Assembly: GCA_024998815.1 (NCBI GenBank)
Contig: JACEUQ010000002.1
Coordinates: forward strand, 442,501 to 506,500
Source of the DNA: Opitutus sp.
Lineage (GTDB): Bacteria > Verrucomicrobiota > Verrucomicrobiia > Opitutales > Opitutaceae
Length of the DNA stretch: 64,000 nt
Direction: 5' to 3'
Numbering within the stretch: the first letter of the stretch is position 1; every line of letters begins with the position of its first letter. The translations under genes and the position numbers were made by a program. The notes under the pieces were generated by a model, which had not been told where the DNA came from, did not search any database, and was given only the letters and a program-made list of their open reading frames with translations. This document shows positions 1 through 64,000 of the stretch, in pieces.

Positions 1-223
1 GGATTTGCAGGCTGCGGATCGGCCCCAGGCTGGCGGGCAGTGCGGAAACCGGGAATGCGATGTTGGCCGGTGAAAACGGTGTGGCCGGCTCGGGACGGGG
101 CGGCGGCGGCTGCGTCCAAGTCATGACGGTGTGTAAAATGCCACTACCGGCGGCGAGGAGTACGGTCAGGGCGCAGGCCAGTCCGATCCAGCGGTGCAGA
201 CGGCGAAGAGTGAGAGGATTCAT
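1..223 (-). CDS. PepSY-type membrane protein, N-terminal part (runs off the left edge)
   Basis: The visible 74 residues begin MNPLTLRRLHRWIGL and continue into one hydrophobic helix (about residues 11-32), then a proline-rich stretch. The LHRWIG start followed by a membrane helix is typical of PepSY-associated TM proteins, which often accompany TonB-dependent iron receptors and are thought to act as inner-membrane reductases. The ATG lies 22 bp after the stop of the receptor gene, so the two are probably one operon. The C-terminal part, where the PepSY domain and any heme histidines would lie, is outside the window, so the family call is an inference from the N-terminus and the neighbour. Confidence 0.6.
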   Translation of the reverse strand, partial: MNPLTLRRLHRWIGLACALTVLLAAGSGILHTVMTWTQPPPPRPEPATPFSPANIAFPVSALPASLGPIRSLQI

Positions 224-245
224 GGTTGAGGAGGATTGGGCCGGA

Positions 246-2324
246 TCAGAAGCGGTATTCGACGCCGGCGTAGACGGAGCGGCTGTCACCGGGCAGGAAT
301 TGCGCACCATTACCGCCAGTAAACCTCTCGATGACTCCGGTCGTCGCGGCGTAAGTTTCGTCGGTGAGGTTTTTGAACTCCACAAACCACGACAACCCGC
401 GCTCAAGCCGGCGGCCGAACTTAAAGCCGACCAGTGAGTAGGGATCAGCCGCCAGGGTGTTGGCGTGATCAACGAAGGCTTTCACCGGCACCCACTCGAA
501 GGTCGGGCCGGCGTAATAACCGGCGGCATTCTGCCAGACGAACTCTCCGCGGAACAAATGCTCGGGGAGGCCGGCAAGGGTGTTGTCGCCAAAGGTCCTG
601 TCGTTCTCGAAATTAAAACGGCCGTAGGTCCACGCTCCGCGGGCCACCAGACGGTTGTCGGTTTTTCCGCTCCAGGGCTGGCCGAGCACGTCAGCTTCAA
701 AGCCCAACTCGACGCCCTGATGGGTGGTGCGATCGGCGTTAAAGGTGCCAGAAACCGGCCCTGGAAGGGAGATCGCCAAGAGTTCGTCCTCCACTTGAGC
801 GTAATACACGGACGCATCCCAGCGGACAAAACCGTGGGTACCGCGGGTGCCCAACTCGTAGGTCAGGGCCTGCTGGGCTTCGTTCGCGACGGTGGCATTA
901 CCGCCTTCGCTGAAGGAGGGCGGCTCGTAGCTGCCGCTAACGTTGGCGTAAACCTGCTTGGTTTTGGCTGCATTATCCCAACGCGCGCCCAGTTTGGGGG
1001 CGAGATTTTCGTAGCTGCGATCGTAGGTGTTGGCTGCTGTGACTGCACCCAACGTGCGGGCCGTATCACGACGATTGTGGGCAGCAGCGAAACCGAGCAC
1101 ACTAGTGAATCCAGCGCCGAGTGAGAGCTGGCTCTCGGCGAAGGCCTCTAGGTTTGTCGCGATCTGGTCGTCTTGCGAAACGAGCGCACCGCGGGAGCCA
1201 CCGACGTTAACAAAGTTGGCAGCAGAGGTCTGTCCTTGGTTGGCTAATAAGCCCGCACGGTTCTGATGCGCACGTTCAAACAGGTCAGTCTTGTTCGTTA
1301 GCGTGAGCCCGATCAGCGCGTCATTGGTGACCTGGTCGATCACCTGAAAAATGGGGTGATCGAGGTTTTTGTAAGTCCACGCGGCGATAAAATCCACCGA
1401 GCTGTCACCGGCACTCACCGTGGTTTTATTCGCCACCCGCACGAGCTGATAGTCGCGCTTCTGATTGCCCGTGATGTTCGATGCGTTGGCTTGCTCGGGG
1501 TTCGCCTCCATCTGGGCCTTGGTCAAACTACCGGGCAATTCGGAGTCGGTTTTCACCGCCGTCAGGTAAAGGCGCGTCTCGATTTCATCGCTCAAGCGCC
1601 AGCCGACGTTGGTGAACAGTCGCTGGTTATTTTGCTCCGCGTGGTCACGGAAACCCTCCTGCTGCGACTGGGTGAAACTCGCGTAGCCATCGGCGTTACC
1701 CTGCGCAACCCCGTCCGCCACGGTGGCGCGCAGGTAGTCAAAACAACCCACTTCCAGGCGAGCAAAACCACCGGGGGCGGTACGGCCGGTGCGAGAAACA
1801 TAGTCGATGGCCCCGCCCAGTGTGGAGGAGCCGTAGGCCAGGGCATTGGACCCGCGCCAGATGACGATGTGGTCGGCGGCAGTCGGCTCCAGCGACTGCA
1901 TGTCGAAGCCGCCGTCAGCCAAGTTAATCGGAACTCCGTCTTGCAACACGCGGAGACCGCGACCGTGGAAGGTGCGCTGGATGCCCGAGCCCCTAATGGA
2001 GAGCCGCGCTTCGTCAGAACCGAAACGCGACTGCGCGACCACACCCGGCGAAAGCGCAAAGGTATCCGCGACTGTGGAGGCACGGCCCTGCAGGTAGCGC
2101 TCGGCGGCGACCACTTCGGCGCCGCCGGGAGTGAGAGCGAGATCGGCCCGCGCCGCTTCGCGTGAAGGCGTGGTGAGGGAGGTGCGCGAAGCGGTCACTT
2201 CGAGCTCCGGTAAAACCACCGTTTTTTCCGCAGTAGTCGGGGCCGCCACCGGCGGGGAAACTTCCGCGCGGAGCACGGCAGCCAGCACCAGATTTACTAA
2301 CAATGAACGAGATGAAAATTTCAT
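246..2324 (-). CDS. TonB-dependent outer-membrane receptor
   Basis: A protein of 692 residues that imports a ligand, probably a ferric chelate, across the outer membrane with TonB energy. It has a signal peptide (MKFSSRSLLVNLVLAAVLRA), a TonB-box-like segment around VVLPELEVTASR, a plug domain (SIRGSGIQRTFHGRGLRVLQ, then GSNALAYGSSTLGGAIDYVS) and a beta-barrel ending in the usual C-terminal aromatic residue (VEYRF). I chose the ATG at 2324 because it starts directly at the signal peptide; the reading frame stays open upstream but that part looks non-coding. It lies between a small CxxC protein and a PepSY protein, an arrangement typical of metal uptake. The substrate cannot be read from the sequence. 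Confidence 0.9.
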   Translation of the reverse strand: MKFSSRSLLVNLVLAAVLRAEVSPPVAAPTTAEKTVVLPELEVTASRTSLTTPSREAARADLALTPGGAEVVAAERYLQGRASTVADTFALSPGVVAQSRFGSDEARLSIRGSGIQRTFHGRGLRVLQDGVPINLADGGFDMQSLEPTAADHIVIWRGSNALAYGSSTLGGAIDYVSRTGRTAPGGFARLEVGCFDYLRATVADGVAQGNADGYASFTQSQQEGFRDHAEQNNQRLFTNVGWRLSDEIETRLYLTAVKTDSELPGSLTKAQMEANPEQANASNITGNQKRDYQLVRVANKTTVSAGDSSVDFIAAWTYKNLDHPIFQVIDQVTNDALIGLTLTNKTDLFERAHQNRAGLLANQGQTSAANFVNVGGSRGALVSQDDQIATNLEAFAESQLSLGAGFTSVLGFAAAHNRRDTARTLGAVTAANTYDRSYENLAPKLGARWDNAAKTKQVYANVSGSYEPPSFSEGGNATVANEAQQALTYELGTRGTHGFVRWDASVYYAQVEDELLAISLPGPVSGTFNADRTTHQGVELGFEADVLGQPWSGKTDNRLVARGAWTYGRFNFENDRTFGDNTLAGLPEHLFRGEFVWQNAAGYYAGPTFEWVPVKAFVDHANTLAADPYSLVGFKFGRRLERGLSWFVEFKNLTDETYAATTGVIERFTGGNGAQFLPGDSRSVYAGVEYRF

Positions 2325-2507
2325 AACCAGCCAGACAAGAACACAGGAATATCCGGCTTCACGCGCCCACGCACTACGACGGGGAAACGCGGAAGACTCA
2401 GGCGTGAATGATACAAGGCAGTCCGTCCGCTCGATGCGGATGCGACGAAAACCCAGCAACCGACCGGCCGAAAAGTCGCGGCCGGTGAGGCGGGTGTTAA
2501 CCGAGGA

Positions 2508-2900
2508 TCAAACGGGCGCGCGTGGCGGCGGAATCGGCGGCGGCGAACGGTCCCGCCAGGCGGGCACCGTATGATTCCAATCCCAATGTGCCGAGATCGG
2601 CCCACGGGGAACGAAGACGGTAATCGGCTGGAAAATCAGGGGGATTTTACCGAAAGATTTGGCCTCGCTCGGCAGCGCGGTGTCGTGCGCCTGCTGCTGT
2701 TTGGCTTCAATCACACTTTGGCAAAGGCCGCACAGGTTGTCGGGGGTGAAGGTTAATTTCACCGCTTGCGAAAGCGACATCGACTGCGAATAGGTCGCTA
2801 TCATGCGGCCCCACGCGAACGTCTGAAGCAAATCCCAATGGCTGCCGGTGGCGAGCAGCCACGCGGTCAACATTGTGATCAGGGAGAGTCGCCGACGCAT
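2508..2900 (-). CDS. small exported protein with a CxxC motif, first gene of the TonB receptor operon
   Basis: A protein of 130 residues with an N-terminal hydrophobic segment (MRRRLSLITMLTAWLLATG) that looks like a signal peptide or anchor. A central segment carries NLCGLCQSVIEAK, so a CxxC pair sits in a helical context, followed by a proline-rich tail. Small proteins of this kind (DUF2946-like) are often found beside TonB receptors for copper or other metals; I infer the link from the motif and context only. It is probably the first gene of the operon with the receptor and PepSY gene, with a 183-bp gap to the receptor. The function is unknown. Confidence 0.6.
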   Translation of the reverse strand: MRRRLSLITMLTAWLLATGSHWDLLQTFAWGRMIATYSQSMSLSQAVKLTFTPDNLCGLCQSVIEAKQQQAHDTALPSEAKSFGKIPLIFQPITVFVPRGPISAHWDWNHTVPAWRDRSPPPIPPPRAPV

Positions 2901-2929
2901 AAAGTGGGCGGACTTCAGGCAGCGAACTG

Positions 2930-2961
2930 TATGCGGTCAAATTAAAATCATTAGCCGCATA
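2930..2961 (-). promoter_or_regulatory. 7-bp inverted repeat around an AT-rich core upstream of the TonB operon
   Basis: TATGCGG (2930-2936) is matched perfectly by CCGCATA (2955-2961) across 18 nt of AT-rich sequence that contains TTTTAATTTGA on the minus strand. It lies 30-61 bp upstream of the first gene of the operon, where an operator or promoter would be. The AT-rich centre could bind a Fur-type regulator, but it is not a clear Fur box. Confidence 0.35.
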
Positions 2962-2981
2962 CCGCCTCATCCGGGAGCCAA

Positions 2982-3078
2982 AGCCCCGCGCTGCTAAACG
3001 GAGCAAGCGGGGCTCGGGGTGCTACTCTTAGCACTCCCGCTTCGTAACGAGCGAGTCGTGCATTGGAACACGACTCGC
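2982..3078. terminator. run of three hairpins downstream of ilvD
   Basis: Three inverted repeats follow each other between ilvD and the upstream region of the TonB operon. AGCCCCGC (2982-2989) pairs with GCGGGGCT (3007-3014); GTGCTA (3019-3024) pairs with TAGCAC (3029-3034); GCGAGTCGTG (3051-3060) pairs with CACGACTCGC (3069-3078). The last one lies 10 bp beyond the ilvD stop and is the likely terminator of that gene, although no strong T-run follows. Confidence 0.5.
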
Positions 3079-3088
3079 CCGGCCTGAA

Positions 3089-4813
3089 TTACAGGTACTT
3101 GTCGGTCACCGCGCCCTCGGAGGCGGTGCTGACCAGCTTGGCGTACTTGGCCAACACGCCACGGGTTTCACGGGGCGGGAGCGGCTTGTAGGCCGCCAGA
3201 CGGGCCGCGATCTCGGCATCGGAAACCAGCAGGCTGATGGTGTTTTTAACCGCATCGACTTCGATCAGGTCGCCGTTGCGCACGATGGCAATCGGCCCGC
3301 CCTTGGCCGCCTCGGGGGTGATATGCCCCACGTCGAAACCGTGGCTGCCACCGGAGAAACGCCCGTCGGTGATGAGGGCCACGTCTTTGATGAGACCGCG
3401 TCCGGCCACCGCGCTGGTGGGGGAAAGCATTTCGCGCATGCCGGGGCCGCCCACCGGGCCTTCGTTGCGGATCACCACCACGTCACCTTTGACCACGTCG
3501 CCGCGCAGGATGCCCTTGAGCGCATCTTCCTCGCCCTCGTAAACCTTGGCGGTGCCTTTGAAATAGAGGCCCTCCTTGCCGGTGATTTTACCGACAGCGC
3601 CGCCGGGGGCCAAGTTGCCGTGGAGCACGCGCAGGTGCGTCTCGGCTTTGATCGGATTATCCCAAGGGCGAATGATGTCCTGTTGGTCGGGGTAGGACGG
3701 ATACGGCTGCACATCCTTGAGGGTTTCGGCGATCGTCTCGCCGGTGACCGTCATGCAGTCGCCGTGGAGCATGCCGCGGTCGAGGAGCATCTTCATCATC
3801 GGGCGGATGCCGCCGATGCGGATGAGGTGGGCCATACCGTACTTGCCGAAGGGCTTCACGTCGGCCAGCAGCGGCACGCGCGCACCGATGGTCTTGAAAT
3901 CCTCAAGCGTGAGCTCAACCCCGGCGGAGTGGGCGATGGCGAGCAAGTGAAGGATGAGGTTGGTCGAACCGCCCAAGGCGAGACACACGGTGATGGAGTT
4001 TTCAAACGCCTTCCGGGTGAGGATGTCGCGGGGTTTGATGCCCTTCTGGAGCAGGTTCATGACGGCGGCACCGGCGCGGCGGCAGTCGTCGCGTTTTTCC
4101 GGGCCGACGGCGAGCTGGGCGCTGCTGTTGGGCAGGCTCATGCCGAGTGCCTCGATGGCGCTGGCCATGGTGTTGGCGGTGTACATACCACCGCAGGACC
4201 CTGGGCCGGGGATGGCACCGGCTTCGACCTCCTTGAGGCCGGCATCAGAGAGCTCGCCCTTGGCGTGTTTACCGACGGCTTCAAATACCGAGACGATGTC
4301 GAGGGGCTTTTGCTTGTCGCAGTCGCTGGCAGCAAAGCCGGGCAGAATGGTGCCACCGTAGATGAACACGGCGGGACGATTGAGCCGGGCGATGGCGATG
4401 AGGGCGCCGGGCATGTTTTTGTCGCAACCGCCGATGGCGATCAGACCGTCAAAACCCTCGGCGGCCACGGCGGTCTCGATGGAGTCGGCGATCACGTCGC
4501 GGGAAACCAAGCTGTAGCGCATGCCCAGCGTGCCCATGCTGATGCCATCGGTGACCGTGATGGTATTGAAATAAACCGCCTTGCCGCCGGCTTCGTTCAC
4601 ACCCTTGCGAGCGTGTTCGCTGAGATCGCCAAGATGGACGTTGCACGGCGTCATGTCACTGGCCGAAGAGGCCACCGCAATTTGGGGCTTCTTGAAATCT
4701 TCGTCGGTAAAACCGACGGCACGCAGCATCGAGCGGGCCGGGGCGCGGTCGTTACCATCAACGACGACAGAGGAATGGGGACGGGGAAAGGCGCTGGAGA
4801 ACGTTTGGCACAT
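3089..4813 (-). CDS. ilvD: dihydroxy-acid dehydratase
   Basis: A cytoplasmic Fe-S enzyme of 574 residues that dehydrates 2,3-dihydroxy-3-methylbutanoate (and the methylpentanoate) in valine and isoleucine synthesis. The three cysteines expected to hold the cluster are visible in [18 protein letters not shown] and [14 protein letters not shown]. The C-terminal part has [19 protein letters not shown] and the usual GHITPEAA segment. The length matches the family (about 560). I start at the ATG at 4813 ([15 protein letters not shown]), because the sequence before it is unlike the family. It stands alone between hairpins and a dispersed repeat and is probably transcribed by itself. Confidence 0.97.
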
Positions 4814-4902
4814 GGGATGGAAAAGCGGAGACCAAACCAAGCGCGGCGAAAGGCGGCAAGTCCCATGTCGCGCCGGCCGCGGGTTGGGTTGGGCGGAGTA
4901 CA

Positions 4903-4978
4903 AAGTAGCGCAGGCTTCCAGTCTGCTTCACGACCGTGCCGCCGGGCGGCCATGGCAGACTGGAAGTCTGCGCTACTT
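4903..4978. repeat. dispersed palindromic repeat, family A (TAGCGCAGACTTCCAGTCTGC), copy 1
   Basis: Two 24-nt arms (4903-4926 and 4955-4978) form a near-perfect stem, AAGTAGCGCAG... with its complement ...CTGCGCTACTT, around a variable 28-nt loop. Five more copies occur in this window at 6207, 27203, 38481, 56496 and 62464. It lies between ilvD and dinB, just past the 3' end of dinB, and could act as a transcript end. Confidence 0.95.
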
Positions 4979-4993
4979 GCCGGCGCTACTTAC

Positions 4994-6172
4994 CTACCCG
5001 CCAACGGGTGGCTTGGGCGGCAACTGGTGGCCGCGGTGGACGCGCGCCGTTTTCCCCTGGTTCATTTGGTCTAAAACAGCGGCGAGTTTACGGCGTTTTT
5101 CGTCGGTCGCGGCAAACAAGTCCAACTGCCGGGCGCCCGCCTCCACTCCCGAAAAACGCACACTGACTAGCCGCAGTGGGCGCGACTGGGCCCAGGCTTG
5201 TTTTAACAGCACCGTGAGCAACGGATAAAACGGCTGCTCCAGATCACTCGCCTCGGGCAGGCTGCGACCGGCGGTTTCATGCGTGAAATCCCCGTAGCGC
5301 ACCTTCACGGTCATGGTTCGCACTCGCTTCCCGTCGGCGCGAATGGTCGGCAGGAGGGCGTCGATCATGCCCTTGGCGGTGCGTTCGACCGTGGCTAAGT
5401 CGCTTACGTCTCTAGCGAAGGTTTCCTGCTGCGAATAACTTTTCGCGTCCTCTCGCTCCGTTTGCACGGGGCGATCATCGACTCCATGGGCCAGCGCCAT
5501 AAACGCGCGCCAATCACGGCCAAGGAGCGCTTCCAACTCGCGCTCCTTACGCGAAAACAGGTCGCTGATTTTCCGTATACCACGCGCTTGCAATTCAGTC
5601 TCCGTCTTAGCCCCCACACCGGGGAGTTTGCCAATGTCGAGCGGCGCCAGGAAGGCACCCTCGGTGCCGGGAAGCACCACCACAAAACCGCGGGGTTTGC
5701 GGAGTTTGGAGGCAATTTGAGAAACCAGTTTATTGGTCGCGATACCGAAGGAAACCGGGATTTGTAACTCGTCCCAAATACGTTGCTGCAAGCCGCGCAC
5801 AGTGCGTTCGACCGCTTCTGCCGTGGTCAACCCGCACGGCCCCAAATCGAGGTAACCCTCGTCGATGGAGTTGCGCTCCACGTAGGGCGTCAGGGTTTCG
5901 CACAGATCGAACATTTTCCGCGAAACTTCCCCATAATTGCCCTGATGCGGCAGGAGAATGAGTTCAGGGCAAACGAGCAACGCCCGTGAAGTCGGCATCG
6001 GGGTGTAAACGCCACAGGCACGCGCCTCGTAACTGGCGGAGGCAATAATGCCCCGCTCGCGGCCGCCGACCGCGACTTTTTTACCCCGGTAGTGAGGTTG
6101 CAACGCCAGCTCGACCGACACAAAAAACGCGTCGGCGTCGAGGTGTACGATGGTGGACAGCGCGGGAGTCAT
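4994..6172 (-). CDS. dinB: DNA polymerase IV (Y-family translesion polymerase)
   Basis: A polymerase of 392 residues that copies past damaged template bases. The N-terminal catalytic site shows VHLDADAFFVSVE (first metal-binding Asp, about residue 11) and NSIDEGYLDLG (Asp-Glu pair, about residue 103; most relatives have SIDEAYLD). Next come the thumb, with LPGVGAKTETELQARGI, and the little-finger domain with SYSQQETFARDV. The last 20 residues (QMNQGKTARVHRGHQLPPKP) are an unusual basic, proline-rich tail rather than a canonical clamp-binding QxxLF motif. The gene is flanked by family A repeats on both sides. No LexA box was recognised upstream. Confidence 0.95.
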   Translation of the reverse strand: MTPALSTIVHLDADAFFVSVELALQPHYRGKKVAVGGRERGIIASASYEARACGVYTPMPTSRALLVCPELILLPHQGNYGEVSRKMFDLCETLTPYVERNSIDEGYLDLGPCGLTTAEAVERTVRGLQQRIWDELQIPVSFGIATNKLVSQIASKLRKPRGFVVVLPGTEGAFLAPLDIGKLPGVGAKTETELQARGIRKISDLFSRKERELEALLGRDWRAFMALAHGVDDRPVQTEREDAKSYSQQETFARDVSDLATVERTAKGMIDALLPTIRADGKRVRTMTVKVRYGDFTHETAGRSLPEASDLEQPFYPLLTVLLKQAWAQSRPLRLVSVRFSGVEAGARQLDLFAATDEKRRKLAAVLDQMNQGKTARVHRGHQLPPKPPVGG

Positions 6173-6206
6173 CGGCAGAGCGGAGGGATTGCGGGAGGTC
6201 GCGAGA

Positions 6207-6264
6207 AGTAGCGCAGAACTCCAGTCTACTATGGGGCTAAAGGCAGTCTGGAAGCCTGCGCTAC
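6207..6264. repeat. dispersed palindromic repeat, family A, copy 2 (diverged)
   Basis: AGTAGCGCAGAACTCCAGTCT pairs imperfectly with AGTCTGGAAGCCTGCGCTAC across a short loop. It lies between recN and dinB. It is the most diverged of the six copies, with several arm mismatches. Confidence 0.85.
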
Positions 6265-6305
6265 GTCGAGCCGCTGACGGCCGATGGCGTTTAATTTAAA
6301 TGACG

Positions 6306-7964
6306 TCAGCCGAGCAACTCCTCGGCATGGGCCAACGCACTCTTGGCATTACGATCGCCGAGCATGCGGGCCAATTCGCTCACCCTGGCTTTACGCTCGG
6401 TATGGATCGGCGAGATACGCACCACCGCGCGGTCCTGCGACTGGTCTTTTTCGACAACGAGGTGACTGTCGCCCTGAGCCGCAACCTGCGGCAGGTGGGT
6501 GATGCACAGCACTTGGTGGCCCTTGGAAATGCCGACCATTTTCTCGCCCACGACGCGGCCGATCTCGCCGCCGACGTTGGCGTCCACTTCGTCGAACACC
6601 AGCACCGGAACGTTATCGAGGTCGGCCAGCACGGTTTTAAGCGCCAACATCACACGGGCGAGTTCACCACTGGAAGCGACCCGATTAAGTGGCAGGACGG
6701 GCTCACCGACATTGGGTGAAAACAGGAACTCGACACCGCAATCCCCCGTGGGCCCGAGTTGTTCAAGCGGCACGATGCGGATCTGGAAATCGGCTTTTTT
6801 AAAGCCGAGCTGGGCGATGCTGGCGGCGGCGATTTTGGCCAATTCACGGGATGATTTTTCGCGCAGGGCACGGAGCACGGTGGCCTCTTTACGCGCGGCG
6901 CGTTCTGCATCGATGATCTGTTTGTCGAGGCGCACCAGTGTACCCTCGAGATCCCCCTGAATCTCCAAGCGGCGGCGCATTTCGTCGCGCGCCACGATCA
7001 CGGCGCGCAGGTCGCCGCCGTGTTTGCGCTTCACCTCGAGCCACGTGTTCATGTTGGCCTGCAGCTGCTCGGCTTGCTCAGGATCGAAGTGAAACTGGCC
7101 GACCAACGACTCAAATTCGGCTCCGAGATCGGCGAGCTCGATGCTGGCCGCCGCGAGACGATCCGCAAAAACCTTGCTCGCCGGATCGAGGTTTTCCAAC
7201 TGGCGCGCCTCGCGCAAAAGGCCTGCGACCCGCCCGGTGGCGCCGTCTTCGCCGGTCAACCCGTTGGCCAGCGTGGAGGCCAAGCCGGTTAACTCCTGGG
7301 CTTTGCTCATGCGCTGAAAATCGCGTTCAAGCGCCTCGATGGCCTCGTCCGTGAGATCAAGCGCGTCGAGGCGGGCCAGTTGTCCTTCGAGAAACTTGAT
7401 TTGATCAGGCGAGAGTTTGGTTTCTCGGGCGATGCGTTCGCGCTCAGCGTGCAGGTCGCGCCAGACGCGGTATTTGTTTTCGTAAGCGACGAGGGCGTCC
7501 CCGGCGCGCCCGTAGAGGTCGAGCAGATCAAGCTGGCAGCTTTCCTTGAGCAGACGGCGTGGCTCGCTCGGACCGTGGAAGTCGATCCACGCCTCGCCCA
7601 AGCGCTGGAGCGCGGCCAGAGTGGCGAGTCCGCCGTTGACGGTGAGCTTGGCAGCTTTTTCCCGGGGCAAGCTGCGCTTAAGAATGAGCATGCCGTCTTC
7701 GCAGGGTGGCAAATCGAGCTCGATCAGCAGGGCGTTAATGGCCTCCGCGTGCTCAAAAAACAACGACGCCTCAACCTCGCAAGCGGGAGCGCCCTGGCGG
7801 ATGAGGGTCTTGTCGGCACGTTCGCCGGCCAACAGCGACAAAGCGCCGAGCAGGATGCTTTTGCCAGCGCCGGTTTCACCGGTGACGACCGTAAAGCCGG
7901 CCTCAAAATCGAGGGCGACTTCTTCGAGCAGGGCGAGGTTCTTGATGCGAAGCGATTGAAGCAT
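6306..7964 (-). CDS. recN: DNA repair protein RecN
   Basis: An SMC-like ATPase of 552 residues that acts early in double-strand break repair. The N-terminus has MLQSLRIKNLALLEEVALDF and a Walker A motif GETGAGKS (about residue 30). A long coiled-coil region follows, and the C-terminal ABC part has SSGELARVMLALK (signature) and PVLVFDEVDANVGG (Walker B). It ends with the usual HLPQVAAQGDSHLVVEK segment. I start at the ATG at 7964, where the RecN N-terminus begins; the open frame upstream is not conserved in type. It is transcribed away from the tRNA gene. Confidence 0.97.
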   Translation of the reverse strand: MLQSLRIKNLALLEEVALDFEAGFTVVTGETGAGKSILLGALSLLAGERADKTLIRQGAPACEVEASLFFEHAEAINALLIELDLPPCEDGMLILKRSLPREKAAKLTVNGGLATLAALQRLGEAWIDFHGPSEPRRLLKESCQLDLLDLYGRAGDALVAYENKYRVWRDLHAERERIARETKLSPDQIKFLEGQLARLDALDLTDEAIEALERDFQRMSKAQELTGLASTLANGLTGEDGATGRVAGLLREARQLENLDPASKVFADRLAAASIELADLGAEFESLVGQFHFDPEQAEQLQANMNTWLEVKRKHGGDLRAVIVARDEMRRRLEIQGDLEGTLVRLDKQIIDAERAARKEATVLRALREKSSRELAKIAAASIAQLGFKKADFQIRIVPLEQLGPTGDCGVEFLFSPNVGEPVLPLNRVASSGELARVMLALKTVLADLDNVPVLVFDEVDANVGGEIGRVVGEKMVGISKGHQVLCITHLPQVAAQGDSHLVVEKDQSQDRAVVRISPIHTERKARVSELARMLGDRNAKSALAHAEELLG

Positions 7965-8116
7965 GGCAGGGAGAAAGCAGTGAGGTGGTTCAACTGAGCC
8001 GGGGCAAGTCGGTTCGCGCCCCGCTTGCACGGGTAAACAAGTGCCCCCAAAAATCGTGAAAATTTTCCTTGCGATATGACCACGACCTCCTGCTTACTCC
8101 GCGACTTGTTTTTGAC

Positions 8117-8193
8117 GGACCCTTAGCTCAGTTGGTTAGAGCATTTCCTTGACATGGAAGAGGTCACTGGTTCGAGTCCAGTAGGGTCCACCA
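8117..8193 (+). tRNA. tRNA-Val (anticodon GAC)
   Basis: A complete cloverleaf can be drawn: acceptor GGACCCT pairing with AGGGTCC, D-arm GCTC-AGTTGGTTA-GAGC, anticodon stem-loop with loop TTGACAT (anticodon GAC, valine), variable AGGTC, T-arm ACTGG-TTCGAGT-CCAGT, and an encoded CCA end. The 3' part is the attachment site of the integrated element that follows; the element's copy keeps the tRNA intact. Confidence 0.97.
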
Positions 8194-8194
8194 T
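8164..8194 (+). other. attL, 3' end of tRNA-Val
   Basis: TCACTGGTTCGAGTCCAGTA and the following GGGTCCACCAT form the left copy of the 31-bp direct repeat that bounds the integrated element. It covers the T-arm, acceptor strand and CCA of the tRNA, a usual target for tyrosine integrases. Confidence 0.93.
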
Positions 8195-8255
8195 CTACAT
8201 AAGTAGTTCATTCAGCGAGGCATAGGATTTAAGGCAGGGAGAAAAACACTCCAAC

Positions 8256-8275
8256 TCCTAACAAAACTACTAACA
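8256..8275 (+). other. left copy of a 20-bp repeat inside the element end (candidate integrase arm site)
   Basis: TCCTAACAAAACTACTAACA differs by one base from 14307-14326 at the other end, in the same orientation. It lies 61 bp inside attL. Directly after it, AACAAGTCCCG and CGGGTTTGTT form a small hairpin (8272-8299). The rest of the 200-bp stretch from attL to the first gene at 8389 shows no gene, only a run of seven or more G near 8320. Confidence 0.6.
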
Positions 8276-8388
8276 AGTCCCGCTTTATTCGGGTTTGTTT
8301 CACTAAGTGCTTTTTCGGGGGGGGCCAAACCGTGGTGCGCTCGATTACGGTTTGCCGTTCGGGGAAGCGTATCGACTCGCCAGCGGAA

Positions 8389-8589
8389 TCAAGGGCGCTG
8401 TGAAATCAAAATAACGACTATCACGGCCACGAGGAACCAAATGAACGGCCCCAGCTTCTTCCATGCGGTTTTACGGTCGGCGTGGTCTTTGCTGATGCGA
8501 GCCAGCTCGGCGTGCAACTCGGAGCGGGTTCCGCGCCAGCCACGGGTGGCGTTGAATAGTTTGTGCTCCAGCTCGGAATCGTAGGCCAT
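8389..8589 (-). CDS. small membrane protein of unknown function (satellite)
   Basis: A 66-residue protein that begins MAYDSELEHKLFNATRGWRG, continues with a charged helical part (ELHAELARISKDHADRKTAW), and ends in one transmembrane helix (LGPFIWFLVAVIVVILIS). The N-terminus would be cytoplasmic if the helix acts as a tail anchor. An upstream TTG at 8598 is a possible alternative start. It belongs to the leftward set of small genes at the left end of the element. I recognise no family. Confidence 0.6.
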   Translation of the reverse strand: MAYDSELEHKLFNATRGWRGTRSELHAELARISKDHADRKTAWKKLGPFIWFLVAVIVVILISQRP

Positions 8590-8682
8590 AAAAACCAATC
8601 AATGCCGCCCGCCCTTGCCGTCAATGAACGAAAAAGCCCTGCCAGTTAAGGTCAGGACGCTCGGGGTAGGGTCCGCACGACG

Positions 8683-8920
8683 TTAAACGGATTGGCTCTT
8701 TCCGTTTACATACTCCCCGCTGCACGTCTCGCACTCCCCCGTCCAATTCGGGCTGTAGGGATGAGAGAGCGGATGGAATGAATTTGACTGTTGGCTTACC
8801 TTCTTTGGATCGCTCGACGTCCCACTTGCGCTCGAAATCGGAAAGCTGGGCGATGCTGGTGTCGGGGTTGGCGCCGGATGCTGCATCCCAGAAATGTAGG
8901 ACCGAAAGAATCAGGATCAA
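8683..8920 (-). pseudogene. small gene with CxxC motif, probably frameshifted
   Basis: Two overlapping frames each look coding over only part of the region. The upstream frame reads DTSIAQLSDFERKWDVERSK and follows a hydrophobic start (TTG at 8920). From about 8760 the other frame becomes convincing, reading SPNWTGECETCSGEYVNGK before a stop at 8683. A +1 shift near 8755-8775 would join them into one exported protein of about 79 residues ending in a CxxC motif. It starts soon after the stop of the 155-residue membrane gene. The join is my inference; the upstream frame alone could instead run to 8621. Confidence 0.4.
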
Positions 8921-8977
8921 GATCGGCTTTGAATTTAGCGCCGCATCGACGGTGCCGTATGGTTCAAGAAGCCTAGT

Positions 8978-9445
8978 TTAAGGCGCTTCAACTGTCACCC
9001 AACCATCTTCCTCGGGGCCGTATTTCACGGCCATTTGTGCGCTAACCTTCTCCCATGAATAGCTCTTGTCCTGCGGTCGCACGATAAGAGTAGGGTCAAC
9101 GATTGAAACCCAGTAGTGTTCACGGGGGGCGAGCGGGTCGGCCATACGGGTAAACCTGTGCCTGCCATTGATAACTAGTGCAGAGTTGATGATTACCGCC
9201 TCGCCGCTCGGCTCCTTCACGAGTATTTCATCCTCGGGCTTGAGCCCCGACCAAAGAGAACTTTGGGCATCGTATCTTACGCTGACGACGCGAGAGTTAT
9301 CATGGTATCGCAAGCTGCCCGTAAGGTGGTCGAACTTTGCCTGCCGCACCTGGCCCTTCTCAAAGTAAAAATAGCGTCCGCCAATCGCCCCATAACAGGC
9401 ATAGGCAACGATCATCCCGAGGACTGCGCATAGAACCCGGTTCAT
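8978..9445 (-). CDS. membrane-anchored protein of unknown function (satellite)
   Basis: A 155-residue protein with an N-terminal membrane helix (VLCAVLGMIVAYACYGAIGG) and a soluble, probably periplasmic, beta-rich remainder (GRYFYFEKGQVRQAKFDHLT to the end). Its ATG overlaps the stop of the upstream gene by 4 nt (TCAT at 9442-9445), so the two are translationally coupled. I recognise no domain. Small exported cargo genes at the end of a satellite often modify the host surface or defend against phage, but nothing in the sequence shows this. Confidence 0.65.
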   Translation of the reverse strand: MNRVLCAVLGMIVAYACYGAIGGRYFYFEKGQVRQAKFDHLTGSLRYHDNSRVVSVRYDAQSSLWSGLKPEDEILVKEPSGEAVIINSALVINGRHRFTRMADPLAPREHYWVSIVDPTLIVRPQDKSYSWEKVSAQMAVKYGPEEDGWVTVEAP

Positions 9446-9627
9446 CGGCCGCCTATCCAGTGGCCGCTATCGGCAAGGGTGTAAAACTTTTCATTCCACC
9501 GATCGAGTAGGCGAACTTCACCCTCGTTTAGCCTGATGGTGTAACGCTGCCCGATCCCGAATTGAAGGACCATAAGTGTTAGGACGAACGAGATAAGGAA
9601 TGTGGGAAGAGGCCGCTTCACGCCCAA
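9442..9627 (-). CDS. short membrane protein of unknown function (satellite)
   Basis: About 61 residues with one membrane helix (FLISFVLTLMVLQFGIG) and a 35-residue soluble tail. The start is TTG at 9627 or GTG two codons later; there is no ATG. Its stop overlaps the ATG of the next gene by 4 nt. The two small membrane proteins share a layout (helix, then RY and a beta-rich tail: GQRYTIRLNEGEVRLL against GGRYFYFEKGQVRQAK), so they may be related or act together. Confidence 0.55.
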   Translation of the reverse strand: MGVKRPLPTFLISFVLTLMVLQFGIGQRYTIRLNEGEVRLLDRWNEKFYTLADSGHWIGGR

Positions 9628-9630
9628 CTC

Positions 9631-9828
9631 ATGAAGCGTAACCCCGACTTAATCAAGCCCGTCAACTCCACACGCCGCCTTGACAGCGGCAACTTCGCCG
9701 GCGGGAGTGTGCCCATGATTCACTTGGAGTCATCGGGCGTAGTAACCCGAGCATCGCAGAACGAACACTTGAAACCGCATCGAAAACGGGGAGGGCACTG
9801 CGTGCCCAATTACTACCCCCGCGAGTAG
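9631..9828 (+). CDS. possible small protein, divergent (satellite)
   Basis: A 65-residue frame starting with ATG 3 bp from the start of the leftward membrane gene; the third codon positions are GC-rich like real genes here. It is basic and has one His/Cys-containing tail (HRKRGGHCVPNYYPRE). It precedes the next rightward gene by 26 nt and could form a pair with it. No family is recognised and it may be spurious. If it is not a gene, this is the promoter region between the divergent genes. Confidence 0.35.
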   Translation: MKRNPDLIKPVNSTRRLDSGNFAGGSVPMIHLESSGVVTRASQNEHLKPHRKRGGHCVPNYYPRE

Positions 9829-9854
9829 GTGCGGTTTCTTCTCGTTAAGACCAC

Positions 9855-10082
9855 ATGAAATCCACTGCCAACGCCAAGACTGCCAGCGCCAACGTCACCA
9901 TCTCCGCAACTGGCGCACTCGCCACCGCCATTCAGCACATCGCCACCATGCGCGGTCAGACTCCAGAGGCATACGCCCGTGAAACCCTCGCTCGGTCTGT
10001 CGCCGTGACACTCGATGACGGGGCGCACTTTGAGGAACCCAACGGAATGAACGAAGAGACTTACGCCCGCCTTGTGGCGTAA
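9855..10082 (+). CDS. small protein, possible ribbon-helix-helix type (satellite)
   Basis: A 75-residue protein. The segment VTISATGALATAIQHIATMR followed by TPEAYARETLARSVA resembles the strand-helix-helix pattern of RHH (CopG/Arc) DNA-binding proteins, which would suit a regulator or antitoxin. A C-terminal tail follows (DDGAHFEEPNGMNEETYARL). No toxin partner is recognisable next to it. It is the clearest of the two rightward genes in the element and converges on the terminase gene. Confidence 0.5.
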   Translation: MKSTANAKTASANVTISATGALATAIQHIATMRGQTPEAYARETLARSVAVTLDDGAHFEEPNGMNEETYARLVA

Positions 10083-10140
10083 ACGCCGCTAGGCACCGCC
10101 ACCGGCCCCTTTCCGCCGCCGAGGCCGGGCTGGGGCGGAT

Positions 10141-10599
10141 TTAGGGCGCAGGCAGAGCGTAACACTCCAAAATCGCCGCAATATCGATGCCGGATTCTTG
10201 AACGATGCGAAGGTGATCTTCCCTTGTGGCGGCGGGCTTTGGCGGAGCTTCCACAGTAACTTTGTCCCCGTACTTGGCGGAGTTCTCTTTTCCCGCCAGC
10301 CATTTTATCGCGTCAATTGCGACCCGTGCCGCGTTGGGGTCGAGGTATTCGGGGTCATCCTTGCGAAGGCATGCACGGCGCACGAACTCCTCGATGTCGT
10401 CGGAACGGGAGTCAGCCCTAGCCGCTCGCGCGCGGGCGTAGTGATGCCGCAACGGGTCGCCTTCCCCTGCCTCGGCGAGTCGCTTGAAGAAAGTTCGCCG
10501 GGCAACCCTAGCGGTTTTGCAGGCCTGTGAAACGCTATCGCCTTCTGAGATCAAAGCGCAGGCGGCAAAAAATGGATATTCGGTGTCGGTGGTGGTCAT
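10141..10599 (-). CDS. phage terminase small subunit-like protein
   Basis: A 152-residue protein. The N-terminal half has a helix-turn-helix (SEGDSVSQACKTARVARRTF). The middle and C-terminal parts follow the small terminase pattern: YARARAARADSRSDDIEEF, then YLDPNAARVAIDAIKWLAGK and NSAKYGDKVTVE, in which the NxxRVxIDxxKWLxxK and YGDKV motifs are typical of the Sf6/lambdoid TerS type. TerS chooses which DNA is packaged. No large subunit is present, so the element would need a helper phage motor, as in other satellites. I chose the ATG at 10599 (MTTTDTEYPFF). Similarity to TerS is read from motifs alone. Confidence 0.75.
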   Translation of the reverse strand: MTTTDTEYPFFAACALISEGDSVSQACKTARVARRTFFKRLAEAGEGDPLRHHYARARAARADSRSDDIEEFVRRACLRKDDPEYLDPNAARVAIDAIKWLAGKENSAKYGDKVTVEAPPKPAATREDHLRIVQESGIDIAAILECYALPAP

Positions 10600-10708
10600 A
10601 AGGTGGGTGATAATTGAGGTGTTGAGGGGTCTTGATTCTTGGCGGAGTAGCGTTCTCCCCGATTTAACTCCATATCCTTGTCCGTTATCCGCCCTCCTAT
10701 ATAGTCGG

Positions 10709-10778
10709 GCGGACAAGCGGACAAAGGGTTGAAGCACTCCGCGCGGACAAGAAACGGAGTGCCTGCGGACAGCGGACT
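10709..10778. repeat. iteron-like cluster of GCGGACA
   Basis: Four copies of GCGGACA (10709, 10717, 10743, 10765) and one GCGGACT (10772) lie in 70 bp between the RepA-like gene and terS; a degenerate inverted copy (TTGTCCG) lies near 10677. The position next to rep suggests an origin, and next to terS a packaging site. In the 105 bp between the cluster and the terS start I see nothing else clear. Confidence 0.5.
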
Positions 10779-12297
10779 AAATGGACTGAACCATCATGTA
10801 TTTTCCCCCGCCACTTGCGCGGATGATGTCGTTTAACTTCAGCTCCTTTATTCGGTCGTTTGCCCATGTCTTTTTCTTTCCGCTTACCTCCATGATGCTC
10901 TCGTGAAGCTCTCCGTTGGTCAGTTGGTCGTCCTTCACGAACACGTCTTTGGCTAGCTCGCGCAATTCCTCCACGTCGTGGCCTGCCGATGGGGTGGCAA
11001 CGCTGGCGTGCATATTCAGTTCGTCCGACCATGCAAAGCGCGGGCCGTTCTTCTTCAGGATCGGGGCACCGCGGTTCTTCCCGCTACTGAAAACCACCGT
11101 CACCTCGTTGGAGTCCTTTTCCAGTGTGAGATTAAACGCGGCCTTTCGTGCGAGTTGCTTGCCTAGGTGCCCGCGTGCGCTCTGGTCGGCGTCTCGTCCC
11201 TCGTTGCGGTGAATCACAGCGATGATCGGGCAGTCGGCTTCGCGGGCGTGATCGTGAACCTCACGAACCAACTCTTGCGATTCGCCTAGGTCGTTGGGGT
11301 CATCACACAAGTCGGCAACGCCGTCGATGACGACGAACCAGACCGGCACACCGTGGGCTTTAAGGTCTACCAGCTTGGCCGTGAGCATCGGCCGGATCTC
11401 GCTGGGGGCAGCTCCTACCAGGTTGTAGGGCATAACCCAATCCGGCAGCACCTCCACGCCAGCGCGACGGGCGGCACGGTGGGCAAGGTCGAATTGGTCA
11501 GCCTCCGATTGCTCGGTGTCGAGTAGCAAGACGACGCTGTTTTCTGGGCGCACGCCTGCGACGATGCCGAGGCAGTCGGCTTCATTGGTGACACCCTCGC
11601 CACTGACAACGGCGGCTGCGATTGCTGCGCCGATCCATGCGCTTTTGCCTGCCTTGGCCGGTGCGATTACAGCCGTTATGTCGCCTCGTTTCGCTACCGG
11701 CACGCCTGCGCAGGTGAGCACGGGGGCGGGCCTCGGTGGTGGGGCGGTGAGGTCGAGGCGGCGGGCATCCATTGCGGCCAGCGGATCGCCCTTCATTCCC
11801 GAAGGGAGCGACCGGCGCCACTCGTCCACGCGGCTTAATCCAATCACTTCGAGCGCGCGGAAATATAGCTTCATGCGGTCGGCGTGAAAGTGCATCCCGC
11901 TACCGGTTTCCACGGCGGCGTAGCTCATGGCGATGGATTCCACCTCGTCGAGCGTCTCGGCCTTGCGCAGTTGCGCCCAGGTATGACGGTGCCGGTAATC
12001 GTCAAAGGCTGCGATTTGTAGGCCACGGTTTTCGTTGAGCCGATCGAGGGTGGCGTCGATGAGAACGGCGGCGATGAACCGCGATTCGTGGTCGGCGATC
12101 ATTGCAGGCAGCGCAAACCCGCTGGCCGGTCTTCGCGCCTGCGTGGGCTCCTGATTCGGTGCGTCGTTCGGCAAAGCTGGGCGCGGGGGCGTAACCGACT
12201 CAACCGCAACCGCCCGCGCCTTTGGCGGGCCAAGCGTTGGGGCCTCGCCAGCCTCGGCAAACTCGTAGTCCTCAAAAGCTTCGTGCGGGGCGATCAT
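10777..12297 (-). CDS. RepA-like AAA ATPase / replicative helicase of the element
   Basis: A 506-residue protein. Residues 20-75 are low-complexity and proline-rich. The middle holds a RecA-type ATPase: Walker A APAKAGKSAW (about residue 210), NSVVLLLDTEQSEADQFDLA (AAA_25/RepA-like), Walker B VWFVVIDGVADLCDD, and the VIHRNEGRDADQSARGHLGK segment typical of RepA/DnaB-like ATPases. A C-terminal winged-helix-like part follows (FVKDDQLTNGELHESIMEVS). It probably loads or unwinds at the element's origin. Its ATG overlaps the stop of the 150-residue gene by 4 nt, and its stop lies in the GCGGACA cluster. Confidence 0.8.
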   Translation of the reverse strand: MIAPHEAFEDYEFAEAGEAPTLGPPKARAVAVESVTPPRPALPNDAPNQEPTQARRPASGFALPAMIADHESRFIAAVLIDATLDRLNENRGLQIAAFDDYRHRHTWAQLRKAETLDEVESIAMSYAAVETGSGMHFHADRMKLYFRALEVIGLSRVDEWRRSLPSGMKGDPLAAMDARRLDLTAPPPRPAPVLTCAGVPVAKRGDITAVIAPAKAGKSAWIGAAIAAAVVSGEGVTNEADCLGIVAGVRPENSVVLLLDTEQSEADQFDLAHRAARRAGVEVLPDWVMPYNLVGAAPSEIRPMLTAKLVDLKAHGVPVWFVVIDGVADLCDDPNDLGESQELVREVHDHAREADCPIIAVIHRNEGRDADQSARGHLGKQLARKAAFNLTLEKDSNEVTVVFSSGKNRGAPILKKNGPRFAWSDELNMHASVATPSAGHDVEELRELAKDVFVKDDQLTNGELHESIMEVSGKKKTWANDRIKELKLNDIIRASGGGKYMMVQSI

Positions 12298-12746
12298 TGC
12301 GCCCCCCCTCGTTTTGCAGCTTCGAGCTTTGCGAAATACTCCGCACAGGTTTGCCCCTTGCCGGGACCAGCGCAAATACTCGGGGCCTCGTATCCCGTGC
12401 GTTCATGCCGAAGTGCAGCTACTGCGAATCGCTTCAATCCCGCAAGGGTCACGGGCGCTGTTAAGTATCTCCCTGCCAGCTGCGCGATGACGGGTTCAAA
12501 TAAGCCGATGCCGTAGGTTTTTTTGAAAGCTTGTGATTCAAGACAGAGCGTGAGGTAAGCAGCATCGTCCACGGGCCGACCAGCGGCTTCGTCGGCGTCA
12601 GCCCTCAACCGCCACGCCCTCACGCGCTCAGGGAAGTTGACAGGGCCCGCCGATTTTGCAGGCTTTGAGCCGTTAGCTTTGTCCCGAATCTTAGCCCCGG
12701 TCACGTCAATGACGCAGGGGCTTTTTCGTTTGGTGGATTCAGGCAT
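12294..12746 (-). CDS. protein of unknown function, satellite replication module
   Basis: A 150-residue protein with a basic, flexible N-terminus (about 1-35). A helical body follows (FPERVRAWRLRADADEAAGR, then DAAYLTLCLESQAFKKTYGI), and the tail is basic and contains GPGKGQTCAEYFAKLEAAKR. No family is recognised. It overlaps the AlpA-like gene upstream (8 nt) and the RepA-like gene downstream (4 nt), so the three are coupled and it probably helps replication or its control. Confidence 0.6.
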   Translation of the reverse strand: MPESTKRKSPCVIDVTGAKIRDKANGSKPAKSAGPVNFPERVRAWRLRADADEAAGRPVDDAAYLTLCLESQAFKKTYGIGLFEPVIAQLAGRYLTAPVTLAGLKRFAVAALRHERTGYEAPSICAGPGKGQTCAEYFAKLEAAKRGGAQ

Positions 12747-13014
12747 TGGTCGCGCCCCCTTTCGTTTCCGAGGTAGCGGCGAGCTTAGCGATAAGGTCGC
12801 GTCCGGCTTGGACGGGAATCAGGACCCGGCCACGAATGCCACCGGGCTTGCGCAGCCGATCAAGTCGGATGAGACCGGACGATTCACTGGACAACCACCA
12901 TGACCGGCTCAACCCGAATACGGGATCGCCACCACGGTGCGGGAGGTTCAAAAACTCGGGCTGGGCCGAGGGAGTCGCCGATAGCGCGGCGGGCGCATTG
13001 GTTGTTTTAATCAC
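12739..13014 (-). CDS. AlpA-like DNA-binding protein (possible excisionase)
   Basis: A 91-residue protein with the winged-helix core of AlpA/Xis-like proteins: DPVFGLSRSWWLSSESSGLI, then RLRKPGGIRGRVLIPVQAGR. This pattern is common in small regulators of integrated elements, where they switch on integrase or excision. The start appears to be GTG at 13014 behind a strong purine tract (GGAGGGG), which is rather close to the codon. It leads the coupled replication genes and is 121 bp from the end of the integrase gene. Confidence 0.65.
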   Translation of the reverse strand: MIKTTNAPAALSATPSAQPEFLNLPHRGGDPVFGLSRSWWLSSESSGLIRLDRLRKPGGIRGRVLIPVQAGRDLIAKLAATSETKGGATNA

Positions 13015-13135
13015 CCCCTCCAGCCTAAGAAATCGCTGGGGGGGTCTATCGGTTGCCGGATTTAATTTTAGATGTTTTTTGAAATATAGGACGAACTTTT
13101 AGAATCGCACCGATTCGCCCCCTCGCATGGCCTTG

Positions 13136-14296
13136 TTACAGTGTGAAGTCCTTCAATTTACCAATGGCGGACACCTTAGCCTCGTCGGAAATCTTGGTGT
13201 AAATCTTGGAAACCTCCTCGGAGTCGTGACCGATAATGTCCATGGCCACCTCGGCCGAAACACCGGCCGACTTGAGAGCGCTTGTGGCGTTGCGGCGCAA
13301 GCTGTGGAAAGAAATCTCCGTCTTGGTGCGAGCGCCGTCCCGGCCCTTGCCGGTGGATACGTCCTTCGGTGGTCGCGGTGTGACCAATCCAGCGGAAACG
13401 AGAATTTCGTGAAATTGCGTGGAGAGTCGCGCCACTCCTCCGGGGCCGGTACCGAGCGCGTAGACGTCCGGGTGAATCGGGGCGGTCGGATTATCACCGG
13501 CCGGGAGTGTTTCGAGATAGGTCCGCAGGGGGGCCGCGATTGGGACACTGATTGCACGCTCGGTCTTGGCCGATACCAGCGTGATCTCGTTTTTGATCAA
13601 ATCGACATTTGACCAGCGCAGGGTCGCGCAGTCCATCAGCCGTTGCCCGGTGTATAAACCGAGCAGCAGCATCCCGCGCCACGAACCATTGGCGACGGCG
13701 TAGACGGCCTTGATCTCGACGTCAGTAAGACCACGGCGAGAGCTGGCAGTGTTCTTGCGCTTACCAAAGACCTCCACCTTGGCGGCGGGATTGCCTCCCT
13801 CGGCAAGAAGACCGTCGCGCCATGCGTCGGAGAAAAGCACTCGGATACACTTCAACTTAGAATCAGCGGTTCGCCATGTGGCCTTATCGCGGGAGGCGTC
13901 GTGCCAGGCGTTGACGTGCTCTTTGGTGATGTAAGCGATTGATTGGGTGCCTGCCTCCCCAACGTGAGCGAGGAAACTCTTCACGGCACCGGCGTAGGCG
14001 GCCAACGATGCCGGCTTGCAGTCCTTCTTCTTTATTGCCAGCCACTTGTCGGAATAAGAGGCAAGGGTGTGAAACTGAAGCGGCTTGCCGTGAATAGCCT
14101 CATGTAAATCACTGACAACACGGCGTGCTTGACCCTCGGTAGCTCGCTTTGCCGAGAGGTCTTCCCATGAGGCCAGCATCTTGATGGCTGTTTTTCGGAC
14201 CACCGTTTTAGTGGATCGCTGAACGCGCTTGCCGGTGCCGTCACGGAAGCAGGCAATCCAATACTTAGTGCCGACGTGTCGCTGAAGTGAGCCCAT
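13136..14296 (-). CDS. tyrosine recombinase (integrase)
   Basis: A site-specific integrase of 386 residues. The N-terminal arm-binding part starts MGSLQRHVGTKYWIACFRDG; a SAM-like core-binding domain spans about residues 80-165. The catalytic domain shows GLYTGQRLMDCATLRW (Arg I), a Lys in LVSAKTERAI, SFHSLRRNATS (His-x-x-Arg) and IIGHDSEEVSKIYTK (His and Tyr nucleophile). The ATG at 14296 is preferred; a GTG two codons upstream is possible. It is adjacent to the attR end, as expected for an element integrated in tRNA-Val. A copy of the 20-bp end repeat lies 10 bp upstream of the start, so integrase binding could repress its own gene. Confidence 0.93.
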   Translation of the reverse strand: MGSLQRHVGTKYWIACFRDGTGKRVQRSTKTVVRKTAIKMLASWEDLSAKRATEGQARRVVSDLHEAIHGKPLQFHTLASYSDKWLAIKKKDCKPASLAAYAGAVKSFLAHVGEAGTQSIAYITKEHVNAWHDASRDKATWRTADSKLKCIRVLFSDAWRDGLLAEGGNPAAKVEVFGKRKNTASSRRGLTDVEIKAVYAVANGSWRGMLLLGLYTGQRLMDCATLRWSNVDLIKNEITLVSAKTERAISVPIAAPLRTYLETLPAGDNPTAPIHPDVYALGTGPGGVARLSTQFHEILVSAGLVTPRPPKDVSTGKGRDGARTKTEISFHSLRRNATSALKSAGVSAEVAMDIIGHDSEEVSKIYTKISDEAKVSAIGKLKDFTL

Positions 14297-14306
14297 GCCC
14301 ACAGCA

Positions 14307-14326
14307 TCCTAACAAAAATACTAACA
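14307..14326 (+). other. right copy of the 20-bp element-end repeat (candidate integrase arm site)
   Basis: TCCTAACAAAAATACTAACA, 19 of 20 bases identical and in the same orientation as 8256-8275. It lies 10 bp from the integrase start codon and 74 bp from attR. Confidence 0.6.
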
Positions 14327-14400
14327 CGCAAGCACGTTTTAGCATGTTCCATGTGATGCTTTACCTAGGTAAATAGTTTTTCCCCTAGCGTAAAAACGAA

Positions 14401-14431
14401 TCACTGGTTCGAGTCCAGTAGGGTCCACCAT
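14401..14431 (+). other. attR, duplicated 3' end of tRNA-Val
   Basis: An exact 31-bp copy of 8164-8194. Only the tRNA 3' end is present; there is no second tRNA. Six bases beyond it (TACATA) also match the left side. The insertion sequence begins within 10 bp. Confidence 0.95.
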
Positions 14432-14437
14432 ATACAT

Positions 14438-16246
14438 AGAGCCTGTCCCGAAAGCATAAAAACCTAGCAGTGAACTATTAGCATAAGTTTAATGATGCCT
14501 AAAGAGGGGTAATTCCCTGGTTTTGGTCAAAAAAAAGCCGCTATAATCGGCCATGAAGTCAAAACCCGTATCCGCCACCTCGGCCATTGCCCTGCAACGC
14601 TGGTTGCGTCCGGCGCTAACGCCAGTCGGTGCCAATAAAGATTACGCCGAGTTTCGCCAGCAATTGGAAGGACTCGACGCGTTGTTGCGTGGCAGCCACT
14701 TGGAGACGATGGCGATGGACTTTGCCAAGGCGGGGGCAGGCCAAGCCAGTGTCGCACAACTACGCCAGCGTATGGAGTTTGCGCTCAAAGCGTTACGCTT
14801 TGAAGTGTTGCGGGTGCATTTGGGCAACATATCCTTTCGCGAGCTTTCCCGTAGCATTGCCTCAAGTGATTTACTGGCGGATTTTTGCGGTGTTCGCACG
14901 CTTGAGGGAATCAAGGGGGCGTCCAAAAGTGTGCTGGAGCGGGCCTCGAAGTTTTTCACCGCCGAACAGGTGCGCTGGATGGGGCAAGTGTTGGTGGAGA
15001 TGTGCGGCGAGAAGGATCGCGCCACTGAACTCGGGTTGAGCGCGCCGCTGGACATGGATGTTTGCCTCATCGACGGCACGTGCTTGGAGACCAACATCCA
15101 CTTCCCGGTGGACTGGGTGCTGTTGCGTGATGTGTCCAAGACTTTGCTCAAGGCCATGATTTTAATCCGCCGCGCTGGACTGCTCCACCGTATGCCTGAA
15201 GAGCCGGAGTGCTTTGCCAAGCAGATGAACAAGTTGTGCATGTCAATGACCCACGCAGGCCGCCGCAACGACGCCAAGCGCGCGCGTAAACAGATCCTGC
15301 GCAAGATGAAGACGCTGTTACGCACGATCGGAGAACATGCCCGCCGCCACCGCGACCTGTTGGCGCAGAAGTATAGCCAAACCCATTACAGCCAACGCCA
15401 AACCAAGCGGATAACCACCCGCATCGACGCTATGCTCGGCCAACTGCCCGCCGTCATCAAGCAGGCCCACGAGCGCATCATCGGCGGACGCCCGGTGCCC
15501 AACGACCAAAAGATCCTCAGCGTGCATGAACTTGATGTGAACGTACTGGTTCGCGGCAAAGCAGGGAGCCAAGTCGAGTTTGGCAACTCGTTGCTGTTGA
15601 GCGAGGCGCTCTCCGGTTTAATCACCGACTGGCAACTCTACCAGGGCGCGGCTCCGGCAGAATGGTGCCAACTCGAGGAAAGCCTGGCGCGGCAGAACCG
15701 CTTTGACCTGAGTGCGCCGATTAGCGCGGTCGGCACCGACCGCGGCTTCGCCACCAAAAAAACTTCCGCAATGCTCAAGCAACAAGACGTTTACGATGCG
15801 GTATGCCCGCGTGATCCGCACGCGCTCAAGGAGCGTTTGAGCGAAAAACGCTTCGCCCAATTGCAGCGGCGCCGTTCGGCGACCGAAGCGCGCATTGCGA
15901 TCCTCAAACAACGCCTCGGCGGACGCTTGCGCTGTAAAGGGTTTGCCAACCGCTACCGTTCGGTGGGTTGGAGTGTACTCGGTCACAACCTCTGGCTGGT
16001 GTCACGAATCCTTGCCGAGGAAATAACACTTCCGCTGGCCGCTTAATTCAATTTTCCGGCAAAAATGTGAATAACCCTGGGGCTCGCCCCGGCTTTGCCG
16101 TACCTTACTACCGCGCTTGGGGGCGGGAAAAATCGATTCGGGCCGCCGTTTAACGTCGCTGGGGTGATTCGTGCCACCTCGTTCGCCCGCAATCCCAATG
16201 GACCTCTGCGCACTTTTTAAAAATCCGGAAATTTGGGACAGGCTCT
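14438..16246 (+). mobile_element. insertion sequence with 12-bp terminal inverted repeats
   Basis: AGAGCCTGTCCC at 14438-14449 is matched by GGGACAGGCTCT at 16235-16246, and one transposase fills most of the interior. If the true end is GAGCCTGTCCC, a TA dinucleotide is duplicated on each side. The left flank is the tRNA-Val repeat and the right flank is the start of a tnsB gene, so the IS sits exactly at the junction of two different elements. Confidence 0.85.
14553..16046 (+). CDS. DDE transposase of the insertion sequence
   Basis: A 497-residue transposase that looks intact. Likely catalytic acidic residues lie in DVCLIDGTCLETNIHFP, in ISAVGTDRGFATKK and in RRSATEARIAILKQRLGG, followed by FANRYRSVGWSVLGHNLW, the order expected of an RNase H-fold DDE enzyme. 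A long basic helical insertion (KRARKQILRKMKTLLRTIGE) separates the first two motifs. I cannot place it in an IS family with certainty: the TIR starts like some IS1182 or IS5 members, but the protein does not match those closely, so ISNCY is possible. The gene begins 115 bp inside the left TIR. Confidence 0.85.
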   Translation: MKSKPVSATSAIALQRWLRPALTPVGANKDYAEFRQQLEGLDALLRGSHLETMAMDFAKAGAGQASVAQLRQRMEFALKALRFEVLRVHLGNISFRELSRSIASSDLLADFCGVRTLEGIKGASKSVLERASKFFTAEQVRWMGQVLVEMCGEKDRATELGLSAPLDMDVCLIDGTCLETNIHFPVDWVLLRDVSKTLLKAMILIRRAGLLHRMPEEPECFAKQMNKLCMSMTHAGRRNDAKRARKQILRKMKTLLRTIGEHARRHRDLLAQKYSQTHYSQRQTKRITTRIDAMLGQLPAVIKQAHERIIGGRPVPNDQKILSVHELDVNVLVRGKAGSQVEFGNSLLLSEALSGLITDWQLYQGAAPAEWCQLEESLARQNRFDLSAPISAVGTDRGFATKKTSAMLKQQDVYDAVCPRDPHALKERLSEKRFAQLQRRRSATEARIAILKQRLGGRLRCKGFANRYRSVGWSVLGHNLWLVSRILAEEITLPLAA

Positions 16247-16368
16247 ATTTTATCGTGGATTTTCTGAACAGCCTCGGGGCGTTGCTCACGATAAACTTGA
16301 CCTGCGATAAACGGACTTACCTCTGAACAATATTTTTTACGGAGTGGCGTTGTAGCGGTCATGATCAT
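16247..16368 (-). pseudogene. tnsB: tnsB 5' fragment, cut by the insertion sequence
   Basis: A frame begins with ATG at 16368, overlapping the tnsA stop by 4 nt (TCAT at 16365-16368). It reads MTATTPLRKKYCSEVSPFIA, then VYREQRPEAVQKIHDKI, and runs into the IS end after about 40 codons. A gene coupled directly behind tnsA is tnsB in Tn7 and its relatives, which encodes the DDE transposase that binds the ends. The rest of tnsB, tnsC and a target selector are absent from the other side of the IS, so they were deleted. The name rests on position; the fragment is too short to recognise by sequence. Confidence 0.6.
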
Positions 16369-17189
16369 GCGGCGACGAGCGAAGGAGCCGCGTTGGGTAA
16401 AAACGCGTTCCGTAGGTTAAGGCGTATGACTCTCGTGGCCGTGAGGTGGTAGGTGACCGCGAGGGCCGTTCCGCGCGCTAATCCTAGTGTTCTGTCGCAC
16501 TGCGAGCACAAATTTCGTAACGCGTCTTTCGTCACAAGGTGCGAAATTATCCATTTTCCGACCAAGTCGATGACGCGTCGATCGCAGGGGAGCCGATCAG
16601 GATCGTAGAACTCCATTATGAGTTCTACGTTGTCGATCAACTGCCGAGGCAATCGCGTATCTAAAAGCAAAGATAATATGATTTTACGAGACTTCCAGTA
16701 AGCGAATTCGATAGCGAATTTCTCGAGAACTCGCGGAGTGATGTCTTGCTCGCGTTTTAGAGAAAATGCCTGTCGATCCAACCTTCCCCCCGCCCTCTTA
16801 AAGGTCACGACTAGATCGGAGGACATAATTACGTCCTCTCCTCGATGCGCCGGGTGCTTCAGTCCGAGCGCTCGGGCAATCTCTTGTGTGAATGACGGAT
16901 CAAGAGCTACCTGCTCTGAAACATTGACGACGCCAGAATCGGGGGCATGGAACATCAGCAAGCCGTGGTATTCCAGCGCGGAAACCGGGTGAACTATGCG
17001 GTGAACGATCCAAGAATAGAACATCGTCCTAAACCCGATTGAAGAGAAGTCCACCACGGTGAACAGCGGCTTATATTTCTTCGGGGGGTCATCGAGGAGG
17101 CATTTACCTTTCGCCACTACGCATTTGTCGTAGTCTCGAGCTAGAAACAGGGGATGGAAACGTCCACTCATGGGATTGAAAGGAAGCAA
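16365..17189 (-). CDS. tnsA: TnsA-like transposon endonuclease
   Basis: A 274-residue protein matching the layout of Tn7 TnsA, which makes the 5' cuts that free the transposon. The restriction-like fold is visible: PVSALEYHGL (Glu, about residue 73), IARALGLKHPAHRGEDVIMS then SSDLVVTF (Asp 125), and QAFSLKREQ (Lys 145), corresponding to E63, D114 and K132 of E. coli TnsA. VLEKFAIEFAYWKSRKI then matches the LEKLELERRYW segment. The C-terminal winged-helix part ends LTATRVIRLNLRNAF, like TnsA. The start is TTG at 17189 behind GGAG, or ATG at 17171. All catalytic residues are present, so it may be functional although its partner is lost. Confidence 0.88.
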   Translation of the reverse strand: MLPFNPMSGRFHPLFLARDYDKCVVAKGKCLLDDPPKKYKPLFTVVDFSSIGFRTMFYSWIVHRIVHPVSALEYHGLLMFHAPDSGVVNVSEQVALDPSFTQEIARALGLKHPAHRGEDVIMSSDLVVTFKRAGGRLDRQAFSLKREQDITPRVLEKFAIEFAYWKSRKIILSLLLDTRLPRQLIDNVELIMEFYDPDRLPCDRRVIDLVGKWIISHLVTKDALRNLCSQCDRTLGLARGTALAVTYHLTATRVIRLNLRNAFLPNAAPSLVAA

Positions 17190-17214
17190 ATGGCAATGCT
17201 CCGCCCCCGATGAT

Positions 17215-17500
17215 AAGTATTCATGTTACACTAAGCAGGCTCCTGCTTTATTCGCTGATAGATAGGGATAACCCTGGGGCCGAGTTCTTTCCCCACTCAC
17301 TCAAGGACATGGGGCCGCGCAATATTCTTGACTGCGCATTAGAGCCAGCTCACGGTCCATTCGTCGGAAGTAAAATTCCGATAAAGGGACTTTGAGCCGT
17401 CACGCTGTGGTGTCGTAAGACACCTTAGATTTCGGTGAAATGGTCTGTTTTAGGCCGGTGGAGTTGTTTTTCAAGGACGTGCTCCACCGGCCATTATTTT
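17215..17500 (+). ncRNA. candidate structured RNA beside tnsA
   Basis: The 314 bp between tnsA and the winged-helix gene hold no convincing protein frame but a chain of hairpins. They are AAGCAG/CTGCTT (17233-17248); a composite stem GCTCA/TGAGC, GTCC/GGAC, CGGAA/TTCCG (17348-17397); GGTGTC-GTAA-GACACC (17409-17424); ATTTC-GGT-GAAAT (17429-17441); and a terminator (17453-17492). The GTAA loop is a GNRA tetraloop only when read on the plus strand, and the T-run follows the last stem only on that strand, so an RNA transcribed rightward, antiparallel to tnsA, is likely. No promoter was identified with confidence and no known RNA family was recognised. A leader of tnsA on the minus strand is the alternative. 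Confidence 0.5.
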
Positions 17501-17506
17501 TTATTA
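17453..17506 (+). terminator. strong rho-independent terminator
   Basis: GGCCGGTGGAG (17453-17463) pairs perfectly with CTCCACCGGCC (17482-17492), and ATTATTTTTTATT follows. It faces rightward. The only candidate transcript ending here is the structured RNA, since both neighbouring genes run leftward. Confidence 0.85.
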
Positions 17507-18058
17507 AGCGGCTATTAGGTTGTAAACTTTTGGTCCACCTTCCTCAGATTCGGAAATTATCGAGATCATCTTTTCCGTAACTCGAAGGTAGGACATCTCG
17601 TTGCTGTAACGCTTACTGGATATCTGAGGCGCAATTCCTGGGTAGCGCGCCTTAATATAAATTTCGATATCGTCTCGAGTGAAAGGCTTCGTTTGCGAGC
17701 GGATTGCTTCTTTAACCAAATCCCGAACGGAGAAATTCTTACCTTCGGTTTCTGGCCCCTGTCCCGTGTGGCTTTTTTTTTCCGACCCAGTTTGAAGATT
17801 TTTAGGCGGGCGCCCCCTGCGACGGGGAGAAGGCACAGCGGCAGATTTCGATTCTTGGGAATTGTTTGATTGCGGGGTGTTGGTTTGGTTTGACGTGGGA
17901 TTGAAGCGGTGAGGCGCCCCACTTTGTTTCTGGCTTAAAGGATCCTCCGCTTCTATCTCTGGGCCAAGTAGTTGGTTGATTGCCTCATTGCAACGTTTCA
18001 CGAAGTTATCGCGTTCTTCCTCAATATTTCGAATAATTGATGCCACACGGGGGGTCAT
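17504..18058 (-). CDS. AT-hook and winged-helix-like protein of unknown function
   Basis: A 184-residue protein. Residues 1-35 look helical (MTPRVASIIRNIEEERDNFV). A disordered, Ser/Asn/Pro-rich linker follows and contains an AT-hook, SPRRRGRPPKN (about 78-88). A C-terminal domain of about 75 residues starts NFSVRDLVKEAIRSQTKPFT and ends EGGPKVYNLIAA, with the spacing of a winged helix. It is therefore likely to bind DNA. It lies upstream of tnsA in the same orientation. I start at the ATG at 18058; a TTG at 18094 is also in frame. No known Tn7 gene matches, so it may be an accessory regulator of the element. Confidence 0.6.
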   Translation of the reverse strand: MTPRVASIIRNIEEERDNFVKRCNEAINQLLGPEIEAEDPLSQKQSGAPHRFNPTSNQTNTPQSNNSQESKSAAVPSPRRRGRPPKNLQTGSEKKSHTGQGPETEGKNFSVRDLVKEAIRSQTKPFTRDDIEIYIKARYPGIAPQISSKRYSNEMSYLRVTEKMISIISESEEGGPKVYNLIAA

Positions 18059-18100
18059 TTGAGGAAAAATATGTTCCCCATGTTCCCCTGACAAGATAAA

Positions 18101-18175
18101 TCACCCGGAATTTCATGTAAATCCCCGAATTAAATCCCCAGCGTTCCCCTGGTGATAATCCGAAATGTCACCTGT
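18101..18175. repeat. degenerate repeat stretch, possibly related to the transposon end units but inverted
   Basis: Between hamB and the winged-helix gene the plus strand reads GGTGATAATCCGAAATGTCA (18151-18170), which resembles the reverse complement of one right-end unit (GTGACAATTAAAACATCACC). Neighbouring stretches (TCACCCGGAATTTC, AATCCCCGAATTAAATCCCC) are weaker. It may be an eroded end array of opposite orientation. The match is partial and may be chance. Confidence 0.25.
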
Positions 18176-18773
18176 TCCCAAGGGGAGGAATTGGCCTCGG
18201 AGAATTCAATAGGTGTAATTTCCGGTGATGAAAACGACACCACTTAATAATGTAATGTGTTTTTGTGCAGTGACGGCCATACCAAGGATCGAGCTTATCG
18301 CGAACGTCGCGAGATAGGCCCAGAATGCACGTTATGGCCCCGAATAGAAAACGTCTAGTATGTCTCCGTAAGGTGGCGGCGGCGAAATTCGGTCCGTTCG
18401 AGCCGTATGTCCAAGTACCTTTCCCAACGGGAGTGCCGTCTGGATGCTGGAATTCACCGAATGTATCGTCATTTATGGCAACTCGACGAAACAGGCCTCG
18501 GATGCTTGCTCCCGACGTCTCGCCATCACGGTAACGGGTCAGGCGCAGGCGGCTGACGTTCTTAGGCCAAGCATCGTGTTCGGAAGCGCCCGACTCCGCA
18601 ATAAACGAGACCCAAAGAGGCCGGATTGCTGCGTCCAAATAATCCCAGCGGGCCACTGGCTCGTGCCGTTGGGCGCGTAGCCAATCACGGAGACCCGATA
18701 CCGTCCCGATGGCAATGCCCTCGCGGGCCACAACCTCCTGCGCAACTCGACGCGAGGGCAGGCCGATCTGCAA
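18168..18773 (-). pseudogene. detached C-terminal part of hamB
   Basis: The frame reads QIGLPSRRVAQEVVAREGIA then TVSGLRDWLRAQRHEPVARW, and continues for about 200 residues. Removing one copy of the 28-bp duplication at 18751-18807 puts it in the same frame as hamB (18773 + 28 = 18801, in register with the hamB start). It is therefore the former end of the helicase, not a separate gene; there is no ATG at its beginning. The last 50 residues (after TLRRHTRRF) look less like a normal protein end. Confidence 0.75.
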
Positions 18774-21700
18774 CAGGACGCGAGGGCAGGCCGATCTGCA
18801 ACAGGACGGCCACGGTGGTGTTCAGTGTGCCCGACTCAAGAAAGGCTGCACACCGCAGCCCCCTCGCTTGCGCGAATGGGCCGTCGTCGATTAGTTCAGG
18901 GCGACGGACACGCACCGCCTCCATTCCCCAAGTGAGACGATAGACCACGCCGTCTTCGATGAAATGCCCCGCCGCGCGATAGGCGGCGTTATCCGGCGGG
19001 TAGCGATCTGAGTCGGCGAAAATCAATTGTAGCGGAATGCCCTCCAACCATTGGTGCATGATTCTCTGCCATCCATTAGGAAGCCCAGCCTTCGGCAGAA
19101 AAGTCGGAATCTCGAAAAGGTGTCCCGCTATCTCGATCAGCAATGCGACGACATCGCTAGTGTCCCCAAACTCTAGCAAGGCTTCGACTCGTCCAATAAG
19201 TGGGGCGACGATCTCGGCTTTTTGATCCAGCAACAAACCATCACTCAAACCCACCCCGGCGAAATACCACCCCTTACGCTGCTCTGCGGTGCTGTTCTGC
19301 CATAGTGTCCGTCCTCGCGAGTGGACGAGAAGCAGATAGGTTGTTTCTCGCTGAAGATTCTGGATTGCCGCTCGGAAGAATGAGCCTGCCAGCGCATCGT
19401 CCAAACGGGCGGCCAAGTTGGCCTCATCAACGTCGAGTTCCTCTACGAAGGACAACAGCGCTTGATCCAACGTCTGCGTCGCTTTCGACCACCCCGCGAG
19501 TTCGTCCTTCGCTACTGGAGGCTGCCCCCATAACGTGTCGACGCCGTTAGCGATCATGTCACGCACTGCTTCCGAGGAGCGATTTTCACCCTCAAGTAAC
19601 ACGATCAATCGGTCCAGAACGGCCGCCAATCCACTCGTGAAGCTACGTAGAGCCATTTGCTCCCGCAGCCGATTCCAATGGCGCTCTTGATCTGCGTCGA
19701 AACATAAACCCAACACCTCTCCATGTGTATCCACAAAGGCTCGACCGGCACGACCAGCTACGTTCATGGACTCGGTTCCATCCAATACTTTGAGCCGCTT
19801 ACTATATGCGCCACTGCGACGCTGGAAGCGTTCCATCCCTCGGCCACAACCGTTAAAGAGCACGCAAGTTGCCGAAATATTTAACCCCGCGTTCACCGTA
19901 GGCGAGGCGACCACGACGCGAATAACTGCAAGTGCAATCAAGCGGTCAATTTCTCGCAAATAGGCACGCGGGAGTTGGCCGTGATGCACTGCGAGTCCGG
20001 CCCGTAACGCCTTCACTGCTTCCGACCCATGTGGCAACGATTCCTCGGCTATCCTGATAGCCCGCTCGATGGCCTCTCGATCATGTTCGGCCACGGGAAC
20101 CGGCGTGATAAAATTCGCTTCGACCGCCGCTAAGTATTTACGGCATACGACATCAACCGAGGCAACAATTGGACAGTAAATCAGAACGCTCTTCTGACTC
20201 GCCAACATCTTTTCAGCCGCCGCCAAGGCGAGTTCATTCCGGTCCGATGGAAATATGATCGGATTCTTCTTCTTTTTTCTGACCGGAGCTCGCACTTGCT
20301 GGACAATAAAATCCTTCAGCCATGAGTTTTCTCCACCCACGTTTATATCGTAACGGAAGCGCAACGGTTCCTCTGGTCCAGCACGCGCGATGGACCCAAA
20401 ACACTGGCGAGTTGGCCTCCACGATTGGCCTTGAACCAACGGGGAACCCAGCGGAGCAGGAAAGGCCCCATCGCTTATCCATCGCGAAAAGGCCGCTGTG
20501 CTCGGCTCTAACTCAGGCAGCAATGCCGAAAGCGCTATCATGCGCCGATGTGCGCAGTCCGCACGTCGTTTCAACGCAACGATCAACGCCTCGTAGGCCA
20601 CGCCACGCGTTTCACCTCCCACCAAATGAGCTTCATCGAACACAACCAGCCCAACACGATCGAATAGCTCTGGGGCATTTCGCAGCGCGAACCCGGCTTT
20701 TTCAGGTGTAGCTACAACGATGTCATTGTCATCAAAAGTCGCCTGGTCGACTGGAGTTACACCTTGTGCACCATACAAAGCGGAAACCGAGAACCCCAGC
20801 GGACCAAAAAGCTTGCGGAATCCCCTTTCCACCTGCGCGGATAGCGCTCGTAGGGGCGTAATGTAGACGGCTCTTTTCCCGAGCAACAGGGCCTTAAAGA
20901 CCGCCAATTCGGCGATTCTGGTCTTCCCGGCACTTGTGGGCAACGCAACCGCGAAGGACTCGTTGCCACTGAAAACCCGCGCCGCCGCTTCCAGCTGCGA
21001 CGGCCACAACTCCAGCTCAGCGATTTTCCGCGAGCCCAGCACTTGGCCAAACAGGGCACGCTTCGCCGCCCATTCTTCAGCAGAGGACTCCGGGGGCGCA
21101 GCCTCCGGAATCGCATTTACAATACTGTTGGCCCAAAGCTCGCGCACGAGCGGGCGGCAAATCGCATAGAGTAAACGTGACCACACATCACCCGTTTCGA
21201 GTGAGAATCGCTCGCCGATTTCGAGACGGCGCAGGCATTCGCCAATCGCCTCTCGGCTGTTCAGTCGCATGGCGAAAACAAAGAGGGCCAAACAATGGGC
21301 AAAGTTCTGCTCAGCGGCAGCGCCGTCTTTTTTTTGCGCTGATTCTGGCGTCTCACTCGATCCCTCACCCCAATAGAAATCCACGGTTGCGGTTCGCACG
21401 GCCTCGTCCAGTCCGGAAATATCCCGTTCGAGTAGCAAATTTATCGTCCGGAGCATCAGATCAGGGGTTTCTTGCTCCTGAGCCATGCGCAGCAGCGAAT
21501 AGGACGAGGCCGCGTAGCCTGCGAGGTGATAGCTCGTGGCCGCCAGAATTCGATTCAACGAACGCCTTGGGTCGGCAGTGTCCCCGTTACGCAGGATGGA
21601 CTCATAGGCTTCCGCCGCGCGATGGAAACCCTGACGGCCTAGGGCGACACGCTCCTGACTCTCCGACTCTATCAAACGTAGCGAGGCGATCAGGCTACGA

Positions 21701-21876
21701 TCCGCCTGAAGCAAAAGATACGCGGTCAGGTTGGCCCCGAAATTAGCTCCCATTTCTGGCGGAGGCACTCCGTCGCGCCAAACCAGCGAACGAGCCAGCC
21801 CCTTCGAGGTCGTCCTGAACCTCCCATTTTCTTGGATCAAAAGATTGAGTGCCGCTTCGGCGGAATCTGCGATCAT
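18685..21876 (-). CDS. hamB: HamB-like superfamily 2 helicase of a Hachiman-type system (C-terminus frameshifted)
   Basis: A Ski2-type helicase, 1063 residues as read. Residues 1-270 are helical and lack a helicase motif. Motif I ALPTSAGKTR (about 311-320), motif II VVFDEAHLVGG (about 410), VVASPTVNAGLNISA and motif VI NVAGRAGRAF follow in order. Its ATG overlaps the hamA stop by 4 nt. In Hachiman, HamB translocates on DNA, senses its state, and controls the HamA nuclease. The reading frame is intact to about residue 1032, then a 28-bp duplication shifts it and it ends after 31 foreign residues; the collapsed gene would encode about 1226. Whether the truncated protein works is unknown. The helicase call is firm; the Hachiman call rests on the pairing with hamA. 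Confidence 0.8.
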   Translation of the reverse strand: MIADSAEAALNLLIQENGRFRTTSKGLARSLVWRDGVPPPEMGANFGANLTAYLLLQADRSLIASLRLIESESQERVALGRQGFHRAAEAYESILRNGDTADPRRSLNRILAATSYHLAGYAASSYSLLRMAQEQETPDLMLRTINLLLERDISGLDEAVRTATVDFYWGEGSSETPESAQKKDGAAAEQNFAHCLALFVFAMRLNSREAIGECLRRLEIGERFSLETGDVWSRLLYAICRPLVRELWANSIVNAIPEAAPPESSAEEWAAKRALFGQVLGSRKIAELELWPSQLEAAARVFSGNESFAVALPTSAGKTRIAELAVFKALLLGKRAVYITPLRALSAQVERGFRKLFGPLGFSVSALYGAQGVTPVDQATFDDNDIVVATPEKAGFALRNAPELFDRVGLVVFDEAHLVGGETRGVAYEALIVALKRRADCAHRRMIALSALLPELEPSTAAFSRWISDGAFPAPLGSPLVQGQSWRPTRQCFGSIARAGPEEPLRFRYDINVGGENSWLKDFIVQQVRAPVRKKKKNPIIFPSDRNELALAAAEKMLASQKSVLIYCPIVASVDVVCRKYLAAVEANFITPVPVAEHDREAIERAIRIAEESLPHGSEAVKALRAGLAVHHGQLPRAYLREIDRLIALAVIRVVVASPTVNAGLNISATCVLFNGCGRGMERFQRRSGAYSKRLKVLDGTESMNVAGRAGRAFVDTHGEVLGLCFDADQERHWNRLREQMALRSFTSGLAAVLDRLIVLLEGENRSSEAVRDMIANGVDTLWGQPPVAKDELAGWSKATQTLDQALLSFVEELDVDEANLAARLDDALAGSFFRAAIQNLQRETTYLLLVHSRGRTLWQNSTAEQRKGWYFAGVGLSDGLLLDQKAEIVAPLIGRVEALLEFGDTSDVVALLIEIAGHLFEIPTFLPKAGLPNGWQRIMHQWLEGIPLQLIFADSDRYPPDNAAYRAAGHFIEDGVVYRLTWGMEAVRVRRPELIDDGPFAQARGLRCAAFLESGTLNTTVAVLLQIGLPSRPVADRPALASSCAGGCGPRGHCHRDGIGSP
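18751..18807. repeat. exact 28-bp tandem duplication in hamB
   Basis: The unit GCGAGGGCAGGCCGATCTGC plus AACAGGAC occurs twice with a period of 28 bp (a 29-bp match, 18751-18779 and 18779-18807). Because 28 is not a multiple of three, it shifts the hamB frame. The two copies are identical, so the event is recent or reversible. Confidence 0.97.
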
Positions 21877-22745
21877 GACGCGGGTCGCCTTCGGGCTAGT
21901 TCAATCGCCTTGGCATGCACACTGTCGCGCATGACTGCATAATCCGGACAAACCAAAATAGCTGCGAGCTGTTCGTGAACGATGCCAGAAGCGGGCGCGC
22001 CGTTGGCGACAAAGCGGGCGTTTGGATCGTCACCTGAAAGCAGAAAAATCAAATGCGTGCATCCGCGATCAGTCGGGCGAGGAGCAATCGTGAAGCGTTC
22101 GTCGAACAATCGCTTTGCCTCGGCCTCCCGACGATCCTTCGAGAGCTTTTCCGCCAGAAAATCAATGGTAAAGGGAGCTGGCCATCCGCCGTCCTGATCC
22201 AATCTGGCGCGCGCTTCGGCGACTGTCGCTCCGGGAACAGCCTCGGCAGCTTTTGATTCACCTTTAAGGAGCCCGACCGGCGTCACATCCCAACGAACCG
22301 CAATGATGTCTTCGCCTCGGCGCGGCCGAATGGACTCTTTCCATCGCAGCGTGCAGCACACCTCCCAAATTCCATTGCCGTGCCGGCGAAGCCACTCAAT
22401 CCCGAGAAGTTCTCCGAGGTCGCCTGCACGGTCCTTCTTGGCGGTTGGATCATTCGCTTGGCTTGGCAGTCGGGCCTGAAGAACCCGAGCCAAAGTCCCG
22501 CCTCCGATCCCCGCGCGAAAACGTGCGGGTTCAAGGTAGTGGTGCTCAATCGTCGCAGCCAAAGCGTCGCACGCTCCGGCGCTCAAGGCTGGCATCGATA
22601 TCCGATGCACCTCGTAGCCCGCACTTCGCACTGCTGGCTGAAAAACACAATCCGCCCAAAATCGTCCCACGCCTGGTACAACTGGTAAGGGCGACACTAT
22701 AGCCCCGGCGGATACCGGAGTAGAGGACGCGGCCCCCTGTGCCAT
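21873..22745 (-). CDS. hamA: HamA-like nuclease of a Hachiman-type system (DUF1837-like)
   Basis: A 290-residue protein with a PD-(D/E)XK-like core: GDLGELLGIEWLRRHG (Glu112), RRGEDIIAVRWD (Asp146) and LLKGESKAAEAV (Glu163 and Lys165). This order and the GE-L, G-D-I and E-K motifs fit DUF1837/HamA, the effector nuclease of Hachiman (AbpA in E. coli). Directly downstream, overlapping by 4 nt, is the helicase, the standard two-gene arrangement. The active-site residues are present. I use the ATG at 22745; a TTG nine codons upstream is possible. A restriction-like nuclease of another helicase-linked system is the alternative. Confidence 0.75.
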   Translation of the reverse strand: MAQGAASSTPVSAGAIVSPLPVVPGVGRFWADCVFQPAVRSAGYEVHRISMPALSAGACDALAATIEHHYLEPARFRAGIGGGTLARVLQARLPSQANDPTAKKDRAGDLGELLGIEWLRRHGNGIWEVCCTLRWKESIRPRRGEDIIAVRWDVTPVGLLKGESKAAEAVPGATVAEARARLDQDGGWPAPFTIDFLAEKLSKDRREAEAKRLFDERFTIAPRPTDRGCTHLIFLLSGDDPNARFVANGAPASGIVHEQLAAILVCPDYAVMRDSVHAKAIELARRRPAS

Positions 22746-22911
22746 CGAATTTCTGGAGGGTGTGTCAGGCAATAGCTTAGAACACTGTATTGCTTCTTAA
22801 ATTGAAACGTTATTTCTCCGTTCAATCCCTGCGATTAGCCTATCAGAGAGTCTGAATGCTGTCGGAGTGCGCTTGCGGGCTACGAGTATAAATTACGGGA
22901 GGAATTTTTGG

Positions 22912-22980
22912 GCAGAGACGTTTCAATTATCACTGGAGACGTTGTTATTTCCCCGTGACGTTTTGAATTATCCAGAACCA
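22912..22980 (+). repeat. end-type repeat array R1 (three units)
   Basis: Three tandem units of about 20 bp read GACGTTTCAATTATCACTGG, GACGTTGTTATTTCCCC and GACGTTTTGAATTATCC. The last two lie at 22939-22954 and 22957-22973. They match units 2-4 of the array at 23896-23957 in the same order and direction. The array lacks the terminal ACA (AGAACCA instead), so it looks like an eroded end of an earlier or duplicated element. Between the hamA start and this array lies about 165 bp with no other feature. Confidence 0.7.
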
Positions 22981-23025
22981 TCCCCCTTAAATAGGAAGCC
23001 CGGTCCATTAACGCTTCTGGCCTCA

Positions 23026-23259
23026 CTACTCGAATAGTCGCTGGATGGGCACTCGAAGCGCTGCCGCTAACGCGATTATTTCAGAATCTCGCACAAGTCG
23101 CTCTCCATTTTCGATCCGCGCCAATGCTGACCGATCGATTTGCAACCCGCACATCTGCAGCTTTGAGACCAATGCCTCTTGGGTTATCGCCACTGGAGAT
23201 TGATTCCGGAGTTTTCGGATCATCGGCCCGATCACGTTCTTTGGGTTTCGTTTAGTCAC
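23026..23259 (-). CDS. Xre-family transcriptional regulator
   Basis: A 77-residue helix-turn-helix protein: MIRKLRNQSPVAITQEALVS, then QIDRSALARIENGERLVRDS and EIIALAAALRVPIQRLFE, the complete five-helix Xre/Cro fold with nothing added. The start is GTG at 23259. Its promoter region, shared with the divergent 129-residue gene, holds two perfect palindromes that are likely its operators. It lies close to the right end of the Tn7-like remnant, a position where small Xre repressors also occur in some CRISPR-associated Tn7-like elements. Confidence 0.85.
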   Translation of the reverse strand: MTKRNPKNVIGPMIRKLRNQSPVAITQEALVSKLQMCGLQIDRSALARIENGERLVRDSEIIALAAALRVPIQRLFE

Positions 23260-23268
23260 GATGATAAT

Positions 23269-23330
23269 GTGTGATATTCACACGTTGACATTACCGTAAT
23301 AAGGGAGTGGCGTTGTGTGATTTTCACACA
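23269..23330. promoter_or_regulatory. two palindromic operators between the Xre gene and the divergent gene
   Basis: GTGTGATATTCACAC (23269-23283) and TGTGTGATTTTCACACA (23314-23330) share the half-site TGTGA/TCACA around a 3-bp centre, with centres 46 bp apart. The second ends 2 bp before the ATG of the rightward gene and would block its start; the first lies 9 bp before the GTG of the Xre gene. A cooperative repressor site controlling both genes is the likely reading. Confidence 0.75.
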
Positions 23331-23332
23331 TC

Positions 23333-23722
23333 ATGGATCGCGATGAGTATCCCCCGGCGGGCAGTTTGGTCCCGCCCCACCCCTCCGGAAAGGCTGCAAA
23401 AAGGCTTCGTTACCACATTGCGGCCAACGAGGTCATCATTTTTGAAGAGGCTATGGCTGATAAGGAGTATCCTTACATCACCTGTTCGATTTGGGGCGTT
23501 ATCCCCACCAACGAACTGTTTGTCCGCCTTACGAATGGTGAAATATCTTTCGTGGCTAGCACCTATTCTCCCGTCGAAGTGCCGTTGATGGCGAGTCGCG
23601 TGAGAGGCATGAATGCGGCAGACGCTGATGCCGCCGGCGCTCTCGCAGATCGCATTTGGGCGCAACACAGAAACGAGCTCATTAAGCCAGTGAGCCGCAC
23701 CGGGCGTGGTGAGACGAGATAA
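23333..23722 (+). CDS. protein of unknown function, divergent from the Xre regulator
   Basis: A 129-residue protein with a compact alpha/beta core: AKRLRYHIAANEVIIFEEAM, then YITCSIWGVIPTNELFVRLT and GEISFVASTYSPVEVPL, and a helical tail. No signal peptide or membrane helix is seen and I recognise no family. It is the only gene facing rightward in the remnant and its start codon touches a palindromic operator, so the Xre protein probably represses it. The arrangement resembles a toxin or effector with a cognate repressor, but nothing else supports that. Confidence 0.65.
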   Translation: MDRDEYPPAGSLVPPHPSGKAAKRLRYHIAANEVIIFEEAMADKEYPYITCSIWGVIPTNELFVRLTNGEISFVASTYSPVEVPLMASRVRGMNAADADAAGALADRIWAQHRNELIKPVSRTGRGETR

Positions 23723-23776
23723 CATTGAACGGTCGCGTGGGGCTAGGTGATAGCCGATAATTGGTGTGCAGCGACT

Positions 23777-23823
23777 AACGTGACTAATGCGGAAGCCTTA
23801 GCGGCTTCCGCATTAGTTACGTT
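23777..23823. terminator. long hairpin between the 129-residue gene and the transposon end
   Basis: ACTAATGCGGAAGCC and GGCTTCCGCATTAGT form a perfect 15-bp stem around TTAGC, extended by AACGT/ACGTT past one wobble pair. There is no T-run. It lies 55 bp behind the 129-residue gene and could end its transcript or shield the gnd side. Confidence 0.6.
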
Positions 23824-23877
23824 GTGAGGGAGATACCGGTTATTTGAATCTCGAAGACGCACCTCTTTAACGGAGGC

Positions 23878-23964
23878 GGTCGTTTTGATTATCCAGGTGA
23901 TGTTTTAATTGTCACAGGTGACGTTTGTATTTTCCCCGGTGACGCTTTGAATTATCCGTCAACA
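23878..23964 (+). repeat. right end of the Tn7-like element: array R2 of four sites
   Basis: Four contiguous units follow one another: GGTCGTTTTGATTATCCA, GGTGATGTTTTAATTGTCAC (23896), GGTGACGTTTGTATTTTCCC (23917) and GGTGACGCTTTGAATTATCC (23938), then GTCAACA. The last three units are spaced exactly 21 bp apart. Read from outside, the end begins TGTTGACGGATAATTC. Four packed transposase sites ending in TGT/ACA is the layout of Tn7R. Ends of the IS21 or Tn5053 type also have such repeats, so the link to tnsA is by position. Confidence 0.7.
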
Positions 23965-23978
23965 CTAACTGGTGAGAC

Positions 23979-25487
23979 TTAGGCTTCGAGCTGGGGGCGG
24001 TTAGCCTCGGGCCAGTCGATGTGGAAGAACTTCCCGCGGGGCTTGTCGGTGCGCTCGTAGGTGTGCGCGCCGAAGTAGTCGCGCTGGGCCTGGAGCAAGT
24101 TGGCCGGCAGGCGGGCCGAACGGTAGGCGTCGTAGTAGCTCAGTGCCGAGGCGAAGGTCGGCACGCTGATGCCGTTTTCCACCGCGAGGCTGATCACCTT
24201 GCGCCAGTTGTCCTGGGCCTTCTGGATCGTCTTGTTGAAGTAGGCGTCGAGGAGCAAGTTCGCCAGCTTCGGGTTGCGGGCGTAGGCCTCGGTGATCTTT
24301 TGCAGGAAGGCGGCGCGGATGATGCAACCACCGCGGAAGATCTGGGCGATCTGGCCGAAGTTGAGCTTCCAGTTGTACTCGGTCTGGGCGGCGCGCATGA
24401 GCTGGAAGCCCTGGGCGTAGGAACAGATCTTCGAGCAATAGAGGGCGTCGTGGATCGCGGCGATCAAGGCCTTCTTCTTGGCGGGGGCGACCTTCTTGAT
24501 CTTCGGGCCCTTGAGGACCTTGGAGGCGGCGACGCGCTCTTCCTTCACGGCGGAAATGCAGCGCGCGAAAACGGACTCGGCGACGGTCGGAGCCGGCACG
24601 CCCATGTCGAGAGCGTTAACCGAGGTCCATTTGCCGGTGCCCTTTTGGCCGGCGGTGTCGAGGACGATGTCGACAAAAGGCTTCTTGGTGACCGGATCCT
24701 TCTGCTTGAGGATGTCGGCGGTGATTTCGACGAGGAAGCTGTCGAGAGCGCCCTTGTTCCAATCGGTGAAGATCGCACCCATCTCGGCGGGCTTGAGGCC
24801 GAGCAAACCCTCCATGAGGGCGTAGGCTTCGCAGATCATCTGCATATCACCGTACTCGATACCGTTGTGGACCATCTTGACGTAGTGGCCCGCGCCGTTT
24901 TCGCCGATGTAGACGGTGCAAGGCACGCCGCCCTTGACGGGCTTGCCGGGCTTGGCGCCCATGAGGGGCTTGCCGGTCTTCTTGTCGACCTTGGCGGCGA
25001 TGGCCTTCCAGATCGGCTCAAGCTCCTTGAAGGCGGCCTTGTCGCCACCGGGCATGAGGGAGGGGCCGAAACGCGCACCCTCTTCGCCGCCGGACACGCC
25101 GGAACCGATGAAGCGCAGCCCCTTTTCTTTAAGAGCCTTCTCGCGACGGATGGTGTCGGTCCAGAGGGCGTTGCCGCCATCGATGATGATGTCATTGGGG
25201 GCGAGCAGCGGGATGAGGCCGTCGATCACTGCGTCGGTGGCCTTGCCGGCCTGAACGAGGATGACGATCTTACGGGGCAACCCGATGGATTGCACAAACT
25301 CCTCCAGTGTCTTGGAACCGATCAGACCACCGGGGGTGTTGGGGTTTTCGGCGACAAACTTGTCCGTCTTCTCGACCGTACGGTTATAAACCGAGATCTG
25401 GAAGCCGTGGTCGGCGATGTTCAGGGCGAGGTTTTGACCCATGACGGCGAGGCCGATGAGTCCGATGTCGGAGTGCGATTTGGGCAT
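23979..25487 (-). CDS. gnd: 6-phosphogluconate dehydrogenase, decarboxylating
   Basis: A cytoplasmic enzyme of 502 residues in the pentose phosphate pathway that turns 6-phosphogluconate into ribulose 5-phosphate with NADP reduction. The Rossmann start [20 protein letters not shown], the [20 protein letters not shown] segment (substrate binding), [19 protein letters not shown] (catalytic Lys and following) and the C-terminal [13 protein letters not shown] are all typical. There is a Lys/Gly-rich insertion around residue 190 ([19 protein letters not shown]). I start at the ATG at 25487. The 3' end lies 14 bp from a Tn7-like transposon end, so the gene may be that element's attachment site; its coding sequence is intact. 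Confidence 0.96.
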
Positions 25488-25629
25488 AGTGAAAGTGCGG
25501 TACCGTGGACACTTAGCAGCCAAAGACCAATCACAATTCCAAGAAGTTGAATTCATTCTCACAATCACTGCCGCTCATGAATCAAACGTGCGCTGCGCGG
25601 GCGAATACGCCGCGCCCGCCCGCCGGTCC

Positions 25630-25941
25630 TCAGCGCCCGATGACCTGATCATACTTCTTAGCCTTCGGGCTGGTTTCCACGCCGGAGGGGAAGAAGGGGG
25701 CTATTTTATCGACCACCGGGGTGAGGAACTTGGGCTCGTTGCGCGAGTAAACCCAATTAAAGCCGACCACCGTCATCACCACGAAAACAAGGATGCAGAG
25801 GATGATTTTGTTCATCTGCGCGACCGCGCGGAGCACCATAAAGCCGACGATAAAAATCAGCACACCCAGGCCGATGTTAAGCCAAACCTGGCGGGGGACT
25901 TCGTTGAGTTTTTCGAGCGTGGTGGCGGCGAACAGGATCAT
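25630..25941 (-). CDS. small membrane protein of unknown function
   Basis: A 103-residue protein with two membrane helices, LNIGLGVLIFIVGFMVLRAV (about 21-40) and ILCILVFVVMTVVGFNWVYS (about 47-66), and a soluble C-terminal tail (EPKFLTPVVDKIAPFFPSGV). It lies upstream of gnd with a 142-bp gap and is probably independent. No family is recognised. Confidence 0.65.
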   Translation of the reverse strand: MILFAATTLEKLNEVPRQVWLNIGLGVLIFIVGFMVLRAVAQMNKIILCILVFVVMTVVGFNWVYSRNEPKFLTPVVDKIAPFFPSGVETSPKAKKYDQVIGR

Positions 25942-26069
25942 GGCCTAGGAGGCTAAGCTACGGCGCGGCAGAGACCAGTCGAAAGGCGCAAACGTTATTT
26001 CCCTCATGACCGTGCCGACAATTGTGACCCGCCCACCTCCGGCGTTGCCAGCGTCACCCGGGCTTACGC

Positions 26070-27182
26070 ATGCTCACCGGCACTATGGAAGAAAAGCCGT
26101 TGGCGGCCCTGCGTCCGCAGCAAAAAAAACCCAGCTTCCCGATCAGCGCCGGGCTGCACGCCTACCTGCGCCGCTACCGGCGCGAGCGCGAGTTGCCCGT
26201 CACCTACGATCGCCTGCGCCGCTTCGTCGACTCTGTCCCGCTCACCGACGCCAAGGGCAAGGCCTCGTTGTGGGAGAGCGTCTTTTACGACCGCTTCGAG
26301 ATGGAGTCGCTCCACGAGGACCTCAAGCGCATGTACGCCCTGATCCGCGTCGCCGGCGACCTGTCGGTGATGAAACACCTCTACGTCGATCGCATCGACT
26401 TCTGCTCCTACGGCAACTCGATGCCGTTTCGTATCCGGGTGGTGAATTCCTTTAACGACAACCCCGACTATTTCTACATCAAGCGTGGCGACGCCTCGCG
26501 CATCTACGGGCTGGAACTCGAGCACCTGCTCTCGCCCAACCGCCTCAATTACCTCAACTACGGCGACACCCTCGTTGAGGAGCACATCGCGGGCATTCCC
26601 GGCAACGACTTCATCGACCGCTGGCTGGGCAGCCCTGAAATTAGCCCCATCCGATTGGCCAAGGAGCTGGTGAAGTTTAACGAGCGCTCCTTCGTGCGCC
26701 TACTCGGTGACATGCGCAGTTACAACTTCGTGGTGGTGCTCACGCCCGATTTCGAAGGGGCGCAGCTGCGGATCCGGGCGATGGACTTCGACCAGCAAAG
26801 TTACGAGGGCCGCATGAACCTGTACCGCCCGCAGTTTTTCAAAGGCAACCAGCCGCTGGCGCTGTTTTGTGTGAAGCACCTGCGGATCGAAACCGCCCAA
26901 CAGTATCAGCGCGAGGAGCAGGTGATTATCCTGCAACGCGCGGCGATCATCGAAGACCGCTTGGAGCGATTGCTCGCGGCGATGTCGGCAGATCCGATCG
27001 CCCCGATCGAAAACATCCACCAATTGCGCGCCGAGCTCGCCGAGCACTACGGCCGCGAGGAGTACCTGAGCTGCGAGTCGATGGGCGAGCTCATCCGCGA
27101 AAACCTCGAATCGATCCGCCTTAACGTCGAGGCGCTGCTGCCCGGTCGCCCGCAGCGTCTCGACGGCGACGCCGAGAAGTGA
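26070..27182 (+). CDS. conserved-type protein of unknown function
   Basis: A 370-residue soluble protein with well-formed codon use. It has long helical stretches (LHAYLRRYRRERELPVTYDR, MESLHEDLKRMYALIRVAGD). A middle part looks kinase-like in places: SPEISPIRLAKELVKFNERS, then SYNFVVVLTPDF and RIRAMDFDQQSYEG, where a DFDQ motif follows a beta strand. I cannot assign it to a fold or function. ATGs at 26070 and 26085 are equally plausible starts. It stands between the small membrane gene (divergent) and aroB, followed by a family A repeat. Confidence 0.7.
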   Translation: MLTGTMEEKPLAALRPQQKKPSFPISAGLHAYLRRYRRERELPVTYDRLRRFVDSVPLTDAKGKASLWESVFYDRFEMESLHEDLKRMYALIRVAGDLSVMKHLYVDRIDFCSYGNSMPFRIRVVNSFNDNPDYFYIKRGDASRIYGLELEHLLSPNRLNYLNYGDTLVEEHIAGIPGNDFIDRWLGSPEISPIRLAKELVKFNERSFVRLLGDMRSYNFVVVLTPDFEGAQLRIRAMDFDQQSYEGRMNLYRPQFFKGNQPLALFCVKHLRIETAQQYQREEQVIILQRAAIIEDRLERLLAAMSADPIAPIENIHQLRAELAEHYGREEYLSCESMGELIRENLESIRLNVEALLPGRPQRLDGDAEK

Positions 27183-27202
27183 GGGCTCGGGATGGGCAAA
27201 AA

Positions 27203-27275
27203 AAGTAGCGCAGACTTCCTGTCTGCTCCGCTTAAGCCGAACCGCTCGGAGGCAGACTGGAAGTCTGCGCTACTT
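27203..27275. repeat. dispersed palindromic repeat, family A, copy 3
   Basis: AAGTAGCGCAGACTTCCTGT and its complement GACTGGAAGTCTGCGCTACTT close a stem with a 27-nt loop. It lies 20 bp behind the 370-residue gene. Confidence 0.93.
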
Positions 27276-27344
27276 TCCCTGCGGCAAGTGCGGGGCTGCG
27301 CGGAAGGTTGACCCTCGGCACGTGCTCCCGTTTAACCCACCGCC

Positions 27345-28430
27345 ATGGTTGAGAGCCTCACAGTTAACCTCGGCGATCGCAGTTACCCGATTCACTTCAG
27401 CAAGGACGTGGCCGCCGCCGTGCGCACCCAAATCGACGCGCTGGCCGCCGCCGGTCGCAAGGTGGTCGTTGTCACCGACCGCAACCTCGCGCGCAGCCAG
27501 GCCGATGCGCTGCAAGCCATGTTCGGCAGCCAACCCACCCTCGTACTCGAACCGGGCGAGGAAACCAAATCGCTCCCCCAGCTCGGGCGTGTGCTCGATT
27601 TTCTTGCCGAACACCGGGTCGACCGCGGCGGTGCGCTCTTTGCAGCCGGCGGCGGCGTCATCGGCGACTTGGCCGGCTTTGCAGCCGCGTCCTACCTGCG
27701 CGGCATCGCCTTTTATCAAGTGCCCACGACCCTGCTTTCCATGGTCGATAGCTCGGTGGGCGGCAAAACCGGCATCAATCTCAAGGCTGGTAAAAATCTC
27801 GTCGGCGCTTTCCATCAACCGCGCGGGGTGTTCATCGGCACCGGCCTACTCGGCACGCTGCCGCCGCGCGAGTTCGCCGCCGGCATGGCCGAGGTCATCA
27901 AAACCGGTCTGTTGGGCGACGCCTCGCTCTTCGCCCAACTCGAAGCCCGCCCGCTCACGGTCACGAGCGCCGAGCTCGGCGAGGTGGTCCGCCGCTGCTG
28001 CGCGCTGAAGGCCGGTGTCGTCGAGGCCGACGAACATGAAACCGCCAAGGATGGCGGCCGTGCACTCCTCAATCTCGGCCACACCTTCGGCCACGCCATC
28101 GAGCAGGTCACCGGTTATGGCAACTACCTCCACGGCGAGGCGGTCGCGATCGGCCTGGCGGGAGCGGCGCGGTTGTCGCAAAAACTTGGCTACATCGGTG
28201 CCGCCGAAGTGGCGCGCATCGAGGCCGTGCTCGTCGCCCACGCCCTGCCGGTGCGACTACGAGCGCCGCTGCCGCTCGCCCCGCTACTGGCCGCCATGGC
28301 CCGCGACAAAAAAGTCCGCGCCGGCGCCCTGCGTTTCGTCGTCCTCAAATCCCTCGGTCTGGCCGCCACCCAGGGCGACATCGACCCGGCCTTAGCCGAG
28401 GCCAGCTTCCGCGAAGTCGGCGCGGTCTGA
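27345..28430 (+). CDS. aroB: 3-dehydroquinate synthase
   Basis: A 361-residue enzyme of the shikimate pathway that closes DAHP to 3-dehydroquinate using NAD and a divalent metal. Typical segments are EPGEETKSL, AAGGGVIGDLAGFAAASYLR, PTTLLSMVDSSVGGKTGINL, AGMAEVIKTGLLGD and LNLGHTFGHAIEQVTGYGNY (metal-binding His residues), then HGEAVAIG. The length is standard. It leads a rightward run with lpxA, pdxA and an Fe-S carrier, although the 68-bp gap to lpxA allows a separate promoter. Confidence 0.97.
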   Translation: MVESLTVNLGDRSYPIHFSKDVAAAVRTQIDALAAAGRKVVVVTDRNLARSQADALQAMFGSQPTLVLEPGEETKSLPQLGRVLDFLAEHRVDRGGALFAAGGGVIGDLAGFAAASYLRGIAFYQVPTTLLSMVDSSVGGKTGINLKAGKNLVGAFHQPRGVFIGTGLLGTLPPREFAAGMAEVIKTGLLGDASLFAQLEARPLTVTSAELGEVVRRCCALKAGVVEADEHETAKDGGRALLNLGHTFGHAIEQVTGYGNYLHGEAVAIGLAGAARLSQKLGYIGAAEVARIEAVLVAHALPVRLRAPLPLAPLLAAMARDKKVRAGALRFVVLKSLGLAATQGDIDPALAEASFREVGAV

Positions 28431-28498
28431 CACCCGCGTTGCCGCGCTTATCGACGCATCTCCCGCGCCCCTAACATCGCCAGTATAACCAAAGCCCA

Positions 28499-29257
28499 AT
28501 GCCCACGCTCATCCATCCCACTGCCCTCGTTGAAGACGGCGCACAACTCGGCGCCGACTGCGAGATCATGGCCCGCGCCATCGTCACCCGCCATGCCGTG
28601 CTCGGCGACCGCGTGGTCGTGCACCCGGGCGCGGTGGTCGGCGGCGACCCGCAGTACCTGAAGTTTGACCGCGCCACGCCCAGTTTTGTGCGCGTCGGTG
28701 CGGGCACGGTGATCCGCGAAAACGTTACCCTCAACCGCGCTATTCATGCCGGTAAAGCCACCGTGATCGGCGAGCGCTGCTTCCTCATGGCCAACAGCCA
28801 TGTTGGCCACGACTGCGCACTGGGCGACGACGTGGTGCTGGCCAACAACGTTATGCTCGCCGGGCATGTCGACGTGGGCAGTTTCACCTTCATCGGCGGC
28901 GGCGCCGGCATCCACCAGTTTTGCCGCATCGGCGAGAGTGCGATGATCAGCGGACTGTCGCGCATCTCGCGCGACCTGGCGCCGTTCACCATCAATGCCG
29001 AGCGCGACGAGGTGTCGGGGCTCAACCTGGTCGGCCTGAAACGCCGCGGCTTTTCCCGCGCCGCGATCCGTGAGCTGAAGCTGGCGTTCCGCGCGGTGTA
29101 TTTCGGGCTGGGCAACATCCGCACGCTGGCCGCCACAGCACTGGCCAACGGTGACTATGAGACCGCGGAGGCACGCAGCTTTTTGGAGTTTTTCGCGGGC
29201 GGTAAACGCGGCTTCGCCCGCGCCGATCGCGGACTGAGCGCTGGCAACGATGAGTAA
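28499..29257 (+). CDS. lpxA: acyl-ACP--UDP-N-acetylglucosamine O-acyltransferase
   Basis: A 252-residue left-handed beta-helix enzyme that starts lipid A synthesis, so the organism has, or can make, lipopolysaccharide. The hexapeptide repeats run from IHPTALVEDGAQLGADCEIM to GGGAGIHQFCRIGESAMISG. The catalytic His is in MANSHVGHDCALGDDVVLAN, and GDPQYLKFDR is the usual Q-x-LKF substrate segment. A short helical C-terminal domain follows. It overlaps the start of pdxA by 8 nt, so the two are translated together. Confidence 0.95.
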   Translation: MPTLIHPTALVEDGAQLGADCEIMARAIVTRHAVLGDRVVVHPGAVVGGDPQYLKFDRATPSFVRVGAGTVIRENVTLNRAIHAGKATVIGERCFLMANSHVGHDCALGDDVVLANNVMLAGHVDVGSFTFIGGGAGIHQFCRIGESAMISGLSRISRDLAPFTINAERDEVSGLNLVGLKRRGFSRAAIRELKLAFRAVYFGLGNIRTLAATALANGDYETAEARSFLEFFAGGKRGFARADRGLSAGNDE

Positions 29258-30221
29258 GCTCGCGCTCATCTGCGGCGACCCGGCGGGGGTCGGCCCGGAG
29301 ATCATCGCCGCGTGGCTGGCGGCGCGCTCGGATCAAAACCATGGGCGGGACGCCCATGCCACTCAAACGGCCTCCCTTGCCGCGCAGGCGGACACGGTCG
29401 CCGTGATCGGCCCGGCCCGCTGGCTGGCGGGCTTGCCGGCCGACGTGGAAAAAATCGCGGTGGGGCCGGCCGACTACGCGGCCACCCTCGGCGCGCCCGA
29501 CGACGCGGGCGCTCGCGTGGCGCTCGCGGCGATGGAACTGGCGGCGGCGGGGTGCCGCGACCGGCGGTTTTCCGGCGTGGTCACCGGTCCGGTCAGCAAG
29601 GCGCGCCTGGCGGCGGTGGGGTATCCCTTTCCTGGACAGACCGAGTTTTTCGCCGCGCGCTGGGGCGGGGATCCGGTCATGGCGTTTTGCGGCGGACGTT
29701 TGCGCGTGGTCTTGCTCAGCTGGCACCTGCCGCTGCGTGATGTGCCCACGCAACTGACGCCGGCAACGTTTGAGCGCACGGTGCGCGCGGCCGACGCGCT
29801 GGCGCGGGCCGAGGGCGTGGTCCAGCCGCGCATCGCGGTGTGCGGACTCAACCCCCACGCCGGTGAAGACGGCCTGCTCGGGTCGGAGGAGCTCACCACG
29901 ATCGACCCGATTCTGGACACGTTGCGCGGCGAGTTTCCCGGACTCTCGCGGACGTTACCCGGCGACACGGTGTTCGCGCGGCAGTTAAAAGGAGAGTTCG
30001 ACGTGGTGGTGGCACTTTACCACGACCAAGGCTTAGCCCCGCTCAAGACGGTGGATTTCGACGAGGCGGTGAACGTGACGCTCGGCCTGCCCTTTGTGCG
30101 CACCAGTCCGGACCACGGTACCGCGTACGGCATCGCCGGCAAAGGCGTGGCAAGCGGCACCAGTTTTGCCAACGCGGTGACGGTTGCGCGGCGCTTGATT
30201 ACGCGGCGACTTGGGCGATAG
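29250..30221 (+). CDS. pdxA: 4-hydroxythreonine-4-phosphate dehydrogenase
   Basis: A 323-residue enzyme of pyridoxal phosphate synthesis. Family signatures: LICGDPAGVGPEIIAAW at the start, VVTGPVSKARLAAVGYPFPG, LLSWHLPLRDVP (metal His), CGLNPHAGEDGLLGSEE and VALYHDQGLAPLKTVDFDEA, then NVTLGLPFVRTSPDHGTAYG. Residues 28-37 (QNHGRDAHAT) are encoded by a dispersed palindromic repeat inserted in frame in a surface region, which lengthens the loop after the first helix. It overlaps lpxA and precedes the Fe-S carrier gene by only 7 bp. Confidence 0.95.
   Translation: MSKLALICGDPAGVGPEIIAAWLAARSDQNHGRDAHATQTASLAAQADTVAVIGPARWLAGLPADVEKIAVGPADYAATLGAPDDAGARVALAAMELAAAGCRDRRFSGVVTGPVSKARLAAVGYPFPGQTEFFAARWGGDPVMAFCGGRLRVVLLSWHLPLRDVPTQLTPATFERTVRAADALARAEGVVQPRIAVCGLNPHAGEDGLLGSEELTTIDPILDTLRGEFPGLSRTLPGDTVFARQLKGEFDVVVALYHDQGLAPLKTVDFDEAVNVTLGLPFVRTSPDHGTAYGIAGKGVASGTSFANAVTVARRLITRRLGR
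29335..29362. repeat. in-gene copy of the HGRDAHAT repeat within pdxA
   Basis: CCATGGGCGGGACGCCCATGCCAC forms the palindrome ATGGGCG...CGCCCAT. Related copies lie in an intergenic region at 59608-59740. Here it is translated as QNHGRDAHAT within pdxA without breaking the frame. Confidence 0.85.
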
Positions 30222-30228
30222 TCGCGCC

Positions 30229-30657
30229 ATGTCCGACTCCACCGCCACGCCACTCACCCCTGCCGCCGCCACCGCTGACGCCGTTTCCGCGCCTGCGAGC
30301 GCGCTGCCGGAAGGCGTGCGAGCGGGGAACGAAAACCTGGTGCGCCTGACCGAGGCGGCCGGCGTGAAAACACGGGCGCTGATCGCTCGAGAACAGCAGG
30401 GCGATTTCCTACGCGTGGCGATCAGCGGCGGCGGTTGCAACGGGCTGAGCTACAAACTGCGCTTCGTCAAAGAGCCCAAAAAGGGCGACATCCTGGTGCG
30501 CAGCGCGGACGTGGCGGTGCTGGTGGATGCCAAAACCGCGCTCTACCTCAAGGGCACGGAGCTGGATTTTTCGACCAAGCTGATCGCGGGAGGGTTTAAG
30601 TTTTCCAACCCCAACGCCAAGGCCAGCTGCTCGTGCGGCGAGAGCTTTAGCGTGTGA
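30229..30657 (+). CDS. A-type Fe-S cluster carrier (IscA/ErpA family)
   Basis: A 142-residue protein with an Ala/Pro-rich N-terminal extension of about 35 residues, followed by the HesB fold. The three cluster cysteines are in ISGGGCNGLSYKLRF and in KASCSCGESFSV at the C-terminus. The family transfers Fe-S clusters to target enzymes. I start at the ATG at 30229, 7 bp behind pdxA, so it is in the same operon. Which A-type member it is (erpA, iscA or other) cannot be told. Confidence 0.9.
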   Translation: MSDSTATPLTPAAATADAVSAPASALPEGVRAGNENLVRLTEAAGVKTRALIAREQQGDFLRVAISGGGCNGLSYKLRFVKEPKKGDILVRSADVAVLVDAKTALYLKGTELDFSTKLIAGGFKFSNPNAKASCSCGESFSV

Positions 30658-30710
30658 GGACAGTGCGCAGAGCGGGGGCGGCCGCCGCCACGCGGCTCCC
30701 ACAGCCGACA

Positions 30711-30824
30711 TCGTTCTCGTTACTCTTTATCTTAATCTTTCGTCAGGAACTCCGAATCAGGCCACTTACGAGCTGCGCCGGATTCGGAAGGAGAACGATC
30801 AAGATAAAGAGGAACGAGAAAGAG
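30711..30824. repeat. dispersed long inverted repeat, family B (TCGTTCTCGTTA...), copy 1
   Basis: TCGTTCTCGTTACTCTTTAT with CTTAATCTTTCGTCAGG on one side is matched in inverse by GGAGAACGATCAAGATAAAG and AGGAACGAGAAAGA on the other, around a variable loop. Copies occur at 35117, 48381 and 49347, with a partial one near 56600. It lies between two convergent genes and may end both transcripts. Confidence 0.85.
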
Positions 30825-30844
30825 CGGAATCGCCCCGCTCCGCC

Positions 30845-33541
<2,697 letters not shown>

Positions 33542-33679
33542 GCTTGGGACCGTAGCGGCCGAACGGGCCAATGAAAGACCAAATCCGAAACCTCCCCGCT
33601 TGCACCCGCACCCGCGATCGCCTTGCCTGCCTGTGTTTTTTAATTTCACCCCGCATCCCACAGACTCTCGTCTTTTTGC

Positions 33680-35107
33680 ATGAATCCCCGCCTCCTGCTT
33701 TGTCTGGTCCTTTTGCCCGCCGTATCCCTGCGCGCCGAGGCTTGTTCGTCCTCCGCGTGTGCCTCGCCTGCAGCGGAAGCCCCGCAGGCCATAGCTGAAC
33801 CGGCCAGCGTGGCTGGCTACACCTACGTCAAAACCCTCGGCGGCATCTCGGAGTACACCCTCGACGCCAACGGTCTTCGCGTCCTCGTTCTGCCCGACCA
33901 CTCCGCCCCCGTGGTGACCTTCATGGTCACCTACCACGTGGGCTCGCGCAACGAAGTGAGCGGCACCACCGGGGCCACTCACCTGCTGGAACACCTCATG
34001 TTCAAGGGCACGGAAAACTTCAACCGCGCCAAGGGTAACAGCATCGACCAGTTGCTCGAACGCGTCGGCGCGACCTACAACGCCACCACCTGGCTGGACC
34101 GCACCAACTACTTCGCCAACCTCGGCAAGGCCCACCTCGACGCCTACGTCGCCATCGAGTCCGACCGCATGCGCAACCTCTGGCTGCGCGAGTCCGACCG
34201 CCAGCCCGAGATGACCGTCGTGCGCAACGAATTCGAGATCGGCGAAAACAGCCCCATCCAGGCCCTCGACAAGGAGATCAACGCCGTCGCCTACATCGCC
34301 CACCCCTACCATCACCCCACGATCGGCTGGCGCAGCGACATCGAAAAGGTCTCCATCGAAAAACTACGTGAGTTCTACAACACCTTTTACTGGCCCAACA
34401 ACGCCACCGCCACGCTCATCGGCGACATCGACGCAAACGATGCCCTCGCCTTGGTTAAAAAGCACTACGGCGCCATCCCGCGCGCGCCCCACACCATCCC
34501 GCAGGTGGTCACCGAGGAGCCCGCCCAAACCGGCCCGCGCCGCGTCACCCTCAAGCGCGCTGGTCGTCTCGGCGTAGTCGGCATCGCCTTCAAAACCCCC
34601 GCTGCCAACCACCCCGACATGCCCGCCCTCCAGGTGCTCGGCTCCATCCTCACCAACGGCAAAAACAGCCGCCTTTACCGCGGTCTCACCGACAAAAATC
34701 TCACCACCAACGTGAATGCCGACATCGGCTTTTTCCGTGATCCTGCGCTGACCACCCTTTACGCAAGCCTAGCCCCCGACGTGAAGCCCGAGGACGCCGA
34801 GACCGCGCTGCTCGATGAGGTTTACACAGTGAAAATGGACGGCGTTACCGACGCCGAGGTCGCCGCTGCAATCAGCCAACTGATGGCCGCCTCGGCCTAC
34901 GCCCGCGACGGCGCCTTCGCCATTGCGAGCAACCTCAACGAGTACATTTCCAGCGGTGAATGGACGCTCTATGTCACCCTCGACGAAGCCATCCGCAAGG
35001 TGACCGCCGCCGACGTGAAACGCGTGGCCAACCAGTACCTCGACGAAGACCAAAGCACCACCGGCTGGTTTATCCCGCTGTCCACCCCGGAGATCATCAC
35101 CCCGTAA
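33680..35107 (+). CDS. M16 family zinc peptidase (catalytic subunit)
   Basis: A 475-residue exported protease. It has a signal peptide (MNPRLLLCLVLLPAVSLRAE) and the inverted zinc motif HLLEHLMFKGT (HxxEH, about residue 110) with the downstream Glu in VVRNEFEIGENSP. The two M16 halves follow. It probably works in the periplasm or at the outer membrane as a dimer with the next gene, which lacks the zinc motif. Such active/inactive pairs are common. The two genes are separated by 220 bp containing a family B repeat. Confidence 0.93.
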   Translation: MNPRLLLCLVLLPAVSLRAEACSSSACASPAAEAPQAIAEPASVAGYTYVKTLGGISEYTLDANGLRVLVLPDHSAPVVTFMVTYHVGSRNEVSGTTGATHLLEHLMFKGTENFNRAKGNSIDQLLERVGATYNATTWLDRTNYFANLGKAHLDAYVAIESDRMRNLWLRESDRQPEMTVVRNEFEIGENSPIQALDKEINAVAYIAHPYHHPTIGWRSDIEKVSIEKLREFYNTFYWPNNATATLIGDIDANDALALVKKHYGAIPRAPHTIPQVVTEEPAQTGPRRVTLKRAGRLGVVGIAFKTPAANHPDMPALQVLGSILTNGKNSRLYRGLTDKNLTTNVNADIGFFRDPALTTLYASLAPDVKPEDAETALLDEVYTVKMDGVTDAEVAAAISQLMAASAYARDGAFAIASNLNEYISSGEWTLYVTLDEAIRKVTAADVKRVANQYLDEDQSTTGWFIPLSTPEIITP

Positions 35108-35116
35108 CCGCCCGCA

Positions 35117-35259
35117 ATCGTTCTCGTTATCCTCACTCGCCGCCTCGTTCTCTTTATTCTTTCTCTTAATCTTTCGTCAGGGTCAGGCGTACTGCACCAG
35201 CAGCAGCCGGAATCGAAGCCGGAAGGAGAACGATTAAGATAAAGAGGAACGAGAAAGAT
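35117..35259. repeat. dispersed long inverted repeat, family B, copy 2
   Basis: ATCGTTCTCGTTATCC begins the left arm; TTCTCTTAATCTTTCGTCAG follows after an internal duplication of TCTCTTTAT. The right arm is GGAAGGAGAACGATTAAGAT and AAAGAGGAACGAGAAAGATC. It fills the gap between the two M16 genes and may reduce expression of the second. Confidence 0.88.
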
Positions 35260-35327
35260 CCCCAAAGCCCGCCACCGAGCCGACGCCCCTCCGCCCACCC
35301 GCCCCCGCCACCCCTGATTTTCACACC

Positions 35328-36683
35328 ATGAACTGCCTCCGTTTTCCGTCCGCTGCCCGCCGCCTGATTCTTGCCACCGCCGCCCCCCTTCTGCTCGCCG
35401 CCGCTGTGCACGCCGGGGTCGCCGACCAGGCCGTGCGGGCCCAGGTGGCCAGCATCGATGTGATCGCTTACAAAACCCTCGTCAAAGACGTGGTCACCTT
35501 CTGCGGCGCTTTGCCGGCCGGCGATTCCTTCGCGCCCGAAAGCAACCTCGCCATTGCCACTTTAGTTGGCGGCATGCTGGACAAAGGCACCACCGCACAG
35601 GACCAGTTCGCGATCGCCCAACAACTCGACGCCGTCGGCGCCACCCTGACCTTCAGTGTCGACGACACCATGGTGTCCTTCAGCGGCAAATGCCTGCGCA
35701 AGGACTTCCCCTTGGTGATCGGACTACTGGCCGAACAACTGCGCGCCCCGGCCTTCAACGATGAGGATCTGGTCAAACTCCAGAAACAAATCTCTGGCCG
35801 CGTGCAACGCTCCCTAGAGCAGACTAACTACCGCGCAGGCCAGTCCTTCGCCGCCGCCATTTATCCTCTCGGCCACCCGAACTACGAGCCGGCTCCGGCT
35901 GCCTTCATGGCCGCAGTCAAGACCGCCACCGTGGCCGAGCTGCGCGCCTTTCACCAAAAGCACTACGGCCCGGCCGGCCTCACGTTGGTTGCCGTTGGCG
36001 ATGTCGACTCCGCCACCCTGCAAGCCGAGGTCGCCAAGGCCTTCGCCGGCTGGACGGGTGGAGTGAAACGCCCCGATTATCCACGCACCATCACTCACCT
36101 CGACGTTGACCGCGACCAGACCGTGTTCATGGCCGACAAGCCCAACGTAAGCGTCATTTTTGGCCAAGCCACCGGCCTGCGCCACGCCGATCCCGACGCG
36201 CTGCCCCTGCGTGTTGCCACGGCCATTTTGGGCAGCGGATTCACCGGTCGCCTGATGGCCACGGTGCGTGACCAAGAAGGCCTCACCTACGGGATCAGCT
36301 CGCGGGTTTCCAACGACAGCTACTCCAACGGCGACTGGCGCATTGCGGCGAATTTCTCGCCCGAGTTGTTGGAAAAAGGCCTCGCCGCCACCCGTCGCGA
36401 GTTAAAATCCTGGTATGAGCAGGGCGTCACCGCTGTGGAAGTGGGCCGCACCAAGACCAACCTTGCCGGCAGTTTTCAAGTGGGACTGGCCACGACCGAC
36501 GGCATGGCCGGCACGCTGCTGGCGACGGTTAACCGCGGGTATCCGCTGAGCTGGATCGACGAGTATCCGCAGAAGCTAACCGAGCTGACAGTGGAGCAGG
36601 TCAATGCGACGATTAAGAAGCACCTGCAGCCCGACAGCTTCGTGCTGATCAAAGCCGGCACGGTCCCGACGGCGGCCAAGTAA
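35328..36683 (+). CDS. M16 family peptidase-like protein (non-catalytic subunit)
   Basis: A 451-residue exported protein with a signal peptide (ARRLILATAAPLLLAAAVHA). At the place of HxxEH it reads ATLVGGMLDKGTTAQ, so zinc cannot be bound. The substrate-binding Arg/Tyr pair of M16 B-type subunits is kept in GSGFTGRLMATVRDQEGLTYG. It is probably the partner of the catalytic M16 protein upstream, shaping the chamber and binding substrate. Confidence 0.92.
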   Translation: MNCLRFPSAARRLILATAAPLLLAAAVHAGVADQAVRAQVASIDVIAYKTLVKDVVTFCGALPAGDSFAPESNLAIATLVGGMLDKGTTAQDQFAIAQQLDAVGATLTFSVDDTMVSFSGKCLRKDFPLVIGLLAEQLRAPAFNDEDLVKLQKQISGRVQRSLEQTNYRAGQSFAAAIYPLGHPNYEPAPAAFMAAVKTATVAELRAFHQKHYGPAGLTLVAVGDVDSATLQAEVAKAFAGWTGGVKRPDYPRTITHLDVDRDQTVFMADKPNVSVIFGQATGLRHADPDALPLRVATAILGSGFTGRLMATVRDQEGLTYGISSRVSNDSYSNGDWRIAANFSPELLEKGLAATRRELKSWYEQGVTAVEVGRTKTNLAGSFQVGLATTDGMAGTLLATVNRGYPLSWIDEYPQKLTELTVEQVNATIKKHLQPDSFVLIKAGTVPTAAK

Positions 36684-36772
36684 GGCGCGGGCGGACAGGA
36701 CTTGTAGGCAGTGACATTTAAGTTGGAGCTTCTGCCGGCGCTGCAAATCGAAGAAAAACTTCGATCCTTTTA

Positions 36773-36835
36773 GCCGCGAAAGAGCGCAAAGAAATACAGG
36801 GATTGTTCTTTGCACTCCTTGCGTTCTCTCGCGGC
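36773..36835. repeat. small inverted repeat (GCCGCGAAAGAGCGC...)
   Basis: GCCGCGAAAGAGCGCAAAGA is matched in inverse by TTCTTTGCACTCCTTGCGTT and CTCTCGCGGC. This type of sequence is dispersed in such genomes. It lies in the 1-kb gap between the M16 pair and panB. Confidence 0.7.
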
Positions 36836-36898
36836 CAAACTGCCGAGGTTTTTTCCGAAGTTGAGTCAGGAGTGGAATCGCGAAAGCGCTTCATTGTA

Positions 36899-36911
36899 GG
36901 GGGGGGGGGGG
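36899..36911 (+). repeat. run of 13 G
   Basis: A homopolymer of 13 G stands in the gap, with no open frame running through it. It is prone to slippage and to sequencing error, so its length is uncertain. Confidence 0.8.
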
Positions 36912-37059
36912 TGAATGACAAAAAACCACAACCACAGATGCCCACAAAACAGACGCCACTCCAGTCACCCCATTGTTTGGGAGCGCGAAAGTGGTCGTGG
37001 ACGAAACCGCCAAGGCAGTGATGCCTTTCGGAGGGACGAGGCCCGCAAAAAAAGCCAAC

Positions 37060-37435
37060 CGTCGCCGAACTGCGCACCGCCTGGAAGCGCCCCGAGCTGC
37101 CTGTATTCATCGGGCAACTCTCCTTGCACACCGCGAACTGGCCCGACGAGAAAGTGGGCTACGCCCCCCCTCCGCGAGGTGCAGCGCGCCTTTGCCGTAG
37201 CGGCCCCCGCTCCGGATTCGCCGTCACCCTCGACTACGGCGAGCGCGGCAATGTTCACCCCATTAACAAACAGCCCGTTGGCGAACACCTTCGACCGGCG
37301 TGGGATAGACGTGGAAAACGGTGACGCTCGGCGAAATCGCGCTCCAGGCGGGCGAGACCCGTTTGCGTTTAAAGGCGCAAAGGAAGGCTGGAAGGGCCTC
37401 AGCATTCGCCACGTCTGGCTGACGCCCGCTTTGTA
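37060..37435 (+). pseudogene. degraded sialate O-acetylesterase-type gene, C-terminal remains
   Basis: One frame reads LRTAWKRPELPVFIGQLSLH (37067 onward), like the R-x-xW...LPFxxVQL segment of DUF303 esterases. After a frameshift another gives PLREVQRAFAVAAPAPDS. The first frame resumes with GFAVTLDYGERGNVHPINKQ and PVGEHL, which matches the conserved D-x-G-x-x-x-(I/V)HP-x-NKQ-x-VGE-x-L. From 37321, VTLGEIALQAGETRLRLKAQ and then, in another frame, GWKGLSIRHVWLTPAL look like a C-terminal beta domain of a carbohydrate enzyme. At least three frame breaks make it non-functional. Confidence 0.65.
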
Positions 37436-37452
37436 ACAGGCCCGCACAAACC

Positions 37453-37579
37453 CCTTGAGCTCACGCTCAAGGCCACACGGAGGGGCTCAACGGTCGGGGC
37501 AGCCACGTGGAAGGGCCCCAGGACCACCCTTTGGCACTGCCAGCGACACTTCACCGTGGCCTTGAGCGTGAGCTTAAGG
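37453..37579. repeat. inverted repeat, family C (CCTTGAGCTCACGCTCAAGG)
   Basis: The arms at 37453-37476 and 37556-37579 are complementary but for one base (GTGGCCTTGAGCGTGAGC... on the right). Each arm is itself palindromic. A related copy lies at 40097-40178. It lies just before panB. Confidence 0.85.
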
Positions 37580-37683
37580 TGCTGCGCCCCGCGCTTGCCT
37601 GTACCGCCCAGCGCTTGCATCGCCGAAACCGCGCAAGAGCGGGGTTGGCTTTTGCCGGCGAGCTGCGAGAGTTCCCGCCTCGC

Positions 37684-38472
37684 ATGAAAACCGTCCTCGA
37701 ATTCAAGGCCCGCAAGGGTCAGGGCCGTATCAGTATGTCCACGGCCTACACGGCGTGGGAGGCCCGCTTTTTGGCTGCTTCACCCGTCGACTGCGTGTTG
37801 GTCGGCGACAGCGTTGCCACCGTCGTCGATGGCGAAGCGACGACCTTCGCCGCCACCCCCGAAATCATGGCGCGCCACACCGCCGCCGTCGCCCGCGGCT
37901 TGGCCGGCACCAAGTTCATCATCGCCGACTTCCCTTTCCTCGCTGCCCGCAAGGGCATCGCCCCCGCCGTCGAGTGCGCCGTACTACTGATGCGCGCCGG
38001 TGCCCATGCCGTTAAAATCGAGGGCATCGACGGCCACGCCGATGTCGTTAACCATCTGGTCGAGTCCGGCGTGCCGGTGATCGTCCACCTCGGGCTGACT
38101 CCGCAGTCGGTCAATGCGCTGGGCGGCTACAAGGTGCAGGGTAAAACCGAGGCCGCCGCCGAGGCACTCATCACCCAAGCCCGTGCCGCCGCCGAGGCGG
38201 GTGCGTGCGGTCTGGTGCTCGAATGCGTGCCCAGTGAAGTCGCTAAAATCATCACGGTAGCGCTGGCAATTCCGGTAATCGGCATCGGGGCCGGCCCGCA
38301 CACCGACGGACAGGTGCTGGTGTTTCACGATCTGCTCGGACTCAACCCCGGGTTTGCGCCGCGCTTCGTGCGCGCGTTCGCCGACGCCGGTGGCACGGTG
38401 ACCAGCGGCCTCGCCGGCTTCGCCGCCGCGGTGGCCGACGGCAGCTTCCCTAGCGCCAAAGAATCTTACTAA
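37684..38472 (+). CDS. panB: 3-methyl-2-oxobutanoate hydroxymethyltransferase
   Basis: A 262-residue TIM-barrel enzyme making ketopantoate for pantothenate. Signatures: STAYTAWEARFLAASPVDCV, VLVGDSVATVVDG (metal Asp), FIIADFPFLA, AVKIEGIDGH, VIVHLGLTPQSVNALGGYKV, LVLECVPSEVAKIIT (catalytic Glu), IPVIGIGAGPHTDGQVLVFH and DLLGLNPGFAPRF. I start at the ATG at 37684, directly before MKTVLEFKARKG; the upstream open frame covers the family C repeat. It stands with coaC and coaB, forming a pantothenate/CoA cluster. Confidence 0.96.
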   Translation: MKTVLEFKARKGQGRISMSTAYTAWEARFLAASPVDCVLVGDSVATVVDGEATTFAATPEIMARHTAAVARGLAGTKFIIADFPFLAARKGIAPAVECAVLLMRAGAHAVKIEGIDGHADVVNHLVESGVPVIVHLGLTPQSVNALGGYKVQGKTEAAAEALITQARAAAEAGACGLVLECVPSEVAKIITVALAIPVIGIGAGPHTDGQVLVFHDLLGLNPGFAPRFVRAFADAGGTVTSGLAGFAAAVADGSFPSAKESY

Positions 38473-38480
38473 GCCCCAAA

Positions 38481-38555
38481 AAGTAGCGCAGACTTCCAGT
38501 CTGCTTAGATCCGGAAACCCGTTACACCCAAGCAGACTGGAAGTCTGCGCTACTT
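38481..38555. repeat. dispersed palindromic repeat, family A, copy 4
   Basis: AAGTAGCGCAGACTTCCAGT with CTGC and the complementary GCAGACTGGAAGTCTGCGCT with ACTT form a perfect 24-bp stem with a 27-nt loop. It begins 9 bp after the panB stop and probably ends the transcript. Confidence 0.95.
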
Positions 38556-38579
38556 TTCGAGCCCATACCGCTGCCTTAC

Positions 38580-38619
38580 TCCGTGACCTCCGTGCCACCT
38601 CTCGTGCCCTCTGTGTAAC
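38580..38619 (+). repeat. 40-bp direct repeat upstream of coaC (copy 1)
   Basis: TCCGTGACCTCCGTGCCACC and TCTCGTGCCCTCTGTGTAAC are identical to 39341-39380. An inverted, diverged copy (GTTACACAGAGGGCACTAGA) lies at 39234. It lies 36 bp upstream of the coaC start. Confidence 0.95.
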
Positions 38620-38655
38620 CCTCCGACTCCGCCCCGTTCTCTCCCCGCTCCGCCC

Positions 38656-39219
38656 ATGACCACCGCCCGCAAACCCCGCCTGCTGTTTTTCCTCACTGGT
38701 TCGATCTCGTGCTACAAGGCCTGCTTCGCGATTTCGCGGCTGGTGCAGGCAGGCGTCGAGGTTCGCACGGTTGCCACACCCGCTGCGCTGCAATTCGTCG
38801 GTAAGGCGACGCTGGAGGGCCTCACTGGCCAGGCTGTAGCCAGCGACATGTGGGAGCCGGGCCGGGCCATGGAACACATTAACCTCGCCCGCTGGGCCGA
38901 CCTCGCGCTGGTCGCCCCCGCCACCGCCAACACGATCAACCGCCTCGCCAACGGCCTGGCCGACGACCTGGTTGGCAGCCTGTTCCTGGCGTGGGAACTG
39001 CAGAAAAAACCGTGGTGGATCGCGCCCGCGATGAACGTCGCGATGTTCGAACACCCGCTCACTCAGGCCTCGCTTGCCAAACTCGGCGGCCTTGGGGTGC
39101 GCGTGCTGCCCACCGGCAGCGGCCCGCTGGCCTGCGGCGAAGAGGGTGCCGGCCGGCTCCTTGAACCCGAGCAGCTCGTCATGCACGTCCTCGCCGAATT
39201 GGGGCCGAAGATCGCATGA
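38656..39219 (+). CDS. coaC: phosphopantothenoylcysteine decarboxylase (stand-alone CoaC)
   Basis: A 187-residue flavoprotein that decarboxylates phosphopantothenoylcysteine in CoA synthesis. It shows FLTGSISCYKACFAISRLVQ, the catalytic His in MEHINLARWADLALVAPATA, then NTINRLANGLADDLV, IAPAMNVAMFEHP (PAMN) and LPTGSGPLACGEEGAGRLLE (catalytic Cys). In most bacteria this is the N-terminal half of a fused CoaBC; here it ends after the domain and the ligase is a separate gene 194 bp downstream. Confidence 0.93.
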   Translation: MTTARKPRLLFFLTGSISCYKACFAISRLVQAGVEVRTVATPAALQFVGKATLEGLTGQAVASDMWEPGRAMEHINLARWADLALVAPATANTINRLANGLADDLVGSLFLAWELQKKPWWIAPAMNVAMFEHPLTQASLAKLGGLGVRVLPTGSGPLACGEEGAGRLLEPEQLVMHVLAELGPKIA

Positions 39220-39233
39220 GGGAGACAAGGCAG

Positions 39234-39380
39234 GGTTACACAGAGGGCACTAGAGGACCACAGAGTCCACGGAGTTAATCCTAGATCCAGTTAAAGAATT
39301 TCGTCCGTCCGTACATTAGTAAACTCCATGAACTCCGCCCTCCGTGACCTCCGTGCCACCTCTCGTGCCCTCTGTGTAAC
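39234..39380. repeat. dispersed repeat between coaC and coaB with the second copy of the 40-bp repeat
   Basis: GTTACACAGAGGGCACTAGA at 39234 is the inverse of the 40-bp repeat at 39341-39380, which is identical to 38580-38619. The segment therefore forms an imperfect inverted repeat filling most of the gap, and ends 33 bp before coaB. Confidence 0.9.
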
Positions 39381-39413
39381 TGCTCCGCTCCGCTAATCCT
39401 CCTGCCTTTTCAC

Positions 39414-40055
39414 GTGAACATCCTCATCACCGCCGGCGCGACCCGCGAACCCATCGACGCGGTGCGCTTTTTGTCCAACATCAGCACCGGCCGCACCGGA
39501 GCGCTGCTGGCCGACGCCCTCGCCGCCCACGGCCACACCGTCACGGTTCTCCACGGCGAAGCGGCCGTGCGCCCCAGCCGCGTGACCGACACCGAGTCGT
39601 TTTCCTCCACCGCAGCGCTGCAAGCCGCCCTGCGCCGCCGTCTCGGCAATGCCGCCCACCCCTATGACGCGGTTATCCACTGCGCCGCCGTCTCCGACTA
39701 CCGCCCTGACTCCACTCACGAGGGTAAAATGTCCTCCTACGCCGCCGAACTGACGGTGCGCCTGGTGCCCACGCCAAAGCTGCTACCCGAGTTAAAAACC
39801 TACGCCGCGCCCCGACCGCTGAAGGTCGTTGGGTTCAAACTCACCGCCGGTGCCGATGCGCCGGCCCGCGCGGCGGCCGTGGCCAAACTGTTTGCCGCCG
39901 GCACCGTGGATGCGGTTATCCACAACGACATGGACGACCTGTCCACCGGCGACGCCCGCCCCTTCCACGCTTGGCGCGCCGGCCAACCCGCGCCCGAAAC
40001 CTTGGCCGGAATCGAGGGGCTGATCCCCTGGTTGACGCAGTTTTTCGGGGCCTAA
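39414..40055 (+). CDS. coaB: phosphopantothenate--cysteine ligase (stand-alone CoaB)
   Basis: A 213-residue enzyme that joins cysteine to phosphopantothenate using a nucleotide triphosphate. The N-terminus MNILITAGATREPIDAVRFL with SNISTGRTGALLADAL is the classical CoaB nucleotide-binding start; AVIHCAAVSDYRP, then KVVGFKLTAGAD and AVIHNDMDDLSTG follow. The start is GTG at 39414. It performs the step before CoaC, the two being split here. The fused form is the common one; the split form is known in some lineages. Confidence 0.92.
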   Translation: MNILITAGATREPIDAVRFLSNISTGRTGALLADALAAHGHTVTVLHGEAAVRPSRVTDTESFSSTAALQAALRRRLGNAAHPYDAVIHCAAVSDYRPDSTHEGKMSSYAAELTVRLVPTPKLLPELKTYAAPRPLKVVGFKLTAGADAPARAAAVAKLFAAGTVDAVIHNDMDDLSTGDARPFHAWRAGQPAPETLAGIEGLIPWLTQFFGA

Positions 40056-40096
40056 AGCGAATTCGCTGCGTCGAAGATCGGAGCCCTTGGCCCACC

Positions 40097-40178
40097 CCTG
40101 CGCTCACGCGCAAGGCCCCACGATCCCCGTACGGGCTCAAGCGATGTACTCCCCGTGGCCTTGAGCGTGAGCTCGAGG
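40097..40178. repeat. inverted repeat, family C, second copy
   Basis: CCTGCGCTCACGCGCAAGGC on the left and GTGGCCTTGAGCGTGAGCTC on the right match imperfectly in inverse. It lies behind coaB. Confidence 0.75.
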
Positions 40179-40237
40179 TGCCGGAACCCACGACTTGTAC
40201 GTGATTCGTCTTAAGCCTGAATTCCGAAGTTCAAACC

Positions 40238-40372
40238 AACCACAGATTACACAGATTGCACAGATACAATCCCTTAGGAGGTAAAAGGACTCAGCGTGAT
40301 CCCCTTTTTTTCATCCTGTCTTCAAATTCAGTAACACTCTGTTATCTGTGCTCATCTGTGAATTCCGTGGTT
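40238..40372. repeat. inverted repeat of the ACCACAGATTACACAGAT type
   Basis: AACCACAGATTACACAGATT at 40238 is answered by TTATCTGTGCTCATCTGTGA and ATTCCGTGGTT. Such sequences are dispersed in many Verrucomicrobiota genomes. Together with the family C repeat it fills most of the 460 bp between coaB and the kinase gene. Confidence 0.75.
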
Positions 40373-40515
40373 AAAACTTCGGCGTTCGGGTTAAGCCAGC
40401 CACTGAGCCCCTAAAACCTGGGCTTATTCCACGAGGGGGCGGCCGCTTTTTGCGAGTTAGCCCTAAGGTAACCGACCGAATGCGCCGATAGATAACTGAC
40501 CTACTCTCGTCAGTT

Positions 40516-43500
40516 ATGCTGCCCAAAACCACCCCCTCTGCGGCCCCCAGCTCGCCTGCCGGCTGCGCGACCCGCGATTCCGCGCACCCAACCGTGCACG
40601 CCCCGCTCGCACCGGCCCTGCCGCTTAAAGCGAACTGCGGAACTCGGGGCCACGCCCGTCTGCGTGGCGCCAGTCTGCCCATAGTCAGCGTGATCCTCAT
40701 CGGGCTCGGGCTCAGTGTCGCAGCCACCTGGTGGACTGAACAGGTCGCCCGCTCGCGGGATTTTGAATACTTCAACCATCTAGGCGCGGACCTGAAGGCC
40801 GAGATCCACCGCTGCATTAATCATAGCGAGAACGGGCTGCGTGGCGCGCGCTCGCTCTGGCCCGCCAGCAAATCAGTCGAACGCGGCGAGTTCACCGCGA
40901 TGATTGCCGAGCGCAACCTCGCCGAGGAGTTCCCCGGCGCCCTTGGCGTCGGTTTCATTCGCCGCGTGCCGCGAGCAAACCTGGCCGAATTCCTTGTCGC
41001 CACTCGCGCCGATGACGCCCCGGGATTCCAACTTAAAAGCCAGGGCGATGCAGCCGAACTCTACGTTGTTGAGTTTATCCACCCGCTGGCGCCGAACGCA
41101 GCCGCCGAGGGATTTGATTTCGCGCAAGATCCACGGCTTCGCGCGGCCGCTGAGCACGCCATGCGCAGCGGTGAAATCGCCTTTACCCCGCCGCTTTTGC
41201 TCAACCCACAAGACCCGTCCAGCAAAGGGGTTTTTATGATTTTTCCGGTTTACCGAAACGGTAGCCGGCCCGCCACCGCCGACGAGCGCAGCGCAGCGCT
41301 CCTGGGCTGGACTTACCTGCCGGTGAGCGCCTCGCGCTTGCTCGCCTCCCTCACCAGCGGGCTGAGCGAGCAGATCAACTTTGATGTTTTGGGCGGCCCC
41401 GACCGCAGCCAACCCGTGTTCCAAACCGGAAAAGCCGAAGCTGGCGCTAGCGCACCAACGGCCCATGCGCCGAGGGGATTTCATCGCGTTATCCCCCTTC
41501 AGTTGCGCAACGAGTCGTGGGAACTGTCCGTCACTCCCAGCACACACTTCGAAGCGACTTCGCGCCTGAGTGTTTATAGCGCTGCGCTCATCGGGCCCAT
41601 CCTCACCCTGTTGGTCGCCGGCCTGCTGCTCAGCTACCAGCGTACCTCGCAAAAAGCCCGCGCTCTAGCCGAAGCCATGACCGCCGATCTGGCTGAAGCC
41701 AAAAACAATGCCGAGCAACTCGCCCTGGTCGCCACCCGCACCACCAATGCCGTCGTTTTCACCGATGCCCAGCGGCGGATCACCTGGGTAAACGATGGGT
41801 TCGTACGCATCACCGGCTATACGGCCAGAGAGGCCATTGGCAAAAAACCCGGCGACTTCTTGCAATCCGTTCGCACTGACCCGGCCACGATTCGGGCCAT
41901 GCGCGCCGCGTTTGACCGTGGCATGAGTTTCCAGGGCGACATCTGCAACCAGCGCAAGGACGGCCAGGATTATTGGGTGAACCTCGATGTTATCCCGCTG
42001 CATGACGAGCTGGGCCAGCTCACCGGCTTCATGGCCACCAAGCTCGATATCACCGCGAGCAAACTCACCGCAGATCGGCTCGAGATCGAAAGGCAGCGCG
42101 CCGAAGCCGCGCTGACCGACCTGCGCCGCACCGAGAGCGAGTTGCAGCAAAAGGCCTCGCGCCTAGCTCTGGCCAACCAAGTCGGCGGCATCGGCATTTG
42201 GGAATGGGACGTGCGCACCAACACGCTGCTGTGGGACGCCACCATGCGCAGCATCTTCGGCCTGCCACCCGATGCGCTGGTCAATTCCTACGCTTCCTGG
42301 GCAGACGCGCTCCACCCCGACGATCGAGCCAAAGCATATGAGGAACTTAAGGATGCAGTCGCAGGCATCCGGCCGTTCGACACCGAGTTCCGGATTTCAT
42401 GGCCCGACGGCGCGGTTCACCACCTGCGGGCCCGCGCCATCGTTCAACGCGATGAACACGGCCAACCACTCAAGATGATCGGCGTGAACTGGGACATCAC
42501 CGAATTGAAAAACAGCCAGGAGCGCCTCCAGTTGTTCTCCCGCGCCGTTGAACAAAGCCCGGCCAGCGTCGTCATCACCAACACTCGCGGCGACATCGAG
42601 TACGTGAACGACAAGTTCACCCGCCTTACCGGCTACTCTCGCGCCGAAGTTTTGGGCAAAAACCCCCGCGTGCTTAAATCCGGGGAGACCTCGCCAGAGG
42701 CCTATTTCGAACTGTGGGCCACCCTGAGTCGCGGCGAGCCTTGGTCCGGGGTCTTCCACAATATGAACAAGGCCGGCCAGCTGTATTGGGAAGCCGCCAC
42801 CATTACCCCGATTAAGACCGATGCCGGCGTGATCACCCACTACCTCGCCAGTAAAGAGGACATCACCGAGCGCCGCGCCGCCGAGGCCGCGCTGCGCCAC
42901 GAACGCTGGCTGCTGAACTGCCTGATGGAAACGGTGCCCGCACTGATTTATTTCAAGGACAACGAGAGCCGGTTTATCCAGGTCAACCAGGCGCTGGCCA
43001 CGTTCGTCGGCGCCGAGCCAGCAACGATCCTTGGCCGCACCGACTTCGACTTCTACCAGGCGGCCGATGCCGCCAAATGCGCCGACGACGAAGCGTCCAT
43101 TCGTCAAACCGGCCGCCCGATCATCGACCAAATCGAGCAAATCACCCAGCGCAACGGCACCCGGCGCTGGTTCTCCACCAGCAAACTGCCTCTGCGTAAC
43201 GCCGCCGGTATCATCACCGGCACCTTCGGCCTTTCCACCGACATCACGGTGCAAAAACGCTCCGACGAGGAGCGCGCGACCCTGCAAATCCAGCTCACCC
43301 AATCGCAGAAGCTGGAGTCCATCGGTATGCTTGCTGCGGGCATTGCCCACGAGATCAACACGCCCTCGCAATTCGTCACCGACAACCTCGCCTACGTCAC
43401 CCAAGGAGTGGCTAAACTCGACCCGGTGCTGGAGGCGCATCCCCGCCTGCTCGCCGCGCTGCACGCAAGCGGGCCCTTGGCCCCCGACGTTGCGGAGTGG

Positions 43501-44184
43501 CTGGCAACCTTGCCCAACGTGAAACTCGAAGTCCTGCGCCGCGAATTACCCTCGGCGCTGGCCGACGCCCACGACGGCATGGTGCGCATCACCCAAATCG
43601 TGCGCGCCATGAAGAGTTACTCCCACCGCAGTGGCGACGCGTTGACCGCCTCCGACCTCAACCAAGCCATCGAGAACACCCTGATTGTTTGCCGCAATGA
43701 ATGGAAATACGTGGCCGACATGCAGACCCACCTCGATCCCGCGCTGCCCGCAGTGCCGTGCCACCTGGGAGATTTCAACCAGGTGATCGTCAACTTGGTG
43801 GTCAACGCCGCGCATAGTATCGGCGACGTCGTGGCGAAAACCCCCGGCAGCAAAGGCGTCATCACGGTGAGCACGCGAGTGGCCGAAGGCTGGGCGGAAG
43901 TGCGGGTGGCCGACACCGGGGCCGGCATCCCCGAGAGCGCCCGCAGCCACATTTTCACGCCGTTTTTTACCACCAAGCAGGTCGGCAAAGGTACCGGCCA
44001 AGGGCTGGCGCTGGCGCGCTCGGTAATCGTCGACCGGCATAAAGGCACGTTGAGCTTCGAAACCGAGCTGGGGCGCGGCACCACGTTTTTTATTCGAATC
44101 CCGTTGGTGGCTGTGGTCGAAGCTGGAGCCGCCAACTCAGTCATAGGCAATCCGACCGCCCCCGGTCACCCCACACCCGCATGA
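40516..44184 (+). CDS. CHASE/multi-PAS sensor histidine kinase
   Basis: A 1222-residue membrane kinase. A first helix (LPIVSVILIGLGLSVAATWW, about 54-74) and a second (SAALIGPILTLLVAGLLLSY, about 356-375) enclose a periplasmic CHASE-type domain (FPGALGVGFIRRVPRANLAE). Four PAS domains follow, beginning near VFTDAQRRITWVNDGFVRIT, GIWEWDVRTNTLLWDATMRS, VVITNTRGDIEYVNDKFTRL and IYFKDNESRFIQVNQALATF. HisKA has GMLAAGIAHEINTPSQFVTD (His), and HATPase has NQVIVNLVVNAAHS (N box), DTGAGIPESARSHIF and GTGQGLALARS. Its stop overlaps the next gene's start by 4 nt, so that response regulator is the likely partner. Confidence 0.93.
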   Translation: MLPKTTPSAAPSSPAGCATRDSAHPTVHAPLAPALPLKANCGTRGHARLRGASLPIVSVILIGLGLSVAATWWTEQVARSRDFEYFNHLGADLKAEIHRCINHSENGLRGARSLWPASKSVERGEFTAMIAERNLAEEFPGALGVGFIRRVPRANLAEFLVATRADDAPGFQLKSQGDAAELYVVEFIHPLAPNAAAEGFDFAQDPRLRAAAEHAMRSGEIAFTPPLLLNPQDPSSKGVFMIFPVYRNGSRPATADERSAALLGWTYLPVSASRLLASLTSGLSEQINFDVLGGPDRSQPVFQTGKAEAGASAPTAHAPRGFHRVIPLQLRNESWELSVTPSTHFEATSRLSVYSAALIGPILTLLVAGLLLSYQRTSQKARALAEAMTADLAEAKNNAEQLALVATRTTNAVVFTDAQRRITWVNDGFVRITGYTAREAIGKKPGDFLQSVRTDPATIRAMRAAFDRGMSFQGDICNQRKDGQDYWVNLDVIPLHDELGQLTGFMATKLDITASKLTADRLEIERQRAEAALTDLRRTESELQQKASRLALANQVGGIGIWEWDVRTNTLLWDATMRSIFGLPPDALVNSYASWADALHPDDRAKAYEELKDAVAGIRPFDTEFRISWPDGAVHHLRARAIVQRDEHGQPLKMIGVNWDITELKNSQERLQLFSRAVEQSPASVVITNTRGDIEYVNDKFTRLTGYSRAEVLGKNPRVLKSGETSPEAYFELWATLSRGEPWSGVFHNMNKAGQLYWEAATITPIKTDAGVITHYLASKEDITERRAAEAALRHERWLLNCLMETVPALIYFKDNESRFIQVNQALATFVGAEPATILGRTDFDFYQAADAAKCADDEASIRQTGRPIIDQIEQITQRNGTRRWFSTSKLPLRNAAGIITGTFGLSTDITVQKRSDEERATLQIQLTQSQKLESIGMLAAGIAHEINTPSQFVTDNLAYVTQGVAKLDPVLEAHPRLLAALHASGPLAPDVAEWLATLPNVKLEVLRRELPSALADAHDGMVRITQIVRAMKSYSHRSGDALTASDLNQAIENTLIVCRNEWKYVADMQTHLDPALPAVPCHLGDFNQVIVNLVVNAAHSIGDVVAKTPGSKGVITVSTRVAEGWAEVRVADTGAGIPESARSHIFTPFFTTKQVGKGTGQGLALARSVIVDRHKGTLSFETELGRGTTFFIRIPLVAVVEAGAANSVIGNPTAPGHPTPA

Positions 44185-45413
44185 ACCACATCCTCTTCGT
44201 CGACGATGATCCGATGGTGCTCCGCGGGCTGCGGCGTGCGTTTAGCGAGCTTGAGGAGAGTTGGACGGCGGATTGCGTCAACAGCGGCGCGGAAGCCCTG
44301 CAAAAGCTCGCCGGCGGCCACTACGACGTGCTGGTGACCGACATGCGCATGCCCGGCATGAACGGCGCGCAACTGCTCGCCGAAGTCGTGCAACTGCGGC
44401 CCCAGATCGTGCGCATCGTGCTTTCCGGGCAGGCCGACCACGAGCTGCTGGTGCAGTGCGTGAACACCGCGCACCATTATTTTTCCAAGCCCTGCGACCC
44501 GGAGTTGTTGCGCACCACCGTGCAGCGCCTCTTCAATCTTGGCCAAGGCGTAGGCGACGACCGTACCCGCGGCTTGGTTAACCGACTGCCGCTGCTGCCG
44601 AGTCGGCCTGAGATTTACCAACGGCTGCTAACGGCCATCGCCGAGCCTAGCACCGACTTGGAATCGTTGGGCCGGCTGGTGGAATCCGACCAGGGCCTCA
44701 CGGCCAAAGTCCTCAAGTTGGCCAACTCCTCGTTTTTCGGCTTTGGCCATTCGGTGCGCAGCGTAGCCGATGCGGTGAGCCTGCTCGGCGTCGAGGTGTT
44801 GAAGTCGATGGTGCTGAGCGTGCAGGTATTCGATTTTTGCAAACACTCGACCCGGGCCGGCCTGTCGATCGAGCGGCTGTGGGCGCGCGCCCAGGCGACG
44901 GCGGCGGCGGCGCGGAGGATTGCCCACGAGGAAGGACTGCCGCGCGAGCAGCAGGAGGCGGCGTTCACGGCGGGTATTTTGCACAACTGCGGGCTGCTGG
45001 TGTTGGCGGAAAACCTGCCCGATCAAGTGCGCGCCGCCATCGCCCTGGCACGCAACCAGCACCAGCCGTTGTACAACGGCGAACTGCAAACCTACGGGTC
45101 AACCCACGCCGAGGTCGCCGGTTACGTGCTCGATTTGTGGGGGTTGCCCAAATCGATCGTTGAGGCGGTGGCCAGCCACCTGCGCGGCCCCGGCTTGCTG
45201 CCCGCCCCCGCGGGACAGGCCACCGCCACCGCACCGCTCGATACGCTCACCCTGTTGCATGTCGCCCATGGACTGGTCGGCGAGCGCCTGACCTCCATCG
45301 ACGGCATCGCCGAAACCGCGCTCGACCTCGCTCGCCTCGCCAGCCTCGGCATTGAAAGCCGCCTGCCAACCTGGCGCGCCTGCGTAGCCGAGACCCTGAA
45401 GCCCAATCCCTGA
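44181..45413 (+). CDS. response regulator with HDOD domain
   Basis: A 410-residue protein. Residues 1-125 are a receiver: MNHILFVDDDPMVLRGLRRA (acidic pair), VLVTDMRMPGMNGAQLLAEV (phosphorylation Asp), VLSGQADHELLV and HHYFSKPCDP (Lys). Residues 150-400 form an HDOD domain (SLGRLVESDQGLTAKVLKLA, SVADAVSLLGVEVLKSMVLS, AAFTAGILHNCGLLVLAENL), which lacks the full HD phosphohydrolase site. HDOD proteins relay signals in motility or cell-cycle control. It overlaps the kinase gene by 4 nt and has a close paralogue at 47134. Confidence 0.93.
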   Translation: MNHILFVDDDPMVLRGLRRAFSELEESWTADCVNSGAEALQKLAGGHYDVLVTDMRMPGMNGAQLLAEVVQLRPQIVRIVLSGQADHELLVQCVNTAHHYFSKPCDPELLRTTVQRLFNLGQGVGDDRTRGLVNRLPLLPSRPEIYQRLLTAIAEPSTDLESLGRLVESDQGLTAKVLKLANSSFFGFGHSVRSVADAVSLLGVEVLKSMVLSVQVFDFCKHSTRAGLSIERLWARAQATAAAARRIAHEEGLPREQQEAAFTAGILHNCGLLVLAENLPDQVRAAIALARNQHQPLYNGELQTYGSTHAEVAGYVLDLWGLPKSIVEAVASHLRGPGLLPAPAGQATATAPLDTLTLLHVAHGLVGERLTSIDGIAETALDLARLASLGIESRLPTWRACVAETLKPNP

Positions 45414-45440
45414 AGAACGGCCCCAAACAAAAGCCCAGAA

Positions 45441-45549
45441 CAACATCCGACATTCAACGCTCAACTTCCAACGTCCAACCGCCCCCCCCTTCGGCCTCCG
45501 CCTCTCCGCCCCTTGAACGTTGGATGTTCAATGTTGGATGTTGAACGTT
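45441..45549. repeat. inverted repeat of the AACGTTGGATGTTCAATG type, copy 1
   Basis: The right arm (45513-45549, 37 bp) is identical to 57675-57711. The left arm (CATTCAACGCTCAACTTCCA) is its diverged complement. It separates the two response-regulator genes. Confidence 0.9.
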
Positions 45550-45645
45550 CTCCCCGCCCCCAGCCCCCCTTCCCCCGCCCCCGTCCCCTTTCCCCGTCCT
45601 CCGCCCCTCCGTCCTCCGCAACCGCCCCCTTTTCCCCCCGCCCCC

Positions 45646-46800
45646 ATGTCCAATCTTATTCTAGCCGTTGACGACGAACCCCTGATCCTGCGCGCCTACC
45701 AACGCAGCCTTGGCGAGCAATTCACCCTCCACACCGCCGAAGGGCCCGCCGCCGCACTCAAAATGCTCGAGGCCGAGGAATACGCGGTCATCCTCACCGA
45801 CCTCAAAATGCCGGGTATGGACGGCGTGCAATTTCTCCAGGCCGCCCGTGCCCTGCGACCGGATACGGTGCGCCTGATGATCTCGGGCCACGCCGACATG
45901 GGCGACGCGCTCAACTCCATTAACCAGGCCGGTGTTTTCCGGCTCATGCTCAAGCCCTGCGCCCCGGAGCAGGTGGCCGCAGCGCTTAACGCTGGCCTTG
46001 AGCAGTACCGGCTGATCACCGCCGAGAAGCAGTTGCTGGAAGGTACGCTCAACGGCGCGATCCAGGCGCTCACCGACATCCTCAGCCTGCTCGATGCTGA
46101 GGCGTTTGGGCAGGCACAGCTGCGCCGCAGCTTGGCGCGTGAAGTCGCCCTGGCGCTCAAGCAGCCCACGTGGAGCTTTGAAATTGCCGCGCAGCTCGCC
46201 GAGATCGGCCGGGCGACATTACCCCCATCGGTCAACGAAAAGCTCAAAAACCATCAGCCGTTGTCGGCTGCGGAAACCAAACTGGTTGAACGCGTGCCGG
46301 AGTTTTCCAGCCGCTTGTTGCAACGCATCCCGCGCCTCGAAGCCGTGACGCAGGCAGTGCTTTACCAGGACAAGCATTTCAACGGGGCGGGTTACCCGGA
46401 GAACAAAATCGCCGGCGCGGCCATCCCGCTGGAAGCACGTGTGCTGCACGCAATCAAAGCGCTGCTAACGATCGTTCGCAAAGGCACCTCGCCCACCGAG
46501 GCGATCAGCTTGCTCAAGCAAGGACCCGAGCGCTATGAACCCGCGGTGGTGCTCGCGCTGTACGCCAGCGTGAAGGTCTTTGAGGCAGCGGCTAAACCCG
46601 TAACGACCAATGGCCTGACCGCCCCCAGCGCAGTAAGCTTGGCTAAACTGGAAGCGGGCATGACCCTGCGTGCCAACGTGACCACGCCCAACGGGCTGAT
46701 CTTACTCACCGCCGGCACGCGCCTAACCGAGGCGCACCTGCAACGGTTGCAGAATTTCGCCGAGATTAACGGCGTAACCGAACCCATCGCGATTGAATGA
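45646..46800 (+). CDS. response regulator with degenerate HD-GYP-like domain
   Basis: A 384-residue protein. The receiver (1-120) is complete: LILAVDDEPLILRAYQRSLG, VILTDLKMPGMDGVQFLQAA, MISGHADMG and RLMLKPCAPE. The C-terminal part follows the HD-GYP fold, and HFNGAGYPENKIAGAAIPLE keeps the GYP segment. The metal-binding HD is missing (AAQLAEIGRATLPP stands where HDIGK should be), so it probably cannot cleave cyclic di-GMP. I start at the ATG at 45646 after a long C-rich leader. It is in the same cluster as the two HDOD regulators. Confidence 0.85.
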   Translation: MSNLILAVDDEPLILRAYQRSLGEQFTLHTAEGPAAALKMLEAEEYAVILTDLKMPGMDGVQFLQAARALRPDTVRLMISGHADMGDALNSINQAGVFRLMLKPCAPEQVAAALNAGLEQYRLITAEKQLLEGTLNGAIQALTDILSLLDAEAFGQAQLRRSLAREVALALKQPTWSFEIAAQLAEIGRATLPPSVNEKLKNHQPLSAAETKLVERVPEFSSRLLQRIPRLEAVTQAVLYQDKHFNGAGYPENKIAGAAIPLEARVLHAIKALLTIVRKGTSPTEAISLLKQGPERYEPAVVLALYASVKVFEAAAKPVTTNGLTAPSAVSLAKLEAGMTLRANVTTPNGLILLTAGTRLTEAHLQRLQNFAEINGVTEPIAIE

Positions 46801-47133
46801 CGGCATTGGAGGACTGATCCGCCAAGGCCGAGCTGGATCTCGCCGTTCCCTTTTAGGCTTCTTTGGCGCTTCTGCCTAAACCCCAGGCTACCTACCATAA
46901 CTAAGCCACGCCCATCCGCTCCTACTTTGGTGTCCGTTCGTGTAGTTCGTGGGTAAAACGGCCGCCGCATAACCGCTGCTACCTCCCCACGGAACAGCGG
47001 GCTCCAACCCGAATCGATGCCGCGTCACATTTTAGGCGATTCCCCACTTAGTTAAAGGCCCCGTGTGCCGATAACTCTCCAACGCGGCCTCCCCTGCGAT
47101 GATTTTACCTTTGCTACTCCCCACCTGACGCCG
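46801..47133. other. intergenic region without gene
   Basis: Between two response-regulator genes I see no protein frame of normal composition. It contains TTTGGTGTCCGTTCGTGTAG with TTCGTGGGTAAAA, one arm of a further common dispersed repeat, and otherwise nothing recognisable. No clear promoter was found. Confidence 0.5.
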
Positions 47134-48333
47134 ATGAAACACATTCTTTTTGTTGATGATGAACAGCGGCTGATGGAAGGGCTGCGGCGAGCCTTTGACG
47201 ACCTTGGCGAAACCTGGAGCGTGGCGAGCGCAACGGGTGGCGACGAGGCGCTGCAAAAACTCGCCGCCGGTCCGTGTGATGTACTGGTGACCGACATGCG
47301 CATGCCGGGCATGAACGGAGCCGAACTGCTCGCTGTGGTCGCCCAACGCTACGCCCACGTCGTGCGCATCGTCCTTTCAGGCCAAGCCGACCAAACCCTA
47401 CTAGCGCAAAGCGTGAGCACCGCTCACCATTATTTCGCCAAACCCTGTGCCCCGAAGCAGTTGCGCGAAACCGTGCTCAACCTCGTTGGTTTGGGCGCAA
47501 AGGACAAAAACGTGAGCGCGGTGCTGATGGCCGACCGGCTTCCGCTTTTACCGAGCCAGCCCCTCGTTTACCGCCGTTTAGTGGCCGCTATCAACCAGCC
47601 CGGAACCGATCTGGAAACCCTCGCGCATTTGGTGGAGGCCGATCAGGGCCTCACCGCTAAAGTGCTGAAATTATCCAACTCCGCCTATTTCGGTTTCGGT
47701 CACACGGTGAACTCGGTGGCCGAGGCGGTGAACCTGCTGGGCGTCGAGCTCTTGAAGGCGTTGGTGCTGAGCGCGGAGATTTTCAATTTTTGCCATGATC
47801 CCGGCCGGGCGGGCATCTCCGTGGATCGGCTCTGGGCGCGGGCGCAAGCGTTGGGTTCGGCGGCACGGGCGATTGCCAAGGAAGAACGCCTGCCAGGGGA
47901 GTTACAGGAATGCGCCTTTACGGCGGGGCTGCTCCACAACTGCGGATTATTGGTCTTGGCCGCTAACCTGCCGGGTCCACTCAGCACGGCCATCGCCATG
48001 GCGCGAAACCGCCAGCAACAGCTCGACGAGTGTGAACGCCTCACTTACGGCACCACCTACGCTGAGGTTTCCGCCTATGTCCTCAGCCTGTGGGAATTGC
48101 CGACTTCGATCGTCGAGGCCGTGGGATCTCACCACACGGGTCCGGCGCTAGACGCCCCCGAACTGACCCTGCCCACCCTGCTACACGTGGCGCACATTCT
48201 TGTCGGCGAGCGGCAACCCGCGATCGACGGCGTACCCAACTCGCTGCTCAAACTCCCTCCCGCCTGCCTGCTCGCCCTTGAACCCCGCCTGCCCGTCTGG
48301 CGGGCCTTGCTGGCCGAACTCCCCCTGGCTTAA
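47134..48333 (+). CDS. response regulator with HDOD domain (paralogue)
   Basis: A 399-residue protein with the same plan as the one at 44181: receiver with MKHILFVDDEQRLMEGLRRA, VLVTDMRMPGMNGAELLAVV and HHYFAKPCAP, then an HDOD domain with LVEADQGLTAKVLKLSNSAY, SVAEAVNLLGVELLKALVLS and AFTAGLLHNCGLLVLAANLP. The two align end to end with only a few gaps, so they arose by duplication. No kinase directly precedes it, so the large PAS kinase may serve both. I start at the ATG at 47134. Confidence 0.92.
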   Translation: MKHILFVDDEQRLMEGLRRAFDDLGETWSVASATGGDEALQKLAAGPCDVLVTDMRMPGMNGAELLAVVAQRYAHVVRIVLSGQADQTLLAQSVSTAHHYFAKPCAPKQLRETVLNLVGLGAKDKNVSAVLMADRLPLLPSQPLVYRRLVAAINQPGTDLETLAHLVEADQGLTAKVLKLSNSAYFGFGHTVNSVAEAVNLLGVELLKALVLSAEIFNFCHDPGRAGISVDRLWARAQALGSAARAIAKEERLPGELQECAFTAGLLHNCGLLVLAANLPGPLSTAIAMARNRQQQLDECERLTYGTTYAEVSAYVLSLWELPTSIVEAVGSHHTGPALDAPELTLPTLLHVAHILVGERQPAIDGVPNSLLKLPPACLLALEPRLPVWRALLAELPLA

Positions 48334-48380
48334 CCGCAATGCCGTTAAGGCATGCTCTACCTCGAGCAATCGGCGTCGGA

Positions 48381-48502
48381 TCGAGAACGAGTAAGATTAA
48401 GAGAACGAGAACGATACGGAATTCAGCGGTGCCGCTGACGTGCCGATCGGTGGACGGGGATTGAATCGTTCTCGTTCTCTTACTCGTTCTCTTTCGTCAG
48501 GG
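48381..48502. repeat. dispersed long inverted repeat, family B, copy 3
   Basis: TCGAGAACGAGTAAGATTAA with GAGAACGAGAACGAT is answered by AATCGTTCTCGTTCTCTTAC and TCGTTCTCTTTCGTCAGGGA. It lies behind the second HDOD gene. The remaining 200 bp to feoA hold a short palindrome (GCCTTACAGGC) and the feo promoter. Confidence 0.85.
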
Positions 48503-48698
48503 ACTCGGGGGCGTTTCGGTTCGGTGTACTCGATTCCTTTGTTCGTATATTAATATTATAGCGCAACTTGCTTATCCCGAGATTTATCCGGGCCATGCCT
48601 TACAGGCATTAGGCTTAACCACGCAACTTCCACCGCCTCGCGCCCACGTAATCCGGCCCTTCCCTCGTCGCCCCCCTGCTCGGCCCCCATCCCGGCGC

Positions 48699-48728
48699 TT
48701 GACATTGAAACTGAGTCTCAGTCATAAC
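48699..48728 (+). promoter_or_regulatory. feo promoter with a probable Fur operator
   Basis: TTGACA (48699-48704), an 18-bp spacer and CATAAC (48723-48728) form a sigma-70-like promoter. The spacer contains the palindrome ACTGAGTCTCAGT (48710-48722), centred between -35 and -10, where a repressor would block polymerase. Dyads of this type serve Fur in several Gram-negative groups, and the genes behind it import iron. Transcription would start only a few bases before the ATG of feoA. Confidence 0.6.
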
Positions 48729-48741
48729 AACGCCTTCGCTT

Positions 48742-49002
48742 ATGCCCACCGACTCACGCTTACAGCGTCCGCGTATGACGCTCACCGAGATGCCCACTGG
48801 GGCGGCGGGGCGCATTCATGCGCTTAACGGCGCAGTGGAGGTGTGCCAGCGTTTGCGTGAAATGGGCTTCTGTGAGTCGGCGGTGGTGCAAAAAATCTCC
48901 GGCCAGAGCACGTTGCTGTGCCAAGTCTGTGGCATGCGGGTCGCCCTCGGCGAAGGGGTGGCCCAGCATATCACCGTCGAAATTATTCGCGGCGTGCGTT
49001 GA
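48742..49002 (+). CDS. feoA: FeoA-family protein (first of two)
   Basis: An 86-residue SH3-like protein: MTLTEMPTGAAGRIHALNGA, CQRLREMGFCESAVVQKISG, then MRVALGEGVAQHITVEI. The RLREMGF motif is the FeoA signature. It has three cysteines (VCQRL, GFCES, LLCQVCG), more than usual. FeoA acts in the cytoplasm with FeoB in ferrous iron uptake. It is the first gene behind the Fur-like promoter. The short gap to the second FeoA (72 bp) suggests one operon. Confidence 0.92.
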   Translation: MPTDSRLQRPRMTLTEMPTGAAGRIHALNGAVEVCQRLREMGFCESAVVQKISGQSTLLCQVCGMRVALGEGVAQHITVEIIRGVR

Positions 49003-49074
49003 GGCAACCGCCACTGGTTGCAATCGCCGCTCGCCCGCCCCCCGCCGCTCCCCCCCGACAGCCCCCCCTTTTTT

Positions 49075-49311
49075 ATGGCTGAGCTCACACCGCTTTCATC
49101 CCTTGCCGTTGGCGCCAGCGCCGTCGTCCGCGAATTCCCCAAGCAGGGCGTCGCTTTTCTACGCCTGCGCGAGATGGGGCTACTGCCCGGCACCTCCCTG
49201 ACCCTCGTGCGCACCGCGCCAATGGGCGACCCGCTCGAAATCAAGTTCCGCGGCTACAACCTCACCCTGCGCAAAACCGAGGCCGACTTTATCTTGGTCG
49301 AAGCGAAATAA
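49075..49311 (+). CDS. feoA: FeoA-family protein (second of two)
   Basis: A 78-residue SH3-like protein: TPLSSLAVGASAVVREFPKQ, FLRLREMGLLPGTSLTLVRT, APMGDPLEIKFRGYNLTLRK. The LRLREMGL...GT...R.AP.GDP.E....GY.L.LR pattern is the classical FeoA. It has no cysteines, unlike the first copy. Its start is ATG 49075. A 210-bp gap with a family B repeat separates it from feoB. Confidence 0.94.
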   Translation: MAELTPLSSLAVGASAVVREFPKQGVAFLRLREMGLLPGTSLTLVRTAPMGDPLEIKFRGYNLTLRKTEADFILVEAK

Positions 49312-49346
49312 GCCGGTCAGCGTAGTCCCACGCGCCGGCTCCTCCT

Positions 49347-49507
49347 CGTTCTCCTACTCGTTCTCTCCGCCGAATCCTTCGCCGAATCGTTCTCTTTCCT
49401 CTTTATCTTAATCTTTCGTCAGGGGTGCGTGCCCCGCCCGACAGCCACGACAACTGGCATCGGATTCCGGAGGGATAACGATAAAGATAACGAGGAAAGA
49501 GAAAGAT
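49347..49507. repeat. dispersed long inverted repeat, family B, copy 4
   Basis: TCGTTCTCCTACTCGTTCTC and, after an insertion, CTCTTTATCTTAATCTTTCG are answered by GGAGGGATAACGATAAAGAT and AACGAGGAAAGAGAAAGATC. It lies between the second feoA and feoB, ending 14 bp before the feoB start codon, so the stem could affect feoB translation. Confidence 0.85.
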
Positions 49508-49521
49508 CAGCTCCCGCCTCT

Positions 49522-51660
49522 ATGACGCCTCCCCTCCCTCCCTCCAAACCCGCGCCCTCCACCCGCGCCTCGGCTCCCGTTTACGGCCTGGTCGGCAATC
49601 CCAACTGCGGTAAATCCACTCTGTTTAACGCCCTCACCGGCCTGAAGCAGAAGGTGGGCAATTACCCAGGTGTCACCGTCGAGCGCAAGATCGGTACCGC
49701 TTACACCCAGCACGGCCAGCCGCTCACCCTGATCGACCTGCCAGGCACTTACTCGCTAGCCGCCCGCTCCCCCGACGAGGCCGTCACCCGCGACGTCCTC
49801 CTCGGCCGCCGTGCCGACACCGCCATGCCCGACCGCATCGTCTGCGTCGTCGATGCCACTAACCTAGAGCGCAACCTTTACCTCGTTCACCAGATCCTCG
49901 ACCTCGGTCGCCCGGTCATCCTCGTGCTCAACATGATCGATGTAGCCGAGGAACTGGGCATGCGCATCGACACCGCACGGCTCGAACAACTGCTCGGCAT
50001 CCCGGTGATCCCCTGCGCCGCCTCCAGCGGCCGCGGCGTCATAGAACTCAAACTCACCCTCAGCCGCTCCGACCTGCCGCTTTCCCGGCATGCTTGGGGC
50101 GTGCCCGCCGCCATCGCCCCCGCCGTCTCGGAGTTGCAAGCCTCGCTCCAGGAAAACGACGGCAAACCCCCGCTCATCGCCCGCGCCGAGGCCCTGCTGC
50201 TACTCACCGACCGCGACAGCGTACGTGTGGCCGGCTCCACTGCGCTCGCCACCCGCACCCAGGAAATCCTTGCGTCGTGGGAAAAACGCTGGGCCGCCGC
50301 CGGCACCGATTGGGCCGCCGAACTCGTTAACGCCCGCTACGAGAGCATCGGTAAACTCACCGCCGAGGTCGTCGGCCAGGACTCCGCCACCCCTGTCGGC
50401 CCCAGCGTGAGCGACCGCATTGACGCTTGGGTGACGCACCCCGTGTGGGGCTGGACGATCTTCGGCACGATCATGGCGGCAATGTTTTTGAGCATCTTTA
50501 CCCTAGCCGATATCCCCATGGGCTGGATTGAAAGCCTGATGGGCGTTCTGTCCACCTGGGTCAGCGGCCTAATCCCGGCCGGCGACCTGCACGACCTGGT
50601 GATCGACGGTGCCATCGCCGGCGTGCAAGGCGTGATCATCTTCCTGCCGCAAATCATCATCTTATTCTTCTTTATCGGCCTGCTGGAAAGCACCGGCTAC
50701 ATGGCGCGCGCGGCCTTTATCATGGACCGCATGATGAGCCGCGTCGGCCTCAACGGCCGCAGTTTTATCCCGCTGCTCGGCTCCTACGCCTGCGCGATTC
50801 CCGGCATCATGGCCACGCGCACCATTGAGCAACCCAAGGACCGCCTCGTGACCATCCTCGTGGCGCCGTTTATGAGCTGCTCGGCGCGCCTCCCGGTTTA
50901 CCTGCTGCTGATCGCCGCGATGGTCCCGACCAGCGAAGTGCCGCTGGGCACCAAGGTCGGCCTCATGTTGCTCATGTATTCGCTAGGCACCTTTGGCGCG
51001 TTTGGCTTCGCTTGGTTTTTCAAGAAAACCCTGCTGCGCAGTGCCCCGCCGCTGATGATTATGGAACTGCCGCCCTATCGTTTGCCACGCGTGCGCGACG
51101 TCGCCCAGCAAATGGCTGAACGCGCCGGCATTTTCGTCAAACGCGCGGGCACGGTCATCCTCGGATTGTCGATCGTGCTGTGGTTTCTCGCGACCTACCC
51201 GAAAGCCCCCGAAGGCACGCCCAAGGAACAAGCGCTGGCGCACAGTTTCGCCGGCCAGGCGGGACACGCGCTCGAACCGGTGATCGCACCGCTGGGCTTC
51301 GACTGGCGCATCGGCATCGGCTTGATCAACTCCTTTGCGGCCCGCGAGGTGTTTAACAGTGCGATGAGTGTGATTTTCGCAGTCGAAACCAGCGACGACG
51401 AGGAAGCCGACGCAGGCCACCTGCGCGACGCGCTGCAAGCGGCGGTGCGGACCGACGGCAGCAAGTTGTTCACGCCCCTAGTGTGCCTCAACCTGATGGT
51501 GTTTTACGTCTTCGCGATGCAGTGTTTGAGCACGGTCGCGGTGGTGAAACGCGAAACCAACTCGTGGCGCTGGCCATTGTTTCAACTCGCTTACATGACC
51601 GGTTTCGCCTGGGGCCTGTGCCTTGTCATTTATCAAGTCGGCCGCGCACTCGGGTACTAA
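49522..51660 (+). CDS. feoB: ferrous iron transport protein B
   Basis: A 712-residue inner-membrane Fe(II) transporter. The N-terminal GTPase has GLVGNPNCGKSTLFNALTGL (G1), YPGVTVERK (G2), LIDLPGTYSL (G3) and LNMIDVAEE (G4). The helical spacer follows. The membrane part has IIFLPQIIILFFFIGLLEST, MSRVGLNGRSFIPLLGSYAC and GIMATRTI (Gate motif), then RLPVYLLLIAAMVP and the second Gate region. The C-terminus ends with two helices (FQLAYMTGFAWGLCLVIYQV). I start at the ATG at 49522. It forms the feo operon with two FeoA proteins. Confidence 0.96.
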   Translation: MTPPLPPSKPAPSTRASAPVYGLVGNPNCGKSTLFNALTGLKQKVGNYPGVTVERKIGTAYTQHGQPLTLIDLPGTYSLAARSPDEAVTRDVLLGRRADTAMPDRIVCVVDATNLERNLYLVHQILDLGRPVILVLNMIDVAEELGMRIDTARLEQLLGIPVIPCAASSGRGVIELKLTLSRSDLPLSRHAWGVPAAIAPAVSELQASLQENDGKPPLIARAEALLLLTDRDSVRVAGSTALATRTQEILASWEKRWAAAGTDWAAELVNARYESIGKLTAEVVGQDSATPVGPSVSDRIDAWVTHPVWGWTIFGTIMAAMFLSIFTLADIPMGWIESLMGVLSTWVSGLIPAGDLHDLVIDGAIAGVQGVIIFLPQIIILFFFIGLLESTGYMARAAFIMDRMMSRVGLNGRSFIPLLGSYACAIPGIMATRTIEQPKDRLVTILVAPFMSCSARLPVYLLLIAAMVPTSEVPLGTKVGLMLLMYSLGTFGAFGFAWFFKKTLLRSAPPLMIMELPPYRLPRVRDVAQQMAERAGIFVKRAGTVILGLSIVLWFLATYPKAPEGTPKEQALAHSFAGQAGHALEPVIAPLGFDWRIGIGLINSFAAREVFNSAMSVIFAVETSDDEEADAGHLRDALQAAVRTDGSKLFTPLVCLNLMVFYVFAMQCLSTVAVVKRETNSWRWPLFQLAYMTGFAWGLCLVIYQVGRALGY

Positions 51661-51677
51661 ACCAAGACAGACCGAGT

Positions 51678-51766
51678 GTTAACCGCTAATGGACGCTAAT
51701 GACCGCTAATCCAGAAATAGGCCGGGCCGGAATTAGCGTCACTTAGCGTACATTAGCGGTTAAAAC
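51678..51766. repeat. inverted repeat of the GTTAACCGCTAATGGACGCTAAT type
   Basis: GTTAACCGCTAATGGACGCT and its diverged complement AGCGTACATTAGCGGTTAAA close a stem containing further ...GCTAAT... units. It lies between feoB and the small Cys-rich gene. Confidence 0.8.
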
Positions 51767-51835
51767 TCCGTTTCCGTCTCCGTTTCCGCCGCCCGGTCGG
51801 TTGCCTCAATCACCTTCGTAATCTAAGCTTCCACT

Positions 51836-51991
51836 ATGTTCACCGACTGGCAAACCCCGCTCGCCCTCTTCGTGGTCGCTGTGACGCTCGCCTTGCTGAT
51901 TCGCGGAGCTTGGAAAAAACGTCAAAAGCCCGGCTGTGGCGGCAACTGCGGTTGCCCCAGTCAGGACATAAAGAAGCAACTCAAGAAGTAG
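51836..51991 (+). CDS. FeoB-associated Cys-rich membrane protein
   Basis: A 51-residue protein: MFTDWQTPLALFVVAVTLAL with LIRGAW as a single membrane helix, then a basic segment (KKRQK) and PGCGGNCGCPSQDIKKQLKK. One helix followed by a CGGxCGC cluster is the pattern of the small proteins that accompany FeoB. They may chaperone iron or stabilise the transporter. It lies 175 bp behind feoB in the same direction. Its size makes it easy to miss. Confidence 0.8.
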   Translation: MFTDWQTPLALFVVAVTLALLIRGAWKKRQKPGCGGNCGCPSQDIKKQLKK

Positions 51992-52019
51992 CCGCGGCGC
52001 CCCGCCCCCACGCACCGCC

Positions 52020-52658
52020 TCAGCGGGCGGGAAGCGATTGGGTCAACTCCGCACCGAGCGCGTCCACACCGGCGCTGAGCGCAATCGCCAGCGCACCGAA
52101 ATCCTTGCCGTCCCAGGCCTGCTCAGGAGCGGTGAACGTCTTGCGCAGCACAATCGAGCCACCCACGGCCGCCTCGGTGACCTCGACCACCGCAACCAAC
52201 GAAGCGACGGTGCGTCCATCCACCCGGCGCTCACCCTCACAGCGGGAAATAATCACCGCCACGTCGTAATCCCGCACGACTTCGAAGGGGAATGGCTGCG
52301 TATACACGCGACTCACCTGCGGCGATGCCCCCAAGCGGTCCGCCAAGGCGTGCCCGATACTGGTGGCCAGCGGCTCCGCCCAACGCGAAAAACTGTGGTA
52401 CGTGATCTCATTGCCCGCTTCGCGAACAACCAAGTCCTTGCCGTTCAAATACGGGGCGATTTCGATGCGCTTCAAGCCGAGCACCAACGCCTTCTCGGCC
52501 TTGGCCGCTTGCTTCACGTCGGGCACGCCCCGGTTGAGCACGTAATAGCGCGTGGGATCGGACGAGGGCGCTGGCAACAGGGAGCACCCGGCCAGAGCCA
52601 GCACACAGAGGCTGATCATCGGCAGGCGGAGGAGGCGGAATGAGGCGGTAAAATTCAT
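52020..52658 (-). CDS. ABC-type transport auxiliary lipoprotein (PqiC-like)
   Basis: A 212-residue lipoprotein with signal peptide and lipobox (ISLCVLALAGCSLLPAP) and a DUF330/PqiC-type domain: TRYYVLNRGVP, then LVLGLKRIEIAPYLNGKDLV, NEITYHSFSRWAEPL, DVAVIISRCEG and LRKTFTAPEQAWDG. The family sits in the outer membrane and works with an MCE protein to move lipids between membranes. It is the last gene of the four-gene cluster. The start is ATG 52658, so it follows the MCE gene by 20 nt. Confidence 0.88.
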   Translation of the reverse strand: MNFTASFRLLRLPMISLCVLALAGCSLLPAPSSDPTRYYVLNRGVPDVKQAAKAEKALVLGLKRIEIAPYLNGKDLVVREAGNEITYHSFSRWAEPLATSIGHALADRLGASPQVSRVYTQPFPFEVVRDYDVAVIISRCEGERRVDGRTVASLVAVVEVTEAAVGGSIVLRKTFTAPEQAWDGKDFGALAIALSAGVDALGAELTQSLPAR

Positions 52659-52678
52659 CGACGTGGTAACCGTTAAAA

Positions 52679-53692
52679 TCACTTGGTGGGAAGGAGCGGG
52701 GTCTTTCGGCCGCTGAGCAGCGCGCTCGGGTTGCGTTCAAGAAAATCAGCCAGGCCGCGCACCGCAGAGGCCGCTTCGCCGAGCTTCATCAATGCTTGGG
52801 CCGCCTCGTCGCCGAGATTCTGCTGGGCGCTCACGAATTTCTGCACGGTTGCTGCGGTGCCATTAAACGCCACCACGGTCGCGCGCACCTCCTCGAGCGT
52901 CTTGGCCAGATCCGCACCCTTCGGGCCGTTCTGGGCATAGTCGCCAAGGATGAGATCGAGCTTTTGCGCGGCCGCGCCCAACCGCTCCAGCGACTGCTTG
53001 AGCTCGGGCGAGGCGGCCAGTTCACGAATCGCCGTGCCGGCCTTCGCCCATTCCGCCACCAGGGCGCCCGTATCCATCGCGTTGATCTTCGCCCGGGTGT
53101 CGGCCAGCAGGCCGTGCACCTCGACCGACAGCGCCTGGAAATCGATGCGCTTCAAATTATTCAAAATCACGGTGAGGTTGGACTGAAACTCCGAAATCGC
53201 CGAGGGCACCGCAGGCATTTCGAGGTACTTCGACGCCAGATCCGCTCGCGCCTTGAACGGGTAAATCGCCGGGTCGAGAAAATCGAGCTCCACAAAAAGC
53301 AACCCCGTCGCCAGGCCGATGACACCGAGCTGGGCGCGCAGGCCGCGCTCCACGAGCCCCTGCAACTGGCCGGCCTCGGTCACGTCAATGAGCTGGCCCT
53401 TTTCGTCGGCGATGAGGTTGCGGTTGAGCTCGCAGGCGACGGCCACCAGCGAGTGATTGGTGTTGGGCACGTAGCGCAGGCTGATGTCCACCACGCGGCC
53501 CACGCGCACACCGCGCAACTTCACCGGCGAGCCCAGATCCAAGCCGTGGATCGACTCGTCAAAGTACACCACGAAGCGCTCGGGGCGGGAGAAAAAGTTA
53601 ATGCCGCCGAACGAGAACAGCGCGACCATGCCCAGCACGAGCGCACCTAGGACAAACAAACCGACGACGGCAGGACTGACTTTGGTCTTCAC
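52679..53692 (-). CDS. MCE/MlaD family substrate-binding protein
   Basis: A 337-residue protein anchored by one N-terminal helix (AVVGLFVLGALVLGMVALFS). The MCE domain reads FVVYFDESIHGLDLGSPVKL, RGVRVGRVVDISLRY and GLRAQLGVIGLATGLLFVEL. A long helical segment follows (about 170-320), unlike short MlaD and closer to PqiB- or Ttg2-type proteins, and may form a tube or needle. It binds lipids in the periplasm and hands them to or from the MlaE-type permease. Confidence 0.9.
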   Translation of the reverse strand: MKTKVSPAVVGLFVLGALVLGMVALFSFGGINFFSRPERFVVYFDESIHGLDLGSPVKLRGVRVGRVVDISLRYVPNTNHSLVAVACELNRNLIADEKGQLIDVTEAGQLQGLVERGLRAQLGVIGLATGLLFVELDFLDPAIYPFKARADLASKYLEMPAVPSAISEFQSNLTVILNNLKRIDFQALSVEVHGLLADTRAKINAMDTGALVAEWAKAGTAIRELAASPELKQSLERLGAAAQKLDLILGDYAQNGPKGADLAKTLEEVRATVVAFNGTAATVQKFVSAQQNLGDEAAQALMKLGEAASAVRGLADFLERNPSALLSGRKTPLLPTK

Positions 53693-53720
53693 AGTAAAAG
53701 AGGGTTAGGCGGGAGCGGGC

Positions 53721-54521
53721 TTAAGGGGAAGGCTGGTTTTGACGGCTGGGATCGGCGGCATCTTCGCCGCGTCCCAAGAACTCGCGCACGCGCACATCAG
53801 GACTAGTTTTCACCAGCACGCGGGGGTCGCCCTCGGCGATGATTCCCTTGGCCTGCTTGTCGAGCATGATGACCCGGTCGGCGATGGCGAAAATCGAGGC
53901 CAGTTCATGCGAGACCACGACGCAGGTCATGCCGAGCAGGTCGCGCAAATTCAGGATCAACTCGTCGAGCCGCCGCGAGGTGAGCGGGTCAAGGCCGGCC
54001 GAGGGCTCGTCAAAGAACACGATCGCCGGGTCCAGCGCCAGGGCGCGAGCCAAGCCGGCGCGCTTTTTCATGCCGCCGCTGATCTCCGCCGGGTAATAGG
54101 CGCCGTAGCCGGAAAGGCCCACCTGCGCGAGTTTCATGCAGGCGAGCTCCGCGCGCTCGGCGGCGTCGAGTGGGGTGTACTCCTCCAGCGGCAGCATCAC
54201 GTTCTCCAGCAGGTTGAGCGAACTCCACAGCGCGCCCCCTTGGTAAAGCACGCCGATGCGCTGCAGGATTTCGCGCTGGCGGTCGGCGCTAGCCGAGTTG
54301 TAACACTCGCCAAAAAATTTAACCGTGCCGGCGGTCGGCAGGTTGAGGCCGACCAGGTGCCGCAGCAGCGTGCTTTTGCCGCAACCGGAGCCGCCGATGA
54401 TAAAAAATATCTCCCCGCGCTTCACTTGGAAGTTCACGTCCTTGAGTAACACATGCCCATCATAGCCGCACTCCAGGGAGGACGCGTCGAGGGCGGGAGC
54501 GGTGGGATTGGCGCGGTTCAT
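53721..54521 (-). CDS. ABC transporter ATPase (MlaF-like)
   Basis: A 266-residue ATPase: Walker A FIIGGSGCGKSTLLRHLVGL, Q-loop LYQGGALWSSLNLLENVMLP, signature AEISGGMKKRAGLARALALD (the K-K-R-A after SGGM is typical for MlaF), Walker B IVFFDEPSAGLDPLTSRR and H-loop VVVSHELASIFAIADRVIML. It powers the MlaE permease. ATGs at 54548 and 54521 are both possible; the second avoids a 17-nt overlap with the permease gene. Confidence 0.93.
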   Translation of the reverse strand: MNRANPTAPALDASSLECGYDGHVLLKDVNFQVKRGEIFFIIGGSGCGKSTLLRHLVGLNLPTAGTVKFFGECYNSASADRQREILQRIGVLYQGGALWSSLNLLENVMLPLEEYTPLDAAERAELACMKLAQVGLSGYGAYYPAEISGGMKKRAGLARALALDPAIVFFDEPSAGLDPLTSRRLDELILNLRDLLGMTCVVVSHELASIFAIADRVIMLDKQAKGIIAEGDPRVLVKTSPDVRVREFLGRGEDAADPSRQNQPSP

Positions 54522-54531
54522 AACGGTAGGG

Positions 54532-55665
54532 TTACCAGCCGAGGACATTAAAGGTTACCGCGAAAAGCGCGTCGGCGACGATGATGAGCAACAGCCCCAT
54601 AACAACCGCCGAGGTGGTCGCCCGACCCACCCCAGCCGCACTGCGCTCGGCCCGCAACCCGCTATGGCAACCCGCCAACCCGACCAGCATCCCGAAGGCC
54701 GATGCCTTGATCAGTCCGGTGGTGATATCCGACAAATCAATAGCCGTGAGCGTCTCCACCCAGTAGGCCGAGGGAGGGATGTCGAGCACACCGCGCGACA
54801 CGATCATGCCGCCCAGGATGCCCAGGCTGTTGGCGTAGAGTGCGAGCAGGGGCATCATCAGACCCAGCGCAACCAACCGTGGCAGCACCAGGAAATCCAC
54901 CGGGCGGATACCGAGGGTCTGCAAGGCATCAATTTCCTCGCCCGCGCGCATGTTGCCCAAAGTCGCCGCGAACGCCGCGCCGGTGCGGCCGGCCAGGATG
55001 ATCGCCGTCATCATCGCCCCCATCTCGCGCACCATCACCAACCCGACCGCGTCGGCCACGTAAATGTCGGCCCCGAATTGCCGCATCAGCACCGCCGACT
55101 GATAGGCCATGATCAGGCCGGTCAGCAGGCTGATCAGGCTGACGATGGGAAGGGCCATCGCGCCGCATTGCTGCATCTCGTCGAGGCAGTCGCGCCAACG
55201 GAACTTATGCGGCTTTTTAAGCAGTCCGGTGGCGCTGATCACGCACTCGCCCACGAACGTGGCGATCTCCTTGGTCTTGGCCCAAACGTCTTGGGCGGCG
55301 AAGCCCACCATCGACAGAAAATCTCGCGAGCGGTCCACCGGCATGCGGGTCTCGTTCACCACCTCCAACTGCTGGAGCAGTTTTTGCAGCGCGTCCGGCA
55401 GGTCGGCAAATTCGCACTGCACGCCCTTAACCCGGCACCACTGCCGCACCTCATAGACAAACAGCAGCAGCGAACTATCCCAGTCGCCCAGCCGCCCCCA
55501 AACCAGTTTCACCCGCCCCGGAGCCTGCCCCTCGATCAACGCCGGCCACGACGGCCGCGTCTCCGTTATGCGCCAGGCGCCGTGCAACTCGACACGCAAG
55601 GCCTCGTTCTGCGGGCTCAAATGCACGCGAGTCTCGGGCGGCAGCGGACTGATCGGTTCGGACAT
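54532..55665 (-). CDS. MlaE-family ABC permease with N-terminal STAS-like domain
   Basis: A 377-residue protein. About 110 N-terminal residues form a soluble STAS-like domain (LRVELHGAWRITETRPSWPA, SSLLLFVYEVRQWCRVKGVQ). The permease starts with FVGECVISATGLLKKPHKFR and has LPIVSLISLLTGLIMAYQSA, REMGAMMTAIILAGRTGAAF, GNMRAGEEIDALQTLGIRPV and PRLVALGLMMPLLALYANSL. It is the inner-membrane part of a phospholipid transport system. In E. coli STAS is a separate protein (MlaB); here it is fused, as in several other phyla. It is the first gene of the cluster. Confidence 0.92.
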   Translation of the reverse strand: MSEPISPLPPETRVHLSPQNEALRVELHGAWRITETRPSWPALIEGQAPGRVKLVWGRLGDWDSSLLLFVYEVRQWCRVKGVQCEFADLPDALQKLLQQLEVVNETRMPVDRSRDFLSMVGFAAQDVWAKTKEIATFVGECVISATGLLKKPHKFRWRDCLDEMQQCGAMALPIVSLISLLTGLIMAYQSAVLMRQFGADIYVADAVGLVMVREMGAMMTAIILAGRTGAAFAATLGNMRAGEEIDALQTLGIRPVDFLVLPRLVALGLMMPLLALYANSLGILGGMIVSRGVLDIPPSAYWVETLTAIDLSDITTGLIKASAFGMLVGLAGCHSGLRAERSAAGVGRATTSAVVMGLLLIIVADALFAVTFNVLGW

Positions 55666-55749
55666 TGTCCCCACTTGACCTCAGCTCGCCCCAGAAGGCA
55701 CGAAATTTTTATATCGTTCCCTTGAATCGACGCCACATAGGGTTGCCGC

Positions 55750-56397
55750 ATGCGTTTTCGTACCGTGCTTTTCGACCTCGACGGAACCCTGATGGATCAC
55801 CTGCCGGCGATCCACCGCAGCTATGTCCACACGCTGCCCCAGCTCGGCTTTCCGGCGCCGACCTACGACCAGGTCAAACGCGCGATCGGCGGCGGGCTGG
55901 AAAACGCGATGCTCAAATTCATCCCCGAAGCCCGCGTGGCCGAGGCCATCGCGATTTACCGGCCCTTCTGGGATGCCACCATGCTCACCGGCGGTGAAGC
56001 CATGCCGGACGCCCTTGAACTGCTCGAGCGCCTCCACGTCGGCGGCATCACGACAGCGGTGTTCACCAACAAACACGGCCCCTCGGCGCGCGAAGTCTGC
56101 GCCCACCTCGGTTTTACTCGCTACACCCGCGACGTTTTCGGTGCCAAGGACACGCCCTGGCTCAAGCCTGCACCCGAGTTCACCGCCCACGCCCTTAAAG
56201 CCCTCGGCGCGGACGCCGCCAGCACCTGCATGGTCGGCGATTCGCCATGGGACGTGCAAGCCGCGCACAACGCCGGCTTCCCCTGTTTCGCCGTGACCAC
56301 GGGCACCCACACCCACGAGGAGTTAAGCATGGCCGGCGCCGACGGGGTTTACGCCAGCCTCGGAGCGATTGGCGCGGCGCAGTTCGGCCTGGGCTAA
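55750..56397 (+). CDS. HAD-family hydrolase (phosphoglycolate phosphatase-like)
   Basis: A 215-residue cytoplasmic phosphatase. Motif I is TVLFDLDGTLMDHLPAIHRS (nucleophile Asp), motif II AVFTNKHGPSAREV, motif III WLKPAPEF (Lys), and motif IV STCMVGDSPWDVQAAHNAGF (acidic pair). An all-helical C1 cap lies between I and II. The pattern fits Gph-like enzymes, but the substrate cannot be told. It diverges from the Mla-like cluster with an 84-bp gap that probably holds both promoters. Confidence 0.9.
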   Translation: MRFRTVLFDLDGTLMDHLPAIHRSYVHTLPQLGFPAPTYDQVKRAIGGGLENAMLKFIPEARVAEAIAIYRPFWDATMLTGGEAMPDALELLERLHVGGITTAVFTNKHGPSAREVCAHLGFTRYTRDVFGAKDTPWLKPAPEFTAHALKALGADAASTCMVGDSPWDVQAAHNAGFPCFAVTTGTHTHEELSMAGADGVYASLGAIGAAQFGLG

Positions 56398-56495
56398 ACA
56401 CTAAAAAAACCAAGCAGCGCTGGGTTTGGCGATGATTGCATTCCGATGATCGCGGGAGGGCCCACCTCCATGCGGGCTGGTTCGGGCAGCCGAAA

Positions 56496-56561
56496 AAGTA
56501 GCGCAGACTTCCCAGTCTGCCTCGGGTGCTTGCCGGAGCAGACTGGAAGTCTGCGCTACTT
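56496..56561. repeat. dispersed palindromic repeat, family A, copy 5
   Basis: AAGTAGCGCAGACTTCCCAG pairs with GACTGGAAGTCTGCGCTACTT with one inserted C. Behind it, a half copy of family B (TCGTTCTCGTTCTCCTACTC, 56602) precedes the DUF2721 gene. Confidence 0.92.
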
Positions 56562-56656
56562 TTTCGATCCCGGACGACACGGAGGTCGTCCCTCCGATAT
56601 CGTTCTCGTTCTCCTACTCCTACTCATTCTCTCGCCCGCCTCCGATATCATCGCGC

Positions 56657-57121
56657 TCAAACCAGCGGCGGGTGGTCGAGCGCACGCTCCACCTCAAGCC
56701 CGAGGGCGTTGAGCGACAGGAAAATATCGCGCAAAAACGCCCCCAATGCCCCGAGCAGCAGGCCGATACTCATGATAAAAAGCCCGAGGATAAACACCTC
56801 CAAATTGGCATCGAGCAGGGCGTCTGCAAAAATCGCCACCACCAGCAGGCCCGAGCAGAACATACTGGATACGCCCAGTGTGACCGCGCTGCGCACGATC
56901 TGGGCGCGCCGGTACATGATCCGCAATTGATGTTCGACGTGATCCCGCTCCCCGGCGCTGGCCGCACGAGCCTGGCCGGCGAGGATACGGGTGCGGTCGA
57001 CGATGCGCCCCATGCGATTGGTCATGGTCAGCAGCAGCGAGCCCAAGCCGGTGATCAAAATCACCGGAGTAATCGAAAGCTGAATGGTGGGGAGCAAAGA
57101 CGCGGAAACCGAAAGATCCAT
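56657..57121 (-). CDS. DUF2721 family membrane protein
   Basis: A 154-residue protein with three membrane helices: IQLSITPVILITGLGSLLLT, GVSSMFCSGLLVVAIFADAL and FILGLFIMSIGLLLGALGAF. The segment TNRMGRIVDRTRILAGQ after the first helix is typical of DUF2721. The function of the family is unknown. It ends with a cytoplasmic helix (LSLNALGLEVERAL). It is convergent with the HAD gene and diverges from the DUF486 gene. Confidence 0.85.
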   Translation of the reverse strand: MDLSVSASLLPTIQLSITPVILITGLGSLLLTMTNRMGRIVDRTRILAGQARAASAGERDHVEHQLRIMYRRAQIVRSAVTLGVSSMFCSGLLVVAIFADALLDANLEVFILGLFIMSIGLLLGALGAFLRDIFLSLNALGLEVERALDHPPLV

Positions 57122-57267
57122 CCGCCCACTCCGCCAGAGTCCGCCCCCGAAGCAACTCCGCTTACCTTTGAAAAGCGCCCGCTAGCCAACCTCCATTGAC
57201 CTAGCCCGACACACCTCCCTCATTTTAATTACTGCTCCCCCCATTCGCCTGCTTAGCGCATCCTGTC

Positions 57268-57678
57268 ATGAAAACTATCCTCCTGCTTGTAGCCTCCAAC
57301 ATCTTCATGACCCTCGCCTGGTACGGGCACCTCAAGCTGAAGTTCTTGGAGGGCAAAGGCCTCATCTGGATCATCTTGTTTTCGTGGGGCATCGCGTTTT
57401 TCGAATACTGCTTGATGATTCCCGCCAACCGAGCCGGGTACCTCAGCGGGGATTTTACCGGCTATCAGCTCAAGATCATCCAGGAGTGTATCACGCTCGG
57501 CGTGTTTGTGGTGTTTGCTTGGCTGGTGCTGAAGGAAAAACTCACCTGGAACTACGCGGTAAGTTTTGCGCTGCTGGTGGCCGCCCTGTACTTCGCCACC
57601 GCCTTTAAGCCCAGTGGCAAAACCGAACGTTCAACATCCAACCTTCAACCTCCAACATCCAACGCCCAGCCCCGTTGA
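57268..57678 (+). CDS. DMT-superfamily protein, DUF486 type
   Basis: A 136-residue membrane protein with four helices: ILLLVASNIFMTLAWYGHLK, LIWIILFSWGIAFFEYCLMI, YQLKIIQECITLGVFVVFAW and WNYAVSFALLVAALYFATAF. The PANRAGY segment between helices 2 and 3 is typical of DUF486, whose role is unknown. The last 18 codons (ERSTSNLQPPTSNAQPR and stop) are encoded by a dispersed inverted repeat that has replaced or extended the original end, so the tail is probably not functional. Confidence 0.88.
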   Translation: MKTILLLVASNIFMTLAWYGHLKLKFLEGKGLIWIILFSWGIAFFEYCLMIPANRAGYLSGDFTGYQLKIIQECITLGVFVVFAWLVLKEKLTWNYAVSFALLVAALYFATAFKPSGKTERSTSNLQPPTSNAQPR

Positions 57679-57711
57679 ACGTTGGATGTTCAATGTTGGA
57701 TGTTGAACGTT
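57625..57711. repeat. inverted repeat of the AACGTTGGATGTTCAATG type, copy 2
   Basis: GAACGTTCAACATCCAACCT with TCAACCTCCAACATCCAACG is answered by 57675-57711, which is identical over 37 bp to 45513-45549. The left arm encodes the end of the DUF486 protein. Confidence 0.93.
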
Positions 57712-57773
57712 GGGCAGCGGATTTCGGACGTTTTCCGCCCTGTTCCGGTCCGGCCACCTGCTCCTACCGCCGC

Positions 57774-58847
57774 CTACGCGCGCCGGCGTTTCTGCGCCAA
57801 CGGCAGGCGCAGCACCACCCGGGCTCCCTTGCCCACGCTGCTGCGCACCTTCAACCCGCCGCCCATGTAAACCGCCCGCTCTCGGATGCTGAGCAGCCCA
57901 AACCCGCCATCCGCAGCCTCGACCTGTCGAGGCGTGCGGAAGCCCTTGCCGTCATCCTCCACCGTCAGCACCAGTTCGCCAGCCTCCAGCTTCAGCCCAA
58001 CCTGCACCACCTGCGCTGCGGCGTGTTTGCCCACATTGATCAACAACTCGCGCGCCGATCGAAACACCAGTTGCGCCACCTTTTCAGGCACCGGCTTGCG
58101 CCCGATCTCAAAATTGACCCGCACCACGAGCCCGAAACGCTGTGCCTGTTGCTCCCCCAGATTTTGCAGGGCCGCCTCCAATCCCAGTTCACGCAACAGC
58201 GGCGGGCTAAGCTCGGCCATCAGGCCGCGCGCCTCCTTCAACGCCGCCTCCACCAAACCGCACACCACCCCCAAGGCCGGCGGCACCTGCGCCCCCCCGA
58301 GGTCGCGCGTCAACTCCCCAAGCTGCATGCTGCACAACGCCAGGGTTTGCCCCACTTGATCGTGCACCTCGCAGGCCAGCTTCTGCCGCTCTGCCGCCTC
58401 GGTGCGAATCAGCCGTTCGGCCAGCACTTGTAGCTGGCGCTGATGCCTCAAGATCCTGGCCCGCTCCTTGCGCAGGTGGGTTACGTCCGCCTGAACCCCG
58501 ATGTAATGGGTCAGCACACCCCGCTCGTCGAAAATCGGGGTCAAACTCAGGTCATTCCAAAACAGCGTCCCGTCCTTGCGGTAGTTGCGCAGGGTAACGC
58601 GTATTGGCTGCCCCGCCTCCCGTGCCGCACGGATAGTTTTAATCCCCGCCTGCTTGCGATCCGTCCCCTGCATCAACCGGCAATTGCGGCCGATCAACTC
58701 ATCCCGGCTGTAGCCGGACATCGCCTCGAATGCCTGGTTCACATACACCAGCGGCTGGTCCGGCAGGCGGGCATCGACGACAGTAAAGCCGTGGCGCGCG
58801 TGGCCCAGGCAACGTCGCAGGACCTCGATCGGGATATGGTGGGGCAT
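57774..58847 (-). CDS. LOV-domain histidine kinase (HisKA_3 type)
   Basis: A 357-residue soluble kinase. Residues 15-125 form a PAS domain of the LOV class: FEAMSGYSRDELIGRNCRLM then QGTDR (the GRNCR-x-x-Q motif has the flavin-binding Cys), followed by VTLRNYRKDGTLFWNDLSLT and THYIGVQADVT. HisKA_3 has AAERQKLACEVHDQVGQTLA (His), and the ATPase part has ARELLINVGKHAAAQVVQVG, TVEDDGKGF and GGFGLLSIRERAVYMGGGLK. It therefore probably senses blue light and phosphorylates the adjacent LuxR-type regulator, whose stop lies 4 bp upstream. The start is ATG 58847. Confidence 0.9.
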   Translation of the reverse strand: MPHHIPIEVLRRCLGHARHGFTVVDARLPDQPLVYVNQAFEAMSGYSRDELIGRNCRLMQGTDRKQAGIKTIRAAREAGQPIRVTLRNYRKDGTLFWNDLSLTPIFDERGVLTHYIGVQADVTHLRKERARILRHQRQLQVLAERLIRTEAAERQKLACEVHDQVGQTLALCSMQLGELTRDLGGAQVPPALGVVCGLVEAALKEARGLMAELSPPLLRELGLEAALQNLGEQQAQRFGLVVRVNFEIGRKPVPEKVAQLVFRSARELLINVGKHAAAQVVQVGLKLEAGELVLTVEDDGKGFRTPRQVEAADGGFGLLSIRERAVYMGGGLKVRSSVGKGARVVLRLPLAQKRRRA

Positions 58848-58851
58848 CAGC

Positions 58852-59475
58852 TCAGAGTTGGGCGATGCCCTCACGCAGGGCGATGCGCGTGAGATCGGCC
58901 AGCGTGCCGGCGTTGAGCTTGCGCTGAAGGTTGGCGCGGTGCACGTCGACCGTCTTCGAGCTAAGCTTTAGGGCGAACCCGATCTCCTTGGCGGTGGCGC
59001 CCTCGGCGAGCATCTGCAGCACCTCGCGCTCGCGCGGGGTGAGCGAACCGGTCAAGCCGTCCCCATCCCCATCAAGCTCGCCGAGCTGCGGACTGAAATA
59101 AGACTCCCGCCGGTTGGCGGCCGCGATCGCCAGCGGGAGCTGGTCAAAAGCGTGTTCCTTGAGCACGTAGGCGTCGGCCCCGGCCTCACGGGTGCCGCGC
59201 ACGAGGTGGCGCTCGTTGTGCATCGAGATCATCACGATGCCCCGGCGGTAACCGCGTTCGCGCAACTGGCGGGTGGCCTCCATGCCGTTGAGCAAGGGCA
59301 GCCCCATATCCATGAGGACCACGTCGGGTTTTTGGGCCAGGACCAGCTCGACCCCAGCACGGCCGTCGGAGGCCTCGCCGATCACCCTCATCCCCTCGGC
59401 CTGCCCCAGCAGCGCCCGCAGCGCGTCGCGGATGATTTTATGGTCATCGATAATAATGAGGGTGGTCACAGTCAC
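58852..59475 (-). CDS. NarL/FixJ-type response regulator
   Basis: A 207-residue regulator. The receiver has LIIIDDHKIIRDALRALLGQ, VVLMDMGLPLLNGMEATRQL (Asp), MISMHNERHLV and YVLKEHAFDQL (Lys). The DNA-binding part is LuxR-type: LTPREREVLQMLAEGATAKE, LKLSSKTVDVHRANLQRKLN. The start is GTG at 59475 (or 59469). It is cotranscribed with the LOV kinase. Confidence 0.93.
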   Translation of the reverse strand: MTVTTLIIIDDHKIIRDALRALLGQAEGMRVIGEASDGRAGVELVLAQKPDVVLMDMGLPLLNGMEATRQLRERGYRRGIVMISMHNERHLVRGTREAGADAYVLKEHAFDQLPLAIAAANRRESYFSPQLGELDGDGDGLTGSLTPREREVLQMLAEGATAKEIGFALKLSSKTVDVHRANLQRKLNAGTLADLTRIALREGIAQL

Positions 59476-59607
59476 TGGGTTTAAACCCCAACCCTCCTGC
59501 CTCCGGAAAGCAAGGGCGGAGCCGTGTGGGCAGCCCCCCAGGATAATCGGTTAGCCCCAATGCCTGTAATGCATTCCTTGAGTCGATATAAGCACCTTAG
59601 CTCAAAT

Positions 59608-59740
59608 GATATGGGCGAGACGCCCATGCCACGCCAAGCCCACGGGCGAGACGCCGGTGCCACGTCGGATGAGCCTGAGCGCCTTGGGCGTCCCGCCCCG
59701 TTTTTGGTTCTTAACGTGGCATGGGCGTCTCGCCCATGGG
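59608..59740. repeat. cluster of HGRDAHAT-type palindromes
   Basis: ATATGGGCGAGACGCCCATG with CCAC (59609), ACGGGCGAGACGCCGGTGCC (59641) and, inverted, CGTGGCATGGGCGTCTCGCC with CATGGG (59715) form three related units. Short palindromes of another kind (ATGCCTGTAATGCAT at 59561, ATGCCTTACAGGCAT at 59773) flank them. The 425-bp gap before the ATP-grasp gene holds no other feature. Confidence 0.85.
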
Positions 59741-59900
59741 CTTGGCTAAAAGCTGGTTATGCCTGCGCGCCCAATGCCTTACAGGCATTGCGGTTACCCC
59801 CAAAGTTACCGAAACAGTTTCGCTAAAAATCCACCCGTTTCTGGCAAACGACGTGCTTGCGCCTAGCGCCCGCCCCCCTGTTTTATCCGCTTCGCCTTTC

Positions 59901-62447
59901 ATGTCGTCCGCTCGGCCGCTTCACTTTCCCTCGCTCCATCCAGCGCAACTCCGCCCGTTGCGCACGCGGTTGCGTGCCTCCATTCGCGATGCAGGCCTGA
60001 CCGACTTCGGGGTGGCCGCTGGCCCCGCCGGACTGCCGTTCTGGGAGCTCGAGCCGACCCCGCTGGTGATCGAGGCCCCCGAGTGGGCGCTGCTCGAAGC
60101 CGCCCTGCGCCAACGCGCCCATTACATCAACGCGCTGCTCGTCGACCTCTACGGCGGCCAACAGGCGCTTCACCAGGGGATCATCCCGCCCGAACTCGTC
60201 CTGGCCAACCCGTATTACCGCCGGCCTTGCCTCGGTCTTGAGCCCACCCGGCAGAGCCCGGCCACCCTGCTACGCTTCGACTTGGTTAAAACCACCGACG
60301 GCTGGCTGTTCGACGACGTCCACACCAACACCCCCATCGGCCTGAGCTATGCGGTGCAAAACCGCCGCTTCATGACCCAGGAGGCGGGCGAACTGTACCG
60401 CGCGTTGCCCGACTACCACAGCGTCATCAATTTTCCGCTACAACTGCTCGACCACCTCCGCGCGTTGGCCCCCGACTCAGTGAGCGCGCCGTCGATCGTG
60501 GTGCTCACCGCCGGCCCGCACGACCCGTTCTACTCCGAACACAGTTTCCTCGCCCGCAAAATGGGCCTGCCGCTGGCCCGTGGCGACGACCTGCTAGTGC
60601 TCGATAACCGCGTTTATTTCAAAACCATCGCCGGGCTGGAACGCGTCGACGTGATCTATCGCCGCCTCAACGACGCCCACATCGACCCGGTGGTGTTCTC
60701 CACCGACCGTGAAAACGCCGGTATCCCCGGCCTACTCCAGTGCATCCGTTCGGGCCGGGTGGTGGTCGCCAACGCCATTGGCACCGGTGTGGCCGAGAGC
60801 CGCGCGCTCAACGCGTTTGCCCCGCGCTTGCTTCGGTTTTACCTGGGCGAAAAGCCCCTGCTCGGATCGGTTCCCACGTTCACCTGCGGCGACACCGACC
60901 ACCTCGATTACATCCTGGAAAACCACGACAGCCTGCGCATCCAGCCCACCCACGACGCGCGTATTGGCGACTGGCTGTCCACCGCAACAACCCGCGCACC
61001 AACCGCGCCGCACGGTGCCCTGCTCGGCCCCGATGGCCTGTCCCCCATCGTGCGCGCCAACCCGCACGCCTTCGTGGCCCGGCCGCGCCTGCAATTGCTG
61101 CCCGTCAGCCCCGGCTCGCGCAACGCCCCCCCGGCCCGCCTGAGCGCCTTCGTACTCTGCCAGGGTAAACACTTCTCGGTTTTCCCCGGCGGCTTGGTCC
61201 ACATCAGCGCCGCCGAACCCAACCCCGCCCGTGTCGGCACCACCGCCGACACCGTTGTTCTCATCGACACCCAGGCCAACTCCGGCGACATCGCCGATCA
61301 CGAGTCACCCGCCGGCGGCGTGCAGACCCACACCCTCGGTTCCCGCGCCGCAGAAAATCTGTTCTGGCTTGGCCGTTACCTGGAGCGCGCCGAGGCCACC
61401 GCGCGCATGTTGTCCATTTTGGAAGACGTGTCGCTGGAGGAGATTTCCGCGCGTGACCGCCGCCGCTGGCTGCCGCTGTGGCGCGGCCTGCTTGAAGCCA
61501 CCGGCCACACCGACCACAAGATCACTGCCCGCGCCAATCCCCACGCCTCGCTGTCCACCGACTTGATGTGGCGCATGTCGCTGGACGCGGCCAACTCCAG
61601 TTCAATTTACTCCTCGGTGAGCTGGGCGGTAGAAAACGCCCGTCAACTGCGCGACTACGTGAGCCCCGAGGTCTGGACCACGCTGGGCCGCCTGCAGCGC
61701 CGCCTTGATGAGCTGCTCCAGCAAAGGCCCACCGCCGCCCGCCGCGCCAGCCTGCACACCGCCCGCGACCCCGCCCTGCCCGCCCAGGCGGTGCAAGCCG
61801 TGCTCACGGAAATCAACGCCATCATCGGCCTGGCCGAACGCACCATGATCCAGGATGCGGGCTGGCACTTTTTGCACATCGGCATGCACCTGGAGCGCGC
61901 CACCATGACCTGCAGTGCGCTGCGCCACGTGCTCGGCGCGCTCGACTCGGCCGCCCCTGCCACCAAGGAACCCGCCGGCCCGGCCGAGGCCCGCACTCCG
62001 TACCGCGACAACCCTGAGCTCTCGGCGCTGTTGCGCATGCTCGGCTCCCAAGACGCCTACCGCCGGCTTTATCAGATGCGCAGCCAACCGCGCCGGGTGG
62101 CCGAGTTGTTCCTGCAACAACCCGACGCGCCCCGCAGTATTTTCCACAATCTGCACCAGATTAAAACCAGCCTGCGATCGATCCGCCAGGACCTGGGTGA
62201 AGCCGGCGAAGGCCCCATGGTCGCGACGGTTGCCGAATTATTACAGTTCATCGCCAAGGTCCGGCTATCGGGACACTTTAACGACGAAGTGGCTACGGGC
62301 GCGGCGGCCACGGGTAAACTCAGCGACATCCTGGCCACGTTACTCGACCGCCTCTACCGCCTGCATCCGGTTTTGAGCGACCACTATTTTAGCCACCAAG
62401 CCCTCATCGCCCCCACGGCGGCGCCCCAGACCGAGTTCAAGCTGTAG
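59901..62447 (+). CDS. circularly permuted ATP-grasp / alpha-E domain fusion protein
   Basis: An 848-residue protein. The N-terminal half (about 1-480) is a CP-ATP-grasp type 2 domain: FDLVKTTDGWLFDDVHTNTP, VIYRRLNDAHIDPV, SGRVVVANAIGTGVAESRAL and GEKPLLGSVPTFTCGD. The C-terminal half (about 480-830) is an alpha-E (DUF403) domain: LGSRAAENLFWLGRYLERAE, ATARMLSILEDVS and later WHFLHIGMHLERATMTCSAL. These domains occur as neighbours or fusions in a conserved cluster thought to make a peptide-like product; no transglutaminase-like partner lies next to it here. I start at the ATG at 59901, just past the C-rich leader. Confidence 0.88.
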   Translation: MSSARPLHFPSLHPAQLRPLRTRLRASIRDAGLTDFGVAAGPAGLPFWELEPTPLVIEAPEWALLEAALRQRAHYINALLVDLYGGQQALHQGIIPPELVLANPYYRRPCLGLEPTRQSPATLLRFDLVKTTDGWLFDDVHTNTPIGLSYAVQNRRFMTQEAGELYRALPDYHSVINFPLQLLDHLRALAPDSVSAPSIVVLTAGPHDPFYSEHSFLARKMGLPLARGDDLLVLDNRVYFKTIAGLERVDVIYRRLNDAHIDPVVFSTDRENAGIPGLLQCIRSGRVVVANAIGTGVAESRALNAFAPRLLRFYLGEKPLLGSVPTFTCGDTDHLDYILENHDSLRIQPTHDARIGDWLSTATTRAPTAPHGALLGPDGLSPIVRANPHAFVARPRLQLLPVSPGSRNAPPARLSAFVLCQGKHFSVFPGGLVHISAAEPNPARVGTTADTVVLIDTQANSGDIADHESPAGGVQTHTLGSRAAENLFWLGRYLERAEATARMLSILEDVSLEEISARDRRRWLPLWRGLLEATGHTDHKITARANPHASLSTDLMWRMSLDAANSSSIYSSVSWAVENARQLRDYVSPEVWTTLGRLQRRLDELLQQRPTAARRASLHTARDPALPAQAVQAVLTEINAIIGLAERTMIQDAGWHFLHIGMHLERATMTCSALRHVLGALDSAAPATKEPAGPAEARTPYRDNPELSALLRMLGSQDAYRRLYQMRSQPRRVAELFLQQPDAPRSIFHNLHQIKTSLRSIRQDLGEAGEGPMVATVAELLQFIAKVRLSGHFNDEVATGAAATGKLSDILATLLDRLYRLHPVLSDHYFSHQALIAPTAAPQTEFKL

Positions 62448-62463
62448 CGCGGGCCGGCCGAAC

Positions 62464-62541
62464 AAGTAGCGCAGACTTCCAGTCTGCTTCTAGAGTGCTT
62501 GAACGTGCCGGCACAAAGCAGACTGGAAGTCTGCGCTACTT
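62464..62541. repeat. dispersed palindromic repeat, family A, copy 6
   Basis: AAGTAGCGCAGACTTCCAGT with CTGC and its exact complement form a perfect 24-bp stem with a 30-nt loop. It lies between two convergent genes. Confidence 0.95.
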
Positions 62542-62559
62542 TCAACAGCCACAAGCCTC

Positions 62560-64000
62560 TCACCCCTGCGAATCATCCATCACCGCACGGATCGTCTTGG
62601 CTAGATCGGTCAAACGGTAGGGTTTGGCCACCATGCCGTTGAAACCGTGAGCGCGGAAGTTGGCCATGATCGGGTCGCTCGAATAGCCGCTCGACACCAA
62701 TCCCCTCACTCCGGGGTCCCGCTTACGAAGCTCCAGCATGGCCTCCCTGCCGCCCATTCCTCCCGGCACCGTCAGATCCATGATGACCAGATCAAAGCGT
62801 GAGTTAGCGGCCAGCGCCTCGACGTAGAGCGAAATCGCCTCCCGTCCGTCAACGGCGCCCACCACCTGAAAACCGAGCCGTTCCAGCAACGCCGACACCA
62901 TCAGGCGAATCGGCTCTTCATCATCCATGAATAAAACCCGCCCTGTATAGGTCTTCGGCGCGGCGGCGACTTCATGGGGCACTGCGACGACACCCGGAAC
63001 CGCCGGCAACCAAAACCGGAAGCGGGTGCCACGACCCAACTCGGAGTCGACTTCGATATGCCCCGAATGGCGGCGAATGATCGAATAAACCATGGCAAGC
63101 CCCAGCCCGTTGCCCGATTTTTTCGTGGTAAAGTAGGGCTCGAAAATATGCGCCAGGTTTTCCGCCGGGATTCCCTCACCCGTATCCTGAAGCGTGATGC
63201 ACAGGTACTCGCCCGCACCCAGCTGGGCGATCGTCGTGGGCCCGAGGCGTTGGTTGGCCAAGGTCATCTGGATAACCCCGCCCTCGGGCATGGCCTGCAC
63301 GGCGTTGATCACCAGGTTTTGCACCACCTGCCCGATCTGGCCCTTGTCCACATCGGCCGTCCACAAGCCCTCCTCGATGGTAAAATCGCACCGCGCCTTC
63401 GAGCCGTGCAGAGCGAAATGCGCCGCCTCTTTGATGACGTCGGGCAGGTTCACGGCGGAGCGCACCGGCTCCCCGCCGCGGGCAAAGGTCAGCAATTGTT
63501 GGGTGAGGTCGCGCGCCCGCATCACCCCAACCTCCGCGTTTTGCAACCAGCGCCCGGCCGCAGCCATCACCTGCACATCGAGCATGGCCAGCGTGATGTT
63601 GCCCATCACCACCGTGAGCAGGTTGTTGAAATCATGCGCGATGCCGCCGGCCAAAACCCCCACCGATTCCAGCTTCGAGGCCCGCAGGATCTCGGCCTCC
63701 AACCGCGCGCGCTCGGTGACGTCGCGCAACACCAGCACCGCGCCAATCGCCTGGTTGTGCACGTCGTGAATGGGGGCGCAACGGCCCTCGACCAGCCTCG
63801 GCGTGGCCGTGCGGTCAAACAGCGCGGTGCGCGGCGGCAGGTCGGCCACCTGGTCAGTTCTAATCGCCGCTTCGACGAGCGGCGGCAGCGCCTGCCGGCT
63901 CTTCTCATGACGCAGCACACAGACTTCCTCCAGTAACCGGCCGATCGCCGCAGTGGCCGTCCAGCCCGTCAGCTCGCACGCGGCCTCATTCAAAAACAGC
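62560..64000 (-). CDS. hybrid PAS histidine kinase with C-terminal receiver (runs off the right edge)
   Basis: About 480 residues are visible and the frame continues past the window edge. A PAS domain begins near LFLNEAACELTGW; HisKA has GVLAGGIAHDFNNLLTVVMG (His), and the ATPase part has VVQNLVINAVQAMPEGG (N box), DTGEGIPAENLAHIFEPYFT and NGLGLAMVYSI. The receiver has VLFMDDEEPIRLMVSALLER, LVIMDLTVPGGMGGREAMLE (phosphorylation Asp), LVSSGYSSDPI and MVAKPYRLTDL. The HDFNN form of the H box is common among hybrid kinases. There is no output domain in view. Confidence 0.92.
   Translation of the reverse strand, partial: LFLNEAACELTGWTATAAIGRLLEEVCVLRHEKSRQALPPLVEAAIRTDQVADLPPRTALFDRTATPRLVEGRCAPIHDVHNQAIGAVLVLRDVTERARLEAEILRASKLESVGVLAGGIAHDFNNLLTVVMGNITLAMLDVQVMAAAGRWLQNAEVGVMRARDLTQQLLTFARGGEPVRSAVNLPDVIKEAAHFALHGSKARCDFTIEEGLWTADVDKGQIGQVVQNLVINAVQAMPEGGVIQMTLANQRLGPTTIAQLGAGEYLCITLQDTGEGIPAENLAHIFEPYFTTKKSGNGLGLAMVYSIIRRHSGHIEVDSELGRGTRFRFWLPAVPGVVAVPHEVAAAPKTYTGRVLFMDDEEPIRLMVSALLERLGFQVVGAVDGREAISLYVEALAANSRFDLVIMDLTVPGGMGGREAMLELRKRDPGVRGLVSSGYSSDPIMANFRAHGFNGMVAKPYRLTDLAKTIRAVMDDSQG

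Follow-up and report, generated by a model that had tools for sequence, protein, structure and literature searches.

We find a mobile DNA element of 6,237 bp inserted at the 3′ end of tRNA-Val(GAC) in an Opitutaceae (Verrucomicrobiota) genome, and we read it from its sequence, with somewhat better than even confidence, as a minimal integrative phage satellite whose small terminase subunit (TerS) would recruit the large subunit (TerL) of a helper. Because a packaging gene is present and recognized particle genes are absent, the element probably hitch-hikes in the particles of other phages. Counted for the satellite reading are the paired att sites, the integrase, mirrored arm-type repeats, the Sf6-family TerS, a sister element, and the coexistence of tailed prophages and head-gene elements in the same genome. 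An earlier note on this DNA had proposed a phage satellite; TerS, the TerL-less cassette, integration at a tRNA gene and a stand-alone character by sequence uphold that proposal in part, but TerS proves to be no constant of the element family, and helper induction, TerS–TerL pairing and packaging are steps that we infer.

Layout of the element

The features of the element are collected in Table 1, with positions in the window, the whole stretch of 64,000 nucleotides analyzed. The flanking att repeat and the integrase of the earlier note are both borne out. The two att copies are spaced 6,237 bp apart and both repeat the 3′ end of tRNA-Val(GAC); their 30-bp core, allowing ≤3 mismatches, occurs twice in the whole 4.24-Mb genome and a mean of 0 times in 100 shuffles. 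A promoter and terminator scan gave values below the shuffle means. The search of relatives for the same cassette at tRNA-Val, which the earlier note had suggested, found none: of 12 genus relatives, 11 carry tRNA-Val(GAC), and in the 10 that have the flank no ORF matching the window integrase lies within 1.5 kb of it.

Table 1. Features of the element at tRNA-Val(GAC) and the matches on which each assignment draws.
Feature	Position	Strand	Evidence
tRNA-Val(GAC), integration target, remains whole	8117–8193	+	ARAGORN
Left att copy	8164–8201	+	31 bp exact (8164–8194), 37/38 overall
Candidate integrase arm-type site, left	8256–8275	+	two CTAACAA words 12 bp apart; 19/20 identical to 14307–14326; function inferred
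Small ORF, 69 aa	8389–8598	-	no significant match; C-terminal hydrophobic segment by eye
Small ORF, 99 aa	8621–8920	-	no significant match
ORF, 155 aa	8978–9445	-	no significant match
Small ORF, 61 aa	9442–9627	-	no significant match
Small ORF, 75 aa, opposite strand	9855–10082	+	homologue in element of Opitutus sp. GAS368 MAG, 38% over 47 aa, 1e-6; no family match
Small terminase TerS, Sf6 gp1 family, 152 aa	10141–10599	-	PF20901 2.7e-16; PHROG_1482 1.7e-20; PDB Sf6 gp1 5e-11
Repeat cluster of six CGGAC(A/T) words separating terS from the ATPase gene; candidate ori or pac	10679–10778		motif picked after looking
RecA-type ATPase (AAA_25) of 532 aa, probable replication role	10777–12375	-	PF13481 1.1e-7; PHROG_243 (DnaB-like helicase) 9.1e-8
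ORF, 150 aa	12294–12746	-	no match (Pfam, PHROG, PADLOC)
AlpA/excisionase-like HTH protein, 91 aa	12739–13014	-	57.9% identity to sister's ORF over 76 aa, 7e-25
Tyrosine integrase, 388 aa	13136–14302	-	PF00589 (Phage_integrase) 5.5e-15; PHROG_1 3e-45
Candidate integrase arm-type site, right	14307–14326	+	19/20 identical to 8256–8275
Right att copy	14401–14438	+	31 bp exact (14401–14431), 37/38 overall

The assignment of 10141–10599 as TerS holds. Its match to PF20901 (Sf6_terminase) scores 60 bits against a curated cut-off of 27 and covers profile positions 9 to 106 of 106, and residues 13 to 121 are homologous to the solved structures of Sf6 gp1; the Pfam and PHROG scans used a 198-aa long form and the PDB comparison the 152-aa form. 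By sequence, then, the window TerS is a true member of the Sf6 family, and it is homologous to gp1 of phage Sf6, although the window element encodes no TerL partner for it. A single-sequence AlphaFold prediction made with no alignment was uninformative as a fold check (mean pLDDT 47, pTM 0.33) and was left unused, so homology to the solved Sf6 TerS was used instead. TerS is found in one of 94 relatives, that one being its own genome, and has no match at 1e-3 in the phage collection. IMG/VR pattern scans, with a reach of close relatives only, retrieved no relative of TerS, the ATPase or the integrase.

Two further assignments of the earlier note stand in part. The AlpA-like ORF has no Pfam or PHROG match of its own, but it belongs to an HTH family that lies 3′ of related integrases at 16 of the 24 loci tested. 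HTH_17 (PF12728) is matched by two members of this family, those of L150 and L153 (1.1e-7 and 0.0037). The "RepA-like" ATPase is an ATPase by its AAA_25 and DnaB-like helicase matches; with no match found in the PDB at 0.01, a plasmid-type RepA identity is unsupported. The ATPase has a 67–68% relative in an Opitutus MAG and 12 matching records in the phage collection, all below 60% identity and none above 80% coverage. Consistent with the earlier claim that structural genes and TerL are missing, none of the ten ORFs of the element scanned with Pfam and PHROG matches a family of TerL, portal, capsid or tail proteins. PADLOC found nothing in nine ORFs, and six ORFs are without informative matches; no capsid-size or helper-interference gene is recognized.

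The CGGAC(A/T) cluster is suggestive only as a candidate ori or pac, given that the motif was picked post hoc; a 7-mer with an equal count of 4 is found in 63 of 2,128 windows of 181 bp and in 3 of 2,000 shuffles. In loci L010 and L011 the sequence downstream of the ATPase gene showed no CGGAC-type repeats, which leaves a conserved origin unsupported. This cluster upstream of terS, the arm-type repeats inside both ends and the sister element were all absent from the earlier note.

A sister element and the integrase family

The same genome carries a sister element (L137) of 6,204 bp, flanked by a 41-bp att repeat at tRNA-Leu, with an integrase 51–52% identical to that of the window element and a DUF3987 primase (6.1e-39). 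It harbors no TerS and no recognized phage structural genes, and its AlpA-like ORF has no Pfam match. Paired att sites are found at 6 of 19 loci of the integrase family, delimiting elements of 4.3, 6.2, 6.2, 9.2, 10.4 and 12.2 kb; the four that lie in other genomes yielded neither a capsid nor a portal gene with two head-gene models or by eye. Related integrases elsewhere reside in small elements with TerS and TerL, TrwC relaxase or primase genes. L153, of 10.4 kb, has TerS and TerL and no recognized capsid gene, and in L140, a 12.2-kb element at tRNA-Val(CAC), a related integrase is joined by an AlpA-like ORF and a TrwC relaxase (2.6e-83). TerS is therefore not constant in the element family, being absent from the sister and accompanied by TerL in one relative, with another relative carrying a conjugative relaxase. 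If the satellite reading is right, an integrase family and an AlpA-like family, located at tRNA or tmRNA genes, would form a chassis upon which the transfer module appears to be exchanged between phage-type (TerS, or TerS and TerL) and conjugation-type (relaxase).

Terminase context and candidate helpers

Sf6-type TerS is followed by TerL in 15 of 20 stretches read from the class (for 11 on the basis of alignment, a Pfam match or a shared motif, for 4 by eye), a rule from which the missing TerL beside the window TerS departs. Among 21 other integrase contexts TerS occurs only in L153, together with TerL, and among ten class-level ATPase contexts only in L162, together with TerL, portal and capsid; a further distant ATPase relative, in L014, adjoins TerL and portal. 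A P27-type TerS in L015 scored 18.3 bits against a Pfam cut-off of 24.7 and was left out of these counts, and a TerS suspected by eye in L011 was unsupported on checking. Two tape-measure candidates picked by eye were likewise dropped, as PHROGs gave none for the 454-aa ORF of L011 and only a weak head-morphogenesis match for the ≈700-aa ORF of L058 and L072.

Helper candidates within the genome are two tailed Mu-like prophages, which are closely similar copies, and five integrase elements located next to tRNA genes, which have TerL, portal, protease and capsid but no recognized tail genes. Pfam gives the TerS of these five a weak match (0.099 for one copy), and its assignment draws on the A2 profile, which, searched against a small ORF set, gives 3.8e-7 to 7.2e-7 in four and 0.13 in the fifth, the start of which is replaced. 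As phrog_2 also matched in 11 of 14 control genomes and in one helicase-like protein of this genome, its matches were accepted only with Pfam or neighbor agreement.

Readings of the element and its likeness to known satellites

Several negative results count against a satellite: the sister lacks TerS, the IMG/VR scans retrieved no close relative, neither Terminase_3 nor, in a search without a positive control, the TerL type usual beside Sf6-type TerS in the class was found in the genome, and the exact cassette (ATPase and TerS without TerL) was found nowhere else in the contexts searched. This last result also speaks for a decayed prophage or larger element, no longer mobile, in which deletion left int, the ATPase gene and terS, as do the L153 relative with both TerS and TerL and the distant ATPase relatives beside TerL and portal (L014) or TerL, portal and capsid (L162). 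Such decay is nevertheless unlikely: the main ORFs are uninterrupted, the att copies at the two ends form a pair, L153 is itself only 10.4 kb without a recognized capsid gene, and the contexts fetched hold no complete prophage with the window integrase. The element is probably not a prophage remnant, an outcome that the earlier note had allowed for, because the same genome holds a sister of nearly equal size, without recognized phage structural genes, whose integrase and AlpA-like protein are related to those of the window element.

It is rather unlikely that TerS serves interference, diverting or poisoning phage packaging, in a satellite-like element that would move because the helper itself recognizes its DNA, as happens with phage-inducible chromosomal minimalist islands (PICMIs), which have no terminase gene. 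The sister, related in its integrase and AlpA-like protein, has no TerS, and the word "terminase" is absent from the main text on PICMIs (PMC10803314), but the simplest role for an intact TerS of ordinary length is in packaging. Movement by conjugation or natural transformation, with TerS exapted as a DNA-binding regulator, would find a precedent in the relaxase of L140; we consider it improbable, as no relaxase family is matched among the ten window ORFs and the 60-bit Pfam match (cut-off 27) spans the TerS core.

Under the favored satellite reading, the AlpA-like factor, triggered by a helper phage, would act with the integrase to excise the element as a circle; the ATPase would drive replication, perhaps from the repeat cluster, and TerS would recognize element DNA and load it onto helper-encoded TerL and procapsid, such that helper particles might carry concatemers of the 6.2-kb circle to a new cell, where the element would reintegrate. 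We regard as a long shot a three-tier parasite chain in which Mu-like phages supply tails to the five head-forming elements, which make heads and terminase of their own, and TerS of the mini-element diverts the TerL of those elements, making it a satellite of satellites; its integrase/AlpA chassis would be one on which relatives exchange hitch-hiking modules (TerS, TerS and TerL, TrwC relaxase, or none). Were the satellite reading true, TerS-type phage satellites would extend to Verrucomicrobiota, and a switch between hitch-hiking routes would, in our view, be testable via sister elements, two in one genome.

Known satellites offer likenesses in gene content. PICIs are larger than the 6.2-kb window element, and Tycheposons are tRNA-integrated elements, some with TerS. 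The window element is likened to Tycheposons by description and to PICIs by gene content, rather than by sequence or its alignment; the former have cyanobacterial hosts, unlike the window element, which also carries no recognized capsid-size or interference gene for comparison with PICIs. Tycheposons (Prochlorococcus) are named in PMC11389934. As in the PICIs and SaPIs with TerS outlined in PMC10690885 and PMC12409344, we find an integrase, a xis-type regulator, a replication gene and TerS without TerL or structural genes (ten ORFs), with site-specific integration between paired att sites. PICMIs of Vibrionaceae, as presented in PMC10803314, share the small gene number, an integrase (here PF00589, 5.5e-15), AlpA (here an AlpA-like ORF without a Pfam match), a replication gene and the lack of capsid-remodeling genes, and their DUF3987 primase family is common to the sister. 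In contrast to the window element, which has TerS and only an AAA_25 ATPase and belongs to another phylum, PICMIs carry a DUF3987/DUF5906 primase and integrate at fis rather than at tRNA-Val or, for the sister, tRNA-Leu (PMC10803314). For the AlpA families of PICMIs (PF05930/PF12728), the window and sister ORFs have no Pfam match, and the L150 and L153 relatives match PF12728. The window element, with TerS only, lacks the TerL, portal, protease and major capsid protein of capsid-forming PICIs (cf-PICIs), which PMC10690885 describes as widely distributed across Bacteria; it is the five other elements without recognized tail genes that resemble cf-PICIs.

Site, ends and gene content of the window element

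The host genome comprises 4.24 Mb in three contigs, with the window at G000:C2:442501-506500. The 3' end of a tRNA-Val(GAC) gene recurs 6,237 bp away, exactly over 31 bp and at 37 of 38 positions overall, and genome-wide the core has two copies, against an average of 0 in shuffled windows, which bears out the 31-bp att repeat claimed in the earlier note. Genes between the att copies, the majority of them on the minus strand, encode an integrase, an AlpA-like HTH protein, an unknown protein of 150 aa, an AAA_25 ATPase and TerS, along with small proteins that gave no informative family match. The TerS identity proposed earlier likewise holds by sequence: scanned as a 198-aa long form, the protein matches PF20901 (2.7e-16) and PHROG_1482 (1.7e-20), and its 152-aa form matches the solved Sf6 gp1 (5e-11). 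The motif inside each end consists of two CTAACA words spaced 12 bp, an arrangement expected of arm-type integrase sites, as which the two copies probably function. Directly beyond the right att lies a transposase-like ORF (14553-16046; called by eye, no Pfam match at 1e-3); an ORF with its length and start is also found downstream (C1:1246247-1244754) of one of five tRNA-adjacent integrase elements of this genome that harbor TerL, portal and capsid genes and no recognised tail genes, here termed head-gene elements.

Coordinates of the window element, related elements and possible helpers (window positions unless a contig, C1 or C2, or a fetched locus is named)
Feature	Position	Description
tRNA-Val(GAC)	8117-8193	integration target
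Candidate arm-type integrase sites	8256-8275 and 14307-14326	20-bp motif inside each end, 19/20 identical
Candidate origin or packaging site	10679-10778	six CGGAC(A/T) words in the interval from the ATPase gene to terS, one in inverted orientation
Sister element L137	about C2:1,507,031-1,513,275	41-bp att repeat at tRNA-Leu(CAG), 6,204 bp enclosed
Locus L153 (G172, tRNA-Gln)	2425-12892	10.4 kb; window's integrase family, AlpA-like ORF, TerS, and TerL of alignment type A1
Locus L140 (G015, tRNA-Val CAC)	2647-14877	12.2 kb; related integrase, AlpA-like ORF on opposite strand, TrwC relaxase (2.6e-83)
Mu-like prophages	C2:1208-1240 kb and C1:1555-1585 kb	two of the phrog_2 places
Head-gene element, reference copy (L091/L092)	C2:329415-352177	
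Four other head-gene elements	C1:1242-1275 kb, C2:1575-1608 kb, C1:884-917 kb, C1:1508-1541 kb	

A sister element and a shared chassis of integrase and AlpA-like genes

The window element could be the deletion product of a full prophage, and the usual company of its TerS bears on this reading. Across 384 class genomes PF20901 occurs in 18, the host among them, and TerL follows TerS in 15 of the 20 class stretches read; 11 of these TerLs are backed by the A1 alignment (eight), by Pfam or by a common start and ATP-binding motif, and four (L051, L052, L053 and L055, the last without a Pfam match at 1e-3) were called by eye. No TerL adjoins TerS in L054, L058 and L059, and L063 and L068 were not resolved and fall outside both counts. 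In the host genome itself, Terminase_3 was not found, nor was an A1-type TerL, the latter in a search without a positive control. The chief comparison lies within this genome, where a sister element speaks against a deleted prophage. A class-wide integrase search at 1e-40 gave matches in 62 of 384 genomes, with the host counted; the self-match aside, the strongest lies in the host genome (L137, 52%). L137 encodes an integrase, an AlpA-like ORF (57.9% over 76 aa to that of the window), a DUF3987 primase (6.1e-39) and a weak Toprim match, and has no TerS. The near-equal sizes, related integrase and AlpA-like genes and different cargo of the two elements argue against decay and in favor of an element family.

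Twenty-four loci were scanned with an AlpA-like profile made from ten sequences (L144 is truncated, and L167 is not among them). Of the 22 loci whose integrase belongs to the window's family (the window itself, L137-L156 and L168), 16 have a member 3' of the integrase gene; nine of these had supplied training sequences, and seven (L139, L141, L142, L147, L148, L154 and L155) had not. The arrangement is loose, with the gene on the integrase strand within 1 kb in only 7 of 16, on the opposite strand in six and further off in three. Paired att sites, all at tmRNA or tRNA genes, bound elements of 4.3, 6.2, 6.2, 9.2, 10.4 and 12.2 kb (6 of 19 integrase-family loci). Six elements were read gene by gene (window, sister, L140, L150, L152 and L153, with ten proteins of the latter four scanned), and cargo varies among them: TerS in the window, the DUF3987 primase in L137, and a zinc-primase-like protein with an AAA_25 ATPase in L152. 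L153 has no recognised capsid gene; its TerL (6e-154) and TerS (8e-17) were detected by custom profiles, and Pfam gives 0.0098 for TerS and no match for TerL. The TerS profile matched no integrase context other than the window and L153. Two tRNA-Tyr loci from another family, L058 and L059 (G152:C4 and G177:C2), combine an integrase, an Sf6-type TerS without adjoining TerL and a Toprim primase; L058 additionally has an ERCC4-type match, no second att was found for either, and both genomes also carry TerS-TerL loci. The AlpA-like profile found no member in L058 or in L011, an ATPase-relative locus.

Recurrence of the cassette and the satellite reading

All 13 genomes compared within the genus, the host among them, contain the tRNA-Val core (up to two mismatches), and 11 of the 12 relatives have tRNA-Val(GAC), G001 giving only tRNA-Val(CAC). 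A recN-related sequence adjoins the tRNA in 9 of these 11, and in eight of them it takes the side that it occupies in the window. The sequence of G012 ends at the tRNA, leaving ten relatives with flank, none of which has a match to the window integrase among ORFs of at least 50 aa within 1.5 kb; the insertion thus looks specific to the host among the genomes compared. ATPase relatives were found in 7 of 94 relatives at 1e-5 and in 10 of 384 class genomes at 1e-30, own included in each. The ATPase of L010 (67-68% identical) sits in an integrase element that also encodes a homologue of the window's 75-aa ORF (38%, 1e-6) and extends past the contig end; L011 is bounded by 16-bp tRNA-Glu repeats 13.1 kb apart and has no recognised TerS or TerL. 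Distant relatives adjoin TerL, portal and a TerS-profile match in L014, and accompany these plus a capsid in L162; the remaining class contexts (9 of 10) gave no match to TerS, TerL, portal or capsid models. The exact cassette of the window was thus not found again in these contexts.

The sequence establishes the integration site, the integrase, the TerS family, the lack of recognised particle genes and the existence of a sister for the window element. As a satellite, its AlpA-like protein would control excision and its ATPase would replicate the element, with TerS loading a helper-encoded TerL and packaging proceeding as concatemers. We favor the satellite reading as a whole moderately, by a little over even chances; a cassette seen in no other context and the loose arrangement of the AlpA-like gene hold this confidence down. 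Literature searches on phage satellites and capsid-forming satellites in Verrucomicrobia/Verrucomicrobiota, covering mostly openly accessible papers, returned no report, and for phage-inducible chromosomal islands in Akkermansia they gave one review. Pseudomonadota and Bacillota are described as phyla in which the known satellites are widespread, and cf-PICIs as broadly distributed among Bacteria (PMC10690885); a review reports recent new types from Cyanobacteria and Actinobacteria (PMC11389934). Features of PICMIs and SaPIs are given in PMC10803314 and PMC12409344, respectively.

Possible helpers in the host genome

Eight places match phrog_2: two in Mu-like prophages, five in the head-gene elements and one that is helicase-like by eye. 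In each head-gene element a tRNA gene, tRNA-Ser in four and tRNA-Glu in one, lies 63-74 bp from the integrase start, and the head module is ~89-92% alike among copies. Profiles identify a primase, Portal_Mu (1.5e-65), a protease, a scaffold and a major head protein (4e-36) in the reference copy, with no tail family among the 14 ORFs scanned; the match that confirms TerL comes from a sister copy (Terminase_6N, 9.7e-20). An att pair was found for one element only (25 bp, 29.3 kb apart), with no second copy within the stretch fetched for the other four, so that their outer boundaries and the apparent lack of tails are provisional; in the genes recognised, these elements share the architecture of capsid-forming satellites, five times in one genome. 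An IMG/VR scan with their TerL retrieved 27 loci, of which 26 have the portal by custom models and 18, many contigs being short, the capsid; three Mu-like tail-protein probes, a weak test for tails, matched none of them. A TerS-profile match occurs in 25 of the 27 (4.5e-10 to 1.8e-4). The distant likeness thus seen between the window's TerS family and the gene preceding the head-gene TerL qualifies that TerL as a candidate partner for the window TerS, nothing more. Finally, the two Mu-like prophages share 98.7% identity over 19 kb and 88-97% outside that stretch and have probably transposed recently; the C2 copy harbors TerS (phrog_426), Portal_Mu, a major head protein and a tape measure by profile, and the transposase was recognised by eye only.
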